Part shown: positions 1 through 64,000 of the stretch, in pieces
Numbering within the stretch: the stretch's first letter is position 1
Layout: each line of letters opens with the position of its first letter
Assembly (NCBI RefSeq): GCF_900113135.1
Contig: NZ_FOOH01000004.1
Location: forward strand, 1-64,000
Length of the DNA stretch: 64,000 bases
Source: Salegentibacter agarivorans
GTDB taxonomy: Bacteria; Bacteroidota; Bacteroidia; Flavobacteriales; Flavobacteriaceae
Direction: 5' to 3'
Made by a program: the position numbers and the translations under genes
Notes under the pieces: generated by a model
Databases searched by the model: none
What the model saw: the letters and a program-made list of their open reading frames with translations, nothing else
What the model was told of the DNA's origin: nothing

Positions 1-912
1 AAGTGCCAGGGGCATAAAAAAGAACAGTGGATTCAGGCGCGGGAAGAAGAACTTCTAAACGTGCCTTACTTCCACGTGGTCTTTACCCTGCCATCAGCCC
101 TCAAACACCTATGCCTGTATGAGCCTAAAAAAATGTATAGCCTACTGTTTAAAATAACCTGGCAGGTGATCCAGGATTTTGCATCCAACCATAAATTCCT
201 GGGTGCCAAACCTGGGATGATCGCCATCCTGCACACCTGGGGACAAAACCTTTCTTTGCACCCACACCTGCATTGCATTGTTCCCGGCGGTGGTATTACC
301 CAAAGTGGCAAATGGAGATCTGCAAAAAGCAATGGAAAATATCTGTTCCCGGTCAAGGCTATGAGCAAGGTTTTTAGAGCCCGTTTTGTGGCTTCCCTTC
401 GCAAGGAACTGGAACCACAATCTAAAGACTTCTACGAAAGCCTTTTTAAATATGATTGGGTAGTTTATTGTAAACGTCCATTTTTAGGTCCCGCCCAGGT
501 GGTGGAATACCTCGGTCGCTATACCCACAAGATCGCCATCAGTAACCACAGAATTAAAAACCTGGATAATGAAAGCGTTACATTTGCTGTAAAGGACTAC
601 CGCCACGGGGGAAAAAAATCCTTGTTACGTTTATCCGATGCAGAGTTCATCAGGCGGTTCGCACTTCATATACTTCCCAAAGGATTTGTTCGCATACGGC
701 ATTATGGAATCTTGAGTTCCTACCATAAAAAAATTACACTTACCCAGCTACAGAAAAGCCTGGGACGGGTGCAACTCAAAGAGCGCCAACCATTACAACA
801 CCAGCTTTGCCCGGTGTGCAAGAAAGGAAAATTGGTGACACTTACTACTTTTACGGCCCGAGGCCCACCTGGATACTGGATGGAAAAACTAAGAAAACAA
901 TCAAATAAATGA
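1..912 (+). CDS. IS91-like transposase (5'-truncated by window edge)
   Basis: HUH/Y2-type transposase of the IS91 family, which transposes through a single-stranded rolling-circle-like mechanism. The frame is open from base 1, so the gene begins outside the window; the GTG at 61 is an internal codon. The first visible residues include CQGHKK, which looks like the end of the N-terminal zinc-binding region. The HUH-type motif is seen in HPHLHCIVPGGG and the paired catalytic tyrosines in EYLGRYTHKIAISN (Y-x3-Y). A CPVC motif near the C-terminus suggests a second zinc site. About 304 residues are visible; the family is usually near 370-400. It lies at the left end of a mobile-element cluster. Family assignment is by motif recognition. 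Confidence 0.85.
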   Translation, partial: KCQGHKKEQWIQAREEELLNVPYFHVVFTLPSALKHLCLYEPKKMYSLLFKITWQVIQDFASNHKFLGAKPGMIAILHTWGQNLSLHPHLHCIVPGGGITQSGKWRSAKSNGKYLFPVKAMSKVFRARFVASLRKELEPQSKDFYESLFKYDWVVYCKRPFLGPAQVVEYLGRYTHKIAISNHRIKNLDNESVTFAVKDYRHGGKKSLLRLSDAEFIRRFALHILPKGFVRIRHYGILSSYHKKITLTQLQKSLGRVQLKERQPLQHQLCPVCKKGKLVTLTTFTARGPPGYWMEKLRKQSNK

Positions 913-1149
913 ATATTAAAAACGATTCTTCCGGGCGTAACAGGAAACCTATGGCCCAAAACGCTTAAAATGGCACTAAACCCTGTAAGAGCCTGTGAAA
1001 AAACTTAGTAAAAAGCAGTTTGACTTTAGGTCGCTAGCCAAAAGCCGATATCTTGTATAGAGTTTAGATATTCTATCTAACAAATATTACCTCCTAAAAA
1101 CAGACCAATCCCCATATATAGTTAATCGGCAAAGAACCGGTTTAGTCAA
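913..1149. other. Gene-free stretch between IS91-like gene and cassette end
   Basis: No credible gene. It probably contains the right terminus of the IS91-like element, but no boundary could be fixed by eye. The stretch ends exactly at the predicted recombination point of the attC-like site. Confidence 0.4.
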
Positions 1150-1204
1150 CAGTGCGTTCATGTTCGGCCGTTCCGGCCACACGAACGCTTAGTTATTAGC
1201 TGCT
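1150..1204 (-). repeat. attC-like recombination site at the 3' end of a gene cassette
   Basis: Read on the minus strand, this 55-base site starts GCAGCTAATAAC, forms an imperfect hairpin and ends ACTG followed by TTGACT. The hairpin has arms GCGTTCGTGTGGCCG and CGGCCGAACATGAACGC with loop GAA, one mismatch and a two-base bulge. The other end of the cassette (3132-3140) begins G/TTAGCTGC on the minus strand, the exact complement of GCAGCTAA. In a circularised cassette the outer arms would therefore pair, as R'' and R' do in an integron attC, with bulged bases in the inner stem. The structure is seen directly; activity is inference. Confidence 0.6.
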
Positions 1205-1210
1205 GGATTT

Positions 1211-3115
1211 TTAAATTACAGAAAGTGAGGCTTTTAAGATGTTTTGTGCCTCAACATTTATTTTTAAAAAATCTAAAGCTTTGAAACGATATGTATTAGA
1301 TTTTAGAGAAAATAAATCTTCGACAACACCTAATAATCCTTTATTATTATAAATCTTAATTGCTAATTCATAATCCTTATCTGAAATAATTTTTTCAATT
1401 AATTGTATTCTTTCAGAATAAACTGTTTTAATATCTAAATTAGCTATGAAGGTTCCAAGATTTGACTCTACGCTTGCAAAATCATTACCTTTTTTAACGT
1501 GTGATTCAGAAAAATTGTAATTTATATTAGAAGATACATAATTTGAACTCTGTGAGACTTTATTATTTTCTAGAAGCTTTAAAACTTTCTTTTCCAGTTT
1601 TTGTAAATCAATATCTTCTTTTTTATAATCAGCAAATTTTGAAACAAATTCTTTGATTAAAAAGAGGTTTTCGATTTCTGCAACGGAGTAGGAATAAATA
1701 TTTTCACCTTCTAATTTATTCAGTTGTTCTTGAACTCTAAAATCCCTATCAATAAATCCAATTGCTTCTACATTTCTATTAGGTATTTTGTTAAATGAAC
1801 GTACATAATTAATAACATCTGTACAACTTGATAATGGCGTTATAGTGTAATTTGGAAATAGAATTTCAAATATACTTATGTCCAAACTGTTATTTTTTCC
1901 TTCGCAAAACAAAATTCGTTTTCTACTACCTAGAAGCTTCATTAGAAGATTTTCAGGAATCTCATTTTCAGGTATATTTTCTATTTCCCATTTAATGGGA
2001 AATTCGAAATTTTTAATCCAATATTTTTTAGCTTTTCTAGATGAAGCAAAATCTAAATCGTGTGTTAAATATATAAAAATACAATCTTGTTTTAACACCT
2101 CTAATTTGTCCCAAAGTTTATTCACTATAGCCTTATGGAGATACATTTCCGGCTCATCAATTATAATTAATGAATTAGTTTTTGTTAATAAAACTCGTCC
2201 AATTAAATAAAGTATAATTTTTTCACCATCACTCATTTTATAAGCTTGATAAATTTTATTATTTGATGGGTCTTTGATCATCAGCTCATTACTTTCATTG
2301 AAATACATTGTACGATGTTCTATCAATGAGTTCCAGATTTCAATTGCTGTATCTAACTTACTGTGTAAGTCATTTTTATTTACTTCCTTATCATTAGAAA
2401 AATTTGTGCAAAAAACGTTTCTAATATGAGCTCTTTCAGCTATCAATGTTTTTAAAACGTATTTGTATTCTGAACCAAATTTTTTAGTTTCTGTGTATGG
2501 TATGTCGCCAGTTTTTGAAGCATTATAAGTAACTTTATTATCAAAATAATTTTTTTGGTACTCATCGTATTCTTTACTTGAACTATTGTAATTCGGAGTA
2601 TTATCAAAAGTTGGAAGAATCAATAATTTTTGAGCAGGAATAACTATTCCATCTCTTTCATCAATAATAGTTTTTAAATTGTTAGCTAGAGTTGATTTTC
2701 CAGAGCCATTTGCGCCAACAATTACAATATTTTCGGTAAAAAAGCCTAAGTCTTTATAAAATTTGTAAGTAACAAAGGCTCCAAGTGATTTTAATGGATT
2801 ACGAGTACAATAGGATTTTAAGGTTTCTTCATTAAATACATAATGGGGATTATTAACTGTGTTGAACAAATTTCTAGTGTTAATTGCAGAAATATTGTTG
2901 TGTATTTTGCTGTAAAATATTTGAGGAATTATGTCTTCACTTAATTCGTTATTTATATCGAGGAGATATTTATGAGTAAAAACTAGTTCTTTATAGAAAT
3001 CAGATATTATTTCTTCCTTAAAGCTGAATGAATCAAATTTTTCTTTAATCGTTGTTATTTCATTCAGCTTTTCAGATATTAAATTGACTATTTTCTCTTT
3101 ATCCATTTGACTCAT
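1211..3115 (-). CDS. AAA/ABC-type ATPase with TOPRIM-like (DUF4435-type) C-terminus, possible defence gene
   Basis: A 634-residue protein with two parts. The N-terminal half is an ABC-class ATPase. Its Walker A is GANGSGKST (about residues 134-142), followed by a region ending in a signature-like SDGEKIIL. The Walker B is SLIIIDEPE and the switch histidine is in YLTHD. The C-terminal part begins RILFCEGKNN and contains GFIDRDF, resembling the acidic TOPRIM/DUF4435 fold of OLD-like proteins. Such ATPase-nuclease fusions often act in phage defence, but no function is shown here. It is the only gene of the predicted cassette, consistent with cassettes carrying accessory defence genes. It is visibly more AT-rich than the IS genes beside it. 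Confidence 0.75.
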   Translation of the reverse strand: MSQMDKEKIVNLISEKLNEITTIKEKFDSFSFKEEIISDFYKELVFTHKYLLDINNELSEDIIPQIFYSKIHNNISAINTRNLFNTVNNPHYVFNEETLKSYCTRNPLKSLGAFVTYKFYKDLGFFTENIVIVGANGSGKSTLANNLKTIIDERDGIVIPAQKLLILPTFDNTPNYNSSSKEYDEYQKNYFDNKVTYNASKTGDIPYTETKKFGSEYKYVLKTLIAERAHIRNVFCTNFSNDKEVNKNDLHSKLDTAIEIWNSLIEHRTMYFNESNELMIKDPSNNKIYQAYKMSDGEKIILYLIGRVLLTKTNSLIIIDEPEMYLHKAIVNKLWDKLEVLKQDCIFIYLTHDLDFASSRKAKKYWIKNFEFPIKWEIENIPENEIPENLLMKLLGSRKRILFCEGKNNSLDISIFEILFPNYTITPLSSCTDVINYVRSFNKIPNRNVEAIGFIDRDFRVQEQLNKLEGENIYSYSVAEIENLFLIKEFVSKFADYKKEDIDLQKLEKKVLKLLENNKVSQSSNYVSSNINYNFSESHVKKGNDFASVESNLGTFIANLDIKTVYSERIQLIEKIISDKDYELAIKIYNNKGLLGVVEDLFSLKSNTYRFKALDFLKINVEAQNILKASLSVI

Positions 3116-3189
3116 TGAGTTTTTTTATCTTGCAGCTAACGTACGTATAAATGCAGTATTACATTTATATCTATTATGTCTTTACCTGA

Positions 3190-4197
3190 CTAATCTAGTG
3201 GATTTTTAATCTTTAAAAAAATATTTGTAGCTACGTGCGTGTAAATCTCTGTGGTTTTGGTGCTTCTATGCCCAAGGAGTACCTGAATATATCGTAAATC
3301 GGTTCCACTCTCTAAAAGATGGGTTGCAAAGGAATGTCGTAACATATGAGGTGTCACTTTCTTCTTAATGTTAGCCTTCTTCGCAGCATTCTTTACTATA
3401 CTCGAAACACTTTCGGGACTATAGGCATTTCTGCCCGGGCCTTCAAACAAAAAATTAGTCGGTCGCCATTCTTTATAGTATTTTCGTAGATCACCAAGTA
3501 GTTTTTCGCTTAAGATTGTAAACCTATCTTTATTTCCCTTGCCCGATCTTACCTTAATCACCATTCTTTTACTATCAATATCTTCCAATTTTAAATTTAA
3601 GAGCTCAATTCTTCTTAATCCGGCCGAATATAGCAAACTTACTATACATCGGTGTTTAATATTATTAGTATGCTCAATAATAGCCATTATTTCCTCTTTA
3701 GCCAGGACCTTAGGCAGTTGTTCAATAGGTCTCGGACGTTCTATAGCATAAAACCTATTGGGCATTTCCAGTACCACTTCATAATAAAATTTAATAGCAT
3801 TAATGGCCTGGTTAATATAGGAATGAGAAAAATCCTCTCGTATCAATTTCTGAAGATACAATCTTATATCCTCTTCGTTCAAATCCTTTATCTCCCTGTC
3901 ACTGTAATGATTTATGAAAGTTTCGAAACAAGAAACATAGGTTTTGATCGTGCTATTGGCATACCGCTTTAATTCTAACTTTCTAAGGTAACTTCCAGGG
4001 CAATATCGCTTTCCACTTACCTCTTCCCTATTTTGCAGCTGTTGAATCTTTACAGGCTCTTCCTCACGACCATAACTTGCCTTAGAATAAAAATGACTGC
4101 AATTGATCCAGGCAACCCCTCGGAAGGTCTTAAATATAAGCTCCAGGTTCTCGGGTGTGTTTAAAATATAATTCATGCGGAACTTCTCACTCCATTG
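3190..4197 (-). pseudogene. Tyrosine recombinase, C-terminal part, interrupted by IS66
   Basis: XerC/D-like site-specific recombinase. Counting from the first internal ATG (4176), the catalytic residues are R188 (GLRRIE), K213, H277-x2-R280 (HMLRH), H303 (LGHR) and Y312 (EIYTH). The SAM-like N-terminal DNA-binding domain precedes them. The frame continues upstream of that ATG as YQWSEKFR up to 4197, where it meets the left end of the IS66 element. The missing start lies at 7278-7402. Removing the IS and one target duplication restores an uninterrupted 374-residue reading frame. I do not see the extra IntI-specific segment between the catalytic patches. The gene reads toward the predicted cassette and ends about 50 bp from it. 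Confidence 0.85.
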
Positions 4198-4271
4198 GTA
4201 TGCGTCCGTCTAAGTGCATCTTTTCTGAGAACCGTGTAGGTAATAATTTAGCGGTCTAAATATACTTAAAA

Positions 4272-4538
4272 ATGACTCGATCTTCTACCTCAGAAATGCG
4301 TAAGCTGGTCACCAGCTATTATAAATCAGGACAAAGCCAAACTGCATTTGCTCGTGCCCATGGAATTAGCAAAGGAAAACTATCCTACTGGGTAAACAAG
4401 TTTATCAAGGAGAAAGACAAAAAACCAGCAAAAAGTAATTTTGTTTCCTTGTCGGCCAGTCCTTCTACCGCCCCAACATCCTCCAGGAGTATGCATATCC
4501 GGTTAGGTAATGGTGTAGAAATTGAAATTCCCCTGTAA
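4272..4538 (+). CDS. tnpA: IS66 family accessory protein TnpA
   Basis: Small 88-residue protein with an N-terminal helix-turn-helix of the transposase-orfA type. Recognisable stretches are KLVTSYYKSGQSQTAFARAHG and the following YWVNKF. IS66 elements need TnpA and TnpB together with the DDE transposase TnpC. Its stop codon overlaps the tnpB start (TAATG at 4536-4540), suggesting translational coupling. It is the first gene inside the left inverted repeat. Confidence 0.88.
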   Translation: MTRSSTSEMRKLVTSYYKSGQSQTAFARAHGISKGKLSYWVNKFIKEKDKKPAKSNFVSLSASPSTAPTSSRSMHIRLGNGVEIEIPL

Positions 4539-4891
4539 TGTTTGCTTTAAGCAGTTCCCTGAATTACCAGCTATACCTTCCTGGTACCGATATGCGTAAA
4601 AGCTTTGATGGGTTATGTGGTCTGGTACTTGGAGAATTAGGCCATAGTCCCCAGGATGGTTCGGTCTATATTTTTATTAATAAAGCGCGCAATAAGGTCA
4701 AGCTTTTGCATTGGCAGTCCGGGGGCTTTGTATTGTACTACAAGCGACTGGAACGTGGTACTTTTGAGTTGCCCAATTACGATGAATCCGTTGGAGGGAT
4801 CCAGCTGGATTACACCCAACTGGTGATGCTCATCGATGGGGTAGCCATCACCAATATTACCAGAAGAAAACGCTATAAAAAAGCCGGTTAA
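4538..4891 (+). CDS. tnpB: IS66 family accessory protein TnpB
   Basis: A 117-residue IS66 Orf2-like protein. The pattern DMRKSFDGLCGLV near the N-terminus, then VYIFINKARNKVKLLHWQ and GFVLYYKRLERGTF, is highly characteristic of the family. Length is normal. The start overlaps the tnpA stop by one base. It lies 42 bp upstream of tnpC and appears intact. Confidence 0.93.
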   Translation: MFALSSSLNYQLYLPGTDMRKSFDGLCGLVLGELGHSPQDGSVYIFINKARNKVKLLHWQSGGFVLYYKRLERGTFELPNYDESVGGIQLDYTQLVMLIDGVAITNITRRKRYKKAG

Positions 4892-4933
4892 ATGCTGGTA
4901 TATTTTTATCAAGGGTAGTATTTTAGCTACCCG

Positions 4934-6403
4934 ATGACCTATCAGGAGCTACAAAGAGAAAACGAGCAACTTCGAGCGTCCAATGAAGCCTTCAAGGAGA
5001 AGATCTCCGCTATGGAGGTACAACTTGGGCAGCTCTATAAGCTGATCCAGGGCTTTAAATCGGAACGTTTTATTCCTGAAATTCTGGAGCAGCAACTATC
5101 GCTTTTTTCTGAAAATGCAGATAAAAGTGGGCAAGTAGCTACTCCAAAAGAAACCATCACCTATACCCGGGAAAAACAAAAACACCCGGGCCGTGGTACC
5201 TTGCCGGAACACCTTCCGGTACGGGAAGTCATTCTTGAACCAGAGGAAGATGTAAGTACGCTGAAAAAAATAGGTGAGGAAGTTAGTGAAACCCTGGAAT
5301 ACACCCCGGCCAGCCTGGTTAAAAGACGGACCATTCGTCCTAAATATGCCAGGAATGACCAGCAAGGGGTGGTCATCGCGCCCCTACCCACGCGTCCTAT
5401 CGAAAAATCTATTGCCGAGGCCTGTTTATTGGCTTATATCCTGGTGAGCAAGTATATCGATCACTTGCCATTCTATCGCCAAATCCAGCGTTTTAAAAGG
5501 GAATTTGGCTGGGAACCAGCCTCCAGTACTTTAAGTGACTGGATGGCGAGTTGCTGCCAGCTGTTGGAACCCCTTTACAACACCTTGAAGCAAAAAATCC
5601 TGGAAGACGGGTACATCCAGGCGGACGAGAGTCCAATTAAGGTGCTGGATAGTGATAAAAAAGGCAGCACACATCAAGGCTACCAATGGGTCTATCACGA
5701 CCCCTTGCAAAAACTGGTGCTCTTTAATTACCGGAAAGGACGTGGACAACATGGCCCCAAGGAACTCCTTGATGGGTATAAAGGGTACGTCCAATGTGAT
5801 GGGTACAGCGTGTATGATAAAATCGGTGTTGCTCCGGATATTACTATGGCCGGTTGCCTGGTGCATGCCAGACGAAAATTTGTGGATGCCCTGGACCAGG
5901 ATAAAGCAAGGGCAGAAAAAGCACTAGCCCTATTTAGTGAAATTTATAGGGAGGAACGAGCGATCAAAGAAGCAGTAGCCGGGGATGCAGAGATGCGAAA
6001 GGAACTAAGATTACAAAAGGTGCTGCCGCTACTGCAACAGATCAAAACCTGGATCCAGGAAGAACAGTTTAAGGTGTTGCCTAAAAGTGCGATGGGCAAA
6101 GCCATGACGTATTTTATAAATCAATATCCTAAGTTCGAGGTGATCTTTGAAGATGGGAGGATCGAATTGGATAACAATCTCATTGAGAATGCTATTCGTC
6201 CGTTGGCCCTAGGCCGAAAAAACTTCCTCTTCGCAGGCTCTCACAAGGCTGCGCAGAATGCGGCTATGTTATATTCCTTCTTTGGGAGTTGTAAAATGCA
6301 GGGAGTGAATCCCCAGGAGTGGTTAGAAGATACCTTGAAAAGAATACCTGATCATAGCATCCAAAAACTAGAGGAATTACTTCCAGGTTATCAAAAAGCT
6401 TAG
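4934..6403 (+). CDS. tnpC: IS66 family transposase TnpC
   Basis: DDE transposase of 489 residues, full length for IS66. An N-terminal coiled coil (about residues 1-45) is followed by a basic region. The catalytic triad is readable: D231 in QADESP, D289 in QCDGYSVYD and E418 in NNLIENAIRPLALGRKNF. The C-terminal IS66 segment (FLFAGSHKAAQNAAMLYS) is present. No frameshift or internal stop is visible, so the element may still be active. Several long reverse-strand open frames inside this gene are shadows of it. Confidence 0.95.
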   Translation: MTYQELQRENEQLRASNEAFKEKISAMEVQLGQLYKLIQGFKSERFIPEILEQQLSLFSENADKSGQVATPKETITYTREKQKHPGRGTLPEHLPVREVILEPEEDVSTLKKIGEEVSETLEYTPASLVKRRTIRPKYARNDQQGVVIAPLPTRPIEKSIAEACLLAYILVSKYIDHLPFYRQIQRFKREFGWEPASSTLSDWMASCCQLLEPLYNTLKQKILEDGYIQADESPIKVLDSDKKGSTHQGYQWVYHDPLQKLVLFNYRKGRGQHGPKELLDGYKGYVQCDGYSVYDKIGVAPDITMAGCLVHARRKFVDALDQDKARAEKALALFSEIYREERAIKEAVAGDAEMRKELRLQKVLPLLQQIKTWIQEEQFKVLPKSAMGKAMTYFINQYPKFEVIFEDGRIELDNNLIENAIRPLALGRKNFLFAGSHKAAQNAAMLYSFFGSCKMQGVNPQEWLEDTLKRIPDHSIQKLEELLPGYQKA

Positions 6404-6433
6404 CAAAGTTCCCTCTTATACTAAAATATAATT

Positions 6434-6943
6434 ATGAAGAAAGTGACTTATAATGAAAAGGACAATAGTGAAACTTCCGAATTAGCTGGGCTGATACGAA
6501 AAATAGACACTTTAGATGCGCAATATGTAAATAGGATCTCTGAGGAAATATTTAAACATCAACCTTTCTTCCTAACCGTTCTTCTAGGTTACAGAGCTGA
6601 TATTTCCCCGCAGGAGTTAGAAGAAATAATGAAAATTTATTTTTTAATATGGGAGTATTTTAGATCAAACGAAAATCTTCCCAAAAAGAAAGTGACCCAG
6701 GCCCAGTTCGAAAAGCTTCAAAGGGGTAATAAGCATATGCTTGATTATAGTGAAGGAGAACCCGAAGAATCCAGAGAAAAGATTTATACGGATACAATGC
6801 AGAATCTCAAATCTAAATCCTTGTGGGCATCTGTGCTCTTCAGATATAATAATAGACCAGTACTAATCAATATGGATCGGGAGAACAAAGGAATAATCCT
6901 TTTAGGTATTCTTAGCTTTATTCAGTGCTTTGAAACCCAGTAG
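6434..6943 (+). CDS. IS66-associated passenger protein of unknown function
   Basis: A 169-residue acidic/basic mixed protein without recognised motifs, 30 bp downstream of tnpC and inside the IS66 right inverted repeat, so it is carried by the element. It has no signal peptide or membrane segment. The last 44 codons lie within the first copy of the 233-bp tandem duplication, so a headless second copy of its 3' end exists at 7045-7176. I recall similar small genes following tnpC in Bacteroidota IS66 elements but cannot name a function. Confidence 0.7.
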   Translation: MKKVTYNEKDNSETSELAGLIRKIDTLDAQYVNRISEEIFKHQPFFLTVLLGYRADISPQELEEIMKIYFLIWEYFRSNENLPKKKVTQAQFEKLQRGNKHMLDYSEGEPEESREKIYTDTMQNLKSKSLWASVLFRYNNRPVLINMDRENKGIILLGILSFIQCFETQ

Positions 6944-7277
6944 ATTTTTATAAATGGCAGGGGTAGATAAGAAGGACGGAAAATATATCTCTACCGGAAA
7001 TGACCAGAATCTATAACTTCTAAAACACTGGCTCGGACGGATACTCTAAATCCTTGTGGGCATCTGTGCTCTTCAGATATAATAATAGACCAGTACTAAT
7101 CAATATGGATCGGGAGAACAAAGGAATAATCCTTTTAGGTATTCTTAGCTTTATTCAGTGCTTTGAAACCCAGTAGATTTTTATAAATGGCAGGGGTAGA
7201 TAAGAAGGACGGAAAATATATCTCTACCGGAAATGACCAGAATCTATAACTTCTAAAACACTGGCTCGGACGGATAC
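6812..7277 (+). repeat. Perfect 233-bp direct tandem duplication at the IS66 right end
   Basis: Bases 6812-7044 and 7045-7277 appear identical. The unit starts inside the passenger gene at TCTAAATCC and ends with the IS right terminus CGGATAC. Both copies therefore carry a complete right end, giving one left end and two candidate right ends. No difference between copies was seen, which suggests a recent event or an assembly artefact. Confidence 0.93.
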
Positions 7278-7402
7278 CTCCATTGTACATCAGGTAAATC
7301 ATTTACCAGAGCCTGCACTACTTTATCGCTGAAGAATTTTAATCCTATACATTTTTCCTTATCAATGATTAAATTCTTTAATGTAATATATTTCCTATCC
7401 AT
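7278..7402 (-). pseudogene. Tyrosine recombinase, N-terminal part, separated by IS66
   Basis: The minus-strand ATG at 7402 opens a frame of 41 codons (MDRKYITLKN... through LPDVQW) that runs to the IS66 target duplication. It continues in frame at 4189 as SEKFRMNYILN. The assembled product has 374 residues, the usual size of this Bacteroidota recombinase group. The fragment alone has no catalytic residues. Confidence 0.88.
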
Positions 7403-7498
7403 ATGCCTGCTCATTTATCGCTATATAAATGTAAACAGACTTCAAACCTAAAACGTTTATTATCCGTATATTATACGACTAAAAACGGCTTTTTAATT

Positions 7499-7882
7499 AT
7501 GGAAACTGAAAAATATTGTCTGGCCTGTAATAAAAAACTGGAAGGCCGTCCAGATAAAAAGTTCTGCGATCCCTATTGCAAAAGTGCCTGGCACTATCAA
7601 AAAACCAAAGAAGGAGCTGCCGGATTTTATGCAAAAGTAGACCGACAATTAAAAACTAATAGACGAATTCTAAAAAGCTTCAACAAAGCGGGAAAAGCTA
7701 CGGTTAGAGCTGACATTTTAAAACAACACGGCTTCGATCCTAATTTCTTTACGCACTATTGGAAAAACAGCAAAAAGGAAGTTTACCTTTTTGTATACGA
7801 ATTTGGTTTTCTAACCAGATATGAAAACGGAAAAAAGAAATATGTTCTCGTAACCTGGCAAAACTATATGGAAAAAACTTAA
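7499..7882 (+). CDS. Small zinc-ribbon protein of unknown function
   Basis: The start at 7499 (METEKYCLAC) is preferred over the in-frame ATG at 7403, because the first 32 residues of the longer form look non-coding and include part of the recombinase promoter side. The 127-residue product opens with two Cys pairs (CLAC, then CDPYC at about residues 22-26) forming a zinc ribbon, followed by a basic helical region. A C-terminal part ends in YENGKKKYVLVTWQ. I have seen proteins of this build as hypotheticals in Flavobacteriia. It is divergent from the broken recombinase. Confidence 0.65.
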   Translation: METEKYCLACNKKLEGRPDKKFCDPYCKSAWHYQKTKEGAAGFYAKVDRQLKTNRRILKSFNKAGKATVRADILKQHGFDPNFFTHYWKNSKKEVYLFVYEFGFLTRYENGKKKYVLVTWQNYMEKT

Positions 7883-8619
7883 AATTTATATTGATCTCCC
7901 TAATTTATATTCCTTCCGTTTGTTCATCCAAATTTGAAAAATTTACAAGGCTTCGCCACGGTCAATAACATTGATGTACTTGAAAAAAGTCTAGATCTTC
8001 TATTTCTAATTCCCGGGTATAATATTATGACCAAAACTAGTAGGAAATAATTTATACCTAAAAAACTCTGGAATATTTTGGAAATCATATCTATCTACAA
8101 GGTTTGATTTCAATCTATCCAAGTTCACTTTAAAACTAAAATAGAGTAGGGAATCCAAATCTATAAATTATCAGCTTGTAGTTTAGGAAGATTATTTTAT
8201 AGTTATTAACAATATATTAAGAATAAAAAGTAGAATTGAATAATTTTTGAAGTTAAATCATCTGTTTCACATTCCATTCAGCACTTTAGCTTTACGTACC
8301 TCCAAGCTAAAGAGCTTCATTCCCAAACAACTGGACACAAATGAAAAACCACCACCTTCCATTCCGCTTCTTCCACAGAAAATGCGGAAACGCTTCATTC
8401 TCGGTTCTGGTTTTCCACATAAGTCCTTGAAATGGATTATATAAAAATTTAATTACGTCTCCAGCTTCTTTTCTCCACCTCCATTTTATATAATTTTCAT
8501 TTATTCCCTCATATCTCTATAATAAATTCAGAAAGGTTTCTTTTCAAATCTTAAAAAAGAGGATTCACTTTTTCTTCATCAAAAGCGCTATTAAATTGAA
8601 TTTAATAGTTGAAATTTTT

Positions 8620-8686
8620 GTCCCTGTGGGACGAAAAGGTAAAGCAAGAGGGTAACGGGCAGAGCCAAGTTACATATACCTTTTCG
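8620..8686. repeat. Nested inverted repeats upstream of mobilisation gene (oriT candidate)
   Basis: A small perfect hairpin GTCCC-TGT-GGGAC (8620-8632) abuts a larger one with 10-bp perfect arms, CGAAAAGGTA (8632-8641) and TACCTTTTCG (8677-8686). The loop contains a further GTAAC/GTTAC pair. The location, about 130 bp before a BfmA/BtgA-type gene, is where an origin of transfer would be expected. No nick site was identified. Confidence 0.5.
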
Positions 8687-8745
8687 TTTTTATATATCTG
8701 ATTATCAACTATTTAAAAATAAAAGAAATATTATAAAATTATGGA

Positions 8746-8798
8746 TTTACTGGTTTTAGGCTCGTAAGCCCTGTATAATGGTTCAAAAAACCAGTAAA
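8746..8798. repeat. 12-bp inverted repeat with inner hairpin before mobilisation gene
   Basis: Perfect arms TTTACTGGTTTT (8746-8757) and AAAACCAGTAAA (8787-8798) enclose a 29-base loop with its own GGCT-CGTA-AGCC hairpin (8759-8770). It ends 18 bp before the mobilisation gene start. It may be an autoregulatory operator or part of oriT; it has no trailing T-run on the plus strand typical of a terminator. Confidence 0.5.
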
Positions 8799-8816
8799 CT
8801 TTAAAAAAACTGAATT

Positions 8817-9173
8817 ATGAAAGCAGTTAAGAACATTACTATTGAAAAGAAAACGGCCGAACGCTTTCAGCAATTTTCTCGAACACATTACAAAACACAT
8901 TCTGAAGCATTGGCCGGAATGCTGGATTTTTTCTTCTACAATGAGATTTCTCCCAAAGAAAATTTTGGACCTACCGGCAGACGAATTGAAAATATTATCA
9001 AGAAAAGAATCAATGCAGTGATCGCCATAACGAAGAATATGGAAAAGCATAAAGTGAACCCCACTTTGGCTATTTTGATGTCACTTATGGAGGCAGCAGA
9101 TCCTAAAAATAATTACGCAAATCGGAAAAGGGATTATGAAGAAGACGATACCCATCCCGATTTTTATAAATAA
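8817..9173 (+). CDS. BfmA/BtgA-family mobilisation protein
   Basis: A 118-residue protein with an N-terminal ribbon-helix-helix-like segment (KNITIEKKTAERFQQFSR, then HSEALAGML), followed by a helical region. This matches my memory of BfmA/BtgA relaxosome accessory proteins of Bacteroidota mobilisable elements, which help a relaxase nick at oriT. The relaxase gene normally found downstream is absent; 700 bp of non-coding DNA follow. The gene therefore looks like a leftover of a decayed mobilisable element. The two inverted repeats just upstream fit a relaxosome binding region. Confidence 0.65.
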   Translation: MKAVKNITIEKKTAERFQQFSRTHYKTHSEALAGMLDFFFYNEISPKENFGPTGRRIENIIKKRINAVIAITKNMEKHKVNPTLAILMSLMEAADPKNNYANRKRDYEEDDTHPDFYK

Positions 9174-9882
9174 TTTACCCATCAAAATTTTAGCTCTTTT
9201 TCTTTTAAAACCTCTTGCTTACCGCCTTCCCTTTTGCTGCTAAAGGAACAAGCTTTGAAATTAACCGGAGCGCATAAAACGCCGGGCTATTTATAGCTCC
9301 TCTATAATTTCAAAGCTTGAATATGCAAGAGCATCAAAAGGTAATGCGATGGCGCTGAAAGAAGTAAATGAAAAGACGGACTCAAAAACTGTCATTTCTA
9401 TCTACTTTTTGCTCCTTTTCGACGTCAAAAAGGAAAATGCTCCAGATGAAAAAAGTAAATGATTTTAAAGCCATCATTTTATTTAGGGTCTTTTTGGTTG
9501 ATTTTGTAATCTTGAAGGCTGCTTTTTAAGTTTTACTTTATTAAAATATCCCAAATGGTTTCAAATTTAATGTCGCCAAAAAAATCGCCCTTAAGAGTTT
9601 TAAAATCAAAATATTATTTAATTTTAAAGAGCTGAACTATAGCTATTTTTAAAGTACTTGCTTGTCCATATTTTTGATTTGACTTCGCCGACAAGTGTAC
9701 ATATCTAAAAAATCATTCTTGGAATTATTTCCTTTTAAACCGGTATTGGTTTAAAGCGGACTTGTTTAAAATATTTGTCTTGTGGCTAAATGTTTTAAAA
9801 AATGATTGCTTCCGGAAAAGAACAATTTTCGGAGGAGATTGCTATCGATTTAAAAAAAATATAATGATAAACTGATAAAATT
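9174..9882. other. 709-bp gene-free stretch with large inverted repeat
   Basis: No coding gene supported. It holds the 15-bp inverted repeat at 9249-9319; the remainder (about 9380-9882) is AT-rich with no recognised content. Confidence 0.6.
9249..9319. repeat. 15-bp perfect inverted repeat with inner stem
   Basis: Arms CAAGCTTTGAAATTA (9249-9263) and TAATTTCAAAGCTTG (9305-9319) are perfectly complementary. Inside, GGAGC and GCTCC can extend a second stem around a loop with ACGCCGGGC. Such a long bipartite stem, next to a mobilisation gene, resembles a transfer or single-strand replication origin more than a terminator. Confidence 0.55.
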
Positions 9883-10173
9883 ATGAAAGAAAACATCCAC
9901 CCATTTTTAGTAAGTATGCATTCCCTGGAAGTTAAAATAGAACACCTTACCAGGGAGTTCAGGATCCGGCAGATTAAAGATCCCGGAATTATCTTACTGG
10001 ATAATGCCGATTTTATCCAGCTATTTAAAATAAGTGCTAAAACAGCGCAAAACTGGCGGGAAGAAGGACTCATTGAATATACCCAGGTAAAAGGAAAGAT
10101 CTATTACAGCCTGAAGGATATTAAAGATTTTATCAATCGGCATAGAAAAAACAGGGTATGTTCTAATTCTTAG
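9883..10173 (+). CDS. Excisionase-like helix-turn-helix protein
   Basis: A 96-residue protein with a MerR/HTH_17-type DNA-binding domain in its C-terminal half. The motif FIQLFKISAKTAQNWREEGLI is the helix-turn-helix, followed by a wing (KIYYSLKDIKDFI). This is the usual form of accessory excision/regulatory proteins in Bacteroidota integrative elements. The N-terminal 40 residues form an amphipathic helix. It lies 4 bp upstream of the next gene and probably shares its transcript. A truncated integrase 1 kb away may once have been its partner. Confidence 0.75.
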   Translation: MKENIHPFLVSMHSLEVKIEHLTREFRIRQIKDPGIILLDNADFIQLFKISAKTAQNWREEGLIEYTQVKGKIYYSLKDIKDFINRHRKNRVCSNS

Positions 10174-10177
10174 CAAA

Positions 10178-10927
10178 ATGACTTCGGAAATTTCGGTCCC
10201 CATCCAGTTATTTATCAGCGCACAGCAACAAAGCTATGCGAAAAAACTGCAATTCTTTCTAGCCTTAAAGCTGCTGTACAAATGCGGAAAGACTAAACTG
10301 GATAATGACGAACTCTTATTTCTGGAACTCACTGAAGAGATAAGCTCTCGAAAAACTACCATAAAGTATATTGACTTTCTGATAAAGAAAGGTTGGTTGC
10401 AATACAATAACAGGACGGGGTATTATATCATTAAATCTTTTGAAAGAATACGAAGCGAGAATAACTGGAAGGTCAGGCTTTCCTATCCGGTAGATTTTTA
10501 TTCTTACCGAAACATTAAAGCAATTACAGGGGCCATTATTTATGGATATCTACATAAAGACTTCTGGAGAAAAGTAAGGAGAAAGAAAAGCGTACAGATA
10601 AAAGGCAGTACCTATCATTTTCTATCTCCTCACTTCAATTATAAAGAAGCACCCGCTCCCCTTTCTGTATTAGGCATTGGTAATATCTTTCATATCTCAC
10701 CGGCAACTGCATGCAGGCTTAAAAATTGTGCCCAAAAGCAAAAATTGCTGGAGGTTAAAAAGAATTATGAGGCATTTATTCCAAACAAAAAAGCTATGGA
10801 GCTCTGCTTAGACTACAATGATAAGCCGAACAATATTGTCTTTGTAGAAGGAAACTACCGTTTTCAGCTAATTGATACTATTTGCCCTCTTTTTCTTTTT
10901 AAAAGGCGGCAAAAGCTGAAAACATAA
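10178..10927 (+). CDS. Hypothetical protein, possible winged-helix DNA-binding protein
   Basis: A 249-residue basic protein, not recognised as a named family. Residues about 25-90 (LALKLLYKCGKTKL through YNNRTGYYII) could form a winged helix. A second helix-turn-helix-like segment lies around residues 165-200 (IGNIFHISPATACRLK). The position directly after an excisionase-like gene, and the basic composition, suggest a plasmid/ICE replication or regulatory role; this is inference. No signal peptide or membrane segment. Confidence 0.6.
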   Translation: MTSEISVPIQLFISAQQQSYAKKLQFFLALKLLYKCGKTKLDNDELLFLELTEEISSRKTTIKYIDFLIKKGWLQYNNRTGYYIIKSFERIRSENNWKVRLSYPVDFYSYRNIKAITGAIIYGYLHKDFWRKVRRKKSVQIKGSTYHFLSPHFNYKEAPAPLSVLGIGNIFHISPATACRLKNCAQKQKLLEVKKNYEAFIPNKKAMELCLDYNDKPNNIVFVEGNYRFQLIDTICPLFLFKRRQKLKT

Positions 10928-11081
10928 AGGAAAGGTTTATGGAAAGGATTAAAATTATAAAACTTACTGGCCAAAGTTTGATATGTTTAAAGCGCGATAG
11001 CGCCTTTGTTTATTTTTTAGAACATAGGAGAACCAAAGCTACTTCAAAGCTCGTTTTTAGCTAGTACCCTACCTGTTTTCT

Positions 11082-11104
11082 ACTAGTCCATTTTTTGGAC
11101 TAGT
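11082..11104. repeat. Perfect 9-bp palindrome with T5 loop near integrase gene
   Basis: ACTAGTCCA (11082-11090), loop TTTTT, TGGACTAGT (11096-11104). It lies 67 bp beyond the 3' end of the truncated integrase. It could be a recombination core or a simple hairpin. No T-run follows on the minus strand, so it is a poor terminator for the integrase. Confidence 0.45.
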
Positions 11105-11171
11105 TAAAAGGAACACCTCTATACTTTGATCGCCAGATTAGTTCAAGTAATAAGCCGATATAAAACCTTAA

Positions 11172-12065
11172 TTAGCCCTTGCCCCAGAAATTTTTGGATA
11201 TTAAATGATCTTTCAGAACAGCCATATCATCACTGACCTTTTTATCCAAAATCTTCGCATAATGTTGTGTAGTCTGCAGGTTTTTATGCCCCAGCATTTT
11301 ACTAACACTCTCAATAGGAACACCATTAGATAGTGTTACAGTTGTAGCAAAGGTATGCCTGGCCAAATGAAATGTCAGGTTTTTATTGATACCACAGAGA
11401 TCAGCTATCTCCTTAATATAAGCATTCGTTTTTTGATTGCTGAAAATTGGAAGTAAACGCTTCTCACTTACCTTGGGGTGCGAAGAATATTTTTCCAATA
11501 TAGCCTCTGCTACCGGAAGAATTGGAACACTGCATCTGGTCTTGGTCTTTGTTCTCTTAGTTTTAATCCATTTATTACCATCAATACCAATTACCACTTC
11601 CTTTTCTGAGAGTTTTTTTACCTCAGCATAACTAAGCCCAGTAAAGCAACTAAACGTAAAAATATCTTTAATTAAATCCAGTCGCTCATTTTTAATTTCT
11701 TTGGAGATCAGCGCCTGAAGTTCAACTTCAGTTAGAAACTCCCGATCTACCACTTTTAATTTACCTTTCCAGTTCTGAAAAGGGTCTTTTGCTATCCATT
11801 CGTTTGATAATGCTATGCGAATGATTTTTTTAAAGTTTGTTACATATTTAATGGCGGAATTATGCGCACAGTTCCTTTCTGTCTTTAAATAATATTCAAA
11901 GCCGGTAATAAATTTGAGGTTTACCTCTTTTACTGGAATATCCGAAACTTTGTACTCCTTTTCTATATATTCCCCTACGTGATTTTTAGCCGTTCTATAT
12001 CTTCTATATCTTTCAGCTGTACCGGCGGCACTTCCATATTGACCTGTGCTATTGCACTTGTTCAA
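11172..12065 (-). pseudogene. CTnDOT-type tyrosine integrase, N-terminally truncated
   Basis: Bacteroidota integrative-element integrase with SAM-like core-binding domain and catalytic domain. The C-terminal motif HLARHTFATTV and LGHKNLQTTQHYAKI give the His-x-x-Arg-His, His and Tyr residues. The first catalytic Arg position reads TGLSYAEV, the substitution typical of CTnDOT-like integrases. The N-terminal arm-binding domain (about 100 residues) is missing. The frame stays open upstream to about 12135 with no ATG and then hits a stop; the only start at 12065 is TTG. The gene is probably a remnant of a lost integrative mobilisable element that also left the mobilisation and excisionase-like genes. 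Confidence 0.75.
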
Positions 12066-12827
12066 ACTGGAAAGGACTGACCTTAGATGATGCCGATATT
12101 GTAGAAGAGAGTTGTCTGAATATGTAGTACCTCTGGATCAAGTCCCAGAGGTATTTGCTATTATGTTTTATAGATGAGGCTGTTCTTTTTTAATATATTT
12201 TTCTTTCCTGTATATACCAGATTTAGTTGTGAAATATCTTTAGTGCAAGCTCCTTTGACACTGGCTACCTTGGGCATCTGTCGTTGGAAGTCTCCTGTGG
12301 CTTTAATGGTTTAAATCATATTTTTTGAAAAGTTTTTTCGTACGCAAATTACTTAGGTTTTTTCCAATCAACAAATTAGTTTTCTATATCATTGAGATAG
12401 CTAGTGCCTCAATTCTCAACAAAATTTATAATTATTTTCTCGGCCTTCTTTTTAATTACTGCGCTGAAGATCTTATTTCAGGTCTCTTACAAGTTGCCTT
12501 AAACACTTTTAGGTAAACTATTTAAGGAAATAACAGATTTGAAGTACCCTACAAAGCTGTACCTGCATTTTGAGGTATACACAAAGGAATGCCTTTGTTA
12601 ATAAACCGTTGACATAATTGGTTAAGGCGATTAAAATATCCTCGAAAATCCAAATTAGTAAGGTGGTGAGCAATTATAATTAAATTGACACCTACCTTTT
12701 TATACTTGCCAAAATTTCTTTGTACCCCCTACTCTCGTAATACAAACCTTCTACCCCTCGCTATACTAATCATTTTTTACGGATATTCTTTTTGTTTGCC
12801 GAAAAGTCGCTTGTTTAAAATTCATAG
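12066..12827. other. 762-bp gene-free stretch
   Basis: No supported gene. The first 70 bp continue the open frame of the truncated integrase without a start. A hairpin with arms TACCTCTGG (12128-12136) and CCAGAGGTA (12145-12153) follows. The rest is AT-rich. This stretch is the boundary between the mobile-element cluster and the polysaccharide locus. Confidence 0.55.
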
Positions 12828-13694
12828 CTAAGATTGAGCGCTTACTTTTCTGAAGGACTTTCTAAAACTTAGTGGAGAACAATTTTTAAACTTTTTAAAT
12901 TGCCTGTAAAAAAAGGGCAGGCTATCATATCCACAATCGTATGCTATTTGTCCAACCTGACTATTGCTGTAGATTAGTTTTTTACTGGCCATATTAATCC
13001 TGTATTCGTTTAGGAAGGAAAAAAAAGATTTATTCAATGATCGCTTAAAAAACCGGCAAAAAGCTTCATTTCCCATTGAAACTACTTCTGAAACCTCTTC
13101 TAAGGTAATCTTTCTTTGATAGTTTTGTTGAACAAAATTGTAGATTCTATCAACTCTGCTATTCGCCTTTAAATTTAAATTAGGCTTAAAATTGATATTT
13201 GTTAGAGTCTCAAAATTATTGGCTGCACTTAGTTCTTCCAGTAAATGCAAAAAACTTAGCAACCTTTTTATAGGAGGCTGATCTACAATTCCCGATAACT
13301 TCTCCAGTAAATTTCCTTCAAAGTCATCTTTTAACTTTAGTCCATGAGCTGCCTTCTCCAGTAATTTATGAATACCTCGAAACTCATTTTTTTCTAACCA
13401 TCCGTCACCCAGTAGATCATCATCCCACTGAAACACTAAAGATTTGGCATCACCATTATATGAAGGGGAATTTTTCCAGCAGTGAGGTAAATTTGAACCT
13501 AAAAGAACAAAATCCCCAGCTTCAAATTGCTGAACGCTATTCCCTACATGCCTGGTTCCCTCACCTTCCAGGATATAGGTTAATTCATATTCCGGATGAA
13601 AATGATAAGGGGCATTAAAACTCTCATCGGAATAAATAAAGGCATTAAAAGAACTGTTCCTAGAAGAAGTTACCTTTTCAAATTGAGCTTTCAC
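12828..13694 (-). CDS. AraC-family regulator with cupin sensor domain
   Basis: A 288-residue regulator. The N-terminal cupin domain (residues about 15-95) has YHFHPEYELTYILEGEGTRHVG and a second motif FEAGDFVLLGSNLPHCW. The C-terminal AraC-type double helix-turn-helix (about 185-285) has KITLEEVSEVVSMG and the signature VGQIAYDCGYDSLPFFYRQFKKF. It is transcribed divergently from the P450 gene with 174 bp between starts, so it most likely controls the demethylation operon in response to a sugar. The ligand is not known. Confidence 0.9.
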   Translation of the reverse strand: MKAQFEKVTSSRNSSFNAFIYSDESFNAPYHFHPEYELTYILEGEGTRHVGNSVQQFEAGDFVLLGSNLPHCWKNSPSYNGDAKSLVFQWDDDLLGDGWLEKNEFRGIHKLLEKAAHGLKLKDDFEGNLLEKLSGIVDQPPIKRLLSFLHLLEELSAANNFETLTNINFKPNLNLKANSRVDRIYNFVQQNYQRKITLEEVSEVVSMGNEAFCRFFKRSLNKSFFSFLNEYRINMASKKLIYSNSQVGQIAYDCGYDSLPFFYRQFKKFKNCSPLSFRKSFRKVSAQS

Positions 13695-13868
13695 TGAACT
13701 TAGTTTTATGTATAAAAATAATCAATTATAATGTCCAATTTAATTTATAGACACATTTTTGATCAAAATAAGCACTTAATTAGCTAAAAACGATTATCAA
13801 ACACCATTAATATTTCATCAATTTTGTGAGACAATGATATCCTTAGGAAAAACCTTAATCACAAAATC
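13695..13868. promoter_or_regulatory. Divergent promoter region between AraC regulator and P450 operon
   Basis: A 174-bp AT-rich intergenic region between two divergent starts. A sequence close to the Bacteroidota -7 element (CAATTTTG within ATCAATTTTGTGAG near 13817) lies about 50 bp before the P450 start. No clear -33 element or operator repeat was identified. Confidence 0.4.
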
Positions 13869-15026
13869 ATGAAAAAGAGCACATTTCCAGATCCTTTTAA
13901 AAGTTCAAGAGCAAATAACGGTACTGGCGAAATTAACGACCAAAATGATCCTGCTCTTATGTTGTTCAGACATAAAGATGTTCGAAAATGCGCTCACAAT
14001 TGGAAAACTTTTCAATCTGGAGCAAAACCTGGACGTATAGTAATACCATCTGAAGTTAATATTAGAGATGTTCGCCAGATTCCTTTTGAGGTAGACCCGC
14101 CAGAACATAAATCATATCGTGAGCTTGTTGAACCATGGTTTAAACGGCCTCTGAAGGACAGTTATCAAAAGGCTTTACGTAAACAGATCAATATTATAAT
14201 TGAAAACGCGATCCATACTAATACCGTGGATATTGTAAGCGAGCTTGCCCTGATATTGCAATCCAGGGCCCTGACTCTTTTGCTCAATGTACCCTTTGAA
14301 GAATCTAAAACTTGGATCTCCTGGGGAACTCATGTTTTTAGGAGTGAGGAAACCGCTTTGGACGCCTCTAAGGCCAATATTCTTTATGATTATATCGATG
14401 AACAGATTGAAAAAAGTATAGAAAATCCTGGAGAAGATCTGTATTCTGTTTTGCTGAATGCAGAAATCGATGGACAAAAACTTTCCAAGGAGGAAGTTAA
14501 AGGTGTTATGGTATTAACCTTTGCTGGAGGAAGAGACACAGTAATAAATGCCGTAACCAACACTATAGCTTATTTTGCGGAACATCCCGAATCCCTGGAT
14601 AGACTACGAAAATCCCCAAACCTATTAAAATTTACTATCGAAGAACTTATAAGATACTTCTCCCCTTTAACGCAAATGGGACGGGTTTCAACTGAAGATA
14701 CCAAGGTATGTGAACATGCTGTAAAAAAGAATGAAAGAATTTCCCTGGTCTGGGCAGCAGCAAATCGTGATCCATCGGTTTTCGAAGATCCCAATAATGT
14801 GATTCTGGATAGAAAGATAAACCCCCATGTAGCCTTTGGTTTTGGTGTTCACAATTGCCTGGGTGCAACCCACGCAAGGCAAATCATTAAAATGCTTGTT
14901 GAAACCTTGATGGAAAAAGTGGAGAATATAGAAATTCTGGACGCAAAAGAGAATATTGAGGACTTGGGAGATTTCAAACGCAAAGTAGGTTTTGAGAAAA
15001 TAAATGTAAAATTTAATTCAAAATAA
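13869..15026 (+). CDS. Cytochrome P450, CYP236A-like 6-O-methyl-D-galactose demethylase
   Basis: A 385-residue soluble class I bacterial P450. The heme-ligand motif FGFGVHNCLG gives Cys330. The I-helix oxygen-activation motif AGGRDT is at 219-224 and the K-helix E259-x-x-R262 in EELIR. No signal peptide, so it is cytoplasmic. It is followed at 3 bp by its ferredoxin and then by a ferredoxin reductase, the gene set of characterised CYP236A systems of Zobellia and Formosa. Those oxidatively demethylate 6-O-methyl-D-galactose from porphyran/agar to D-galactose and formaldehyde. The substrate assignment is by context and family resemblance. Confidence 0.85.
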   Translation: MKKSTFPDPFKSSRANNGTGEINDQNDPALMLFRHKDVRKCAHNWKTFQSGAKPGRIVIPSEVNIRDVRQIPFEVDPPEHKSYRELVEPWFKRPLKDSYQKALRKQINIIIENAIHTNTVDIVSELALILQSRALTLLLNVPFEESKTWISWGTHVFRSEETALDASKANILYDYIDEQIEKSIENPGEDLYSVLLNAEIDGQKLSKEEVKGVMVLTFAGGRDTVINAVTNTIAYFAEHPESLDRLRKSPNLLKFTIEELIRYFSPLTQMGRVSTEDTKVCEHAVKKNERISLVWAAANRDPSVFEDPNNVILDRKINPHVAFGFGVHNCLGATHARQIIKMLVETLMEKVENIEILDAKENIEDLGDFKRKVGFEKINVKFNSK

Positions 15027-15029
15027 GAT

Positions 15030-15338
15030 ATGGCTAAAGTGACCTTTATTACCAGTGATAATGAAACTATAAAAACTGATGGTAATTCCGGAAATATAAT
15101 GGAGTTAGCGGTTAAAAATAATGTTAACGGCATTGATGGTGATTGCGGAGGTGTTTGTTCATGTGCCACCTGTCATGTTCATGTAAAACCGGAATTTTGG
15201 GAGAAGGTTGGAGAACCCGGAGAAATGGAACAGGACATGTTAGAATTTGATGATAATGTTAGCGATTATAGTCGTCTGGGCTGTCAGATCCCGGTAACCG
15301 AAAATATTGATGGCATCGTACTGAATGTTGCTAATTAG
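15030..15338 (+). CDS. 2Fe-2S ferredoxin, P450 redox partner
   Basis: A 102-residue putidaredoxin/adrenodoxin-type ferredoxin. Cluster ligands are Cys39, Cys45, Cys48 (C-x5-C-x2-C in DCGGVCSCATC) and Cys85 (LGCQIPV). It lies 3 bp after the P450 stop and 6 bp before the reductase, so the three genes are translated from one message. It shuttles electrons from the reductase to the P450. Confidence 0.93.
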   Translation: MAKVTFITSDNETIKTDGNSGNIMELAVKNNVNGIDGDCGGVCSCATCHVHVKPEFWEKVGEPGEMEQDMLEFDDNVSDYSRLGCQIPVTENIDGIVLNVAN

Positions 15339-15344
15339 AAAATT

Positions 15345-16607
15345 ATGGAAAGCCTTCCCGACATCGAAAAGAAATGTATAATTATTGGGGCCAGTCATGC
15401 CGGAGTAAATTGTGCTTTTTCTTTGAGAAGAGCCGGTTGGTCCGGACATATTGAAGTATTCGATAAAGATGATAACTTACCCTATCATAAGCCGCCACTT
15501 TCTAAAGCCTATTTATCTGCTAAAGAGCAAGCTGAAATAGACCTGTTATTCCCGGCAGAGAATTATATTGAGAACGATATAAAACTTCACCTTGGAAAAA
15601 CAATTGTCTCAATAGACTCGAATGATAAATCTATTTCTCTGGATGACGGTGAAAAATACAAATATGATAAACTTGTACTGGCCACGGGTGCACGACCGTT
15701 TATCCCCATCATAGAAGGACTCGAGATGGCTGAAAATGTTTTCGCCCTAAGAAACCTGCTTGACGCTTCCGGTATAGCAAAAGCAGTAAGTCTTTCAGAA
15801 AATAAACAGGTAGTGGTGATTGGCGGTGGCTATATAGGATTAGAGATTGCTGCGTCCTTAAAAAAATCTGGTGCTGAAATTACAGTTCTGGAAAGAGAGG
15901 AGCGGGTATTACCAAGAGTGACCGCTCCAGAAATGTCAGACTTTTTCACCAGGCTTCATAAAGATCATAACGTGGAGTTACTTACCAATAAAAATGTTAT
16001 AGCCATTGAGTCTACCGAGAATTATAATACTGTGATGTGTGATGATAACACCAGTTATCGTGCAGATATTATAGTTATAGGAGTTGGTATTCAGTTGAAT
16101 TTAGAATTGGCTCACAAAGCCAATCTGGAGATCGAAAATGGAATAAAGGTGAATGAGTTTTGCCAAACCAGCAATGAACACATTTTTGCCATAGGTGACT
16201 GTACTTTTCATTATAATCCTCGCTACGAACGCTATGTCAGGCTGGAATCGGTACAGAACGCAGTAGATCAATCTAAAGTTGCTGCAGCGGCAATCTGCGG
16301 GAAAGAGGTGCATTACGATACTATACCGTGGTTCTGGTCAGATCAATATGACGTCAAATTACAAATGGTAGGTCTGTCCTATGGATATACTGAAGTGATA
16401 AAACGGGTTGAACCAGGTAAGGGAGATCAGGTTTGTGAATCATGCTGGTATTTTAAAGATGAGGAATTACTAGCCGTAGACGCCGTAAATAATGCGAAAG
16501 CTTATGTCTTAGGAGGTAAATTCATTAAAAGCAAGCAGCCCATAGACAAAGTAAAACTTAGAGATATCAGCATACCAATCAAACCAAAAAGTTTTTTAAA
16601 AGAATAG
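15345..16607 (+). CDS. NAD(P)H-dependent ferredoxin reductase, FAD-containing
   Basis: A 420-residue putidaredoxin-reductase-type flavoprotein. The FAD-binding fold starts at IIGASHAGVNCAFSLRRAG, with the first glycine motif as GASHAG, as in this family. The NAD(P)-binding fold has VVVIGGGYIGLEIAASL. The second FAD motif FAIGDC is present, and the C-terminal domain starts near PWFWSDQYDVKLQ. It completes the class I P450 electron chain. A decayed fragment of a paralogous reductase lies at about 48.6-48.9 kb. Confidence 0.93.
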   Translation: MESLPDIEKKCIIIGASHAGVNCAFSLRRAGWSGHIEVFDKDDNLPYHKPPLSKAYLSAKEQAEIDLLFPAENYIENDIKLHLGKTIVSIDSNDKSISLDDGEKYKYDKLVLATGARPFIPIIEGLEMAENVFALRNLLDASGIAKAVSLSENKQVVVIGGGYIGLEIAASLKKSGAEITVLEREERVLPRVTAPEMSDFFTRLHKDHNVELLTNKNVIAIESTENYNTVMCDDNTSYRADIIVIGVGIQLNLELAHKANLEIENGIKVNEFCQTSNEHIFAIGDCTFHYNPRYERYVRLESVQNAVDQSKVAAAAICGKEVHYDTIPWFWSDQYDVKLQMVGLSYGYTEVIKRVEPGKGDQVCESCWYFKDEELLAVDAVNNAKAYVLGGKFIKSKQPIDKVKLRDISIPIKPKSFLKE

Positions 16608-16617
16608 ATAGTTTATA

Positions 16618-17736
16618 ATGAGTAGAACATGTAAAGCTGCATTAGCTAAAGGAGATGGGAGCTTTTCCATTGAGACCATTGAGGTTGCGGACCCCAAACA
16701 TGATGAAGTTCTGGTTGCGGTGAAAGCAGCAGGATTATGTCATACAGATCACGATTCCCTGAACTGGGGTAAACCCATAATCATGGGACATGAAGGAGCA
16801 GGTATTGTCGAAGCTGTTGGCGATGAGGTAAAGAATATCAAAGTCGGGGACAAAGTAATTCTCAATTGGGCAACACCCTGCGGTGAGTGTTTCCAGTGCA
16901 AGCAAAAGAATGAACATATTTGCGAGAATAATTCTCCAGTAGTGGCAGGAGCGAATGGTTATACTCCAGGACATGCACACCTGGAAGGCAGTTTATGGAA
17001 AGGTGAACCTATTATTCGGTCCTTTAATATTGGAACCCTTTCAGAATTTACGCTGGTAAAAGAATCTGCCGTTGTAAAAAATACATCTCAACAAATGTCG
17101 TTTGATGCCGCGAGTATTATTAGTTGCGGGGTAATGACAGGTTTTGGCTCTGTGGTTAATACGGCTAAAGTACCTGAAGGAGCTTCGAGCGTGGTGTTGG
17201 GTACCGGTGGTGTTGGACTAAATGTTATTCAGGGTTTAAAAGTTTCCAAAGCTTCTAAAATTATAGCAATAGATATCAATCCCCACAGGCTGGAAATGGC
17301 CGTTGAATTTGGGGCTACCCACACCATTCTGGCTGATAAGAATGATACTGGTCTTCTGAAAGCTTCAGATAAGGTTAAAGAACTAACTAATGGCCGAGGT
17401 GCCGATTTTGCCTTTGAATGTACCGCTATTCCCGAATTGGGTGCTGCCCCTCTGGCAATGGTAAGGAATGCAGGCACTGCTGTACAGGTGAGTGGAATAG
17501 AACAGGAAGTACTTATAGACATGAGCCTTTTTGAATGGGACAAAATTTATATAAATCCGCTCTACGGAAAATGTAATCCCCAAACCGATTTTCCGGTAAT
17601 TATAGATCATTATCAAAACGGTGATCTAAAATTAAATGAAATGATTACCAGAACTTATTCTCTGGAGAATTTGCAACAAGCTTTTAGTGATATGTTAAGT
17701 GGTAAAAATGCCAAAGGAGTAATAACATTTAAATAG
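16618..17736 (+). CDS. Zinc-dependent alcohol dehydrogenase of the demethylation operon
   Basis: A 372-residue class III-like medium-chain dehydrogenase. Catalytic zinc ligands are C41 (LCHTDH) and H58 (MGHEGAG). Structural zinc cysteines are C88, C91, C94 and C102. The NAD-binding motif is GTGGVGLNVIQG. It lies 10 bp after the reductase and directly before the GH2 gene (its stop is followed at once by ATGATG). Homologous dehydrogenases are found in the methylgalactose P450 clusters of marine flavobacteria. A role in handling formaldehyde or another alcohol/aldehyde from demethylation is plausible but not shown by sequence. Confidence 0.85.
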   Translation: MSRTCKAALAKGDGSFSIETIEVADPKHDEVLVAVKAAGLCHTDHDSLNWGKPIIMGHEGAGIVEAVGDEVKNIKVGDKVILNWATPCGECFQCKQKNEHICENNSPVVAGANGYTPGHAHLEGSLWKGEPIIRSFNIGTLSEFTLVKESAVVKNTSQQMSFDAASIISCGVMTGFGSVVNTAKVPEGASSVVLGTGGVGLNVIQGLKVSKASKIIAIDINPHRLEMAVEFGATHTILADKNDTGLLKASDKVKELTNGRGADFAFECTAIPELGAAPLAMVRNAGTAVQVSGIEQEVLIDMSLFEWDKIYINPLYGKCNPQTDFPVIIDHYQNGDLKLNEMITRTYSLENLQQAFSDMLSGKNAKGVITFK

Positions 17737-20241
17737 ATGATGAAAAATATTGTATTAGCCTTTTTTATGCTTTATGCGTTTACTGGCAACACACAGGAAA
17801 GAGAAATCCAAAATTTGGATCATTGGAAATTTATTGATGAAGACGCAGGCAACTTTTCCAAAAAAGATTTTGATGATTCAAACTGGAATAAAGTTAATCT
17901 TCCTCATGATTGGGCCATTGAAGGAGAATTTGATTTTGCGCATGATATTCAGCTAACCATGGTCATCCAAGATGGAGAAAGAAAACCTGATTATCGGAAT
18001 GGTAGGACTGGGGCATTACCTTTTATTGGTATTGGCTGGTACAGAACAAACATCGATATTACCGCTTCAGAGTTGAATACCAGAAAAATACAATTGCTAT
18101 TTTGCGGTGCCATGAGTAGTTCCCAGTTATTCATAAATGGTGTCCATGTTGGAGATCGCCCCAATGGTTACATCCCGTTTTATTATGATATTACCCCTTT
18201 TCTAAAAGAAGGGGAAAATACTATTGCCATTAGATTGGAAAATTTCAACAGCCAGTCCCGATGGTATCCTGGAGCCGGTCTTTATCGTGAAGTATCCCTC
18301 ATAAAAACCAATAAGACTCATATTAAAACCTGGGGAACTTTTGTAACCACACCAGAAGTTTCAGAAAATTCTGCTACCGTGAATTGCCAGATTGATATTT
18401 CAGGAAATGGGGAATTTCAGCTGAAAAATGAAATTTTAGACAATCAAAATTCTGTAGTTGCCTCAGAAACAGATAAACTAAGTATACATAATGGACAATT
18501 AACCAACGTTTCCTTTAAAATTGAAGATCCAAAACTTTGGGATATAGAGTCTCCTATTCTTTATAAAATGAAAACTACCATTCTCAAAGGAGGGGTAGTA
18601 ATAGATGACTACATTACACCTTTCGGAATTCGAAAAATCGAATTTAAAGTTGACGGATTTTATTTAAATGGTAAAAGAATACAGTTCCAGGGTGTAAACA
18701 TGCATCATGATCTGGGTCCTATAGGTGCAGCTTTTTATCCCAACTTATTTGAACGACAGGTGAAAAAACTGAAGAAAATGGGAGTAAATGCCATACGTTT
18801 CTCTCATAACCCTCCTGCCTCTAAAGCTTTGGATATTTGCGATGAATATGGAATACTAGCTATAGATGAGGCTTTTGACGAATGGCAGATTGGTAAAGTA
18901 AGGAACGGTTACTCCAAACATTTTGATGATTGGGCTGAAAAGGATCTAACCAATATGATCCTTAGGGATAGAAATCATCCTAGTGTAATCATGTGGAGCA
19001 TTGGAAATGAAATAATGGAACAATACAAACGTGATCCTAATGATATTACCTCCTATCTCAATACTATTGTAAAATCCCTTGATACCACTCGTGCGACTAC
19101 AGCTGGCTTTAATTCTGCCAGAAATGCTCTGGAAAGCGGTATGGCACTAACGGTTGATGTGGCTGGGTTTAATTATAAACCAGGTATTTATGGCGCTATT
19201 CGAGCGAATTATCCTGATCTTAAGTTTTACGCAAGTGAAACCGGTGGATCGGTAAGCACACGAAATAGCTACAAATTTCCCGTTGTTTTTGATACAATTC
19301 ATGATAAAAGGGGTGCTTCATTAAATACTACAGTTTATCCTGATGGGCAACCGGGTAATTTTGAATATACCAATGTTCCCTGGGGTTATCCTCCTGTTAA
19401 AGAATTTGCTTCTTTGGAAAAGAACCAAACAGTATATGGGGAGTTTGTCTGGACAGGTTATGATTATCTTGGCGAGCCTTCGCCCTATCATAATGCACAA
19501 GCACGCAGCTCTTATTTTGCTCCCATTGACATAGTAGGTTTGGAAAAAGACAAATTTTACTTATACCAGTCCCATTGGCAAAATAAAAAGGAAGTTCTTC
19601 ATTTTTTTCCGCACTGGACCTGGCCGGAATTAGAACAGAAAGAAATTCCGGTAGTCTGTTATACAACCTATCCTAAGGCCGAACTTTTTGTGAATGGTAA
19701 AAGTTATGGTATTAAAACCAAAGAACCCTTAAAAGAACTTTCGTTTGAGACCAGTAATCTCTCCAGAGAAGCATCAGGGGGTGGAACCTGGGATTTATTA
19801 AAAGCCTATGCCCTGGTTTGGAAAGATGTCCATTATGAACCAGGTGAAATAAAAATTGTAGCATATGATGAAAATGGAAAGACTGTAGCTACTGAAATTA
19901 AGAATACAGCCGGTAAACCTGCCAAAATTGAAATACAGCCGGAAGAAACAACAATTAAGAATGGTGAGGTTGGGGTCTATGTGATATCTGTTGTAGATGA
20001 AGATGGCAACCTCTGTCCCCAATACCAAGAAAGCATTGATATAAATGTTAGCGGTGCGGGTGATTTCATGGCCTGTGGGAATGGAGATCCCACAAACCTG
20101 GAAACATTTACGAAACCTGAGAGAAAATTATTCAGGGGGCAGGCGGTAATTTATGTAAAAGGTACTTCGTCCGGAATTATAAATCTAAGTGTTTCTTCAG
20201 GTAAAATGCAGCATACAAATCATGATTTAAAAGTCAACTAA
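17737..20241 (+). CDS. GH2 beta-galactosidase-like exo-enzyme, secreted
   Basis: An 834-residue GH2 with an N-terminal signal peptide (about 20 residues, ending near TGNTQ). Order: jelly-roll sugar-binding domain, immunoglobulin-like domain, TIM barrel, then DUF4982-type and Ig-like C-terminal domains. The acid/base is E425 (WSIGNEIME) and the nucleophile E501 (ASETGGS). GH2 enzymes of agar/porphyran loci remove non-reducing D-galactose, including after or before demethylation. The gene starts immediately after the dehydrogenase stop codon. The exact substrate cannot be read from sequence. Confidence 0.88.
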   Translation: MMKNIVLAFFMLYAFTGNTQEREIQNLDHWKFIDEDAGNFSKKDFDDSNWNKVNLPHDWAIEGEFDFAHDIQLTMVIQDGERKPDYRNGRTGALPFIGIGWYRTNIDITASELNTRKIQLLFCGAMSSSQLFINGVHVGDRPNGYIPFYYDITPFLKEGENTIAIRLENFNSQSRWYPGAGLYREVSLIKTNKTHIKTWGTFVTTPEVSENSATVNCQIDISGNGEFQLKNEILDNQNSVVASETDKLSIHNGQLTNVSFKIEDPKLWDIESPILYKMKTTILKGGVVIDDYITPFGIRKIEFKVDGFYLNGKRIQFQGVNMHHDLGPIGAAFYPNLFERQVKKLKKMGVNAIRFSHNPPASKALDICDEYGILAIDEAFDEWQIGKVRNGYSKHFDDWAEKDLTNMILRDRNHPSVIMWSIGNEIMEQYKRDPNDITSYLNTIVKSLDTTRATTAGFNSARNALESGMALTVDVAGFNYKPGIYGAIRANYPDLKFYASETGGSVSTRNSYKFPVVFDTIHDKRGASLNTTVYPDGQPGNFEYTNVPWGYPPVKEFASLEKNQTVYGEFVWTGYDYLGEPSPYHNAQARSSYFAPIDIVGLEKDKFYLYQSHWQNKKEVLHFFPHWTWPELEQKEIPVVCYTTYPKAELFVNGKSYGIKTKEPLKELSFETSNLSREASGGGTWDLLKAYALVWKDVHYEPGEIKIVAYDENGKTVATEIKNTAGKPAKIEIQPEETTIKNGEVGVYVISVVDEDGNLCPQYQESIDINVSGAGDFMACGNGDPTNLETFTKPERKLFRGQAVIYVKGTSSGIINLSVSSGKMQHTNHDLKVN

Positions 20242-20242
20242 T

Positions 20243-21043
20243 ATGGCTTCAAAATTTAGAACAACTGAGATTTCCAATCCTGAATTTGAAAGCAATAATT
20301 TAAGGTTCATTACGATAAAAACCCCTAACCTCGAAGGTCGTGGAGATATCTGTGTATTTGTGCCAAACGTTCAAAACCTCAAGAATATCCCAATAATAAC
20401 ACTAATGCACGGAGTGTACGGCAGTGCCTGGATATGGGGACACAAAGCAGGAGTACACTTTACCGCTCAAAAGATGATAGACAGTGGTAAGATAAAACCG
20501 GTGATCATTGCTATGCCGTCAGATGGGCTTTGGGGTGATGGTTCGGGATATCTGCCTCATAATAATAAGAACTTTGAAAAATGGATTGTAGATGATGTAG
20601 TAAACGCAGTTATCGAAAATATTGAAATAGCCAGCAATAATTCAGATCTTTTTATTGCTGGTTTATCTATGGGCGGATACGGAGCCTTAAGGCTGGGCGC
20701 AAAATATGCAACCAGATATAAAGCCATATCAGGTCATTCTTCGATCACTAATACTACTCAAATGCATTTATTCGTGGAGGAAAATGAAAAGCACTATGCC
20801 CAAAATGGTAAGAAAGAAGAAGGTGTTTTTGAAATGATGTTAGAGCATAAAAATGAGCTGCCCCTAATAAGATTTGACTGTGGTAAAGATGATTTATTGA
20901 TTGAACATAACAGGAAACTTCATAAAAAATTAACCAAAGCCAATATAAAACACATTTATACAGAATTTGAAGGTACCCATGAATGGAGTTATTGGCAGGA
21001 ACATATAAAAGACACATTGTTATTTTTTAACCTTCATTATTAG
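20243..21043 (+). CDS. Esterase D-type alpha/beta hydrolase
   Basis: A 266-residue serine hydrolase of the S-formylglutathione hydrolase/tributyrin esterase group. The nucleophile is S142 in GLSMGG, the acid probably the aspartate in DCGKDDLL and the histidine in GTHEW. No signal peptide is seen, so it is cytoplasmic. It starts 1 bp after the GH2 stop, in the same operon. The family includes formaldehyde-detoxifying thiolesterases, and this operon makes formaldehyde, so that role is an attractive inference. A carbohydrate ester as substrate is the alternative. Confidence 0.8.
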   Translation: MASKFRTTEISNPEFESNNLRFITIKTPNLEGRGDICVFVPNVQNLKNIPIITLMHGVYGSAWIWGHKAGVHFTAQKMIDSGKIKPVIIAMPSDGLWGDGSGYLPHNNKNFEKWIVDDVVNAVIENIEIASNNSDLFIAGLSMGGYGALRLGAKYATRYKAISGHSSITNTTQMHLFVEENEKHYAQNGKKEEGVFEMMLEHKNELPLIRFDCGKDDLLIEHNRKLHKKLTKANIKHIYTEFEGTHEWSYWQEHIKDTLLFFNLHY

Positions 21044-21325
21044 AGTTAAAAAAGCCTCAAAGTTCAGGATTAATCTTTCATTATCAAGCATTGCTATTTT
21101 GTCTCCCAAAAAATTTATGGCCCTTTTTCGAAATATCCCAATATTTTAAATGGATAAAAACCATCTGTGCTATGCTAATACACATTTGTTTTGCCAGTTA
21201 ATAATTATCTTTTTCAATTTTACGATCACAATTTTTAAGAAAATTATTATTCTCATTGCCAGATATACTTACAACTTTAGTCAGTTAAAAATTTCTGGAT
21301 TAAATTATTAAAACGAACAATTCAC

Positions 21326-22864
21326 ATGAAAAATATCCTGGTAATTTTCATTTTAATATTTTGTTTTGCGTGTAAAAATCCTGATGAAAAAACTGCAAAA
21401 GGAACTTCAGTCAAACCTAATATCGTTTTTATTTTCACCGATGATCAGGCCTCAAGAACTATAAGTTCTCTAGGAAATCACGAAATAATAACGCCAAATT
21501 TAGACCGCCTGGTAAAAACTGGTTCATCATTTACCAATGCGTACAATATGGGAGCATGGAATGGTGCCGTATGTGTTGCATCAAGATCTATGATGATCTC
21601 AGGACGAACAGTCTGGAACGCAAAAGAAATTAGTGAAGATTGGAGCAGGAAAGATTCGATTTCAATGAACCAAACCTGGGGTCAATTAATGCACAGTGGT
21701 GGATATAATACTTTTATAACTGGTAAGTGGCATGTAAATATTCCGCCAAAAAAGGTATTTGACAGTATTAGTAATATTAAACCAGGGATGGCTGGTGATA
21801 ACTGGGATTTTAAAAAAATGCAGGGACTCGCTGACGATATTGATGCTGGCAATGTAGATCTGGACGAGGTGATGCCGGTGGGATATAACAGACCAAAAAA
21901 TGTAAAGGATACTACGTGGAAACCTTACGACACTACCAATGGAGGCTATTGGAAAGGCGGTAGGCACTGGAATCTTGTATTGAAAGATGACGCCACTTCC
22001 TTCATAAAGTCGGCTACCGGGGAAGAAAAACCATTTTTTATGTATGTTGCCTCAAACGCTCCACATGATCCAAGGCAGGCACCTAAGGAATATCTGGACA
22101 TGTACCCATTAGATAATATAAGCCTTCCTGAAAACTGGCTACCGGAATATCCTTTTAAAAATGCCATAAAAAATGGACCTTCATTAAGAGATGAGGCTCT
22201 AGCTCCCTATCCCAGAACCTCATACGCTATTAAAACTCATATCCGGGAGTATTATGCCAGCATTACTTATCTGGATAAACAAATAGGTGATATTTTAGAT
22301 GCACTGGAAGAAAGCGGAGAAATGAAGAATACCTATATCTTCTTTACATCAGATCACGGTCTTTCTTTAGGTGAGCATGGATTGTTGGGCAAACAGAGTC
22401 TTTTTGAATCCAGTATGAAAGCTCCGCTAATTATTGTTGGGCCGCATATACCTAAAAATAAGAAAGTGGACACTCCGGTGTACGTACAGGATGTGATGCC
22501 TTCCACCTTAGAAGCCGCCAGTATTGAAAAACCGGAATATGTAGATTTCAAATCTTTAATAAGTCTGGCCCAGGGTACTAAAAATGTTGAGCATTACGAC
22601 GCTATCTATGGTGCTTATCTTGATGTTGAGCGAAGTATTCGAAAAGGGAATCTAAAACTAATCTTATATCCTGAAATTAGTAAAGGTTTACTTTTTGATT
22701 TAGAAAAGGATCCGAATGAAATGAATAATTTATTTGATAACTCCGACTATCAGAACAAAGTCAAAAGTGCATTCATCAGTCTGGTGAAATTGCAGGATTC
22801 CCTAAACGATCCCTTAGACCTTAGAGAATATTATCCCGAATTAAGTAAAAATGCAAATCTTTAG
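21326..22864 (+). CDS. Type I sulfatase (family S1), lipoprotein
   Basis: A 512-residue formylglycine-dependent sulfatase. The N-terminus has a hydrophobic stretch ending at a probable lipid-modified Cys16. Metal-binding DD is at 39-40 (FTDDQ). The maturation site is C83-V-A-S-R87, the Cys-x-Ala-x-Arg variant that formylglycine enzymes accept. GKWH and a later SDHG metal motif are present. It lies 282 bp after the esterase gene, the widest gap in this run, so it may have its own promoter. The substrate is presumably a sulfated galactan oligosaccharide. Confidence 0.9.
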   Translation: MKNILVIFILIFCFACKNPDEKTAKGTSVKPNIVFIFTDDQASRTISSLGNHEIITPNLDRLVKTGSSFTNAYNMGAWNGAVCVASRSMMISGRTVWNAKEISEDWSRKDSISMNQTWGQLMHSGGYNTFITGKWHVNIPPKKVFDSISNIKPGMAGDNWDFKKMQGLADDIDAGNVDLDEVMPVGYNRPKNVKDTTWKPYDTTNGGYWKGGRHWNLVLKDDATSFIKSATGEEKPFFMYVASNAPHDPRQAPKEYLDMYPLDNISLPENWLPEYPFKNAIKNGPSLRDEALAPYPRTSYAIKTHIREYYASITYLDKQIGDILDALEESGEMKNTYIFFTSDHGLSLGEHGLLGKQSLFESSMKAPLIIVGPHIPKNKKVDTPVYVQDVMPSTLEAASIEKPEYVDFKSLISLAQGTKNVEHYDAIYGAYLDVERSIRKGNLKLILYPEISKGLLFDLEKDPNEMNNLFDNSDYQNKVKSAFISLVKLQDSLNDPLDLREYYPELSKNANL

Positions 22865-22898
22865 AAACCTTATGCCATATTTTTTTTTAAACAGCTAT

Positions 22899-24599
22899 AT
22901 GAAGAAGAAAAGAATAAATCCAGTTATTATTATCATTTTGGTAATGCTTCCTTTGCTTGAAAGTTGCAAAACAAATTCGCCTGTGAAGGTTACAACACAA
23001 TCTCAAATAGAAAAGCCAAACATCGTATATATAATGGCCGATGACCATACCACGCAGGCTTTTGGAATATACGGCAGCAGGCTGGCGCAGTTAAACCCCA
23101 CCCCGGTGCTGGATAGTTTGGCCCGTAGTGGGATGATCTTTGACAATGTTTTTGTAAACAATTCCATCTGTGTGCCAAGCCGGGCTGCAATTCTTACAGG
23201 TCAACGCGCCCAGACCAATGGCGTTATAGACCTGGAAGGGACACTGCCCCCTGAAAAACAATATTTACCCAAAGAAATGGGCAAACTGGGGTACCAAACC
23301 GCCATCGTGGGAAAATGGCACTTGCATGACGAGCCCGCGGCTTTCGATTATTATAAAGTATTGCCCGTACAGGGAAAATATTTTGATCCAGACTTTAGGG
23401 TACAGGGCAAAAAACCCTGGCCACAAAATGTGGTGCAAACAAAGGGTCATTCTTCAGATATCATTACAGATATTAGTTTAGACTGGTTAAAAAATAAACG
23501 TGACCCAAACAAGCCCTTTTTCCTGATGCACCATTTTAAAGCGCCGCACGATGATTTTGAATATGCCCCTAGGTATGAAAACTATTTAAAACATGCTTTT
23601 ATCCCGGAACCGGCCAGTATGTATTACAATGCCAATAATGGTTCCGTCGCCACAAGGGGTGCTCAGGATTCGCTTACCAGAATTATAGGTTCATCGGTTT
23701 CCAAAAGGAACCTGGTAAGGAACCAGGCCATGAACATTTATCCCGAAAAGGATATTTATAAAAATTACCGGGAAGCCAAAGATGTTGATGTCAGTGAGCA
23801 CATCCCATTTAAATTGGATGCGGAACAACGAAAATATAGCAGTGCTGTTTACCAGGACTACCTTAAAAAATACCTTCGGGCAGTAAAAGGGGTGGATGAT
23901 AATGTAAAACGACTACTTGATTACCTGGAGGAAGAAGGCTTATTGGAAAATACCATTATCGTTTATACGGGGGACCAGGGTTTTATGCTCGGTGAACACG
24001 ATTATATAGATAAACGCTGGATGTACGAAGAATCTATGCGAATGCCATTTTTTGTCCGTTATCCAAAGTCCGTACAACCTGGCAGCCGTACCAACGCCAT
24101 TATAAACAATACCGATTTTGCACCTACCCTTATAGAACTTGCCGGTGGTGAAGAACCGGGTTATATGCAGGGCCACAGTTTTAAAACGATTTTGGAAACC
24201 GGTGAAGAACCCGAGGACTGGCAGGATGCCACCTACTACCGATACTGGATGCACATGGCGCACAAACATGCAAACCCCGCGCATTTTGGGATCCGTACCA
24301 AAGATTTTAAGCTGATTTTCTTTTATGGAAAATACTGGGTAGATACAGATGATCCCAATGCTACCTGGAACAAACAGAGTTGGGGTAACGATTTTACCCG
24401 GCACACCCCGGTGGCCTGGGAATTCTATGACCTGCGCAATGATCCTTATGAAATGAACAATGCCTATGACGATCCATATTACCAGGATATTATTTCCAAT
24501 TTAAAAATCAGGTTGAAAGATCTAAGGGAGGAGCTCAACGAAACCGATGAGGATTACCCGCATATTCAGGAAATTATAGATAAGCACTGGAATGAATAA
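22899..24599 (+). CDS. Type I sulfatase, S1_11-like, lipoprotein
   Basis: The start at 22899 is chosen because it gives a clean lipoprotein signal (LLESC, Cys23) and no overlap with the upstream gene; an in-frame ATG at 22851 would add 16 unlikely residues. The 566-residue enzyme has metal ligands DD (48-49) and the maturation site C91-V-P-S-R95. The layout MADDHTTQA...LDSLARSGMIF with GKWHLHDEPAAFDYY resembles GlcNAc-6-sulfatase-like S1_11 enzymes. I recall such members acting on L-galactose-6-sulfate ends of porphyran in gut Bacteroides. This gene looks visibly richer in G+C than its neighbours, hinting at separate acquisition. Confidence 0.85.
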   Translation: MKKKRINPVIIIILVMLPLLESCKTNSPVKVTTQSQIEKPNIVYIMADDHTTQAFGIYGSRLAQLNPTPVLDSLARSGMIFDNVFVNNSICVPSRAAILTGQRAQTNGVIDLEGTLPPEKQYLPKEMGKLGYQTAIVGKWHLHDEPAAFDYYKVLPVQGKYFDPDFRVQGKKPWPQNVVQTKGHSSDIITDISLDWLKNKRDPNKPFFLMHHFKAPHDDFEYAPRYENYLKHAFIPEPASMYYNANNGSVATRGAQDSLTRIIGSSVSKRNLVRNQAMNIYPEKDIYKNYREAKDVDVSEHIPFKLDAEQRKYSSAVYQDYLKKYLRAVKGVDDNVKRLLDYLEEEGLLENTIIVYTGDQGFMLGEHDYIDKRWMYEESMRMPFFVRYPKSVQPGSRTNAIINNTDFAPTLIELAGGEEPGYMQGHSFKTILETGEEPEDWQDATYYRYWMHMAHKHANPAHFGIRTKDFKLIFFYGKYWVDTDDPNATWNKQSWGNDFTRHTPVAWEFYDLRNDPYEMNNAYDDPYYQDIISNLKIRLKDLREELNETDEDYPHIQEIIDKHWNE

Positions 24600-24668
24600 A
24601 GTTTAGATTAATGTTTGATTAGCCTTGGGGAACAATTGTTCCCCCTTTTTTCAAAAAAAGATACCATA

Positions 24669-27600
24669 ATGAAAATCAAAATCCTATTAGTAACTACCCT
24701 ACTTGGTTTTTTACGTATTTATCCTCTAAACGCACAGGAATTAAACGATCGGGAAAACCCTGCCGTTATTGGCATTAATAAACTTCCTGCAAGAGCAACT
24801 ATGTATTCCTTTTCCGATAAAGAAAAGGCTTTAAAATTGACAAAGGAAAATTCAGATCGCGTAAAATCATTAAATGGCACCTGGCAATTTAATTTTTCCG
24901 CTATGCCTTCTTCAGTTCCGGAAAATTTCCTGAGTGAAAATTTTAATGAATGGACCAAGATTCAGGTTCCAACAAATTGGGAAATGCAGGGTTTTGGAAT
25001 GCCTATCTATACCAATTCCCAACATCCATGGGGAACTAACGACTATCCCAATATTCCCGAAGATAACAATCCCGTAGGTATCTATAAAAGGACATTCACT
25101 GTGCCCCAGGATTGGAAAAATATGGATGTGCGTATCCATTTTGGAGGAGTGACGTCAGCATTTTACCTGTATATAAACGGACAAAAAGTGGGGTATAGCC
25201 AGGGAAGCAAATTACCCGCAGAATTTGATATTACGCCATATCTACGCAAAGGAGAAAACTCGGTAGTTGCCAAAGTCTACCGTTGGTCTGATGGCTCCTA
25301 CATGGAAGCACAGGATCATTGGAAGCTAAGCGGTATTCACCGGGATGTTCTATTAATGGCTGAACCAAAAACTTCCATCTCAGATTTCTTTGTAAGGACT
25401 GATCTGGATAATCAGTATAAAGACGCGAGCTTAATCATAAAACCCTCTATTAAAACTTCGGAAAAAACCGATTATAAAAATTGGCAATTAACAGCCGAAT
25501 TATTTGATGCCGAGGGAAAACAAATAGCTCAGCAAACGATCCCCCTTTCAGAAATAACCAATTACAGGTATTCGCAGCGATGGACTGAAAAATTTGACTT
25601 TTTCAATATCCCAATTTCGAATCCTAAGAAATGGACTGCGGAAACCCCGAATCTTTATACACTTACTCTGAGTCTACAAGATTCGAATTCAGAAATTACC
25701 GAAGTAAAAAGCACCCGGGTAGGCTTTAGAAAATATGAAACCAAAGATGGGGTCTTTCTAGTAAATGGACAGCCCGTAAAAATTTATGGGGTAAATCGTC
25801 ATGATCATAACGCACAAACAGGTAAAACGGTTAGTTATGAAAATATGAAACGAGATGTTGAACTCCTAAAACTATATAATTTTAATGCGGTAAGAACCAG
25901 CCACTATCCAAATAACCCGGAATTTTATGACCTTTGTGATGAGTACGGGATTTACGTAATGGACGAGGCCAATATAGAATCCCATGGTTTACGGGGCGAA
26001 TTGACCAATGATCCCGCATGGGGAAATGCTTTCTTGGAACGAATGATAAGGATGGTGGAAAGGGATAAAAACCATCCCAGTATATTTTCCTGGTCACTGG
26101 GAAATGAGTCTGGACTTGGCCCTTTGCATGGCGCTCTTTCAGGCTATACAAAATATATGGATCCAGACCGTCTGGTTCATTACGAAGGAGCCAATGGTGG
26201 TGGCGGAAAGCTTTCACCACAAAGCAAGAATACACCGGAAGACCCATATGATATGGTAGATTTCGTTAGCCGTATGTATCCCACCCCACAGGAAATGATA
26301 GAGATGGATGCTTCCCAAACTGGCATCAATCCATTATTTGCCATAGAATATTCCCATGCAATGGGTAACTCCAATGGAGGCCTAAAGGATATTTGGGAAA
26401 TCATACATGCCAGTCCACGGTGGGCGGGTGGTTTTATCTGGGACTGGATGGACCAGGGGATTTTAGAAGAAAAAGACGGTTGCGAACAATATGTGTATGG
26501 TGGTTACTTTGGGGAACCTTATCATGACGGAAATTTTAATATCAACGGGATCATCAATTCAGACCAAACGGTAAAACCGGTGATGTATGAATGCAAGTAT
26601 ATTTTTCAACCTTTTATTTTCGAAACTTTCAATGCTGAAAAAAATACGATAGAAATCCTGAAACGAAGAAAGTTCTCACAATGGAAAGATTATGAATTTT
26701 CTTATGAAATCCTGGAAGATGGTCTTGCAATTGCTCAGGGTAAAATTGTTGATGAAGAAAATATCACAGAAGAATCTCATATTTTCAAATTAGATTATAA
26801 TTATCCGAATCAGGAAGGAAAAGAATACCATTTAAACGTTTATGCAAAATTAAAAACAGCTACAGAATGGGCAGAAAGAGGATACGTGCTGGCTCAGGAA
26901 CAGTTTCCCCTCCCAGCAACTTCCAGCAGCTTAAAATTTCCCGAGGAACAGGGAGAAAAAATTAACATTAAAAAACAGGAGGCTAAATTTATTATTGGAA
27001 ATGCCGATTTTAAGGTAGTTTTTGATACAGAAGCAGGTAGCTTGGAAAAATTCAGCTTTCAGAATGAAACTTTAATTACAAATCCTGTCAAACCCAATTT
27101 TTGGAGGGCGATGACCGATAATGACCGTCTGGGCTGGCATACCGATCAAAATTTGAAATTCTGGAAAAATGCGACCGAAAATCAAAACTTGCTAAAAATT
27201 AAGGAAGAGAAAATTGATGATCATACTATTATTATACATACCTATCATCAACTTGCAGATGGCAGTGCCAGCCAGCATACAATATATACTATTAACTCCG
27301 ACGCCAGTATCGCAATAACCAGCGAACTCTCTGCCAGCAATCATCTACCATGGATACCTAGGATTGGAATAAAATTAGGCCTGACCACTTCCCTATCAAA
27401 CATTAAATGGTTTGGTAAAGGTCCACATGAAAATTATAATGATCGTAGTGAAGGCGCCTTCTTAGGCCAGTATAGCAGCAGTCTGGAAGAATTCTCTACC
27501 TCATATGTTTATCCCCAGGCAAACGCCAACCGCATGGAGACACGCTGGGTTGAATTTAGAGATGAAAATGAGAAAGGTCTCAAAATAACGGGCAGTTTAT

Positions 27601-27821
27601 TTGAGTTTAGTGCTTACCCTTATTCTAATGAGAACTTAGAAAAAGCTACCTATACCTGTGAATTAAAAAACAGCAATTATATTACACTTAATTTAGATCA
27701 TAAGCAAATGGGTGTTGGAGGTTTTAATTCCTGGAGCTGGAAAGCTGCACCTTTGGAAAAATATCGAATTCCAGCGGGGGATTATATTTATAAAATTAAA
27801 ATAATGCCCATAGGATTTTAA
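24669..27821 (+). CDS. GH2 beta-galactosidase, LacZ type, secreted
   Basis: The start at 24669 is preferred over 24615 because it yields a standard signal peptide (MKIKILLVTTLLGFLRIYPLNAQ region). The 1050-residue enzyme has the five-domain LacZ build: sugar-binding jelly roll, two immunoglobulin-like domains around a TIM barrel, and a C-terminal beta-galactosidase small-chain domain (about 780-1050, GGFNSWSW near the end). The acid/base is E480 (SLGNESGLGP) and the nucleophile E560 (AIEYSHAMGNS). Periplasmic removal of beta-D-galactose from galactan oligosaccharides is expected. It is the last gene of the plus-strand run. Confidence 0.93.
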   Translation: MKIKILLVTTLLGFLRIYPLNAQELNDRENPAVIGINKLPARATMYSFSDKEKALKLTKENSDRVKSLNGTWQFNFSAMPSSVPENFLSENFNEWTKIQVPTNWEMQGFGMPIYTNSQHPWGTNDYPNIPEDNNPVGIYKRTFTVPQDWKNMDVRIHFGGVTSAFYLYINGQKVGYSQGSKLPAEFDITPYLRKGENSVVAKVYRWSDGSYMEAQDHWKLSGIHRDVLLMAEPKTSISDFFVRTDLDNQYKDASLIIKPSIKTSEKTDYKNWQLTAELFDAEGKQIAQQTIPLSEITNYRYSQRWTEKFDFFNIPISNPKKWTAETPNLYTLTLSLQDSNSEITEVKSTRVGFRKYETKDGVFLVNGQPVKIYGVNRHDHNAQTGKTVSYENMKRDVELLKLYNFNAVRTSHYPNNPEFYDLCDEYGIYVMDEANIESHGLRGELTNDPAWGNAFLERMIRMVERDKNHPSIFSWSLGNESGLGPLHGALSGYTKYMDPDRLVHYEGANGGGGKLSPQSKNTPEDPYDMVDFVSRMYPTPQEMIEMDASQTGINPLFAIEYSHAMGNSNGGLKDIWEIIHASPRWAGGFIWDWMDQGILEEKDGCEQYVYGGYFGEPYHDGNFNINGIINSDQTVKPVMYECKYIFQPFIFETFNAEKNTIEILKRRKFSQWKDYEFSYEILEDGLAIAQGKIVDEENITEESHIFKLDYNYPNQEGKEYHLNVYAKLKTATEWAERGYVLAQEQFPLPATSSSLKFPEEQGEKINIKKQEAKFIIGNADFKVVFDTEAGSLEKFSFQNETLITNPVKPNFWRAMTDNDRLGWHTDQNLKFWKNATENQNLLKIKEEKIDDHTIIIHTYHQLADGSASQHTIYTINSDASIAITSELSASNHLPWIPRIGIKLGLTTSLSNIKWFGKGPHENYNDRSEGAFLGQYSSSLEEFSTSYVYPQANANRMETRWVEFRDENEKGLKITGSLFEFSAYPYSNENLEKATYTCELKNSNYITLNLDHKQMGVGGFNSWSWKAAPLEKYRIPAGDYIYKIKIMPIGF

Positions 27822-28190
27822 ATTTATCCACATTACTATCGTGAAAATCAAAAGTTATATTTAGCACGAATTTAAAAGGATTTCACTGGTTCGGGAAAAA
27901 AGTAGTGAATTAAAGTGTTTTTTTAAAAAATGGTTACTTAAAGAACTCAAGTAAATATCTTACCTTTTGGTTGAATTTCTGAGAATAATGTACTTTTACA
28001 CCCTTCACAATGGATAATAGAATTGGTTATACATAGCTAGATATTTAGCGAATTCTCTCAGTACGCCTCACTTAATTGTAAATAAAAGTGAGTTGGATGT
28101 ATTATTTATGTAATTGCAAGGATGAATAAAATTTTAAAACTTTGGATTGATGTTAGTCTTCATATTTTATTAAACCAATATACAATTCAC
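27822..28190. other. 369-bp convergent intergenic region
   Basis: It separates the converging GH2 and sulfatase genes. No gene is seen. A weak inverted repeat CTCACTT/AAGTGAG occurs around 28068-28092, without a clear U-tract. Confidence 0.5.
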
Positions 28191-29696
28191 TTATAATTTT
28201 GTTTTTGCCCCACTATCACGAGTCTCGTTATATAGTTTAAAAAGTGTGGCCACCTTTTCTTTATATTTTGGATCTGAAATTAAATTTTCACTTTCACGTT
28301 CTTCAACATTATCTTCAAGGTTAAAAAGTGCCGAAGGGGTTCTTGTCATTCCTGTTTTATCTTTTTTATCAAAGTCAATAATCAACTTCCATCCATCTTT
28401 GATGATAATACCTTCTTTACCTGTCCCTGCTTGAAGCATCAGGAATGGGTGAACATTTTCATCACTTTCACCTAATAGAATGGGCAATAAACTTGCTGAA
28501 TCTTTAACCACATCAGCATCTAAATCCTGGTTGGTTATATCTGCTAAAGTTGATAATATATCAATCCCAATAATCGGAACATCTGAAGTAGAATTCGCTT
28601 TTATCGTACCGGGCCACGATGCAAAAAACGGCACTCTATGACCGCCTTCATAAGGCTGGTTTTTACCCCCTCTGTAAATATCATTAGATTCGTGTCCAGA
28701 TCTTGAAGTTTCCTTTCTTTGTAGGCCACCGTTATCTGAAGTAAAAATGATAATTGTATTATCATAAATCCCCCTATCTTTTAAAGTTTGAACAAGCATT
28801 TCCATTTGAATATCAAGTTCTTTCACCATGTCCAGATGGCTAGAAGGCGTTGTGCCTGCCACACGTTTGTTATTGAGTTTATCTGAAGGGGTATGAGGTA
28901 AATGTACCGCTAAAGAGCAGTAGTACATAAAGAAAGGAGAGTCTTGCCTTTGAATGAAATCAATCGCCTTATTCACCAATAAAGGCCCCATATGATGCGG
29001 ATTCCAGGCGGAGTCACCCAATCCTTCATCTTTATCCAAGGTAACACCTATACGATCCATCTTATCTTGTGTGATTAAATCAATTTTAGAATCATCAGTT
29101 AACGGCATCCATTTTTGGTTTTCATAAACCGCATAGGGCACATCCTGAATTCCTGAGGGATAGGTAATACTATAATCAAACCCATTCTCGATGGGTCCCC
29201 GACCGGCTATTTGTTTAATATCCACATCCAACTCCAATTTAGAGCGATCACCTCTATATATTTTTGTTGTGTCGCCTTTTCTATAAAAGTCCATACCAAA
29301 ACCCCATTTTCCAAAAAATCCCGTGCTATAACCGGCATTCTTCATCACTTTGCCTAGGGTCAACTGATCGGTTTTTACAGGAGATTGCTGATACGCACCC
29401 CAAACACCCCAGGGTGCATAACTTCTGTAACTATTATTTCCCGTCATTACCGCATAACGTGTCGGAGCACATAAAGCTGCTGGAGAATGTGCATTGGTAA
29501 ACAGCATGCCTGATTTAGCTAGCTTATCCAAGGTTGGTGTTTTTAAAATAATATTATTAGAATGCATTTTTCTGTAATGTGATATATCTCCTATACCAAT
29601 ATCATCTGCCAAGACAACAATCACATTTGGTTTTTGCTGAGCGTAAATATTTACCGTACAAATCAGGCTTACTATAATTAGAATACTTTTTATCAT
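28191..29696 (-). CDS. Type I sulfatase (family S1), secreted
   Basis: A 501-residue arylsulfatase-type enzyme with a cleavable signal peptide ending near NIYAQ (residue 20). Metal ligands DD are at 31-32. The maturation site reads C76-A-P-T-R80, keeping the Cys-x-Pro-x-Arg core but with Thr where Ser is usual. GKWGFG replaces the commoner GKWH. It is the last gene of the long minus-strand operon, 202 bp after GH3. The position implies desulfation of the same galactan oligosaccharides; the sulfate position is unknown. Confidence 0.9.
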   Translation of the reverse strand: MIKSILIIVSLICTVNIYAQQKPNVIVVLADDIGIGDISHYRKMHSNNIILKTPTLDKLAKSGMLFTNAHSPAALCAPTRYAVMTGNNSYRSYAPWGVWGAYQQSPVKTDQLTLGKVMKNAGYSTGFFGKWGFGMDFYRKGDTTKIYRGDRSKLELDVDIKQIAGRGPIENGFDYSITYPSGIQDVPYAVYENQKWMPLTDDSKIDLITQDKMDRIGVTLDKDEGLGDSAWNPHHMGPLLVNKAIDFIQRQDSPFFMYYCSLAVHLPHTPSDKLNNKRVAGTTPSSHLDMVKELDIQMEMLVQTLKDRGIYDNTIIIFTSDNGGLQRKETSRSGHESNDIYRGGKNQPYEGGHRVPFFASWPGTIKANSTSDVPIIGIDILSTLADITNQDLDADVVKDSASLLPILLGESDENVHPFLMLQAGTGKEGIIIKDGWKLIIDFDKKDKTGMTRTPSALFNLEDNVEERESENLISDPKYKEKVATLFKLYNETRDSGAKTKL

Positions 29697-29898
29697 TTTA
29701 ATTAGTTTTTTATTGAATATGTATTGAACTAAGAAGTAGGGTTAACTTCTTATATTTGAGAACATATACAACTAATATGGTAGAAGATATGTTCTTAATT
29801 TATGCGGAATTATCCAAGTGAATGTTTCTTCAAAACTTAAATAGCGCTATATCCTGATTTTCATAGAATAGAAAATGCTATACTATTCCTAAGAAAGA

Positions 29899-32094
29899 TT
29901 ATTTCAATCTAATTAATATTTCCTCTGGCGTTGCTGCACCAAGTTTGTGGCTTAATTCTCCTGGTGAAGAATTCCCAACAGTAATGTTGTATTGCCCTTT
30001 TATCCAAGCCTTTTCTCCTTTCTTATTGAAGTATTTAAGATCTTCAGGATTTAGCGTAAAGCTTAGTTTTGAGGTTTTACCCTTATCAAGATTAATACGT
30101 TGAAAAGCCTTTAAACTTTTTAAGGGTAAGTTTTCTGTATTATTAATAGGGCTTATGTAAACCTGAACCACTTCTTCTATATCATAATCACCGCTATTTG
30201 ATACTTCAATGTTTATTTCGAGGCTATCATCTTTTTTAAGCGTATTCCTATTTACTACTAGGTTTTTAAAGTTTGTGTCTGAATAAGTCAGCCCAAAGCC
30301 AAATGAATATTCAGGATCTTCAGTCATGTATTTGTAAGTTCTTCCTTGCATGGAATAATCTTCGTAGGGTGGTAATTGCTCTACACTTTTCGGAAAGGTG
30401 ATTGGTAAATGCCCTGAAGGAGATATATTTCCAAAAATTACATCCGCCACGGCATTACCCCCCTGTTCCCCTGGATACCAAATTTGAAGAATAGCATCGC
30501 AGTATTCTTCCAGACCTTCAAGGGATACTGGGCTTCCACTAGCAATTACTAATACTAATGGTCCTTTTTTATTTTCAATAATTTGTTTAACATAATCAAC
30601 CTGATTTTTAGGTAGTTTTAGATCTACCTTATCTCCAACATTTTCTGCAGCTATGGCATCTACTTCCTCTCCTTCGCGATCTGCGGTAAGTCCCACTACA
30701 CAAATAGTCACGTCTGATTCTGCAGCCACATTGGGAGCCCAGTTTTTTGAATTGATATTTTTATGAAATGGCAATGCGCCGCTTCTGTAATTAAGAGACG
30801 TGCCTGGAGAAACTACATTAGTCACTCCTTCAAGAATTGTAACCATCCCCGGGCTTACTCCATAATAACTCCCCATCAACATATCGTTAGAATTTGCAAA
30901 TGGACCTGTTAAATAAGGCGTTTTGATATCTTTCTTCAGCGGCAGGATATTATTCTTATTTTTTAATAACACAATTGATTTCTGAGCAGCTTCCTTAGCC
31001 AGGGCAATATGTCTTTGATCATGAATATTTTCCGCGCCCAAATGACTGTATGGATTTTTTGTAGCGTCATCAAACATTCCCAATCTAAATCTGGTTTTAA
31101 AAAGCTGTTTAATTCTTTCATCAATCAAATCTTCATTAATAAGGCCCAGTTCTAATGCCTCTTTTAAACGAGAATAAGTAGAACCACAGTTAAGGTTAAC
31201 TCCGGCTCTCAATGCTTCGGCTGCTGCTTTTTCTGGAGTATCAACATATTTCATTTTATATGACATTCCACCTATTGCACCACAATCTGAAGTTATATAA
31301 CCATTAAAATTCCATTCGTCCCGTAATATATCCTGAATAAGAAAAGAACTTGCTGAGGAGGGCACCCCCAAAACGGCGTTATATGCAGTCATTACACCTT
31401 CTACCTTAGCATCTAACACCAGTGCTTTAAAGGCAGGCAAATAGGTTTCGTGCAGGTCTTGCAAACTAGGCTCTGCATTAAAGGTATGCCTAGACTTTTC
31501 TGGTCCCGAATGAACGGCAAAATGTTTTGCGCAAGCACCGGTTTTCAAGTAATGCTCGTTGTCACCTTGTAGTCCTCTCACAAAAGCCACTCCCATTTTT
31601 GATGTCAGATAGGGATCTTCTCCATAAGTTTCCTGTCCTCTTCCCCATCTGGGATCTCGAAAGATATTAACATTGGGTGTCCAGAAAGTTAAACCTGCGT
31701 ATTTACCCCTATTTCCCATTTGCTGAGATAGTTTATACTTCGCTCTGGCTTCAGTAGAAATCGCAGAGGCAACCCTATGGGCCAGATCTGTATCAAATGT
31801 TGCAGCAAGTCCAATTGCCTGTGGAAAAATAGTCGATTTGCCATTTCTGGCCACACCGTGCAAAGCCTCATTCCACCAGTTATACTCAGGTACTTTTAAT
31901 CTTGGTATCGCCGGAGCACTATTGGTCAATTGGCTTATTTTTTCATCTAAATTCATTTGAGATACAAGTAGTTCTACTCGTTCATCTAATGGCAGCTCTT
32001 CATCTAAAAAGGCAAAATCTGCTTCTTGAGAGACTCCTGGTTTATTGATTAGAAACAAACATACTAGAGCAATGGCTTTAATGATATATTTCAT
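29899..32094 (-). CDS. GH3 exo-glycosidase, secreted
   Basis: A 731-residue GH3 with a signal peptide (to about residue 22). It has the TIM-barrel domain (40-360), with nucleophile D270 in GYITSDCGA and the KHF motif at 190-192. The alpha/beta sandwich domain and a C-terminal fibronectin III-like domain follow. NWWNEALHGVAR is typical of the beta-xylosidase/beta-glucosidase branch. It lies 44 bp after the mutarotase gene in the same operon. Its sugar specificity cannot be assigned; a beta-linked side branch or a beta-galactoside is possible. Confidence 0.88.
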   Translation of the reverse strand: MKYIIKAIALVCLFLINKPGVSQEADFAFLDEELPLDERVELLVSQMNLDEKISQLTNSAPAIPRLKVPEYNWWNEALHGVARNGKSTIFPQAIGLAATFDTDLAHRVASAISTEARAKYKLSQQMGNRGKYAGLTFWTPNVNIFRDPRWGRGQETYGEDPYLTSKMGVAFVRGLQGDNEHYLKTGACAKHFAVHSGPEKSRHTFNAEPSLQDLHETYLPAFKALVLDAKVEGVMTAYNAVLGVPSSASSFLIQDILRDEWNFNGYITSDCGAIGGMSYKMKYVDTPEKAAAEALRAGVNLNCGSTYSRLKEALELGLINEDLIDERIKQLFKTRFRLGMFDDATKNPYSHLGAENIHDQRHIALAKEAAQKSIVLLKNKNNILPLKKDIKTPYLTGPFANSNDMLMGSYYGVSPGMVTILEGVTNVVSPGTSLNYRSGALPFHKNINSKNWAPNVAAESDVTICVVGLTADREGEEVDAIAAENVGDKVDLKLPKNQVDYVKQIIENKKGPLVLVIASGSPVSLEGLEEYCDAILQIWYPGEQGGNAVADVIFGNISPSGHLPITFPKSVEQLPPYEDYSMQGRTYKYMTEDPEYSFGFGLTYSDTNFKNLVVNRNTLKKDDSLEINIEVSNSGDYDIEEVVQVYISPINNTENLPLKSLKAFQRINLDKGKTSKLSFTLNPEDLKYFNKKGEKAWIKGQYNITVGNSSPGELSHKLGAATPEEILIRLK

Positions 32095-32138
32095 AAATAT
32101 TATCTTTATTTTAAATAGGCCAATTGGGTACCTGGTAC

Positions 32139-32495
32139 CTATTGATCTAATTTAAATATCTTTTCCAAAGGCAACCATTTTTGGCCATTTTCAGCCCAGG
32201 GTAATTTTTGCTGAAAAGTATCCATCAGCTTTTCCCATTCCTGCACCTTCGGATTAGTGGCATCCATTGCTGCTTTTTTTGCCGGGTCAAAAGTTTCATC
32301 GACTTCCATGATCATAAATAAGCGGTTGCCGGTAAGATAGATCTCCATATCTACAATGCCGGCATCTTTGATACTTGTAGTGATTTCTGGCCATGCATTA
32401 CCACTGGCATGGTATTCTTTATATTTTTCTATAAGTTGTGGGTCATCCTTTAGATCACAGGAAAAACAAAATCTTCTAATATTGCTCATTCTCAT
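32139..32495 (-). CDS. L-rhamnose/L-fucose mutarotase-like protein (RhaM family)
   Basis: A 118-residue dimeric alpha/beta-barrel protein of the RhaM (COG3254) family, which interconverts alpha and beta anomers of 6-deoxy-L-sugars. Recognisable parts are CFSCDLKDDPQLIEKYKEYH, DMEIYLTGNRLFMIMEVD and the C-terminal WAENGQKWLPLEKIFKL. It starts 6 bp after the FucP-type permease stop. L-galactose and L-fucose share ring stereochemistry, so the context suggests it prepares the correct anomer for the downstream aldo/keto reductase. Confidence 0.88.
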   Translation of the reverse strand: MRMSNIRRFCFSCDLKDDPQLIEKYKEYHASGNAWPEITTSIKDAGIVDMEIYLTGNRLFMIMEVDETFDPAKKAAMDATNPKVQEWEKLMDTFQQKLPWAENGQKWLPLEKIFKLDQ

Positions 32496-32501
32496 CTACA
32501 A

Positions 32502-33824
32502 TTAATTGGTTTGATACACTTTATAAACTTGTCTCCCATAAATACCGATTACTACAAAACATATCAACGGCAGTATAAAGGAAAAATTCACTTCAGGAAC
32601 CCCAAAAATAAGGGTGTCTACATAGCCGGGGCCGCCCAAATCCAGGATATACCCCTGTAAATAAGGCATGAAAGCACCTCCCACTATAGCCATCACAAGG
32701 AAAGCTGCACCAAATTTGGCATCCTGTCCCTGTCCTTCCAAAGCAATTCCATAAATTGTGGGGAACATGATAGACATAAAAAATGAAACACCAACTAATG
32801 AGTAAAGCCCGGTCATTCCTCCCACGAAAATTGTTATTAGTGTCAGAATAAAAGCCCCAATGGCAAAATACATCAGTAGTTTACCCGGATTCACATAGCG
32901 CATTAAAGCGGTACCAACCGCACGGCCCACGAGAAATATAACAAGGGCGGCTGCTCCATAATAAACCGCTGTAGCATTGTCTATTCCTAAGGGTTCTGCA
33001 TATTGATATATATAGGTCCAGCACATGATCTGAGCGCCCACATAAAATACCTGGGCAATTACCCCACCGGCAAATTTTTTACTTTTCCACAGTCTTTTTA
33101 CAGAATCGAAAAAATTGACTTTTGCTTCCTGTTCATTATTCCTGGGCATTTTCATAATCCCTATTATTAGAAGAAAAACCAATACCACCCCTCCAAGGAT
33201 CACATATGGGTTTCTTATGATCTCCAGGTCTGAAGTCCTGATGGCCGCTTTGGCAGTCTCCGAAAGTTGATCATAGATTACCTCGCCAGATTCTGTGGTA
33301 TCATCAGATTGTAATGCGTCTAAAATAAAGCTCCTTGCTACCAGCAAGCCTGCGATAGAACCCACCGGATTAAAAGCCTGTGCCAGGTTTAGGCGTTGAG
33401 TGGCAGTCTCAGATGCACCCATAGCAAGAATATAGGGATTGGCCGTAGTCTCTAAAAATGCCAGCCCAAAGGTGAGTATATATAAGGCCACAAGAAAAAA
33501 ACCAAAACTCTCATAGGCCGCCGCGGGAAAGAACAATAAAGCACCGGCAGCGTAAAGCGCCAGGCCTATCATGATCCCTTTTTTATATGAAAATTTATTT
33601 ACAAAAAGAGCGGCTGGGATAGCCATGGTAAAGTATCCCCCATAGAATGCAGCCTGAACCAAAGAAGCCTGGGTATTTGACAGTTCCAGCACTTTTTTAA
33701 ATGCCGAGACCATTGGATTGGTAATATCATTTGCAAAACCCCATAAAGCAAATAGGGAAGTAATCAGAATAAATGGGATGATTACCGACTTTGATACGAC
33801 CGGAATATTTTTTATTTTATTCAT
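32502..33824 (-). CDS. fucP: FucP-type sugar:proton symporter (MFS)
   Basis: A 440-residue inner-membrane transporter with about 12 hydrophobic segments. It belongs to the FucP branch of the major facilitator superfamily. Hallmarks are LWGFANDITNPMVSAFKK near the start, GYFTMAIPAALFV, and LETTANPYILAMG. E. coli FucP takes L-fucose and also accepts L-galactose, which fits this operon. It lies between the aldo/keto reductase and the mutarotase. Import of the monosaccharide released in the periplasm by GH29 is the predicted role. Confidence 0.9.
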   Translation of the reverse strand: MNKIKNIPVVSKSVIIPFILITSLFALWGFANDITNPMVSAFKKVLELSNTQASLVQAAFYGGYFTMAIPAALFVNKFSYKKGIMIGLALYAAGALLFFPAAAYESFGFFLVALYILTFGLAFLETTANPYILAMGASETATQRLNLAQAFNPVGSIAGLLVARSFILDALQSDDTTESGEVIYDQLSETAKAAIRTSDLEIIRNPYVILGGVVLVFLLIIGIMKMPRNNEQEAKVNFFDSVKRLWKSKKFAGGVIAQVFYVGAQIMCWTYIYQYAEPLGIDNATAVYYGAAALVIFLVGRAVGTALMRYVNPGKLLMYFAIGAFILTLITIFVGGMTGLYSLVGVSFFMSIMFPTIYGIALEGQGQDAKFGAAFLVMAIVGGAFMPYLQGYILDLGGPGYVDTLIFGVPEVNFSFILPLICFVVIGIYGRQVYKVYQTN

Positions 33825-33916
33825 TATCAGAATATTGAACTTTAGTCTTTATTTGATGCCCTCTATTACCAAAATACCTGTAATATCAGTTATTTTTAGC
33901 TAAGAAAATCTATCGT

Positions 33917-34876
33917 TTATTTATCCTTATTACGTATAGACAAAACACTATTGGTAATTTCATCGAAAATATCCTCTGGCAATTTACCCTCGTTCCATGC
34001 CGTAATTAAGTCTTCCAATTGGGCTTTCTTACTTGGTCCCACAACAACTCGATCGGCCTCTTCAATCGAAAATACATATCTAAAGGCCAATCTGGATATT
34101 GGAATATCATACTTTTTAGCAATATCCTTTGTCTTTAAGGCAGCATCTACATCTAAATTACTTATCCACTCATTGTTGGGTCGTTCTTCATCGTACATAT
34201 CTAATCTTCGGCCCAATAATCCCATATGCAAGGCCGAGGCTGCATAATAGGCTATATTTTCCCTTTGGATTTGAGGAATATCTTTATCAAAGGCTGTTAA
34301 ATTACAGGCGTCCAGTTTTAGGAAGCCAGATAGCACATCAAAATTCTCCTTTTTCATATAGGGATAAAAGTCTTTACTTGGATTACCTCCTATACCAAGC
34401 ATCTTGACAATACCCTCTTTTTTAATAGCCTTTAAACAATCCAGGATTTCATCCATTTTTTCTATGGGAACCAAATGCGGTTCATGTAAAAACAATAAAT
34501 CAATGCTATCTAATCCCAGAACTTCTAAACTTTCGTACACGCTTTTCCGCATAGTTTCTGGGGAGTAGTCTGTTATGCAGTCTTCGGCCTTATCTGCTCT
34601 TAAACGTCCTACCTTTGTACTAATAAATGGTTTTTCCCCAGACCATTCTTTCAATGCTTTGCCCAGGAAATATTGGGATTTATTATACGCTGGCGCAGTA
34701 TCAAAAACCCTCACATTATTTTCTAAAGCATGTAACATGGCGCCTACTGCATCCTTTTCTTCAATCGGTCTCCATACGCCTCCCAGTCCCGAACAACCAA
34801 GCACTAAACGGCTCTGATTATTGAAAAATTGACTTTTTGTATGATCTCCCTTAATATATGTTGGCTTTGTTCTCAT
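33917..34876 (-). CDS. Aldo/keto reductase, predicted L-galactose (L-fucose) 1-dehydrogenase
   Basis: A 319-residue aldo/keto reductase. The catalytic tetrad is readable as D59, Y64 (DTAPAYNKSQ), K88 (STKVG) and H131 (LFLHEPH). Family relatives include D-threo-aldose/L-fucose 1-dehydrogenase and plant L-galactose dehydrogenase, which oxidise the anomeric carbon to a lactone. It lies 11 bp after a sugar lactonase gene, so oxidation followed by lactone hydrolysis is the obvious pairing. L-galactose is the proposed substrate because of the downstream enzymes in the operon; L-fucose is the alternative. Confidence 0.8.
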   Translation of the reverse strand: MRTKPTYIKGDHTKSQFFNNQSRLVLGCSGLGGVWRPIEEKDAVGAMLHALENNVRVFDTAPAYNKSQYFLGKALKEWSGEKPFISTKVGRLRADKAEDCITDYSPETMRKSVYESLEVLGLDSIDLLFLHEPHLVPIEKMDEILDCLKAIKKEGIVKMLGIGGNPSKDFYPYMKKENFDVLSGFLKLDACNLTAFDKDIPQIQRENIAYYAASALHMGLLGRRLDMYDEERPNNEWISNLDVDAALKTKDIAKKYDIPISRLAFRYVFSIEEADRVVVGPSKKAQLEDLITAWNEGKLPEDIFDEITNSVLSIRNKDK

Positions 34877-34887
34877 TTTAAATTAAT

Positions 34888-35718
34888 TTAAAGATTATAA
34901 AATGCTTTCGCTGTTTCTCCCAATACCGCTTTCTGTTCTTCTATACCCAATTTGTCGGTATAGGTTTCCAATATTCCTTTTATTTCCGCATAGCTGCCCC
35001 CCAGTAAACATACCGGCCAGTCTGAACCAAACATGATACGTTCTGCCCCAAACCATTCAAAAATTACATCCAGATAAGGTACAAAATCATCATACTTCCA
35101 GGTATCGACATCAGCTTCGGTGACCATTCCCGAGACTTTGCAATACACATTAGCCTGGGCGGCCAGGGCTTTCATTTTTTCTCTCCACCCATCAATTTCT
35201 CCATTCTTTATATCCGGTTTGGCTATATGGTCTATCACAAATTTTTGCTTCGGAAACTTTTTTACTGTGGCCAGGGCCGCTTCCATTTGTGAAGGAAAAA
35301 TGAGGATATCGTAGGTAAAGCCATATTTCTCTAAAAGAGCTATCCCTTTTTGAAAATCTGGACGTGTCATAAAACCTATATCAGGTTCATCCTGCACCAC
35401 ATGCCGAAAGCCTTTCAGTTTAATAAATTGTTTATAATACTCCAGTCTTTTTTCAAGTTCAGGAGATCTAATATCTATCCATCCTACCACCCCTTTTATA
35501 AACTCATTTTTATCGGCGAGTTCCAGCAGAAAATTGGTTTCTTCCTCGGTTTGATCGGCCTGTACCGCTACGCAACCCGATATAGCTTCTTTCTCGTATA
35601 TGGGTTGAAGGTCCTCCGGTAAAAAATCTTTCTGAATCACCTTCATATCATCCCCAATCCAACTATGCTTTTCGGAATCATACTTCCAAAAATGCTGGTG
35701 GGCGTCAATTTTCATCAT
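34888..35718 (-). CDS. Amidohydrolase-family sugar lactonase
   Basis: The start at 35718 (MMKIDAHQHFW) is chosen; the longer in-frame start at 35754 would overlap the upstream uxaB gene. The 276-residue protein belongs to the amidohydrolase_2 family with the metal-binding DAHQH motif at the start, IDHIAKP in the middle and GSDWPV near the C-terminus. This group contains L-fuconolactonase and L-rhamnonolactonase. Between an aldose dehydrogenase and acid-sugar enzymes, it most likely opens L-galactono-lactone to L-galactonate. Confidence 0.83.
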   Translation of the reverse strand: MMKIDAHQHFWKYDSEKHSWIGDDMKVIQKDFLPEDLQPIYEKEAISGCVAVQADQTEEETNFLLELADKNEFIKGVVGWIDIRSPELEKRLEYYKQFIKLKGFRHVVQDEPDIGFMTRPDFQKGIALLEKYGFTYDILIFPSQMEAALATVKKFPKQKFVIDHIAKPDIKNGEIDGWREKMKALAAQANVYCKVSGMVTEADVDTWKYDDFVPYLDVIFEWFGAERIMFGSDWPVCLLGGSYAEIKGILETYTDKLGIEEQKAVLGETAKAFYNL

Positions 35719-35735
35719 CTCTTTATAAGGTTTAA

Positions 35736-37211
35736 TTATAAGCTTTTCAGGCACTCATGTACCCCGTTTTTTTCTATACATTCCATATGTACGGCGATAG
35801 TTTCCACCAGCCCATCATATTTGGTGAGGTCTTCCCCAAAAATCTTTGGGTTGCTCAAAGCAGTTTCCACTAGGCTATTCAAACTAATTTCTTCGGAATC
35901 TCTTCTTTCCCATAATTCGGTAAAAAACCGGATCACCTCGCTATCATCTTTCACTTCAATCTTCTTTCCGCTAAATTCTCCTTTGTAAAACCGAAGCATG
36001 CAAGACATCGAAAAAGCAATCCGTTTAGGAAATTGTTTATTTTCCGAAGCATATTCCTTAAAAGCCGGTAGCAAACGTGCCTGAAATTTTGAAGTACTGT
36101 TCAGGGAAATAGCCAGCAGATAATGTTTTAAAGTAGGATTTCTAAACCGGTCTAATACCGAATTTATAAAAGCATCTATTTCAGCTTCCTGAAAATCACT
36201 CAACGTAGGTTTAATTTCTTCCCGCAAGACTTTTTCAACATGGGTGGAAACCAGCTTATCATCCATGCTTTCCTTTACCGTCCGCAATCCCGCCAGGTAA
36301 CCGACAGGCACCAGCGAAGTATGTGCCCCGTTCAATATTCTTACTTTAAGTTCGCGGTATGATGCAAGGTCTTCAACAAACTCTACATTCAAATTAGTTT
36401 TATCAAAAGGCAGTTCATTTTTAACGGTTTCGGGCGCTTTTATAATCCAACTATGATATTCTTCCCCGGCTACCAGTAAAGGATCTTCATAACCTGTCTT
36501 TCGCTGAATTTCATCCTTCCTATTCTCAGGAAAACCAGAAACGATGCGATCTACCAGGGTACTACAGAAGTAGTTGTGATTTTCAATCCACTGCTGAAAA
36601 TCATCTCCTAAATTCCACAATTTAATATACTGTAAGACTGTTTTTAAAAGCTCTTCACCATTGTTTTCTATTAATTCACAGGGTAAAAGAATACAACCTT
36701 TATCTTCAGCTCCCTTAAAATGATCAAATCTGGCATGTAACCACAAAGTTAGTTTTGCTGGAAATTCTTTTGGAGGGGTAGCTTCAAAATCATCTGATTC
36801 AGAGAATTTAATACCAGCTTCGGTAGTGTTAGAAATAATATAGCGAATCTCTGGCTGCAGAGCGGTTTTTAAATATTCATCCCATTCGTTATAGGAATGG
36901 ATAATCCTGCTCACACAACTTATCAGTTTAACTTCAGAAAGCATTTCGCCTTCCTTTATCCCATCCAGAGCCACATGAAAAAGGCCATCCTGTTGCTTTA
37001 ATTCTTTATAATTTCCACCTTCAGTAGGTTTTACAACGATCACGCCAGCATCAAAATCGGTTTTTTCATTCAGTTCATTGATCATCCAGTCACAGAAAGC
37101 CCTTAAAAAATTACCGCCGCCAAACTGTAATACGCGTTCGGGGTATTTAATTGGATTATTTGTTGTATTCCTATTGAGTTGCTTCATTAAAAGAGTTGTC
37201 ATTTTGTTCAT
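35736..37211 (-). CDS. uxaB: Tagaturonate reductase (D-altronate oxidoreductase)
   Basis: A 491-residue NAD-dependent long-chain polyol dehydrogenase of the UxaB type. The N-terminal Rossmann motif VLQFGGGNFLRAFCDW is typical. The C-terminal helical domain has VRILNGAHTSLVPVGYL. It reduces D-tagaturonate to D-altronate. It stands 42 bp after uxaA, in the same operon. In a pure fucose pathway this enzyme would have no function, which is a main reason to prefer L-galactonate as the intermediate. The annotated start could be a few codons downstream, since several Met codons occur in the first ten residues. Confidence 0.9.
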   Translation of the reverse strand: MNKMTTLLMKQLNRNTTNNPIKYPERVLQFGGGNFLRAFCDWMINELNEKTDFDAGVIVVKPTEGGNYKELKQQDGLFHVALDGIKEGEMLSEVKLISCVSRIIHSYNEWDEYLKTALQPEIRYIISNTTEAGIKFSESDDFEATPPKEFPAKLTLWLHARFDHFKGAEDKGCILLPCELIENNGEELLKTVLQYIKLWNLGDDFQQWIENHNYFCSTLVDRIVSGFPENRKDEIQRKTGYEDPLLVAGEEYHSWIIKAPETVKNELPFDKTNLNVEFVEDLASYRELKVRILNGAHTSLVPVGYLAGLRTVKESMDDKLVSTHVEKVLREEIKPTLSDFQEAEIDAFINSVLDRFRNPTLKHYLLAISLNSTSKFQARLLPAFKEYASENKQFPKRIAFSMSCMLRFYKGEFSGKKIEVKDDSEVIRFFTELWERRDSEEISLNSLVETALSNPKIFGEDLTKYDGLVETIAVHMECIEKNGVHECLKSL

Positions 37212-37253
37212 TCTATCAGGTATTGAAAACTGTCAGATATTTGGGTGAAAATT

Positions 37254-38915
37254 CTATAAAGAAATTCCTCTTTTCCAGGGAATAAAATCATTTTGATTTT
37301 GCAGTACCGCCTTGGCTTCTTTCTCCCCACTGGCTACCAGGATTATTTCTTCCAAAATCTTTTCTCCCATAGATGATATAGTATCTTCGCCGGTAATTAC
37401 CGTACCTGCATTAATATCAATAATATCGTTCATCCGCTTAAAAAGAGTGGTATTGCTGGACATTTTTAAAACCGGGGCCACCGGGTTTCCGGTAGGGGTG
37501 CCAAGACCCGTAGTAAAAACGATCATATTACAACCGCTCCCGGCAAGACCGGTAGTGCTTTCCACATCATTCCCGGGGGTACATAAAAGATTTAATCCTG
37601 GTTTTGTTACTTTTTCTGTATAATCTAAAACGGAAACTACCGGGGAAGTCCCACCTTTTTTGGCAGCCCCGGCAGATTTGATAGCGTCTGTGATCAAGCC
37701 ATCTTTAATATTTCCTGGAGAAGGATTATTTTTAAAACCCGATCCAACATCTTCTGCTCTCTGGGCATAGCGTTTCATGATATGGGCAAATTTTTCGGCA
37801 TCTTCTTTTTCCCTGCAACGATTGATGAGTTCTTGTTCCACCCCGTTTAGTTCTGGAAATTCAGAGAGTACCGGCGAACCACCCAATGTAGTGAGTAGAT
37901 CAGAGGCATAACCAAGAGCGGGATTACAGGAAATTCCTGAAAAACCATCAGAACCACCACATTCCAAACCTAAAATAAGCTTGTCTAAAGCTGCGGGTTT
38001 CCGGGTTATTTTATCTGCGCCTGCTAAACCAATAAATGTCTTTTTAACCGCGGTTTCTATAAACTTTCGTTCATTTCCAATTTGTTGCTGTTCCAGGTAA
38101 TAGACCGGTTTCTGAAAATCACTGTCTTTTTCTGAAATTGCTTTCTGAAGCATTTCCATCTGGGCATTCTGGCAGCCCAAACTCAAAATGGTAGCACCGG
38201 CTACATTGGAATTGGTAATATATCCTGCGAGTAGCCTGCACAAAGTTTCGGAATCCTGCCTGATGCCCCCACAACCGCCATCATGCTTTAAAAATTTAAT
38301 CCCATCCACATTGGGGAACAAACGGTTTTTTACAATCTCCTCCCTTGTATGGACAATGGAAGTTTCCATTAGGTCTTCCGCTGTTGCACCGCTTTTATAT
38401 GCCTCTATCAGTTTAGGGGTATCTACGGAATAATCTTTATTGGTTTGATAACCCAATGCTTCCATTAAGGCATCCCGAACCACATCTATATTTCTGTTCT
38501 CACAAAAAACCAGAGGGATCACCAACCAGTAGTTTCGGGTGCCCACCGAACCGTCGGCACGATGATACCCATTAAATGTCCTGTCTTTGAATTTTGAAAC
38601 ATCCGGCTGAGTCCATTCATATTTCGATTGTTCCGGGTTAAATTCCGCAGAAGCATGTTCAATATTTTCAGTAGTAATGGCTGCGCCTCGTTCTATAGGC
38701 TGAATAGCTTTGCCAACCAAAACGCCATACATAACAATTTCGTCGCCTACTTTAAAATCATGAAGTGCGAATTTGTGTTTTTGTTTTATATCCTCTACCA
38801 AGGAGAATTCTTTCCCTACAATATGAACCAAGGTATTTTTTGGCAAATTCTGAATGGCCACGATAATATTATCCCGGGTATCTATCTGTGAATATGGTTG
38901 TGCCGTTTTAGCCAT
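37254..38915 (-). CDS. uxaA: Altronate dehydratase, fused SAF and catalytic domains
   Basis: A 553-residue UxaA/GarD-family dehydratase. Residues about 10-90 form the SAF domain and about 115-553 the dehydratase domain. Motifs include YHRADGSVGTRNYW, HDGGCGGIRQDSETL, LGCQNAQ and GLECGGSDGFSG. It converts D-altronate to 2-keto-3-deoxy-D-gluconate. In some bacteria the two domains are separate proteins; here they are fused as in E. coli. It lies between eda and uxaB with short spacers (22 and 42 bp). Confidence 0.92.
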   Translation of the reverse strand: MAKTAQPYSQIDTRDNIIVAIQNLPKNTLVHIVGKEFSLVEDIKQKHKFALHDFKVGDEIVMYGVLVGKAIQPIERGAAITTENIEHASAEFNPEQSKYEWTQPDVSKFKDRTFNGYHRADGSVGTRNYWLVIPLVFCENRNIDVVRDALMEALGYQTNKDYSVDTPKLIEAYKSGATAEDLMETSIVHTREEIVKNRLFPNVDGIKFLKHDGGCGGIRQDSETLCRLLAGYITNSNVAGATILSLGCQNAQMEMLQKAISEKDSDFQKPVYYLEQQQIGNERKFIETAVKKTFIGLAGADKITRKPAALDKLILGLECGGSDGFSGISCNPALGYASDLLTTLGGSPVLSEFPELNGVEQELINRCREKEDAEKFAHIMKRYAQRAEDVGSGFKNNPSPGNIKDGLITDAIKSAGAAKKGGTSPVVSVLDYTEKVTKPGLNLLCTPGNDVESTTGLAGSGCNMIVFTTGLGTPTGNPVAPVLKMSSNTTLFKRMNDIIDINAGTVITGEDTISSMGEKILEEIILVASGEKEAKAVLQNQNDFIPWKRGISL

Positions 38916-38937
38916 GGTTTTTTTGCTGTTTTATTGA

Positions 38938-39609
38938 TTATCCCTTCCGTAGTTTTTGAATAAGCGAAAGGGTTTCTTTTACTTTTAGTTCTAATCCCTC
39001 AAAATCCTCACTGGCGAGCACTTCTTTTGAAATCAGTTTTGATCCCAGCCCAACGCAGGTTACCCCGGCATCAAACCACCCTTTTAAGTTTGTTTCTTCA
39101 GTGGTAACGCCACCGGTGGGCATAATAGAGGTCCAGGGTTGTGGTCCTAAAATGCCTTTTACAAAGCCGGGGCCATAAATATTCCCCGGGAATAACTTTA
39201 CAATCTCACAACCCAGTTCTTCTGCCTGGGCAATTTCAGTTAAACTGCCGCAGCCCGGAGACCATAAAACCTTTCTCCGGTTACAGACAATGGCGATATC
39301 TTCCCTTAAAACCGGGGTCACAATAAAATTAGCCCCTAAAGACATGTACAGGGAAGCGGCTGCGGCATCGGTCACCGAGCCCACACCCAGTACCATTCCC
39401 GGCAATTCATCTATGGCATATTTGTTCAATTCTTCAAAGACCTCCTGTGCAAAATCCCCTCTGGCGGTAAATTCCATCAATCTGGCACCTCCATTAAAAC
39501 AGGCTTTCAACACCTTTTTTCCCAGTTCAATATCAGGATGGTAAAATAAAGGTACCATCCCGGTTTCTTTCATGATCCCTGCAACTTCTATTCTTGAAAA
39601 TTGAGCCAT
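38938..39609 (-). CDS. eda: KDPG aldolase
   Basis: A 223-residue class I aldolase of the KDPG/KHG family. The Schiff-base lysine is K138 in EIVKLFPG. E46 lies in MEFTARG, the equivalent of the catalytic Glu. PTGGV marks the phosphate-binding loop. It splits 2-keto-3-deoxy-6-phosphogluconate into pyruvate and glyceraldehyde-3-phosphate. It lies 27 bp after the KDG kinase gene, so the kinase and aldolase form the bottom of the pathway. Confidence 0.92.
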   Translation of the reverse strand: MAQFSRIEVAGIMKETGMVPLFYHPDIELGKKVLKACFNGGARLMEFTARGDFAQEVFEELNKYAIDELPGMVLGVGSVTDAAAASLYMSLGANFIVTPVLREDIAIVCNRRKVLWSPGCGSLTEIAQAEELGCEIVKLFPGNIYGPGFVKGILGPQPWTSIMPTGGVTTEETNLKGWFDAGVTCVGLGSKLISKEVLASEDFEGLELKVKETLSLIQKLRKG

Positions 39610-39636
39610 TTTATACTCTTTAAATTAAGCTTATTT

Positions 39637-40659
39637 TTATCTATTTACTTTAGCAGAGCCATCACTGGATATACATTCCAATACATCTTCCTTAGTTACC
39701 CTGTTCACATCCCCAAAAATGCTATGTTTTAAAGCACAAGCAGCGGTCGCAAAATTGATTGTTTTTTTCCTGTCTTCCCCAAACGTTAATAATCCGTATA
39801 GCAACCCACCCATAAAGGCATCCCCGGTACCTACACGGTCCACCAGGGGTTGTATTTCATATTTTTTAGCCTGGTATAAGGTCTTTTCTTTATACAATAA
39901 ACCTCCAATACGCTGATGGGAGGCATTAACAGATTCCCTGAAGGTCATCCCAATGGTATGCAGTTCAGGCAACAATTCTATCAGATTTAAAAAATGTCCT
40001 TTTACTTCATTCTCATTAGTATACTCAGGAGCTACTTTTTCTTTTCCCAACATAAACATGGTGGTATCGATATCGCCAAGGATGACATTGCTATACTGCA
40101 ACATTTCCGGCATGATCTCATAGGGTGCTTTTCCGTATTGCCATAGTTTGCTGCGATAATTGAGGTCTGTGGAAATACCAAGCCCCATTTTATTTGCCAT
40201 TTTAATGGCTTCCAGGCAAACATCTGCCGCCGACTGGGAAAGGGCGGGCGTCACTCCACTCCAATGGAACCAGGTGGCATCCTTAAATATTTCTTCCCAG
40301 TTAAAATCTCCTTTTTCAATTTTTGAAATGGAAGAGTTTTCACGATCATAGACTACTTTACTTGGGCGTACAGAATTTCCTATTTCTATAAAATAAATAC
40401 CCAATCGGTTTCCCTGGCGGATAATATGTTGGTTCCCCACCTGGAATTCACGGGTTGCTTTTAACGCACAATCGCCAATTGCATTATCGGGCAACGCCGT
40501 TACAAACTCAGTATCTATTCCATAATTTGATAGAGATGCCGCGACATTGAACTCCCCACCTCCATAAATAACATCGAAATTACTCGCCTGGCTAAACTTA
40601 CGATTATCTGGAGGCGACAAACGCATTAGAACCTCACCAAATGTGACTACTTTATGCAT
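39637..40659 (-). CDS. kdgK: 2-keto-3-deoxygluconate kinase (PfkB family)
   Basis: A 340-residue ribokinase-fold sugar kinase. The substrate-side glycine motif is GGGEFNVAASLSNYG (33-47) and the second PfkB signature is DRVGTGDAFMGGLLYG, with catalytic base D280. Its position between the LgoD-like dehydrogenase and KDPG aldolase points to phosphorylation of KDG with ATP. D-tagatose or fructose kinases share the fold but are less consistent with this operon. Confidence 0.88.
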   Translation of the reverse strand: MHKVVTFGEVLMRLSPPDNRKFSQASNFDVIYGGGEFNVAASLSNYGIDTEFVTALPDNAIGDCALKATREFQVGNQHIIRQGNRLGIYFIEIGNSVRPSKVVYDRENSSISKIEKGDFNWEEIFKDATWFHWSGVTPALSQSAADVCLEAIKMANKMGLGISTDLNYRSKLWQYGKAPYEIMPEMLQYSNVILGDIDTTMFMLGKEKVAPEYTNENEVKGHFLNLIELLPELHTIGMTFRESVNASHQRIGGLLYKEKTLYQAKKYEIQPLVDRVGTGDAFMGGLLYGLLTFGEDRKKTINFATAACALKHSIFGDVNRVTKEDVLECISSDGSAKVNR

Positions 40660-40670
40660 ATATTAATTCT

Positions 40671-41678
40671 CTAAAAATCTACAGTGGCCTTTATAACCCC
40701 AGTTTCTGGTTTAGTCCAGCTATTAAAATTTTCAATCATATCTTTAAATGGAACATTATGAGTAATAAATGAAGTAGTTGGAAACTCTTCCAGCACATTA
40801 ATAACATGCTCGAAATCTTCCACAGTGGCATTTCGACTACATAAAATAGATGATTCCTTGGCATGAATTTTAGGATGGATAAAAATTAATTCCCCTTTAG
40901 ATAAGCCTACCAGGACATACCGTCCGCCGTGGGCCATATAATCAGGACCATTTTCCAGGGCAACTTTATGGCCGGTGGCATCAAAGACCACATCTGCCAG
41001 ATCGCCACCGGTAATTTCATTGATTTTTTCAACCGGATCTTTGGTAACATTCACTATGCAATCTGCTCCTATTTCATTTTTAGCGTACTCCAGGCGGTCA
41101 TCATTCATATCCAAAGCAATTACCTTAGCTCCAGCTATTTGGGCAAGTTTAATAATTCCAATACCTATTGGACCACAACCCACAACAACTACGGTCTCAC
41201 CTTCTTTTAGCTGTGCCCTCCTAATTGCATGCGCCCCGATGGCCAGGGGTTCTACAATAGCCATTTGATCATTGGACAACTGGTTTGCCGGAAGTAAAAG
41301 ATCCTGACGCACCGTTATGAATTCCTGCATCCCACCATCAGAATGCACCCCGATCACACTAATATTGGAACAGCAATTGGTCTTCCCGTTTCTACATGCT
41401 ACACATTCTCCACAGCTTATATAGGGCATCACTACCACATTGTCTCCCACTTTTATCCCCCGATTATTTTCTCCAATCTCCACCACTTCTGAAGCCAGTT
41501 CATGTCCCAGAATACGAGGATAAGTAAAAAATGCCTGGTTCCCAGAAAAAGCGTGCAGATCGGTGCCACAAATCCCTACTTTTTTAACTCTTAACAGCGC
41601 TTCATTGTTTTTACGAACTGGTTTGTCCTTCTCCTTTAGTTGAAAATTCCCCGGTTCTTCACATACTATGTATTTCAT
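40671..41678 (-). CDS. Zinc-dependent dehydrogenase, LgoD-like (L-galactonate to D-tagaturonate)
   Basis: The start at 41678 (MKYIVCEEPG) is chosen; the longer frame to 41729 would overlap the GH29 stop. It is a 335-residue medium-chain dehydrogenase. Catalytic zinc residues are C37, H59 and E60 (GICGTD, LGHE). Structural zinc cysteines are C89, C92, C95 and C103, and the NAD-binding motif is GCGPIGIG. From memory it shares with E. coli LgoD (YjjN) the stretches ICGTDxHAxxGNQxFFxYPRxLGHE and SVIGVHxDGG. LgoD oxidises C5 of L-galactonate, giving D-tagaturonate, the substrate of the uxaB product encoded nearby. A threonine/sorbitol dehydrogenase role is the fallback. Confidence 0.8.
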   Translation of the reverse strand: MKYIVCEEPGNFQLKEKDKPVRKNNEALLRVKKVGICGTDLHAFSGNQAFFTYPRILGHELASEVVEIGENNRGIKVGDNVVVMPYISCGECVACRNGKTNCCSNISVIGVHSDGGMQEFITVRQDLLLPANQLSNDQMAIVEPLAIGAHAIRRAQLKEGETVVVVGCGPIGIGIIKLAQIAGAKVIALDMNDDRLEYAKNEIGADCIVNVTKDPVEKINEITGGDLADVVFDATGHKVALENGPDYMAHGGRYVLVGLSKGELIFIHPKIHAKESSILCSRNATVEDFEHVINVLEEFPTTSFITHNVPFKDMIENFNSWTKPETGVIKATVDF

Positions 41679-41691
41679 GTTTTTTTTATTT

Positions 41692-43251
41692 TTAAGCTCT
41701 CGTAAACTCCAATACGTGGGCGTAATCACCTGATTTTTCTCCTAAGTTTTCAACCTTAAGGCCCTCATCGTTTTTTACGAATTTTAGTTTAACATTACTA
41801 CCCAGTAACCGGATATTTTTGATTTCAAAATCTTTTCCAAATTCACTATCGCTGCCCAAAGATTTAATATTCACTTCACCAGCTTCAGGCCAAGCCATCA
41901 TAATGGCATATAACTTATCGCCTTTTTTGGTAAAACGGATATCCTGTCCAGTAAAGTCTTTATTATCCCCTTCAGAATGGTGTCCTTTTTTTACTTCAGT
42001 AGGACCTTCACCAAAAGTTTCCCAATATTCGGTCTCATAGATTGCCTCTCCATTAACAGACAGCCAATCTCCAATTTCTAGCAGGATTTCTTTTTGATCA
42101 TCGGGAATAGTCCCGTCTGCTCTCGGACCAACATTTAGTAATAAATTACCATTCTTAGAAACTATATCTACAAGGTCATCTATTAGTTGGTTGGTATTTT
42201 TAGATTTCCAATTGGTCACATAACTCCAGGAGTTTTTTCCTATAGAGGTATCGGTTTGCCATGGAAGTTTTCTAATACCGGGCAGTTTACCACGTTCCAA
42301 ATCGTAGATCACTGTGCCTTCAGGAAAAGCTTCGTGATTAAAATTTTTATCATTTATAACCACTTCTTTTCCCCATTCATTTCCTTTATTATAATAGTAG
42401 GCGGCTATTTTGGGTCTTAGGTCTTCAAAATCTGGAATATCTAGATAAAAATCAAACCAAAGGATATCGGGTTGATAATTGTCAATTAGATCTGTAGTCC
42501 TATCCCACCACCTTTTTTTAAATTCTTCGGAAACCGGTTCTTCAAGATCTTTTCCTTTTGAAGAATATAAATCTGCATATTCAGGGTTTGAAGTGTCAAA
42601 ATGATCTTTTTTATTATAAAAGGACCAGTTGAAAGCGAAATGCGAAGAAGCTCCCATAATCATATTCTGCTTGCGGCCTTCCTTAAATAACTCTCCTACT
42701 ATATCTTTTTTAGGCCCCATATCTACAGAGTTCCAACGTGTGGTTTTGGAATCGTACATCGCGAAACCATCGTGATGATCGGCCACAGGGATTACATATT
42801 TTGCCCCGGCTTTTTTGAACAGGTCAATCCACTCTTTTGCATTAAACTTTTCACCTTTGAACATTGGAATAAAATCTTTATATCCAAAATCCTTTTGTTT
42901 TCCCCAATTCTCTACATGGTGCTTATATACATCCGATGGCCCGTCAGATTGATGCTTCAGTTGTGCTGTAAAGGCAGCTGTATCCATATACATTTGGCGA
43001 GGGTACCATTCTGAACTATATGCGGGCACCGAATATGCTCCCCAGTGGATAAAAATCCCAAATTTCTTCTGATTGAACCATTCGGGATCTTTATAGTTTT
43101 TTTTAATGGATTCCCAGTTGGGCTCAAAGACTTTCTCCTCTTTAGACTGGTTTTCGGCTACATCACTATTAGTCTTTTTTTTGTCCTGCCCACAGGCCGA
43201 AAAAATAAAGATGGCTAACAGCAAAATGCCTATTTGATTTCTTGTTTTCAT
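41692..43251 (-). CDS. GH29 alpha-L-fucosidase-family enzyme, lipoprotein
   Basis: A 519-residue GH29. The lipobox IFSAC gives Cys20. The catalytic nucleophile is D267 (LWFDFY). The conserved His pair is present in DHHDGFAMYDS (H159, H160), and HWGAYSVPAYSSEWY is at 69-83. A C-terminal beta-sandwich domain follows the barrel. GH29 retaining enzymes cleave alpha-L-fucose, and some members act on alpha-L-galactose, which differs only by the 6-hydroxyl. It is the first gene after SusD and ends 13 bp before the LgoD-like gene, so release of L-galactose for the following pathway is the favoured reading. Confidence 0.88.
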   Translation of the reverse strand: MKTRNQIGILLLAIFIFSACGQDKKKTNSDVAENQSKEEKVFEPNWESIKKNYKDPEWFNQKKFGIFIHWGAYSVPAYSSEWYPRQMYMDTAAFTAQLKHQSDGPSDVYKHHVENWGKQKDFGYKDFIPMFKGEKFNAKEWIDLFKKAGAKYVIPVADHHDGFAMYDSKTTRWNSVDMGPKKDIVGELFKEGRKQNMIMGASSHFAFNWSFYNKKDHFDTSNPEYADLYSSKGKDLEEPVSEEFKKRWWDRTTDLIDNYQPDILWFDFYLDIPDFEDLRPKIAAYYYNKGNEWGKEVVINDKNFNHEAFPEGTVIYDLERGKLPGIRKLPWQTDTSIGKNSWSYVTNWKSKNTNQLIDDLVDIVSKNGNLLLNVGPRADGTIPDDQKEILLEIGDWLSVNGEAIYETEYWETFGEGPTEVKKGHHSEGDNKDFTGQDIRFTKKGDKLYAIMMAWPEAGEVNIKSLGSDSEFGKDFEIKNIRLLGSNVKLKFVKNDEGLKVENLGEKSGDYAHVLEFTRA

Positions 43252-43555
43252 TTATTCTTTTTTATGTTATAATTCACTATTTGAGAATTTCTTTTTGTTA
43301 AACGCTAATTTGTATTTATTTAAGCTAAGCTTGAATATCTTATGTTTTAATCCTTACCATAAATGGTTTTTAACAAGAACACACTCTCTTTTCTCATTTA
43401 AACAGTATTTTAAAAACCATCCTATTCAACTGATTTAGTGTATCTAATCCCAGATCTTAGCTTAGGTATATTTAAAATATCAATAAATACTTTTTTGTGC
43501 ATTCTTAACCTTGAATATCTTCTAGGTTTATTGTTAATTTAGGATGTTATCTTTT
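43252..43555. other. 304-bp gap between SusD and GH29 genes
   Basis: No gene. It is AT-rich, with a perfect 10-bp inverted repeat ATGGTTTTTA (43363-43372) and TAAAAACCAT (43411-43420). This may be an RNA processing or attenuation structure between the outer-membrane genes and the catabolic genes of the operon. Confidence 0.45.
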
Positions 43556-45022
43556 TTAATACCCATTATTTTGTTCTAAAACCCCATCAGATAAAGAAAC
43601 CTGCTCAAATGGAATAGGCATAATTTCATTAATACCTTCCTTAAAGCCTAATGGAGCCAAAATAGTTTCGGCACGATCTGTACGCACTAGGTCGTGATAC
43701 CTTAATCCTTCTCCAGCTAGTTCCAGTCTTCTTTCTTTATAAATAGCATCTAAAAGGTCTTCTCCACTCAAAGTACTATCTAAATTAGGCACGATGGAAT
43801 TAGAATTTTCGCCCCTGGCCCTGGTTCTCACTTTATTTACATATTCCCTAGCTAAAGCTGGATCTTCATTATAAATAGCTTCGGCATACATTAAATAAAC
43901 GTCTGCCAATCGAATAAAACGGATGTTGTGCGGATTGTTTCCTGCTCCCCCAACATTTGGTCTTTGGTAATTACTATGTGGAGCCAGGGAATATTTCCTA
44001 TTGTACCAATTGGTCCCGTAGTTCCCTTCTACATTATAAAAGGAAGATTCAAACCTGGGATCATTAGTATCAAACTCGTCCCTAAGGCCATCTTTAATTT
44101 GAGAAAAACCAATACCTCCTTGATTTCTAGGTTGAAGCATATGAGGAATCCTTCCTCCCAAAAAATCTGAATTGGAAGAAAAATCAATTTCAAAAACAGA
44201 ACCGGAATTCCATTCCCCAGCTGGTTCAAAAATATCATCAAAGTTGGGAAGGCTATATGCCAATTGCAAAATTTGCTCTCCATATAGTCTTACCTGATCC
44301 ATTTTGTTTTGGTATAAAGAAACCCGCATCATTAATCCAAGGGCAGCACCCTTATCAGCGTGTCCCAAATATTCCTGTCCCATTTCAAAACGAGATGGCA
44401 AATCTTCTATAGCTTTTTCAAGATCATTTTCGATAAAAGCATAGGTTTCTTCTTTGCTTGCCCTAGGTTGGTTATACTCGCCAGCCTCTAAAGACATTTC
44501 AATTAATGGCACTCCTCCAAAGGTATTTACCAAATCGAAGTAATAATAAGCCCTAAGAAAATTCGCTTCCGCTAAAATTCTGGTTTTAAGCCCTTCGTCT
44601 TCAAACTCAATTCCTTGAACTTTCTCCAATACTAAGTTGGCATATAAAATCCCTTTATAATTAACCTTCCAAATATTGGCAACAGCAGGGTTGGAAGTAG
44701 TTAAATTATAGTTTTGTTTTTCAAAAAGATGTGGGCCATCACTAGACCTAGCACCGCCTTTTAAGATATCATCGGTTCCAATGTCACCAAATATAAAATC
44801 GCTAGCGGTTGTAGCACCAAAATTTTGTGTAGAAAACATTTCCCTCATTGGGTAATAAGCAGCCGTTAAGGCTTGCTGGGCATCACTTTCTGTTTTATAA
44901 AAATTTTCTTCGGTCGGTTCTCCATAAGGTTCCTCCTCCAGATAATCGCTACAAGATCCTAAGCTTAATACTGCCAGAACGAAAAATATAATTCTACCTG
45001 TTCTAATCTTATTATAATTCAT
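43556..45022 (-). CDS. SusD-like glycan-binding outer-membrane lipoprotein
   Basis: A 488-residue RagB/SusD-family protein. The lipobox is LGSC (Cys24), followed by DYLEEEPYG. The N-terminal part has TESDAQQALTAAYYPMREMF and the helical repeat region EANFLRAYYYFDLVNTFGGVPL, a strong SusD signature. The C-terminal part has IYKERRLELAGEGLRYHDLVRTDRAE. It forms the extracellular lid of the SusC transporter encoded just upstream. It is presumed to bind porphyran-type oligosaccharides. Confidence 0.95.
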   Translation of the reverse strand: MNYNKIRTGRIIFFVLAVLSLGSCSDYLEEEPYGEPTEENFYKTESDAQQALTAAYYPMREMFSTQNFGATTASDFIFGDIGTDDILKGGARSSDGPHLFEKQNYNLTTSNPAVANIWKVNYKGILYANLVLEKVQGIEFEDEGLKTRILAEANFLRAYYYFDLVNTFGGVPLIEMSLEAGEYNQPRASKEETYAFIENDLEKAIEDLPSRFEMGQEYLGHADKGAALGLMMRVSLYQNKMDQVRLYGEQILQLAYSLPNFDDIFEPAGEWNSGSVFEIDFSSNSDFLGGRIPHMLQPRNQGGIGFSQIKDGLRDEFDTNDPRFESSFYNVEGNYGTNWYNRKYSLAPHSNYQRPNVGGAGNNPHNIRFIRLADVYLMYAEAIYNEDPALAREYVNKVRTRARGENSNSIVPNLDSTLSGEDLLDAIYKERRLELAGEGLRYHDLVRTDRAETILAPLGFKEGINEIMPIPFEQVSLSDGVLEQNNGY

Positions 45023-45130
45023 TTATTTAAAGTTTAAGTGGCCATTTCTTCTCAAATCATATCATTTCAATCTCATTAAAAAATATAGCCTGTTTTGATA
45101 AATGCCCATTACGAGCTTATTATTTTAATC

Positions 45131-45170
45131 AAAAACCCTTGAGAGGGCTTTTAATCCTTAAGGAAGGATT
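45131..45170 (-). terminator. Tandem hairpins after SusC gene, possible attenuator before SusD
   Basis: Read on the minus strand, a hairpin AATCCTT-CCTT-AAGGATT overlaps the SusC stop codon. It is followed by CCCT-CTCA-AGGG and a TTTTT run. Two adjacent hairpins with a U-tract at the susC-susD junction could end part of the transcripts and tune the SusC:SusD ratio. Confidence 0.5.
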
Positions 45171-48100
45171 AAAATGTTACGTCCAAACCTAAAGTTACTG
45201 TCCTTGTAGAAGGGTAACGCCCCCTATCTACACCTATATCCAAAGGATTGTTAAAAGTTTGATCTACTCCAATCTCGGGATCTAGACCATCATAGTTAGT
45301 AAATGTCAGTAAATTTTGTCCGCTTACATAAATCCTTAGTTTACTAATGGAAAGGCTTTCTAAAAGGCTTTCTGAAAAAGCATAGCCCAATTGTGCATTT
45401 TTAAGCCTTCCGTAAGAACCATCCCTCACAAAGCGGGAAGATTGTTGGGTATTCACACCGTTGTTCAAGTAGGTTACCCTTGGCACGGCGTTAGAGGTTC
45501 CTTCACCCGTCCAACGATCTAACATCTTTGTAGAAAGGTTAGTCCCCAAATCTGCTTCCAAATAATAGGCACTAGCGTTAAAAATATCGTTTCCTTGTGT
45601 ACCCTGAAAAAAGAGGCTCAAATCCCATTGCTTATAGTTAACCTCAAAATTAAGTCCGTAGGTGAAATCTGGAAAAGGCGATCCAATATAGGTTTTATCA
45701 TCATCGTTAATTATACCATCCTCATTTATATCACGATATCTAACATCGCCAGGTTGGGTATTTGGAAAAGCTGCGTTATTTTCTACTTCCTCCTGGGTTT
45801 GGAAAATACCGATCATCTCGTAACCATGGAAAGAAGCCAGGGAGTGACCAACTTCGGTACGCCCGACGCTACCAAAACCTTGTGCAGGGGCCGATAAAAT
45901 TAAACTCCCATCTGTGGCAAGTTCGGTTACTTTGTTTCTTATAAAAGAAACATTTCCACCAATTTTAAAATTAAAATCGTTAATATTTTTACGATAAGTA
46001 GTCGATAACTCCAAACCTTTATTCTCTATATCCCCAGCATTGCCAAAAGGACTTTGTTGGTATCCTGAGGTTGCCAAAATAGGCACCGCCAACAATAAAT
46101 CTGTAGTATTCTTTATAAAGTAATCTGCAGTAAAGCTTAATTGATTTTTCCAAAAAGCCATATCAATACCCACATTCTGGGTAACCGTAGTTTCCCATTT
46201 TAAATCTTGGTTCCCCGGTCTTAAGGGAGCTGCACCAACATTAGTAATCTCATTTATCCCAAAAGGGTAATTCGTATTTAGATCTAGCGTGTTAAACGTT
46301 GAGGCATTGGGTAGGTTTTGGTTACCTGTTTCCCCCCAACCTGCTCGGAATTTTAATTGATTAATAAAATCGGTTTGAAAAAAATCTTCATTATGAATAT
46401 TCCACCCTAAAGCCATAGACGGGAACTTACCCCAGCGATTATTGGATCCAAATCTAGAAGAACCATCCACACGATAGGTTGCAGTAACTAAATACCGCTC
46501 ATCGAAATTATAGTTTAGCCTACCAAAAAAGGATAATAACTTAGATTCAGATCTACCTCCATTATTGGATGCCGTGGCAACATTCCCTGAACCTAAAGTA
46601 GGGTTTGAAACACTACCTGGTATCTCACTTCTTTGGGCATTTACATTGTTGTAGCTTATTTCCTGTATTTCGTGACCTAGTAAAGCCGTAAAATCATGTT
46701 TTTTATTAAATACCTTGTTATAATTTAAGGTATTGGACCAAACCAGGCTTTTTTGCTCTGCCCTATTCAGAATATAAGTGCTTTCAGGACTGTTATATGT
46801 TGGTGCAACATTATAGTCCGGGATATAGTTATCAACTTCTATTTTATTGATATCCACACCAAAATTACTCCTAAACAGTAATCCCTCGGCGAGATTAGCT
46901 TCTAAAAAGAAATTTCCGAGGAAATTTTCCCTTTTTTCAGGCATAGAGCCAAATTCTACCAACCCAAGTGGGTTCACTGCCGAAGAGTATTGTGTCACCC
47001 CATAAGAACCATCTTCCTGAAAAAGTGGGGTTATCGGCTCTGCAATATACCCAACAAAAGCAGCACGCCTCCAGGGGTCTTGACCACTTTCTGGAGAAGA
47101 AATCCTACTGGAATTCGCATACTGTAAATTATGTCCAAACTTAATATCCTCTGTCAATTGATACGTATTATTTACCCTTAAGTTTTGGCGTTTATAGGAA
47201 GAACCTTTTATCACACCTTCTTGTGAGATATAACCATAAGACACATAATACGTAGTTTTATCGCTACGACCCGAAAAGGAAAGTTGGTGGTTCTGCACCA
47301 ATCCATCACGATAGGCCGCATCTTCCCAAGCGTAAGTAGGTAAAGATTCGGGATTTGCAAAATCGGGATTTATTTCGTTTCCATCGTTTCGGTTTGCCTC
47401 ATTAGAAAGCATCCCCCATTGCGGACCGCTCAATATATCTATATTATCTACCCGCGACTGAAAACCAGTGTACATATTATAGGAAAGCACCGGCTTTTCA
47501 CTTTTACCGGTTTTGGTTTGGATAAGCACCACCCCATTTGCACCACGAGAACCATAAATAGCCGTGGCCGATGCATCCTTTAAAACCTCAATAGATTCGG
47601 CGTCTGCCATATTAATATTCCTAATATCGTTTACGGGAATACCATCTACCACGTAAAGTGGGTCTGCATTATTCACCGTTCCTGTTCCCCGAATACGCAC
47701 CGTAGGACTAGCCCCGGGAGAACCAGAAGTTTTAGAAACCGTCACCCCGGCCGCACGGCCTTGAATGGCCTGGTTTATGGAAACATTGGCAGTTTTTTGG
47801 ATATCTTCTGAACTAATGGAAGATACCGCTCCGGTAACATCGCTTTTTTTCTGGGTGCCATAACCAACAATCACAACCTCATCCAATTTGGCCAAATCGG
47901 GTTCTAAGGTAACCTCTAAATTGGTTTTCCCTTCAACCAAAATTTCTTTTGTTATAAAACCCACGTAACTAAAAACAAGTGTAACTGAAGATTCCCCATC
48001 AATTGAGAAATTGCCATCAAAATCGGTCACAACTCCATTATTAGTTCCTTTAATCACTACAGAAACGCCGGGAAGAGGATAGCCATCACCAATCACAGTC

Positions 48101-48198
48101 CCAGTTATCGTAGTAGATTGTGCTTGGGAAATAGCTCCGCTAAATAGTAAAAAAATTACAAACAAAACTTGCAACTTGTTACTTCTAATTAATTCCAT
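45169..48198 (-). CDS. SusC-like TonB-dependent outer-membrane transporter
   Basis: The start at 48198 (MELIRSNK) gives a proper signal peptide ending in ISQAQ; the upstream in-frame start at 48243 is less likely. The 1009-residue protein begins with a carboxypeptidase-D-like domain (ITGTVIGDGYPLPGVSVVIKG, TDFDGNFSI). The TonB box/plug region follows (VIVGYGTQKKSDVTGAVSS, QAIQGRAAGV, RIRGTGTV), then a 22-strand beta barrel ending in TLGLDVTF. It imports oligosaccharides with its SusD partner. It is the first gene of the minus-strand operon, divergent from the second SusC gene. Confidence 0.95.
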   Translation of the reverse strand: MELIRSNKLQVLFVIFLLFSGAISQAQSTTITGTVIGDGYPLPGVSVVIKGTNNGVVTDFDGNFSIDGESSVTLVFSYVGFITKEILVEGKTNLEVTLEPDLAKLDEVVIVGYGTQKKSDVTGAVSSISSEDIQKTANVSINQAIQGRAAGVTVSKTSGSPGASPTVRIRGTGTVNNADPLYVVDGIPVNDIRNINMADAESIEVLKDASATAIYGSRGANGVVLIQTKTGKSEKPVLSYNMYTGFQSRVDNIDILSGPQWGMLSNEANRNDGNEINPDFANPESLPTYAWEDAAYRDGLVQNHQLSFSGRSDKTTYYVSYGYISQEGVIKGSSYKRQNLRVNNTYQLTEDIKFGHNLQYANSSRISSPESGQDPWRRAAFVGYIAEPITPLFQEDGSYGVTQYSSAVNPLGLVEFGSMPEKRENFLGNFFLEANLAEGLLFRSNFGVDINKIEVDNYIPDYNVAPTYNSPESTYILNRAEQKSLVWSNTLNYNKVFNKKHDFTALLGHEIQEISYNNVNAQRSEIPGSVSNPTLGSGNVATASNNGGRSESKLLSFFGRLNYNFDERYLVTATYRVDGSSRFGSNNRWGKFPSMALGWNIHNEDFFQTDFINQLKFRAGWGETGNQNLPNASTFNTLDLNTNYPFGINEITNVGAAPLRPGNQDLKWETTVTQNVGIDMAFWKNQLSFTADYFIKNTTDLLLAVPILATSGYQQSPFGNAGDIENKGLELSTTYRKNINDFNFKIGGNVSFIRNKVTELATDGSLILSAPAQGFGSVGRTEVGHSLASFHGYEMIGIFQTQEEVENNAAFPNTQPGDVRYRDINEDGIINDDDKTYIGSPFPDFTYGLNFEVNYKQWDLSLFFQGTQGNDIFNASAYYLEADLGTNLSTKMLDRWTGEGTSNAVPRVTYLNNGVNTQQSSRFVRDGSYGRLKNAQLGYAFSESLLESLSISKLRIYVSGQNLLTFTNYDGLDPEIGVDQTFNNPLDIGVDRGRYPSTRTVTLGLDVTF

Positions 48199-48598
48199 AT
48201 TAACTCTCTTAAATTTAGTTTCACAAATCTGGCTATTTCCCATAACTTCACTAACAACATATGTTTAATTTAATAGAACAAATTTTGAAGAAATAGAAAA
48301 CTGATATCTATTCTATTTTTTGTATAAATAAGAACCATTACTCAAGGTTAAGTATGCTCCCCCTTGCACCAGTACGATTGTAAAAACATATGATTCTATA
48401 TAAAAATCATTTGTTTTACTTTTAAGCAACAAGAAACTTTTATTAGAAAGATAAGTTTTCTGCTGACCTACCTATTACTTAATATTCTTAATGAAAAGTC
48501 CTAAGTCTTAGATTTTAAAAAAGCAGCTAACCATCTTTTTTACGTACGGAAGGAAGCCTGTCCCAACACAAAGAAATCTACGCTAAAAAACCCATGGC
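48199..48598. promoter_or_regulatory. Upstream region of minus-strand SusC operon
   Basis: 400 bp without a gene, AT-rich, upstream of the SusC gene that starts at 48198. The operon promoter should lie here, but I could not identify a convincing -7/-33 pair. Confidence 0.4.
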
Positions 48599-48947
48599 AT
48601 TGAAGAATTCCTACAATATATAGCTAATAGTAAGCAAAAATAGCTGCTGCCGCCATATGCAACAAACCACCTATTTATTACACATTATCGTGGATTTGGT
48701 CAGATCAATACGATATAAAGTTACAAATGGTATGCCTCGCTCAAGGTTATCACAAAGCTTTGGTTAGAAAAGAGAAAAAAATAAAAGCTTTTAGTGGTGG
48801 TATTTAAAAAAAGACATCTTATTGACCGTAGATGCTGTAGATAATGCCAAAACCTATGTCTACGGTACTAAATTCATAAAATCTGGACAAAAACTAAATA
48901 AATCAAAACGGGTAGACCCTTCCGAAATACTTAAACAAGCAAAGTAG
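48599..48947 (+). pseudogene. Decayed C-terminal fragment of a ferredoxin reductase
   Basis: Three overlapping frame pieces match the C-terminal third of the ferredoxin reductase at 15345-16607. Pieces are IEEFLQYIANSK, then KIAAAAICNKPPIYYTLSWIWSDQYDIKLQMVCLAQGY in another frame, then after a second shift WYLKKDILLTVDAVDNAKTYV and KFIKSGQ, ending at a TAG at 48945-48947. The intact gene reads SKVAAAAIC, WFWSDQYDVKLQMVG, WYFKDEELLAVDAVNNAKAYV and KFIKSKQ. The divergence shows it came from a paralogue rather than a recent copy. Confidence 0.85.
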
Positions 48948-48948
48948 A

Positions 48949-49083
48949 TTTACAGATATCAGTAAAACTTCGGAAATTAATTTTGTTCATACTGAAAATC
49001 CTTACAACGACTTTAAATATGAACCCCTTCTACCCCAGATGATTTGGAAGATCAAAAATCATTCAAGGTACTTCTATATAGGG
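48949..49083 (+). pseudogene. Fragment of an FG-GAP/VCBS-repeat type protein
   Basis: A short open stretch reads FTDISKTSEINFVHTENPYN and then DFKYEPLLPQM. This resembles the segment (F-x-D-V...I-x-F-x-H-x-E-N...D-F-K-x-E-x-L-L-P) of large FG-GAP/VCBS repeat proteins often found beside SusC/SusD in Bacteroidota. Homology is lost after about 49041 and a stop follows. It abuts the ferredoxin reductase fragment. Confidence 0.5.
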
Positions 49084-49705
49084 TGAAATTCACGCGCTTT
49101 TCTAAAACTATGCCTTTACAACTCATTTTTGTTATATAGTAAAATTCCCCATACCTATAAAATAATTAACTGACCATGTCAGGATATATCCAGTATTTAA
49201 AATCTTCAAAATCACAAAAATCTATAAGTGTATCTTTTAGAGACCGCAGGGAATAATAAATATCACTTGATTTTATATTCACCTTCTGATAATCAGGGTT
49301 TCCTTTTTAACAATAAATCGCTTGATATCTGGCTTGGAGACTCATTACCCTTTAGATCACATTATAACTCTATAAGAAGAATGATATACGGATATAACAT
49401 TATAGAAGTAATAAATAATTACATATTTTTCAAACATATTAACATACATTAAACTATATGTTAAATAATAAAAACTTCTGTTTTAGGTTAAAGATACCCT
49501 CTGTGAAATTCTTCTTATCCTTATGTAAGGACCACGTTGGCAGTCATATAATCAGGAAAAACCATTTGTTATAGCATTGAACTCATATGTTATTATTCAA
49601 TAGCTATTAATTTGCAAATTTTACATGACCTTAACTAAAATTTAATATATGCTCTTTTAAAAATGTATGTAACTAAAAAACTAAAACTTAATTAAATATA
49701 TTGGT
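49084..49705. promoter_or_regulatory. Upstream region of plus-strand SusC operon
   Basis: About 620 bp without a credible gene, strongly AT-rich toward the SusC start at 49706. It should contain the promoter of the plus-strand operon; no specific element was identified. Confidence 0.4.
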
Positions 49706-52700
49706 ATGAAACAAAAATATAAATCACTTTTAAAAAGGTTCTTTTTTCTTCCTCAACTACTCCTTTTTATGAGTTTTCAGGTCAATTATGCACAGAAGGA
49801 AATCTCAGGGACAGTAGTAGACGAATCTAACATGCCATTGCCGGGTGTAACCGTCCTCATAAAAAACACAAATAATGGTACGGCAACTGATTTTGATGGT
49901 AACTACAGCCTTTCTGCCGCCCCGGAAGACGTGCTTATTTTTTCCTTCTTGGGATACGAAAGCCAGGAAGTAAAGGTAGGAGAACAATCAGAAATAAATA
50001 TAACATTACAAAATAGTGCTGAAGCCATGGACGAAATCGTTGTAATTGGATATGGACAGCAAAAAAGAAAAGAAGTAACCGGGGCGGTAGCTCAAGTTAA
50101 ATCTGAAGCTTTAGAAAAAACATCCTCTTCAGATGTGGGACAGGCATTACAGGGACAAATTGCAGGTGTAAATGTTACCGCGAGTTCTGGACAACCTGGT
50201 TCTAATGCAAATATTTTAATTAGAGGTGTAAATTCCGTTTTCGGTAGTAATGAACCTTTATATGTTGTAGATGGCATTCCACAGGATGGCAATCCACAAT
50301 TAAGTATTGCTGAAATTGAGACTATCGATGTTTTAAAAGATGCAGCATCAGCTTCCATCTACGGTACAAGGGGGTCAACAGGGGTTATACTAATTACCAC
50401 AAAGCAGGGTAAAGAAGGTCAAATGAATATTAGAGCTACGAGTTATATGGGGGTTCAAAAAATCACCTCCTCTATAGATTTATTAAATTTTGAAGATTAT
50501 ATGTACGCAGATTTTCTAAGAAAATTTAATCTTAATCAAACTCTCCCAGATGAAACCTTTACTACTCTGGAGAATAATCGTTATAATTTTTTCAATGATA
50601 CAGATTTAGTATCGATTTTGGAAAATGATAATGCATTAATCCAGAATCACGACGTAAATATGTCAGGAGGGAAGAACGGTCTTGTATATAACATATCCGT
50701 TAACTACTTCGACCAGGAAGGAGTATTAATCAATTCTGGATTAGAACGTTTAAATGTGAGGGCAAACTCTACCTTTAAAAAGGGGAAATGGAAAATCACT
50801 TCAGGTATTGGGCTTCGTACAGACGAACAAAAATATACACCATGGAGAATTCTCCTAGATGGATTTAGATACAGTCCGTATTTACCTGTAATTGACCCTA
50901 ACGAAGAAACCATCTCGGATGCTGTTGGAAGCCCTACGTCTAATGATGCGAATAATTTGAATTTTTTCGCCAGAAAATTGAAACAAAGAGATACTAGAAA
51001 TGGGGATCAATTTAGTTTAAGATTTGAAGTAGAATATGCACTTACAAAGAATATAGACATAATTTCAAGAGCCGCTATAAGCCGAGACAACGATACCAGA
51101 GTAAGGGTTGATCCACTTTTTCAGTCTTTTGATGTAGATGGCAATCTTATTCCTACAACAGACAGATCAGGAGTTTGGAACCAAAGTCAAAGAGGAACCA
51201 GCAGGACATTGGAGAATATGATCAAATACAATAAAAAATTTGGTGACCATCAACTTAGTCTTCTCGCTTTATATTCTGCAGAAAAATACACTTTCACATC
51301 TTTCTTTGCAGAAAAATTCGATTTAATAAGTAATGATGTAGTGAATCTAAATGGTGCGACTCTTGATCCTAATGTAGGCACAGGTAACGGTTTTGGACAG
51401 GATCGCACGAATACACTTATAGGTATGTTGGGTAGAATTCAATATAATTTTAAAAATAAGTACATTTTAAGCTCAAGCATAAGACGGGATGGAACCAGTC
51501 GTTTTTCTGAAGATAACCGTTGGGTAATTGCACCATCAATTTCAGCTGCTTGGAATATATCAAGCGAACCGTTCTGGAAATCAGTTGAGGAAACGATAAA
51601 TTCCTTAAAAATTAGAGCTAGTTATGGTTCTACGGGCAATCAAGGTATCCTGGATTATAGTACAACTCCTACTATCTCTTTAGGTTATGATTATGTTTTT
51701 GGTTCTGCAGAAAACGATGTTTTAGCTTTAGGGGCTATTCAAACAGCTTTTCAAAATCCAGACGCTAAATGGGAAAGAAAGGTTGAGAAAAACATTGGTT
51801 TAGACGCTAATTTTTTTGACAACAAATTTTCTTTTACAGCGGACCTATATGACGGAACAAGAGAAAACATGCTGTTTCCAGTAATCTTACCTCCTTCTGC
51901 AGGTGGAGGAGGCGGAAATTCCGATGTAATTTTAAATGTTGGAGATATGCGAAATTATGGTGTTGAACTAGCGGCAAATTATAAGCATTCCGGTAAATTT
52001 TCATGGTCTGTAGGTGCTACCTACGCGGCAAATGAAAACGAAATTACAAAAATGAGTGAATCTAATAAATTTTCTTTCTTGGCTGGTAGCCAGGTCGCAC
52101 CCGGACTTCCAAATGAAGATTTGGTAACAGCTTTAAGAGAAGGATATGAAGCTGGTGCTTTCTTTTTGATAGAAACTGATGGTATTATTAGAAATCAGGA
52201 AGAACTTGAAGATTATCAGCAAATAGTACCTTCAGCTAACATCGGCGATTTACGATATGTGGATCAACCCACCATAGATACAGATGGTGATGGTATTTTA
52301 GATACAGGTGATAATACAATCACGGATGATGATAGAGTTTACAAAGGTAGTGGCGCACCAGAGTTTGAAGTAGGTTTAAATTTTAATGCTAATTACAAAA
52401 ATTTTGATCTTTCCATGCAATGGTATGGAGCTTTTGGAGGCGAAATTATTAATGGCAGCAAAGCCTACGCTTATAAGCAAGGCACACATCAAGATTTGAT
52501 CTATCAATTTTCTGATTCCAACCCAAACTCTAACATACCCACACATAGAGGTAGAGATCATGCCAATTTTCGTGGATATACAGATTTCTGGCTGCAGGAT
52601 GGATCCTTTGCCCGTATGCGAAATTTTGCAATAGGATATTCCTTTGCTAAACCTTTAATAGGAAAGTTAGGAATAAGCAAACTACGAGTTTTCGTAGCAG

Positions 52701-52840
52701 CAGACAATCCAATTACAATAACTGATTATGATGGTTTCGACCCTGAAGTAGGAAACGACGGCCTTCGTACTAGAGGTATAGACGCAGGAACTTATCCTGT
52801 TAGTTCTCAATACAGAGCAGGAATAGAAATTAATTTTTAA
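49706..52840 (+). CDS. SusC-like TonB-dependent outer-membrane transporter
   Basis: A 1044-residue transporter with a signal peptide ending near VNYAQ. A carboxypeptidase-D-like domain (ISGTVVDESNMPLPGVTVLI, TDFDGNYSL) precedes the plug (VVIGYGQQKRKEVTGAVAQ, QALQGQIAGVNV, ILIRGVNSV), then the barrel. The last residues (YRAGIEINF) form the C-terminal strand. It is distinct in sequence from the other SusC in the window, so the locus imports at least two kinds of oligosaccharide. It heads the plus-strand operon and is 11 bp from its SusD partner. Confidence 0.95.
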   Translation: MKQKYKSLLKRFFFLPQLLLFMSFQVNYAQKEISGTVVDESNMPLPGVTVLIKNTNNGTATDFDGNYSLSAAPEDVLIFSFLGYESQEVKVGEQSEINITLQNSAEAMDEIVVIGYGQQKRKEVTGAVAQVKSEALEKTSSSDVGQALQGQIAGVNVTASSGQPGSNANILIRGVNSVFGSNEPLYVVDGIPQDGNPQLSIAEIETIDVLKDAASASIYGTRGSTGVILITTKQGKEGQMNIRATSYMGVQKITSSIDLLNFEDYMYADFLRKFNLNQTLPDETFTTLENNRYNFFNDTDLVSILENDNALIQNHDVNMSGGKNGLVYNISVNYFDQEGVLINSGLERLNVRANSTFKKGKWKITSGIGLRTDEQKYTPWRILLDGFRYSPYLPVIDPNEETISDAVGSPTSNDANNLNFFARKLKQRDTRNGDQFSLRFEVEYALTKNIDIISRAAISRDNDTRVRVDPLFQSFDVDGNLIPTTDRSGVWNQSQRGTSRTLENMIKYNKKFGDHQLSLLALYSAEKYTFTSFFAEKFDLISNDVVNLNGATLDPNVGTGNGFGQDRTNTLIGMLGRIQYNFKNKYILSSSIRRDGTSRFSEDNRWVIAPSISAAWNISSEPFWKSVEETINSLKIRASYGSTGNQGILDYSTTPTISLGYDYVFGSAENDVLALGAIQTAFQNPDAKWERKVEKNIGLDANFFDNKFSFTADLYDGTRENMLFPVILPPSAGGGGGNSDVILNVGDMRNYGVELAANYKHSGKFSWSVGATYAANENEITKMSESNKFSFLAGSQVAPGLPNEDLVTALREGYEAGAFFLIETDGIIRNQEELEDYQQIVPSANIGDLRYVDQPTIDTDGDGILDTGDNTITDDDRVYKGSGAPEFEVGLNFNANYKNFDLSMQWYGAFGGEIINGSKAYAYKQGTHQDLIYQFSDSNPNSNIPTHRGRDHANFRGYTDFWLQDGSFARMRNFAIGYSFAKPLIGKLGISKLRVFVAADNPITITDYDGFDPEVGNDGLRTRGIDAGTYPVSSQYRAGIEINF

Positions 52841-52851
52841 AAAATACTTTG

Positions 52852-54636
52852 ATGAAAAATTTAACTTTTACTAAATATATTATAGGTATTCTCTGTAGTA
52901 TATTTTTCGTGTCCTGTCAAGAAGAATTTCTTGAAGAGGTAAACCCTAATGAAATTTCAACAGCAAGTTTCTGGAAAAACAACGCAGATTTAGAATCTGG
53001 ATTGAACGCTGTTTACAATGGATTAGCGAATACAAACCTCACCAATTTAAGAGCAGGTTATAACAGATCAGACCTAACGTGGCCAGGTTTTGGTAGACCC
53101 AATACTGATGATCCTTTCTACACGCACTCATTTAATGATGCCACCCCAGACCTAAATCGAAAATGGGAAGCTTTATATGTTGGTATATTCCGTGCTAATC
53201 AAGTAATCGAAAACGGGCAAAGACTTATTGACTCCTATAGCGATGAAGAACAGATGGCTGCAGCAAATGTTATGGTTGCTCAAGCTAGATTTTTGAGAGG
53301 ATTATTCTATTTCTACTTGTATACTACGTATAATGATGGTAGTGTTCCTCTAATTGATTTTGTACCTAAAAGTGAAGAAGAGTTCTTTCAACCACTTACC
53401 CCAGCGGAAGAAATCAGAAGTTTTTATTTAGCTGATTTGGAATTTGCATATGAAAACCTTCCTCCTACCTGGACAGAAAATATAAATACAGGTAAAGTGG
53501 ATGCAGCAGCAGCAGCAGCAGTTCTGGGAAAAAGTTATTTGTACGAAGAGAACTACGAACAAGCAAACGTTTATTTTGAAGACGTGTTAACCAATGGCGA
53601 TTATGGACTGTCTCTAGTTTCTAACATAGGCCTGAACTTTTCTCTTGCTGGAGAATTCAATTCAGAATCTATCTTGGAGATCAGCTATAATGCAGATTTC
53701 AAACCTGAATTATCACCTTATGCCCCGCAACAGGTTTCCAATAATTACGGCAGATTGTTTGCTCCAACTCCTCATGGAGGCTTTCGTGCTGTGTTGCCAA
53801 GCGCCTGGATTAACATCGCCTATAAAAACGATCCAATAGATACGAGTGACCCTCGGAATTATATTGAAGTCACCTCTACAGATGCTAACGGCAATGAAGT
53901 AGTCTCTACAGAATTAAGAAAATACTCCCTTAGAACATCAGCATCTATTGCTCTTATCGATGATCTAAGTACCGACTACTATAATGAACCTCCATATGCT
54001 GCTGTATTTAACAATAATGAGCCGGGATATTGGAAAAAACACACCAACTGGCGCACAGTTTCTACTGAGGTAGAGCTAGGTCCAAACAATTCCGGAATCA
54101 ATTTTAGACTTATACGACTAGCCGATGTCTATCTAATGTCTGCAGAATGTCTAATAAAGGGCGGAACTGATAACAGTGGAGTTGACGCCGCTATGGAATT
54201 AATCAATGAAGTTCGTCATCGCTCTGCTTTACAACTAATTGGGATGAAAGGAACTGGACAATACCCCGAAGCAGATCACGATGGTGAGTCTTATGACGCC
54301 CAAAAATTAATGGACCATTTAATGTTCGTGGAAAGACCCCTGGAACTTGCTATGGAGGGTCATGAAATTCGATTTCTCGACTTAAGACGCTGGGGTATTG
54401 TAAAAGAACGTTTTGAAGATCTTGCAACCAGGGCTTATTACGGTACTAATTACCCATATATCGATGACGAAGGTTTACAAAAAAATGCTTGGGGATCAGT
54501 ACTTTTGGTCGGAGAACATCCAGAGGGTCTTTTCACATACAGGGATTATCAACAGGCTGCTCAAAATTATATTCCATCAGAGCACGCATATTATCCTATT
54601 CCTAATTCAGAAACAATTGCCAATCCCAATTTTTAA
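52852..54636 (+). CDS. SusD-like glycan-binding outer-membrane lipoprotein
   Basis: The ATG at 52852 is taken as start rather than the preceding TTG. The 594-residue SusD has lipobox FVSC (about Cys21) and the typical beginning EEFLEEVNPNEISTASFWKNNADLESGLNAVYNGL. The helical core has VAQARFLRGLFYFYLYTTYN and the end FVERPLELAMEGHEIRFLDLRRWG. It is longer than the other SusD. A run of alanines (AAAAAAVLG) lies in a helix. It partners the SusC directly upstream. Confidence 0.95.
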   Translation: MKNLTFTKYIIGILCSIFFVSCQEEFLEEVNPNEISTASFWKNNADLESGLNAVYNGLANTNLTNLRAGYNRSDLTWPGFGRPNTDDPFYTHSFNDATPDLNRKWEALYVGIFRANQVIENGQRLIDSYSDEEQMAAANVMVAQARFLRGLFYFYLYTTYNDGSVPLIDFVPKSEEEFFQPLTPAEEIRSFYLADLEFAYENLPPTWTENINTGKVDAAAAAAVLGKSYLYEENYEQANVYFEDVLTNGDYGLSLVSNIGLNFSLAGEFNSESILEISYNADFKPELSPYAPQQVSNNYGRLFAPTPHGGFRAVLPSAWINIAYKNDPIDTSDPRNYIEVTSTDANGNEVVSTELRKYSLRTSASIALIDDLSTDYYNEPPYAAVFNNNEPGYWKKHTNWRTVSTEVELGPNNSGINFRLIRLADVYLMSAECLIKGGTDNSGVDAAMELINEVRHRSALQLIGMKGTGQYPEADHDGESYDAQKLMDHLMFVERPLELAMEGHEIRFLDLRRWGIVKERFEDLATRAYYGTNYPYIDDEGLQKNAWGSVLLVGEHPEGLFTYRDYQQAAQNYIPSEHAYYPIPNSETIANPNF

Positions 54637-54647
54637 AAGAAAACGAG

Positions 54648-56216
54648 ATGAAAAAATATATGAAGTACATACTATTACTAGTGAGCCTACCTGTTCTTGT
54701 ATTATCATGTGAACCTGAAGAATACGATATTCCTAATGAATTTTCTGATGCAATGGTTTATACAAGTCAATTTCGTAACGAAGAGTTTAAAATCGGTATA
54801 AATGATTTTATCACCTTTTCAGATCTTTCTCAAAATGCCATCGAACACACCTGGACAATCGAGGAAGGCAGTTTTTTTCTAGACGGAGATATTAGCCGCC
54901 AAGATACTATTTACGATGAATATATTGTGAATCCGGGATCTACGCAAACTACGGATAAAACAGCTCACGTATTATTTACTAAAAGTGGCTTTTCGAATGT
55001 AAGATTGTATAACGTGTTTAAAGATTCCGTAGCTATTAAAGGTAAAAATGACACCTTAGTTGCAGTAAGAGAAAGTGAAAATCGATGGGTGATTGACACC
55101 ACATTTCGAGTTGAGGTTTATGATACTATTGTACCTAAAATTTTGGTTAGACAGGATGGAATAGTCTTAAATCATGAATCTGATACCATAACTGTAGAAG
55201 CTGGTTCTGCATTAGAATTCGTTGATCTTACTACAGTAGGAAGACCTGATACAAGGATGTGGACTATAGCCGGAGAAACAAGCACCGATTCTGTAGCAAC
55301 TATTCAACTTAACCGATTGGGTGAATTCAATGGTTCACTTCGAGTTAGCAGACAGGAAGAAAATATTCCGCCGGATAGTGATTTCTATCGCATCCCCACT
55401 ATCTTTAAAGTAATACCTTCCTCAGAACCGTTTATAGTGTCCGGGGAAATAATGGAATCAGAAGACCAGACGATTCAGATTTCAGTTAATGGAGAATTAG
55501 CCAACTTTGCAGATCAGGAAGAGTTTTTTACTGTTAAAGTGAATGGTGAACAATATAACATATCTGCAATTTCTATAAACCAAAGCGATGCAACGCAAAT
55601 AAGTATTAAACTAGTAGATCCTATTTACAGAGATGATGTAGTGGAGGTATCTTATACGGGTAGTGATATTACTTCCACAGACTCAAGAGTTTTACAGGAT
55701 TTTACAGACTTACAGGTTTCAATGAATCAGCACGAAGTTGCTCTATTTACTTTCGAAGAAAATGGAAATAACTGGACCCTTCACGAAACTAATAAAGATG
55801 ATTCTTCAATTTCTATTTCTACTGAACAGGCGGCGAGTGGTCCAAATAGTTTAAAGGTAGAATCAGGATCTTCAGGAAACTGGACGGCTTTTGAAAATTT
55901 AGTAGATCAATTTTCACTGATCCCTGATCAAAAGGTGCAATATGAATACAAGGTGTACAAAACGGCAGGAGTAAATATTCCTTTTATAGCACCATGGATA
56001 GCGCAAGATGGGGAAACAGGAGGAAGTAATTCTACTCAATACTGGCACAACGACATAGCTTCAGCACCAGCAGGAGAATGGGTGACAATTAGGCCAGCAA
56101 AAACCTGGTCGCCGGGATCAAGCGCAGATAACCTAAATGCTTTCATAAGACATAGCGGTGTCGGTACTATTTATTTTGATGATGTTCGGATCATAGAAGT
56201 AGATGAAAGACCTTAA
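54648..56216 (+). CDS. Surface glycan-binding-type lipoprotein with PKD-like and C-terminal sandwich domains
   Basis: A 522-residue lipoprotein with lipobox VLSC (Cys21). After the anchor come at least two immunoglobulin/PKD-like modules (HTWTIEEGSFF; then RMWTIAGE). A C-terminal beta-sandwich domain (about 365-522) carries NSLKVESGSSGNW and ends IYFDDVRIIE, a carbohydrate-binding-module-like fold. It follows SusD by 11 bp, the usual place of SusE/F or SGBP genes. It is therefore predicted to sit on the cell surface and bind the polysaccharide. No catalytic motif is seen. Confidence 0.8.
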   Translation: MKKYMKYILLLVSLPVLVLSCEPEEYDIPNEFSDAMVYTSQFRNEEFKIGINDFITFSDLSQNAIEHTWTIEEGSFFLDGDISRQDTIYDEYIVNPGSTQTTDKTAHVLFTKSGFSNVRLYNVFKDSVAIKGKNDTLVAVRESENRWVIDTTFRVEVYDTIVPKILVRQDGIVLNHESDTITVEAGSALEFVDLTTVGRPDTRMWTIAGETSTDSVATIQLNRLGEFNGSLRVSRQEENIPPDSDFYRIPTIFKVIPSSEPFIVSGEIMESEDQTIQISVNGELANFADQEEFFTVKVNGEQYNISAISINQSDATQISIKLVDPIYRDDVVEVSYTGSDITSTDSRVLQDFTDLQVSMNQHEVALFTFEENGNNWTLHETNKDDSSISISTEQAASGPNSLKVESGSSGNWTAFENLVDQFSLIPDQKVQYEYKVYKTAGVNIPFIAPWIAQDGETGGSNSTQYWHNDIASAPAGEWVTIRPAKTWSPGSSADNLNAFIRHSGVGTIYFDDVRIIEVDERP

Positions 56217-56232
56217 CAATACCATGAATTGG

Positions 56233-56279
56233 TTAAAATAGTTCCGCTTTTAATATATAGTGGGACTATTTTAATTTTT
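56233..56279 (+). terminator. Strong intrinsic terminator/attenuator after the SusCD-SGBP genes
   Basis: Arms TTAAAATAGTTCC (56233-56245) and GGGACTATTTTAA (56262-56274) pair with one mismatch around a 16-base loop and are followed by TTTTT. This should separate high expression of the outer-membrane proteins from lower expression of the downstream enzymes. Confidence 0.7.
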
Positions 56280-56321
56280 CCGGCTTAACCAGGTTAATAA
56301 ACCTAAAAAGACAAGTTTATT

Positions 56322-57896
56322 ATGAAATATTGCTCTAAAGTTGAAATTTACATTATCCTTATTATTTCCTTTTTATTTTATTCCTGTAATTCTAATAGGG
56401 GAAATAAAGAAGAAAACAATCAGAAAAACGATACCATTTCAAGTCCCAATGTGATTATAGTGTATATGGATGATTTGGGATATGGTGATGTAGGAGCCTA
56501 TGGCGCTACCTCTATAGAAACTCCAAATTTTGACAAGCTTGTAGAAGGCGGAATGCGTTTCACCAATGCCTATGCCACATCAGCCACCTGTACTCCAAGT
56601 AGATTTGGAATATTGACCGGCACCTATCCCTGGCGTAATGAAAATGCAAAAATACTTCCAGGCACCGCTCCCCTTCTTATCGACACCACCCAGACAACCA
56701 TCCCAAAAATGCTAAAAAAAGAAGGATATCATACTGGCATTGTAGGAAAATGGCATTTAGGACTGGGGAATGGAAATGTAAATTGGAATAAGGATATATC
56801 TCCTGGTCCCAATGAAGTAGGCTTCGATTATAGTTTTATTATGGCAGCTACCCAGGATAGAGTTCCTACAGTCTATATAAAAAACGGTAAAGTTGTTGGC
56901 TTAGATCCGGAGGACCCCATTCAGGTTGATTATCAAAAGAATTTTGAAGGAGAACCTACCGGGAAAGATAATCCCGAATTATTAAAAATGAAATGGCACC
57001 ATGGCCATAACAACAGTATTGTAAATGGCATCCCAAGAATTGGATATATGCAAGGTGGCGAGAAAGCAAAATGGGATGACGAAAAAATGGCTGATACCTT
57101 TTTAGAGGAAGCACAACAATATATTAAAAGGAACAAAAAAAGACCGTTTTTCCTCTATTATGCTTTGCAACAACCTCATGTGCCCAGGACTCCAAGCCCC
57201 AGGTTTGTGGGCTCATCGGGAATGGGACCGCGTGGGGATGTTATTGTTGAAGCCGATTGGTGTGTTGGCGAACTGCTAAAAACTTTGGAGGATGAAGGTC
57301 TTTCTGAAAACACGCTCATTATTTTTTCCAGCGATAATGGCCCTGTACTTAATGATGGTTATTATGACCAGGCGGTCGAAAAATTAGGAGACCACGATCC
57401 TGCCGGCGGATTAAGGGGAGGAAAATATAGTTTATTTGAAGCTGGGACACGTGTTCCTTTTATTACCTACTGGAAAGGAAAAATAAAGCCCGGGGCTTCT
57501 GATGCACTCGTCTCCCAGGTAGATTTATACGCTTCGTTAGCCTCTTTGGTAAATAGTCCTAAAGATAGCAAGGATAGTCAAAATTTACTAGATGTTTTAT
57601 TGGGAAAAACTGAAGATGGCCGTGAAAAATTAATCCTTGAAGCCAATGGCAAAACAGCTTTGCGAGAAGGTGATTGGATTTTGATCCCTCCTTACGAAGG
57701 CCCGTCGGTAAATACCCAGGTAAATATTGAATTAGGGAATGCTTCAGATTATCAATTGTATAATTTAAAAGAAGATGCTGGCCAGCAAAACAACTTGGTC
57801 AAAAAGAATCCTCAAAGACTAGAAGAAATGATTGCTTCCTATGAAGCCCTTAGAGGGAATGAAAATAGACAGACCAGTAAGCTGGAACTAAAATAA
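56322..57896 (+). CDS. Type I sulfatase (family S1), lipoprotein
   Basis: A 524-residue arylsulfatase A-like enzyme. The lipobox YSC gives Cys22. Metal ligands DD are at 50-51 (YMDDLGYGDVG). The maturation site is the canonical C90-T-P-S-R94. GKWHLGLG and SSDNGPV supply further active-site residues. The C-terminal part includes LRGGKYSLFEAGTRVPF. It lies behind the terminator-like hairpin in the plus-strand operon. The sulfate position attacked is unknown. Confidence 0.92.
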   Translation: MKYCSKVEIYIILIISFLFYSCNSNRGNKEENNQKNDTISSPNVIIVYMDDLGYGDVGAYGATSIETPNFDKLVEGGMRFTNAYATSATCTPSRFGILTGTYPWRNENAKILPGTAPLLIDTTQTTIPKMLKKEGYHTGIVGKWHLGLGNGNVNWNKDISPGPNEVGFDYSFIMAATQDRVPTVYIKNGKVVGLDPEDPIQVDYQKNFEGEPTGKDNPELLKMKWHHGHNNSIVNGIPRIGYMQGGEKAKWDDEKMADTFLEEAQQYIKRNKKRPFFLYYALQQPHVPRTPSPRFVGSSGMGPRGDVIVEADWCVGELLKTLEDEGLSENTLIIFSSDNGPVLNDGYYDQAVEKLGDHDPAGGLRGGKYSLFEAGTRVPFITYWKGKIKPGASDALVSQVDLYASLASLVNSPKDSKDSQNLLDVLLGKTEDGREKLILEANGKTALREGDWILIPPYEGPSVNTQVNIELGNASDYQLYNLKEDAGQQNNLVKKNPQRLEEMIASYEALRGNENRQTSKLELK

Positions 57897-57977
57897 GGTA
57901 AATAGTAACCTGAGTTGCATCCAATTTTATTGCAGTTTACAGACCGTCAGTTCGAATATTTTTCAACTAAAATTGTA

Positions 57978-58015
57978 TCGAGAACAGGTCTTTGAGCGAA
58001 AATCATTGTTCTCGA
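57978..58015. repeat. 9-bp inverted repeat upstream of DUF5060-type hydrolase
   Basis: Perfect arms TCGAGAACA (57978-57986) and TGTTCTCGA (58007-58015) flank a 20-base loop, in the 221-bp gap between the sulfatase and the next gene. It lacks a U-tract and may be an operator or mRNA hairpin. Confidence 0.45.
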
Positions 58016-58117
58016 GATAAAATTCTATCAGAATTCAAATCGCACAAGTGGGATTTTCTTAAATCAAAAGCAGATTAATACATTTTAAAATAAGGTATCT
58101 CTTATTAAACTAAAAAG

Positions 58118-59938
58118 ATGAACATACTTCAAAAAGCGAGCTTTCTAATTGTATGTATATGGATGCTCCTGCCAGGTCGAATTGATGCTCAAAATATTTC
58201 AGGTGAACTGAAAAAATGGCATAAAATAACTCTAGATTTTAAGGGCCCTGAAACATCTGAAGATGATGTAATTAACCCTTTTTTAAACTACAGGCTCAAT
58301 GTTACTTTCACCCATAAAGAAACGGGCAAATCATATCTCATACCCGGTTATTTTGCGGCTGATGGTAATGCAGCTAATTCGGGAGCAAATTCCGGAAATA
58401 TCTGGAGAGTACATTTTGCACCAGATGAAACCGGTGAGTGGAACTATAAGGTAGATTTCAAAAAAGGAAAATGGGCAGCTATACGATCCTATAAAAAATT
58501 TGATAGCGCCGGTTTTATGGATGAAAAAACAGGTGGTTTTGATGTTGGAGAAAGCGATAAATCCGGTAGGGATTTTCGTGGAAAAGGCCGATTGCAATAC
58601 ATTGACGAGCGTTATTTGCAATTTGCCGGAAACGGGGAGTATTTTTTGAAATGTGGTGCAGATGCCCCAGAAAATTTTCTTGCGTATGACGAATTTGATG
58701 GCACCTTTCACAATGATGGCCATAAAGATGACCTTGTTAAAACCTGGGAAGCCCACGAAAAAGACTGGCAAACCGGCGATCCTGTATGGCAGAACAACAA
58801 AGGAAAGGATATTGTTGGAGCTATGAATTATTTAGCTTCAAAAGGAATGAACGCTGTTTCTTTTTTAACCATGAATATTGAAGGGGACGACCAAAACGTG
58901 TTTCCCTATGTAGATTATGACACCTACGACCGTTTTGACTGCTCCAAGCTGGACCAATGGGAAATACTCTTTGAACACGCAGATAAAATAGGCCTCTTTC
59001 TCCATTTTAAAACTATGGAAGTGGAAAACCAGGGATTGCTTGATAATGGTGGCGTTGGATTATTCACTAAACTTTATTACCGTGAACTAATAGCGCGTTT
59101 TGGCCACCATCTCGCCTTAAACTGGAACTTATGTGAAGAAAATGGTGACTGGGTAAAAGAAACTAAAACATTTCCACTGGAAAGTGCAGATTATATTGCC
59201 CTTGCCGATTATGTTGCCTCTACCGATACGTACAATCACCATATCGTGATCCATAACGGGGAATGGTTTGATGAATATTACGGGGACAAGCCCAAAATTA
59301 CAGGGGCTTCCCTGCAAACCAATAAACCAGATTTCAGGAATGTACATAAGCAAGTAAAAAATGTATTGAAAGCTTCTGAAGAAAATGGAAAAATATGGGC
59401 GGTTGCCTGTGATGAACCTGGTGATGCGCAACATTCGCTACTTCCAGATGCCGAAGACCCCAACCACGATGATGCACGTAAAAATGGACTATGGGGCGCC
59501 ATGATGGCCGGGGCCTGGGGCACGGAATGGTATTTTGGTTATGCCCATCCCCATTCCGATCTTACCGCGCAAGACTACCGTTCCCGTGATTTTTTCTGGG
59601 ATCAGGGAAAAATATGCCTTGATTTTTTTAATAAAAATAATATCCATTTTTGGGATATGGAGCCACTTGACCATTTGATTTCTTCCGAAGAGGATTATGT
59701 GCTGGCCAACCCCGGAACCTCATATGTAGTTTATCTAAAAAACGGAGGAAACTCATCCCTCAATTTTGAAGAAAATGAAGGAAATTATAAAGTATTATGG
59801 TATAACCCACGTAAAGGAGGAAAGCTAGAACAAGGAAGTGTTAAAAGGATCCAAGGACAGGGAAAACAGTCTTTAGGTATTCCACCTAATGACATAGGAA
59901 AAGATTGGGTCGCATTGATAACCAAAAACCAAGATTAA
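58118..59938 (+). CDS. DUF5060-type putative glycoside hydrolase, secreted
   Basis: A 606-residue protein with a signal peptide ending near RIDAQ (residue 25). Order: an N-terminal beta-sandwich of DUF5060 type (about 30-125, with FAPDETGEWNYKV), a TIM-barrel domain (about 165-510) and a small C-terminal beta domain of the putative collagen-binding type (about 530-600). Candidate catalytic acids are E340/E341 in NLCEENGDW after strand 4 and E433 in ACDEPGDA near strand 7, the clan-A-like spacing. I do not know a characterised enzyme of this exact build; it could be a novel exo-hydrolase of the locus. The gene looks richer in G+C than the SusCD genes before it. Confidence 0.75.
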   Translation: MNILQKASFLIVCIWMLLPGRIDAQNISGELKKWHKITLDFKGPETSEDDVINPFLNYRLNVTFTHKETGKSYLIPGYFAADGNAANSGANSGNIWRVHFAPDETGEWNYKVDFKKGKWAAIRSYKKFDSAGFMDEKTGGFDVGESDKSGRDFRGKGRLQYIDERYLQFAGNGEYFLKCGADAPENFLAYDEFDGTFHNDGHKDDLVKTWEAHEKDWQTGDPVWQNNKGKDIVGAMNYLASKGMNAVSFLTMNIEGDDQNVFPYVDYDTYDRFDCSKLDQWEILFEHADKIGLFLHFKTMEVENQGLLDNGGVGLFTKLYYRELIARFGHHLALNWNLCEENGDWVKETKTFPLESADYIALADYVASTDTYNHHIVIHNGEWFDEYYGDKPKITGASLQTNKPDFRNVHKQVKNVLKASEENGKIWAVACDEPGDAQHSLLPDAEDPNHDDARKNGLWGAMMAGAWGTEWYFGYAHPHSDLTAQDYRSRDFFWDQGKICLDFFNKNNIHFWDMEPLDHLISSEEDYVLANPGTSYVVYLKNGGNSSLNFEENEGNYKVLWYNPRKGGKLEQGSVKRIQGQGKQSLGIPPNDIGKDWVALITKNQD

Positions 59939-60049
59939 TCGCCAATTCAATAAAATGTACAAATTATGGCAACAGCGGATTTTATATTTAAGTAAGCCTT
60001 CCCGAAGAAAATAAAATGCAAATCTCTACCACATCGAAAATTTTGAATT

Positions 60050-61579
60050 ATGAAGAACATTCTTAACACTATTTTTAAAACCGCACTGTTTATTGCTACC
60101 CTACTAGTAATATCCTGCGATGATAAAAAACAAAAAGAGAATGAGAATGAACAACATTCAGGTACCCTAAAAAAATACGAGCCTACCTGGGAATCCCTTA
60201 AAGAACATGAAACACCCGAATGGTTTCGTGATGCGAAATTTGGCATTTATTGCCATTGGGGTCCCTATTCGGTTCCTGCCTATAAAAATGAATGGTACTC
60301 GCACAACATGTACATTGAAGGAAATGATGTTCGGGAGCACCATGAAAAAACTTACGGCCCACTTGATGAATTTGGCTATAAAGACTTTATTCCCATGTTT
60401 ACCGCTGAAAAGTTCGATGCCAATGAATGGGCCAAATTATTTAAGGATGCAGGCGCCAAATTTGGTGGGCCCGTAAGTGAACATGCAGATGGTTTTGCCA
60501 TGTGGGATAGCGATTTGACGGAATGGGATGCCATGGATAAAGGCCCCAAACGAGATATTGTAGGAGAAATGGCCGAAGCCCTGCGGAAGCAAAACCTAAA
60601 ATTCATCGCTACCTACCACCGGCACTGGTTATATGCCTGGTACCCTACCTGGGATGAAAACACCGATGCTTCAAATTCAAAATACAGCGGACTTTATGGC
60701 CCAAAGGTCCCGGAAGGCACCTTTGTGATGGCAGAAAAACCCACCACTCCCCTTCCCGATAACGAATTCAACAAAGAATGGCTGGACAGGCTAAAAGAAA
60801 TTGTAGATAAATATGAACCAGACCTTGTATGGTTTGACAATAAAATGGATATTATTGACGAGGATACAAGGAAACAGTTTTTAAAATACTATTACAATGC
60901 CGGGCTAAGGCAAAACAGAGAAGTAGTAGCCACTTATAAATTTACTGATTTTGTTGAAGGATCTGCGGTCCTGGACGTAGAGCGCTCGAGAATGAGCGAG
61001 GGAAAAGACTTTCCCTGGCTTACCGATGATTCCATAGACTGGAAGTCCTGGAGCCATATAGAAAATCCAGATTACAAATCTGCAAATAGGCTTATTGATG
61101 TGCTAGTGGATATAGTTAGTAAAAATGGAAACCTCTTGCTCAACATCACTCCAAAAGCTAATGGTGAAATACCTCAACCTGTTAAAGACCGGCTTTTGGA
61201 TATGGGTGCATGGTTAGAGACAAACGGAGAAGCTATTTACGGAACGCGACCGTGGAAGATTTATGGAGAAGGCCCCACCCAGGTAGTAGAAGGGCACCTT
61301 AGTGAAGACCTCAATAAGGAAAATACTGAAAAAGATATACGTTATACCACGAAAGATGAGATCCTTTACGCGATTACTCTGGGATGGCCAAAAAGTAAGT
61401 TGTTATTCCCTGCCTTGGCAAAAAGTAAAGGCTATTATGACAAAGAGGTCACTTCGGTAAAATTGTTGGGCAGTGAACTCAACCTGGATTGGGAAATGAC
61501 CGAAGAAGGCTTGGCTGTTCAACTTCCTAAGCAAAAGCAGGGAAAGCATGCATTTGTGTTTAAAATTGAGGGAAAATAA
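60050..61579 (+). CDS. GH29-family enzyme with altered active-site His pair, lipoprotein
   Basis: A 509-residue GH29 with lipobox VISC (Cys23). The nucleophile D263 is in VWFDNK and HWGPYSVPAYKNEWY matches the family. The usual His-His-Asp-Gly-Phe motif reads E144-H145-A146-D147-G-F, so the second histidine is alanine. This residue helps bind the fucose ring, so specificity is probably shifted. The region after the barrel strand 4 (ATYHRHWLYAWYP) is also unlike the first GH29. C-terminal beta domain present. It may act on sulfated, methylated or 6-hydroxylated L-sugars. Confidence 0.85.
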   Translation: MKNILNTIFKTALFIATLLVISCDDKKQKENENEQHSGTLKKYEPTWESLKEHETPEWFRDAKFGIYCHWGPYSVPAYKNEWYSHNMYIEGNDVREHHEKTYGPLDEFGYKDFIPMFTAEKFDANEWAKLFKDAGAKFGGPVSEHADGFAMWDSDLTEWDAMDKGPKRDIVGEMAEALRKQNLKFIATYHRHWLYAWYPTWDENTDASNSKYSGLYGPKVPEGTFVMAEKPTTPLPDNEFNKEWLDRLKEIVDKYEPDLVWFDNKMDIIDEDTRKQFLKYYYNAGLRQNREVVATYKFTDFVEGSAVLDVERSRMSEGKDFPWLTDDSIDWKSWSHIENPDYKSANRLIDVLVDIVSKNGNLLLNITPKANGEIPQPVKDRLLDMGAWLETNGEAIYGTRPWKIYGEGPTQVVEGHLSEDLNKENTEKDIRYTTKDEILYAITLGWPKSKLLFPALAKSKGYYDKEVTSVKLLGSELNLDWEMTEEGLAVQLPKQKQGKHAFVFKIEGK

Positions 61580-61613
61580 AATTTAAGCCAGGGATAAGAA
61601 AAAAATTAAACGT

Positions 61614-62402
61614 ATGAAGCGAATAGAAGTAATATCAGTTCTAGTGATTTTTTTATTCTGCGTTTCCTGTGGGTCTAAAACCAACTCCGGTAATAAAGAT
61701 TGGCAACCGATTTTTAACGGTACAAATCTTAATGATTGGATTGTAAAGATCCATCATCATGAAGTGGGGGATAATTATGCCAATACCTTCAGGGTAAAAA
61801 ATGGTGCCATACAGGTTAATTATGATGGCTATACCGACTTTAATGAACGTTACGGACATTTGTTTTATAAAGAACCATTTTCCTCTTATCACTTAAAGTT
61901 TAAATATCGCTTTACCGATCAGTGGCTCAGCGATGCACCGGAATACACCTATAGAAACAGTGGAGTCATGTTTCATTCCCAGGCTCCTGAAACTATCTTA
62001 AAGGAACAGGATTGGCCAATTTCCATAGAATATCAAATGCTTTCCGAAGCTGAAGAAGGCATACCAAGGCCCACCGGGAATATGTGCTCCCCAGGCACCG
62101 AAGTTTTATATAATGGTAAAATGGATCCACGGCACTGCATTCAATCCTCTTCTAAAACCTATAAATGGAACGAATGGGTAGATGCCGAACTTATTGTTTA
62201 TAAGGACTCTCTGATCGTCCATAAAATTAATGGACAGGAAGTTTTAAATTACACCAAACCCCAAATTGGAGGTGGTGTGGCAAACGGATTTGATTCCGCC
62301 TATAAAACAGATGGAAAAACCCTTAAAAAAGGTTATATAGGCTTGCAAGCCGAAGGCCAGGGTGTAGAATTTAAGGATATCAGGATTAAAAAACTGGAAT
62401 GA
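61614..62402 (+). CDS. DUF1080 (3-keto-disaccharide hydrolase-like) lipoprotein
   Basis: A 262-residue lipoprotein; the lipobox VSC gives a Cys at about residue 19. The single concanavalin-like jelly-roll domain has the DUF1080 hallmarks WQPIFNGTNLNDW at the start, NSGVMFHSQ, SIEYQMLSE and the ending GYIGLQAEGQGVEFKDIRIKKL. Members are annotated as 3-keto-disaccharide hydrolases, but most have unknown substrates. It lies 34 bp after the second GH29 and closes the plus-strand operon. Confidence 0.88.
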   Translation: MKRIEVISVLVIFLFCVSCGSKTNSGNKDWQPIFNGTNLNDWIVKIHHHEVGDNYANTFRVKNGAIQVNYDGYTDFNERYGHLFYKEPFSSYHLKFKYRFTDQWLSDAPEYTYRNSGVMFHSQAPETILKEQDWPISIEYQMLSEAEEGIPRPTGNMCSPGTEVLYNGKMDPRHCIQSSSKTYKWNEWVDAELIVYKDSLIVHKINGQEVLNYTKPQIGGGVANGFDSAYKTDGKTLKKGYIGLQAEGQGVEFKDIRIKKLE

Positions 62403-62433
62403 TATAATAGGCCTATCAAGCCTTTATAAAAAT

Positions 62434-62470
62434 AAAAAGACCCTGTTCTATCGACACAAGGTCATTTTTA
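62434..62470. terminator. Bidirectional terminator-like hairpin
   Basis: AAAAAGACC-x-TGT pairs with ACA-x-GGTC followed by ATTTTT, so an A-run precedes and a T-run follows the stem. It lies 32 bp after the DUF1080 stop and suits termination from both converging genes. Confidence 0.55.
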
Positions 62471-62644
62471 AACTATTGGCTACTCAAATAATACTATCTT
62501 TTTACTATTAAGCTTCTTGTTAAAGTTTGAACTTTTATAAAGCCCGTCCTATAAAACGTCTTTCCTCCTATTAATATCAAGCATCCCCGAAGCATCAATC
62601 TTTTTCTGGGAAATGATATTTTCGCTTAAATCGACTATACTCAA

Positions 62645-62677
62645 CTGCGCCTTTCTAAAATCTTTAGAAAGGCGCAG
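62645..62677. repeat. Perfect 15-bp inverted repeat with 3-base loop
   Basis: CTGCGCCTTTCTAAA (62645-62659), loop ATC, TTTAGAAAGGCGCAG (62663-62677). It is very stable for such AT-rich surroundings. It could act as a transcription stop for the minus-strand GH2 or be a small mobile repeat. Confidence 0.65.
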
Positions 62678-62766
62678 GTTCATGTCCTGTTCAATGAATC
62701 AAATAGATTTTGAACTCACTTTCTGAAACTAAAATTTCCGAGTCCGAGATTTCGATTTTAACCCTC

Positions 62767-64000
62767 TTATTTTATCCTTTGTAGAATAAACCCATTCAGC
62801 CACATATCCCCTTTTTCATCTAAATTTCTGAAAGATATGATTACGTCAGCCTTACCATTGCTGTCAAAATAATTTTTGATCGAAAGCGGACGACGTTCCC
62901 CAGTACTATTATGCTCATAATAATCTACGATATGGTCATCAGCTTTTTTCACAACACTCCCCAAAGCATGCTTTACTTCTACTTCAATGTTATTGGTCAA
63001 TTTTACGTTTTCCCTCCTGGTATGGTGAAAACTCTCTAATACATATTTTCCTTGTGGCAAGCCGGAAATATTCAATTTCAACTCTCCTTCCTCAGAATAA
63101 ACGCCATCTGTACCCATGAAACTTAAATCCCCAAGCATGGACGCGTCATTCCCAAACCAGTTGATCTTTCCTGCTCCACTAACTTCTAATTTTACATCTT
63201 CAAATCCTTTTAATTTGAACTGAAGTTCTTTATTGGAACTACCGGTCCATTCCTGCCATTCATGCTGCACCAATTGCTTATCGCCTCCTATATCTATTTT
63301 TACAATAGGAAAATCGTAGATAGGCTGAGCGGTACGGATTATTTCATCGGGATTAAAATTTTTGGTGGTAATAGAAGTTTCACCCCCTTTTAAGCCTTCG
63401 GAAGAAGCAGTTATTTCAATTTTTCCTGCTTTAGTTGTAGGTCGAACATAAATAGAAGCCACACCATTATATAATCTAGCCGGATTGGCATCAATTTGGC
63501 CATTATCAACAAACTCGCCTTCACCAGAAATATTAAATTTAATCTTATTTTCAGCTGAAGTTACCACTTCACCATTTTTATCCATTACATAAGCATGTAC
63601 CAACCGCAAATCAGACCCACCAGCATAAAAAGCTTGCCCTTTTACATTACTGAACTTCACATCAATCTCAAATGGTTCTGCCTGTTTATTCCTAATATGT
63701 TCCCCGGTCTTTTCACCATTGATAAATGCTTCTGCTTTTAGTTCCCCATCCCTCCAGTTATAATTGAACGTAAAAGAGGGATGGTTTAAATTTACTTTTT
63801 CAGGGACATTATCCGGAAGTTGACGTGCAATCAAGGAATCATTGTGATAAAGGGCCACTTCACTTGCATTACTAAAAACCCGAATTTTGCCATTTTTTGA
63901 AGCCGTCTCATCGGCTATATGCACTATAGGTTTTGGCACAAGTTCCGATTGATACCAATAATACACAGGTTTAGGAACCCTATATGCACTTAACACAGCA
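62767..64000 (-). CDS. GH2-family enzyme, C-terminal part (truncated by window edge)
   Basis: The open frame continues through the right edge, so at least 411 C-terminal residues are seen and the start and catalytic barrel lie outside. The visible part starts at the linker after the barrel (VYYWYQSELVPKPIVHI). It contains DUF4982-like (IRVFSNASEVALYHNDSL) and Ig-like (VKGQAFYAGGSDLRLVHAYVMD; KFNISGEGEFVDNG) domains. A C-terminal malectin/CBM-like domain ends MWLNGFILQRIK. These modules are standard in long Bacteroidota GH2 enzymes. It converges with the plus-strand operon and belongs to another transcription unit. Confidence 0.82.
   Translation of the reverse strand, partial: AVLSAYRVPKPVYYWYQSELVPKPIVHIADETASKNGKIRVFSNASEVALYHNDSLIARQLPDNVPEKVNLNHPSFTFNYNWRDGELKAEAFINGEKTGEHIRNKQAEPFEIDVKFSNVKGQAFYAGGSDLRLVHAYVMDKNGEVVTSAENKIKFNISGEGEFVDNGQIDANPARLYNGVASIYVRPTTKAGKIEITASSEGLKGGETSITTKNFNPDEIIRTAQPIYDFPIVKIDIGGDKQLVQHEWQEWTGSSNKELQFKLKGFEDVKLEVSGAGKINWFGNDASMLGDLSFMGTDGVYSEEGELKLNISGLPQGKYVLESFHHTRRENVKLTNNIEVEVKHALGSVVKKADDHIVDYYEHNSTGERRPLSIKNYFDSNGKADVIISFRNLDEKGDMWLNGFILQRIK

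Follow-up and report, generated by a model that had tools for sequence, protein, structure and literature searches.

A predicted self-contained L-galactose catabolic operon within a porphyran-use region of the Flavobacteriaceae

L-Galactose is a rare sugar of red seaweeds and a main building block of porphyran. The literature passages that we drew on describe its release from porphyran, not its use by marine degraders, and the locus examined here carries an apparently complete gene set for taking the released sugar to pyruvate and glyceraldehyde-3-phosphate. We analyzed a 64,000-nucleotide stretch of Salegentibacter agarivorans DNA (the window) and consider it highly probable, judging by homology and gene neighborhood, that it carries a self-contained Flavobacteriaceae L-galactose catabolic operon within a porphyran-use region.

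Gene content and predicted route

Seven adjacent minus-strand genes, all with open reading frames (ORFs), encode proteins of the expected Pfam families (7/7), and the first-pass annotation, which had assigned them to every step of the route, holds in this respect. The aldo/keto reductase (AKR; 33917 to 34876; PF00248, 153 bits) is a predicted L-galactose 1-dehydrogenase, which would yield L-galactono-lactone. An amidohydrolase-2 lactonase (34888 to 35715; PF04909, 169 bits; ORF extending to a GTG at 35754), the predicted L-galactono-lactonase, would form L-galactonate, and an LgoD-like zinc alcohol dehydrogenase (40671 to 41678; PF08240 and PF00107; ORF extending to a GTG at 41729), the predicted L-galactonate 5-dehydrogenase, would oxidize C5 to give D-tagaturonate. 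The UxaB-like D-tagaturonate reductase (35736 to 37211; NF002969, 656 bits, cut-off 359) would then produce D-altronate, the UxaA-family predicted D-altronate dehydratase (37254 to 38915; PF20629, 314 bits; PF04295, 131 bits) KDG, and the PfkB-family predicted KDG kinase, KdgK (39637 to 40659; PF00294, 100 bits), KDPG, which the KDPG aldolase Eda (38938 to 39609; NF005499, 375 bits, cut-off 275) would split into pyruvate and glyceraldehyde-3-phosphate. We infer these reactions from the proteins; every proposed step has a homologue in the operon.

As had also been noted, further minus-strand genes for a GH29 enzyme (41692 to 43251), a FucP-type sugar:H+ symporter (32502 to 33824; TIGR00885, 551 bits, cut-off 280), and a RhaM-family mutarotase of 118 amino acids (32139 to 32495; PF05336, 114 bits) accompany the seven. 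A GH3 gene (29899 to 32094, minus strand; PF00933 and PF01915) follows the mutarotase gene downstream after a 44-bp gap, and genes for a SusD-like protein (43556 to 45022; PF14322 and PF07980) and a SusC-like TonB-dependent transporter (45169 to 48243; PF00593, PF07715, and PF13715) lie on the same strand beyond GH29. Because the intergenic gaps from the GH29 gene (start, 43251) through the GH3 gene (29899) are 6 to 92 bp and that between SusD and GH29 is 304 bp, a single transcript including SusCD is possible. Scans for promoters (62; shuffle mean, 59.3; standard deviation [sd], 7.5) and terminators (22; shuffle mean, 17.5; sd, 3.8) gave counts within the shuffle range and thus do not inform on the transcript ends.

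Only UxaB and Eda among the seven enzymes passed an NCBIfam cut-off, as did FucP. The other five fell below: the AKR (best score, 70; cut-off, 550), the lactonase (297 bits to the L-fucono-1,5-lactonase model; cut-off, 400; 210 bits to PDB 4dlf), UxaA (282 bits to the galactarate dehydratase model; cut-off, 731), KdgK (392 bits to NF041633, a model of an aldolase/kinase fusion, over its kinase part; cut-off, 700), and the zinc alcohol dehydrogenase (best score, 205; cut-off, 376). In near-full-length BLAST alignments with Escherichia coli K-12 proteins, identity was 42% for LgoD (339 columns), 44% for UxaB (484 columns), and 31% for UxaA. Residues C37, H59, E60, C89, C92, C95, C103, and E143 of the LgoD-like protein, which we take to be zinc ligands, were invariant in a seven-row alignment. 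Since identity to E. coli LgoD is 40% for the homologue from one L-fucose-type locus and 42% for that of the window, identity alone leaves the substrate of this enzyme unfixed.

Porphyran context and conservation

The closest PDB matches of GH29, a predicted exo-alpha-L-galactosidase, were 7snk (432 bits) and 7ljj (428 bits), ahead of the first alpha-fucosidase, 4ni3 (296 bits); 7SNK and 7LJJ are given in passages of PMC12316285 as the exo-alpha-L-galactosidase BpGH29. A plus-strand S1 sulfatase (22851 to 24599), predicted to be an exo-L-galactose-6-sulfatase, matched 7lha best (619 bits), followed by 7snj, 7sno, and then the N-acetylglucosamine-6-sulfatase 5g2v (372 bits). Just beyond the window, a GH16 protein is closest to the 6-O-methyl-porphyranase 8EP4, which is BpGH16C in the same passages (PMC12316285). 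Relatives of porphyranase, L-galactose-6-sulfatase, and alpha-L-galactosidase are thus all present in the region by sequence. Pfam matches identify a cytochrome P450 (13869 to 15026), a flavoprotein reductase (15345 to 16607), and a zinc alcohol dehydrogenase (16618 to 17736) on the plus strand; together (13869 to 17736) they form a predicted 6-O-methyl-D-galactose demethylation set, and a similar neighborhood is described for porphyran-using Flavobacteriia in passages of PMC10033563. Because of the GH29, sulfatase, and GH16 relatives and the P450 set, porphyran is the likely source of L-galactose, as first proposed. Porphyran would be cut by GH16 porphyranases, the 6-sulfate of terminal L-galactose removed by the S1 sulfatase, and L-galactose released by GH29; FucP would import the sugar, and the RhaM-type mutarotase would equilibrate its anomers.

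We compared the best 80 of 88 AKR loci, a set from which the window's own genome was possibly left out. Genes were labeled by their best BLAST match to 42 reference proteins (E value of 1e-15, at least 28% identity) in stretches of up to ~10 kb on each side. Fifteen of the 80 had an AKR at least 70% identical to that of the window (sister loci). Genes for the lactonase, LgoD-like protein, UxaB, FucP, and mutarotase were found in all 15, and UxaA was found in 14. Within these stretches KdgK and Eda occurred in 6/15 and GH29 in 4/15; all seven enzymes were present in 6/15, and the window's own gene order was repeated in L045 and L046. Recurrence of the set in 15 other loci shows the operon to be a conserved unit and not a chance assembly. 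In the remaining 65 AKR loci, UxaA, UxaB, KdgK, and Eda were not found within the stretches of up to ~10 kb on each side.

Among 199 sampled family genomes, 15 had the P450 and 7 had a BpGH16C-like GH16 at an E value of <1e-100 (G102, with 34% identity, passes 1e-30 but fails 1e-100). An AKR of the type found in the window and its sister loci (UXA-type) occurred in five genomes, all of which had both the P450 and the GH16. With the window's genome left out (4/4), the hypergeometric P values, which ignore relatedness, were 1.6e-5 for the P450 and 2.4e-7 for the GH16. In 5/5 genomes the AKR, the P450, the GH16, and a GH29 of at least 70% identity lay on one contig, spanning ~53 to 120 kb. It is important to note that the 80 loci share members with the 199 genomes (L047 is G134, L049 is G084, L056 is G002, L059 is G180, and L080 is G177); G177 and G180 (AKR identities of 51% and 57%) were excluded from the UXA-type count, as UxaA and UxaB were missing from their stretches. 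Likely porphyran users do not generally carry the UXA-type AKR, since it was missing in 10 of the 15 genomes with the P450, 11 of the 16 with GH29, and 2 of the 7 with GH16; the 10 P450-bearing genomes without it raise a question of their own.

Substrate of the operon and origin of its first enzyme

The choice of L-galactose as substrate, together with the stepwise route, is supported by the sequence, the sister loci, and GH29. The reading that comes closest to competing, although very unlikely, is an oxidative operon for L-fucose (6-deoxy-L-galactose), in which the AKR and lactonase would yield L-fuconate. FucP, the fuconolactonase-like lactonase, and GH29 all bear fucose-family labels, and the AKR's neighbors in the tree come from loci that also encode an SDR and an enolase-type protein. 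Nor does the UxaA label by itself exclude L-fucose, since UxaA-family proteins serve as fuconate dehydratase in Campylobacter jejuni. However, an enolase-type (MR_MLE) dehydratase, the expectation for L-fucose routes, was found in 24 of the 65 other AKR loci (23 clear matches and one, L098, of only 28% identity) and in neither the operon nor any of the 15 sister loci. By established chemistry, a 6-deoxy acid would leave UxaB, KDG kinase, and KDPG aldolase without a function. KDG kinase phosphorylates the 6-hydroxyl, which L-galactose has and L-fucose lacks, and its presence in the operon therefore favors L-galactose. GH29 is closest to an alpha-L-galactosidase, and a separate, likely L-fucose cluster on contig C18 (SDR, lactonase, UxaA-family protein, FAA hydrolase, GH95, and two GH29-like proteins) means that L-fucose need not pass through the operon.

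A route for a wider range of L-hexoses, like that of Luteolibacter, whose first two enzymes also take L-glucose and L-gluconate, has a marginally smaller chance. LguA and LguD are active on both sugars in passages of PMC12632266. Against this, no gene like the 5-keto-L-gluconate 4-epimerase (LguG) was found among the operon's proteins (the Luteolibacter gene, too, lies outside its cluster), and the surroundings point to L-galactose, with no evident source of L-glucose.

A D-galacturonate operon fed by UxaC would share the UxaB, UxaA, KdgK, and Eda route, and galacturonate may drain through the operon too, since the genome has a UxaC on another contig and gave no PF08125 match other than the operon's UxaB. 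As the operon's main role this is the least probable reading: UxaC was found in neither the operon nor the 15 sister loci, the one UxaC found in the genome (contig C23) lies close to UxuA, an SDR, KdgK, and Eda, which suits glucuronate, the AKR, lactonase, and LgoD would be left without a job, and the operon's neighbors resemble porphyran enzymes.

Within the L-galactose route, step 1 is the weakest, because the AKR falls outside the known L-galactose dehydrogenase lineage by both its score to 7lh6 and the tree; the expectation that it would be an ordinary L-galactose dehydrogenase did not hold. Its top three PDB matches are L-galactose dehydrogenases, with weak scores (78, 78, and 68 bits; IolS, 66). 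Against the L-galactose dehydrogenase 7lh6 it scored 78 bits, while the AKR of the Bacteroidales locus L162 scored 431. AKRs share one fold, which hardly distinguishes substrates; D59, Y64, K88, and H131, presumably the AKR catalytic tetrad, were invariant in a seven-row alignment. In a tree for which the method flagged long branches and composition, and whose root is for drawing only, the window's AKR fell in a 16-row UXA clade (support, 100/100) whose other 15 members occur together with UxaB. It was closest to AKRs of L-fucose-type loci rather than to known L-galactose dehydrogenases, and the AKRs of L162 and L169 were split from its group by long 100/100 branches (L164 and L166 were left out). 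Twelve positions (28, 43, 68, 147, 218, 219, 223, 232, 235, 262, 281, and 293) separate the 16 UXA AKRs from 23 FUCD AKRs, a set without L098, which the tree had kept.

We regard it as an evenly balanced proposition that this AKR was recruited as an L-galactose dehydrogenase independently of the plant and gut-bacterial lineage, derived by one switch from a largely L-fucose-type AKR group and joined to the full tagaturonate-altronate-KDG route. If true, marine Bacteroidota would have a one-operon end step for porphyran and a case of swapped ancestry at step 1, with twelve candidate positions that set it apart from L-fucose-type AKRs. Since each of its enzymes can be assayed simply, the operon makes L-galactose use directly testable.

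Comparison with known systems

The E. coli LgoD-UxaB-UxaA-KdgK-Eda route has the same lower steps, matched in the window by comparison with the E. coli proteins (LgoD, UxaB, and UxaA) or by family (KdgK and Eda). In E. coli, however, it starts at L-galactonate, and the lgoD, uxaA, and uxaB genes are at widely separated chromosomal positions.

Hobbs et al. reportedly described an L-galactose pathway of Phocaeicola (Bacteroides) vulgatus in 2014 (Bvu0219/Bvu0220/Bvu0222), which is said to include an amidohydrolase lactonase and to drain into hexuronate degradation, whereas the lower route of the window is inside the operon. As in P. vulgatus, a PF04909 lactonase adjoins the AKR (gap, 11 bp), and the L-galactonate dehydrogenase is matched by homology only. 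The Bacteroidales loci L162 and L169 hold a P. vulgatus-like gene set; the L162 dehydrogenase is 36% identical to the window's LgoD-like protein, and the L162 AKR, unlike that of the window, belongs to the L-galactose dehydrogenase lineage. P. vulgatus has an AKR and a dehydrogenase leading from L-galactose to D-tagaturonate (BVU_0219 and BVU_0222, as cited in passages of PMC12632266), for which the window has predicted counterparts.

In Luteolibacter sp. LG18, disruption of genes in lguABCDEF ties them to growth on L-galactose by a route through altronate and KDG, according to passages of PMC12632266, in which the word "lactonase" is absent from the text. The joining of L-galactose oxidation to the tagaturonate branch, which we had first thought possibly undescribed, is therefore on record for both P. 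vulgatus and Luteolibacter. The Luteolibacter cluster, like the window, combines a dehydrogenase, a 5-dehydrogenase, and UxaB-, UxaA-, and Eda-type proteins. In contrast to the window with its KdgK, the kinase LguH and epimerase LguG are in other clusters; LguA groups with the plant and P. vulgatus L-galactose dehydrogenases, and those passages hold no porphyran context.

Predicted Halomonas loci for L-fucose, L-fuconate, and L-galactonate likewise place lgoD, uxaA, and uxaB (or uxaF) together, but they start from the acid and use a TRAP transporter, and "L-galactose" does not occur in PMC5507952, of which we drew on passages. BpGH29, BpS1_11, and BpGH16C of the Bacteroides plebeius porphyran polysaccharide utilization locus (PUL) have relatives in the window region; passages of PMC12316285 treat depolymerization by this PUL, not the fate of L-galactose, and suspect no demethylation gene around it. 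Flammeovirga was rejected as a precedent, the tagaturonate in passages on it belonging to galacturonate use and the L-galactose being mostly anhydro-L-galactose. Passages of PMC5943477 and PMC8360166 cover anhydro-L-galactose use and porphyran cutting without an L-galactose route. The seven-enzyme set within a porphyran region was not found in print in open-licence PubMed Central. Thus, although the chemistry itself is known, what seems to be new is the predicted complete operon in a porphyran region, with an AKR outside the known lineage.

Operon layout and probable substrate

The genome holding the window (contig C34, 1 to 64000) is a 4.3-Mb draft in 56 contigs. The minus-strand gene order was SusC, SusD, GH29 (41692 to 43251), LgoD-like zinc alcohol dehydrogenase (Zn-ADH), KdgK, Eda, UxaA, UxaB, lactonase, aldo-keto reductase (AKR), FucP, RhaM mutarotase, and GH3, with intergenic gaps of 6 to 92 bp from GH29 to GH3. 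The seven enzyme genes that the first-pass annotation had assigned to an L-galactose route were confirmed on this strand at the positions claimed. All operon proteins fell in the expected Pfam families. Scores of UxaB, Eda, and FucP reached the cut-offs of curated NCBIfam models; those of AKR, lactonase, UxaA, KdgK, and the Zn-ADH fell short. KdgK was closest to an aldolase/kinase fusion model, matching its kinase portion at a score under the cut-off. Identities to the E. coli K-12 proteins (taken from NC_000913) were 42% for LgoD, 31% for UxaA, and 44% for UxaB. A minus-strand sulfatase (28191 to 29696) lies 202 bp beyond GH3 at the operon's end; its best PDB matches were an S1_15A sulfatase (170 bits) and an N-acetylgalactosamine-6-O-sulfatase (169 bits), and the L-galactose-6-sulfatase was absent from its matches.

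The combination of an AKR, a lactonase, and LgoD ahead of UxaB and UxaA best fits a sugar from which L-galactonate is formed. No PF08125 match other than the operon's UxaB was found in the genome, so galacturonate might also drain through this enzyme. The single UxaC found in the genome lies on another contig (C23) near UxuA, a short-chain dehydrogenase (SDR), KdgK, and Eda, a cluster that is likely a glucuronate route. L-fucose is excluded as a full substrate because the 2-keto-3-deoxygluconate (KDG) kinase needs a free 6-hydroxyl. A second sugar-acid cluster (L041; contig C18, 1922 to 15000) encodes AraC, a UxaA-family dehydratase, two GH29-like proteins, an SDR, an FAA hydrolase, a lactonase, and GH95; its dehydratase and lactonase are 52% and 45% identical to those of the window, and it is likely an L-fucose route in which a UxaA-family dehydratase replaces the enolase type.

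Conservation among relatives

Some AKR match (E of 1e-3) was present in 132 of the 199 family genomes sampled, but only 7 matches exceeded 360 bits, the next best scoring 67 bits. Five of these seven AKRs were 72 to 100% identical to that of the window; counting the window, UxaB adjoined all five and UxaA four. A pattern scan across GTDB species genomes also gave 88 AKR loci, of which the best 80 were kept. Homologues of UxaB, lactonase, LgoD, FucP, and mutarotase occurred in all 15 of these loci with AKR identity of at least 70%, a UxaA homologue in 14, and GH29 in 4. KdgK together with an Eda was found in 6 of the 15, which thus carry all seven enzymes, and two of these (L045 and L046, from Wenyingzhuangia; L046 belongs to the cultured strain W. 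aestuarii DSM 105044) matched the window's gene order. The exception for UxaA, L047 (the same place as L034), is the sole sister locus without this gene between UxaB and LgoD. The operon is a real, conserved unit.

Within the neighbourhood stretches compared, none of the remaining 65 AKR loci had UxaA, UxaB, KdgK, or Eda. An MR_MLE homologue was found in 24 of them (one at only 28% identity); that of locus L038 is enolase-like by Pfam, adjoins an SDR, and would presumably dehydrate L-fuconate. Two loci, L094 and L095, may organise this upper route in a different way (AKR, 46% identity; lactonase, 53%; FucP, 51 to 52%; LgoD, 59 to 61%); UxaA and UxaB are both absent from their stretches.

Porphyran-type genes around the operon

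The operon GH29 scored 432 and 428 bits against two structures of the Bacteroides plebeius enzyme BpGH29 (7snk and 7ljj, the latter labelled exo-alpha-L-galactosidase), versus 296 bits for the first fucosidase. A second GH29 (60050 to 61579), 46% identical to the first, was likewise nearest to BpGH29 (423 bits versus 300 for the first fucosidase). The best match of a sulfatase at 22851 to 24599 was the exo-L-galactose-6-sulfatase 7lha (619 bits, versus 372 for the first sulfatase of another kind). A GH16 located 1.7 kb past the window (contig positions 65687 to 66658) matched 8ep4 at 358 bits, which is BpGH16C, a 6-O-methyl-porphyranase (PMC12316285). The P450, reductase, and Zn-ADH set at 13869 to 17736 is consistent with the demethylation neighbourhood described in PMC10033563.

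Across the 199 genomes, P450 (E of 1e-40) was found in 15, GH16 (E below 1e-100) in 7, and GH29 (identity of at least 70%) in 16. All three occurred in each of the five UXA-type genomes (AKR 72 to 100% identical, with UxaB beside it), on one contig with the AKR within ∼53 to 120 kb. With the window genome left out, the association held in 4 of 4 (P = 1.6e-5 for P450, 2.4e-7 for GH16, and 2.2e-5 for GH29, kinship being ignored). A UXA-type AKR was missing from 11 of the 16 GH29 genomes, 2 of the 7 GH16 genomes, and 10 of the 15 P450 genomes, the last ten being likely porphyran users. Overall, the operon is most likely an L-galactose operon supplied by porphyran.

The sole congener sampled (G031) had no P450, GH29, or GH16 match at these thresholds and only a weak AKR match, which may point to recent gain or loss of the porphyran-type region. 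At the contig's left edge (1 to 12065), a Y2 transposase, an IS66 transposase, two tyrosine integrases, and an AAA/DUF4435 protein adjoin this region.

AKR ancestry and known L-galactose routes

In an AKR tree of 83 rows (the 80 loci, the window, L162, and L169), the window AKR fell in a 16-row clade (support, 100/100) inside a larger group with AKRs of MR_MLE-type loci. A single change accounted for each locus label, UXA or MR_MLE type, when rows without a label were left uncounted. The other 15 clade members came from Flavobacteriaceae (11), Marinifilaceae (3, Labilibaculum), and Prolixibacteraceae (1). The best three PDB matches of the window AKR were L-galactose dehydrogenases, at weak scores (78, 78, and 68 bits) that barely exceeded that of IolS (66 bits).

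A lactonase search of 295 genomes from the order of Labilibaculum matched 27, of which 10 outside Labilibaculum scored 332 to 375 bits; one more match was partial. Two of these 10 neighbourhoods (L162 and L169) encode AKR, lactonase, and Zn-ADH together with a LacI regulator, a FucP-type permease, GH29, and mutarotase. The L164 neighbourhood combines AKR, lactonase, and Zn-ADH with mutarotase, and in the short L166 stretch a permease accompanies AKR and lactonase. We take the L162 gene set to resemble the L-galactose set of Phocaeicola vulgatus. The L162 AKR scored 431 bits against 7lh6 and 285 to 338 bits against four other L-galactose dehydrogenase sequences. Because the window AKR reached only 78 bits against such enzymes, its sequence places it in a lineage apart from known L-galactose dehydrogenases.

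By title or abstract, no seven-enzyme set in a porphyran region appeared in the open-licence PubMed Central literature searched. The passages on porphyran breakdown and Zobellia expression in PMC12316285 and PMC5613140 contain no L-galactose route, and L-galactonate loci have been predicted in Halomonas (PMC5507952). The L-galactose route of Luteolibacter was demonstrated with purified enzymes and gene disruptions in PMC12632266, which also cites the P. vulgatus pathway. The chemistry of the route is already known; what is new is its complete packaging, its association with porphyran genes, and an AKR of different descent.
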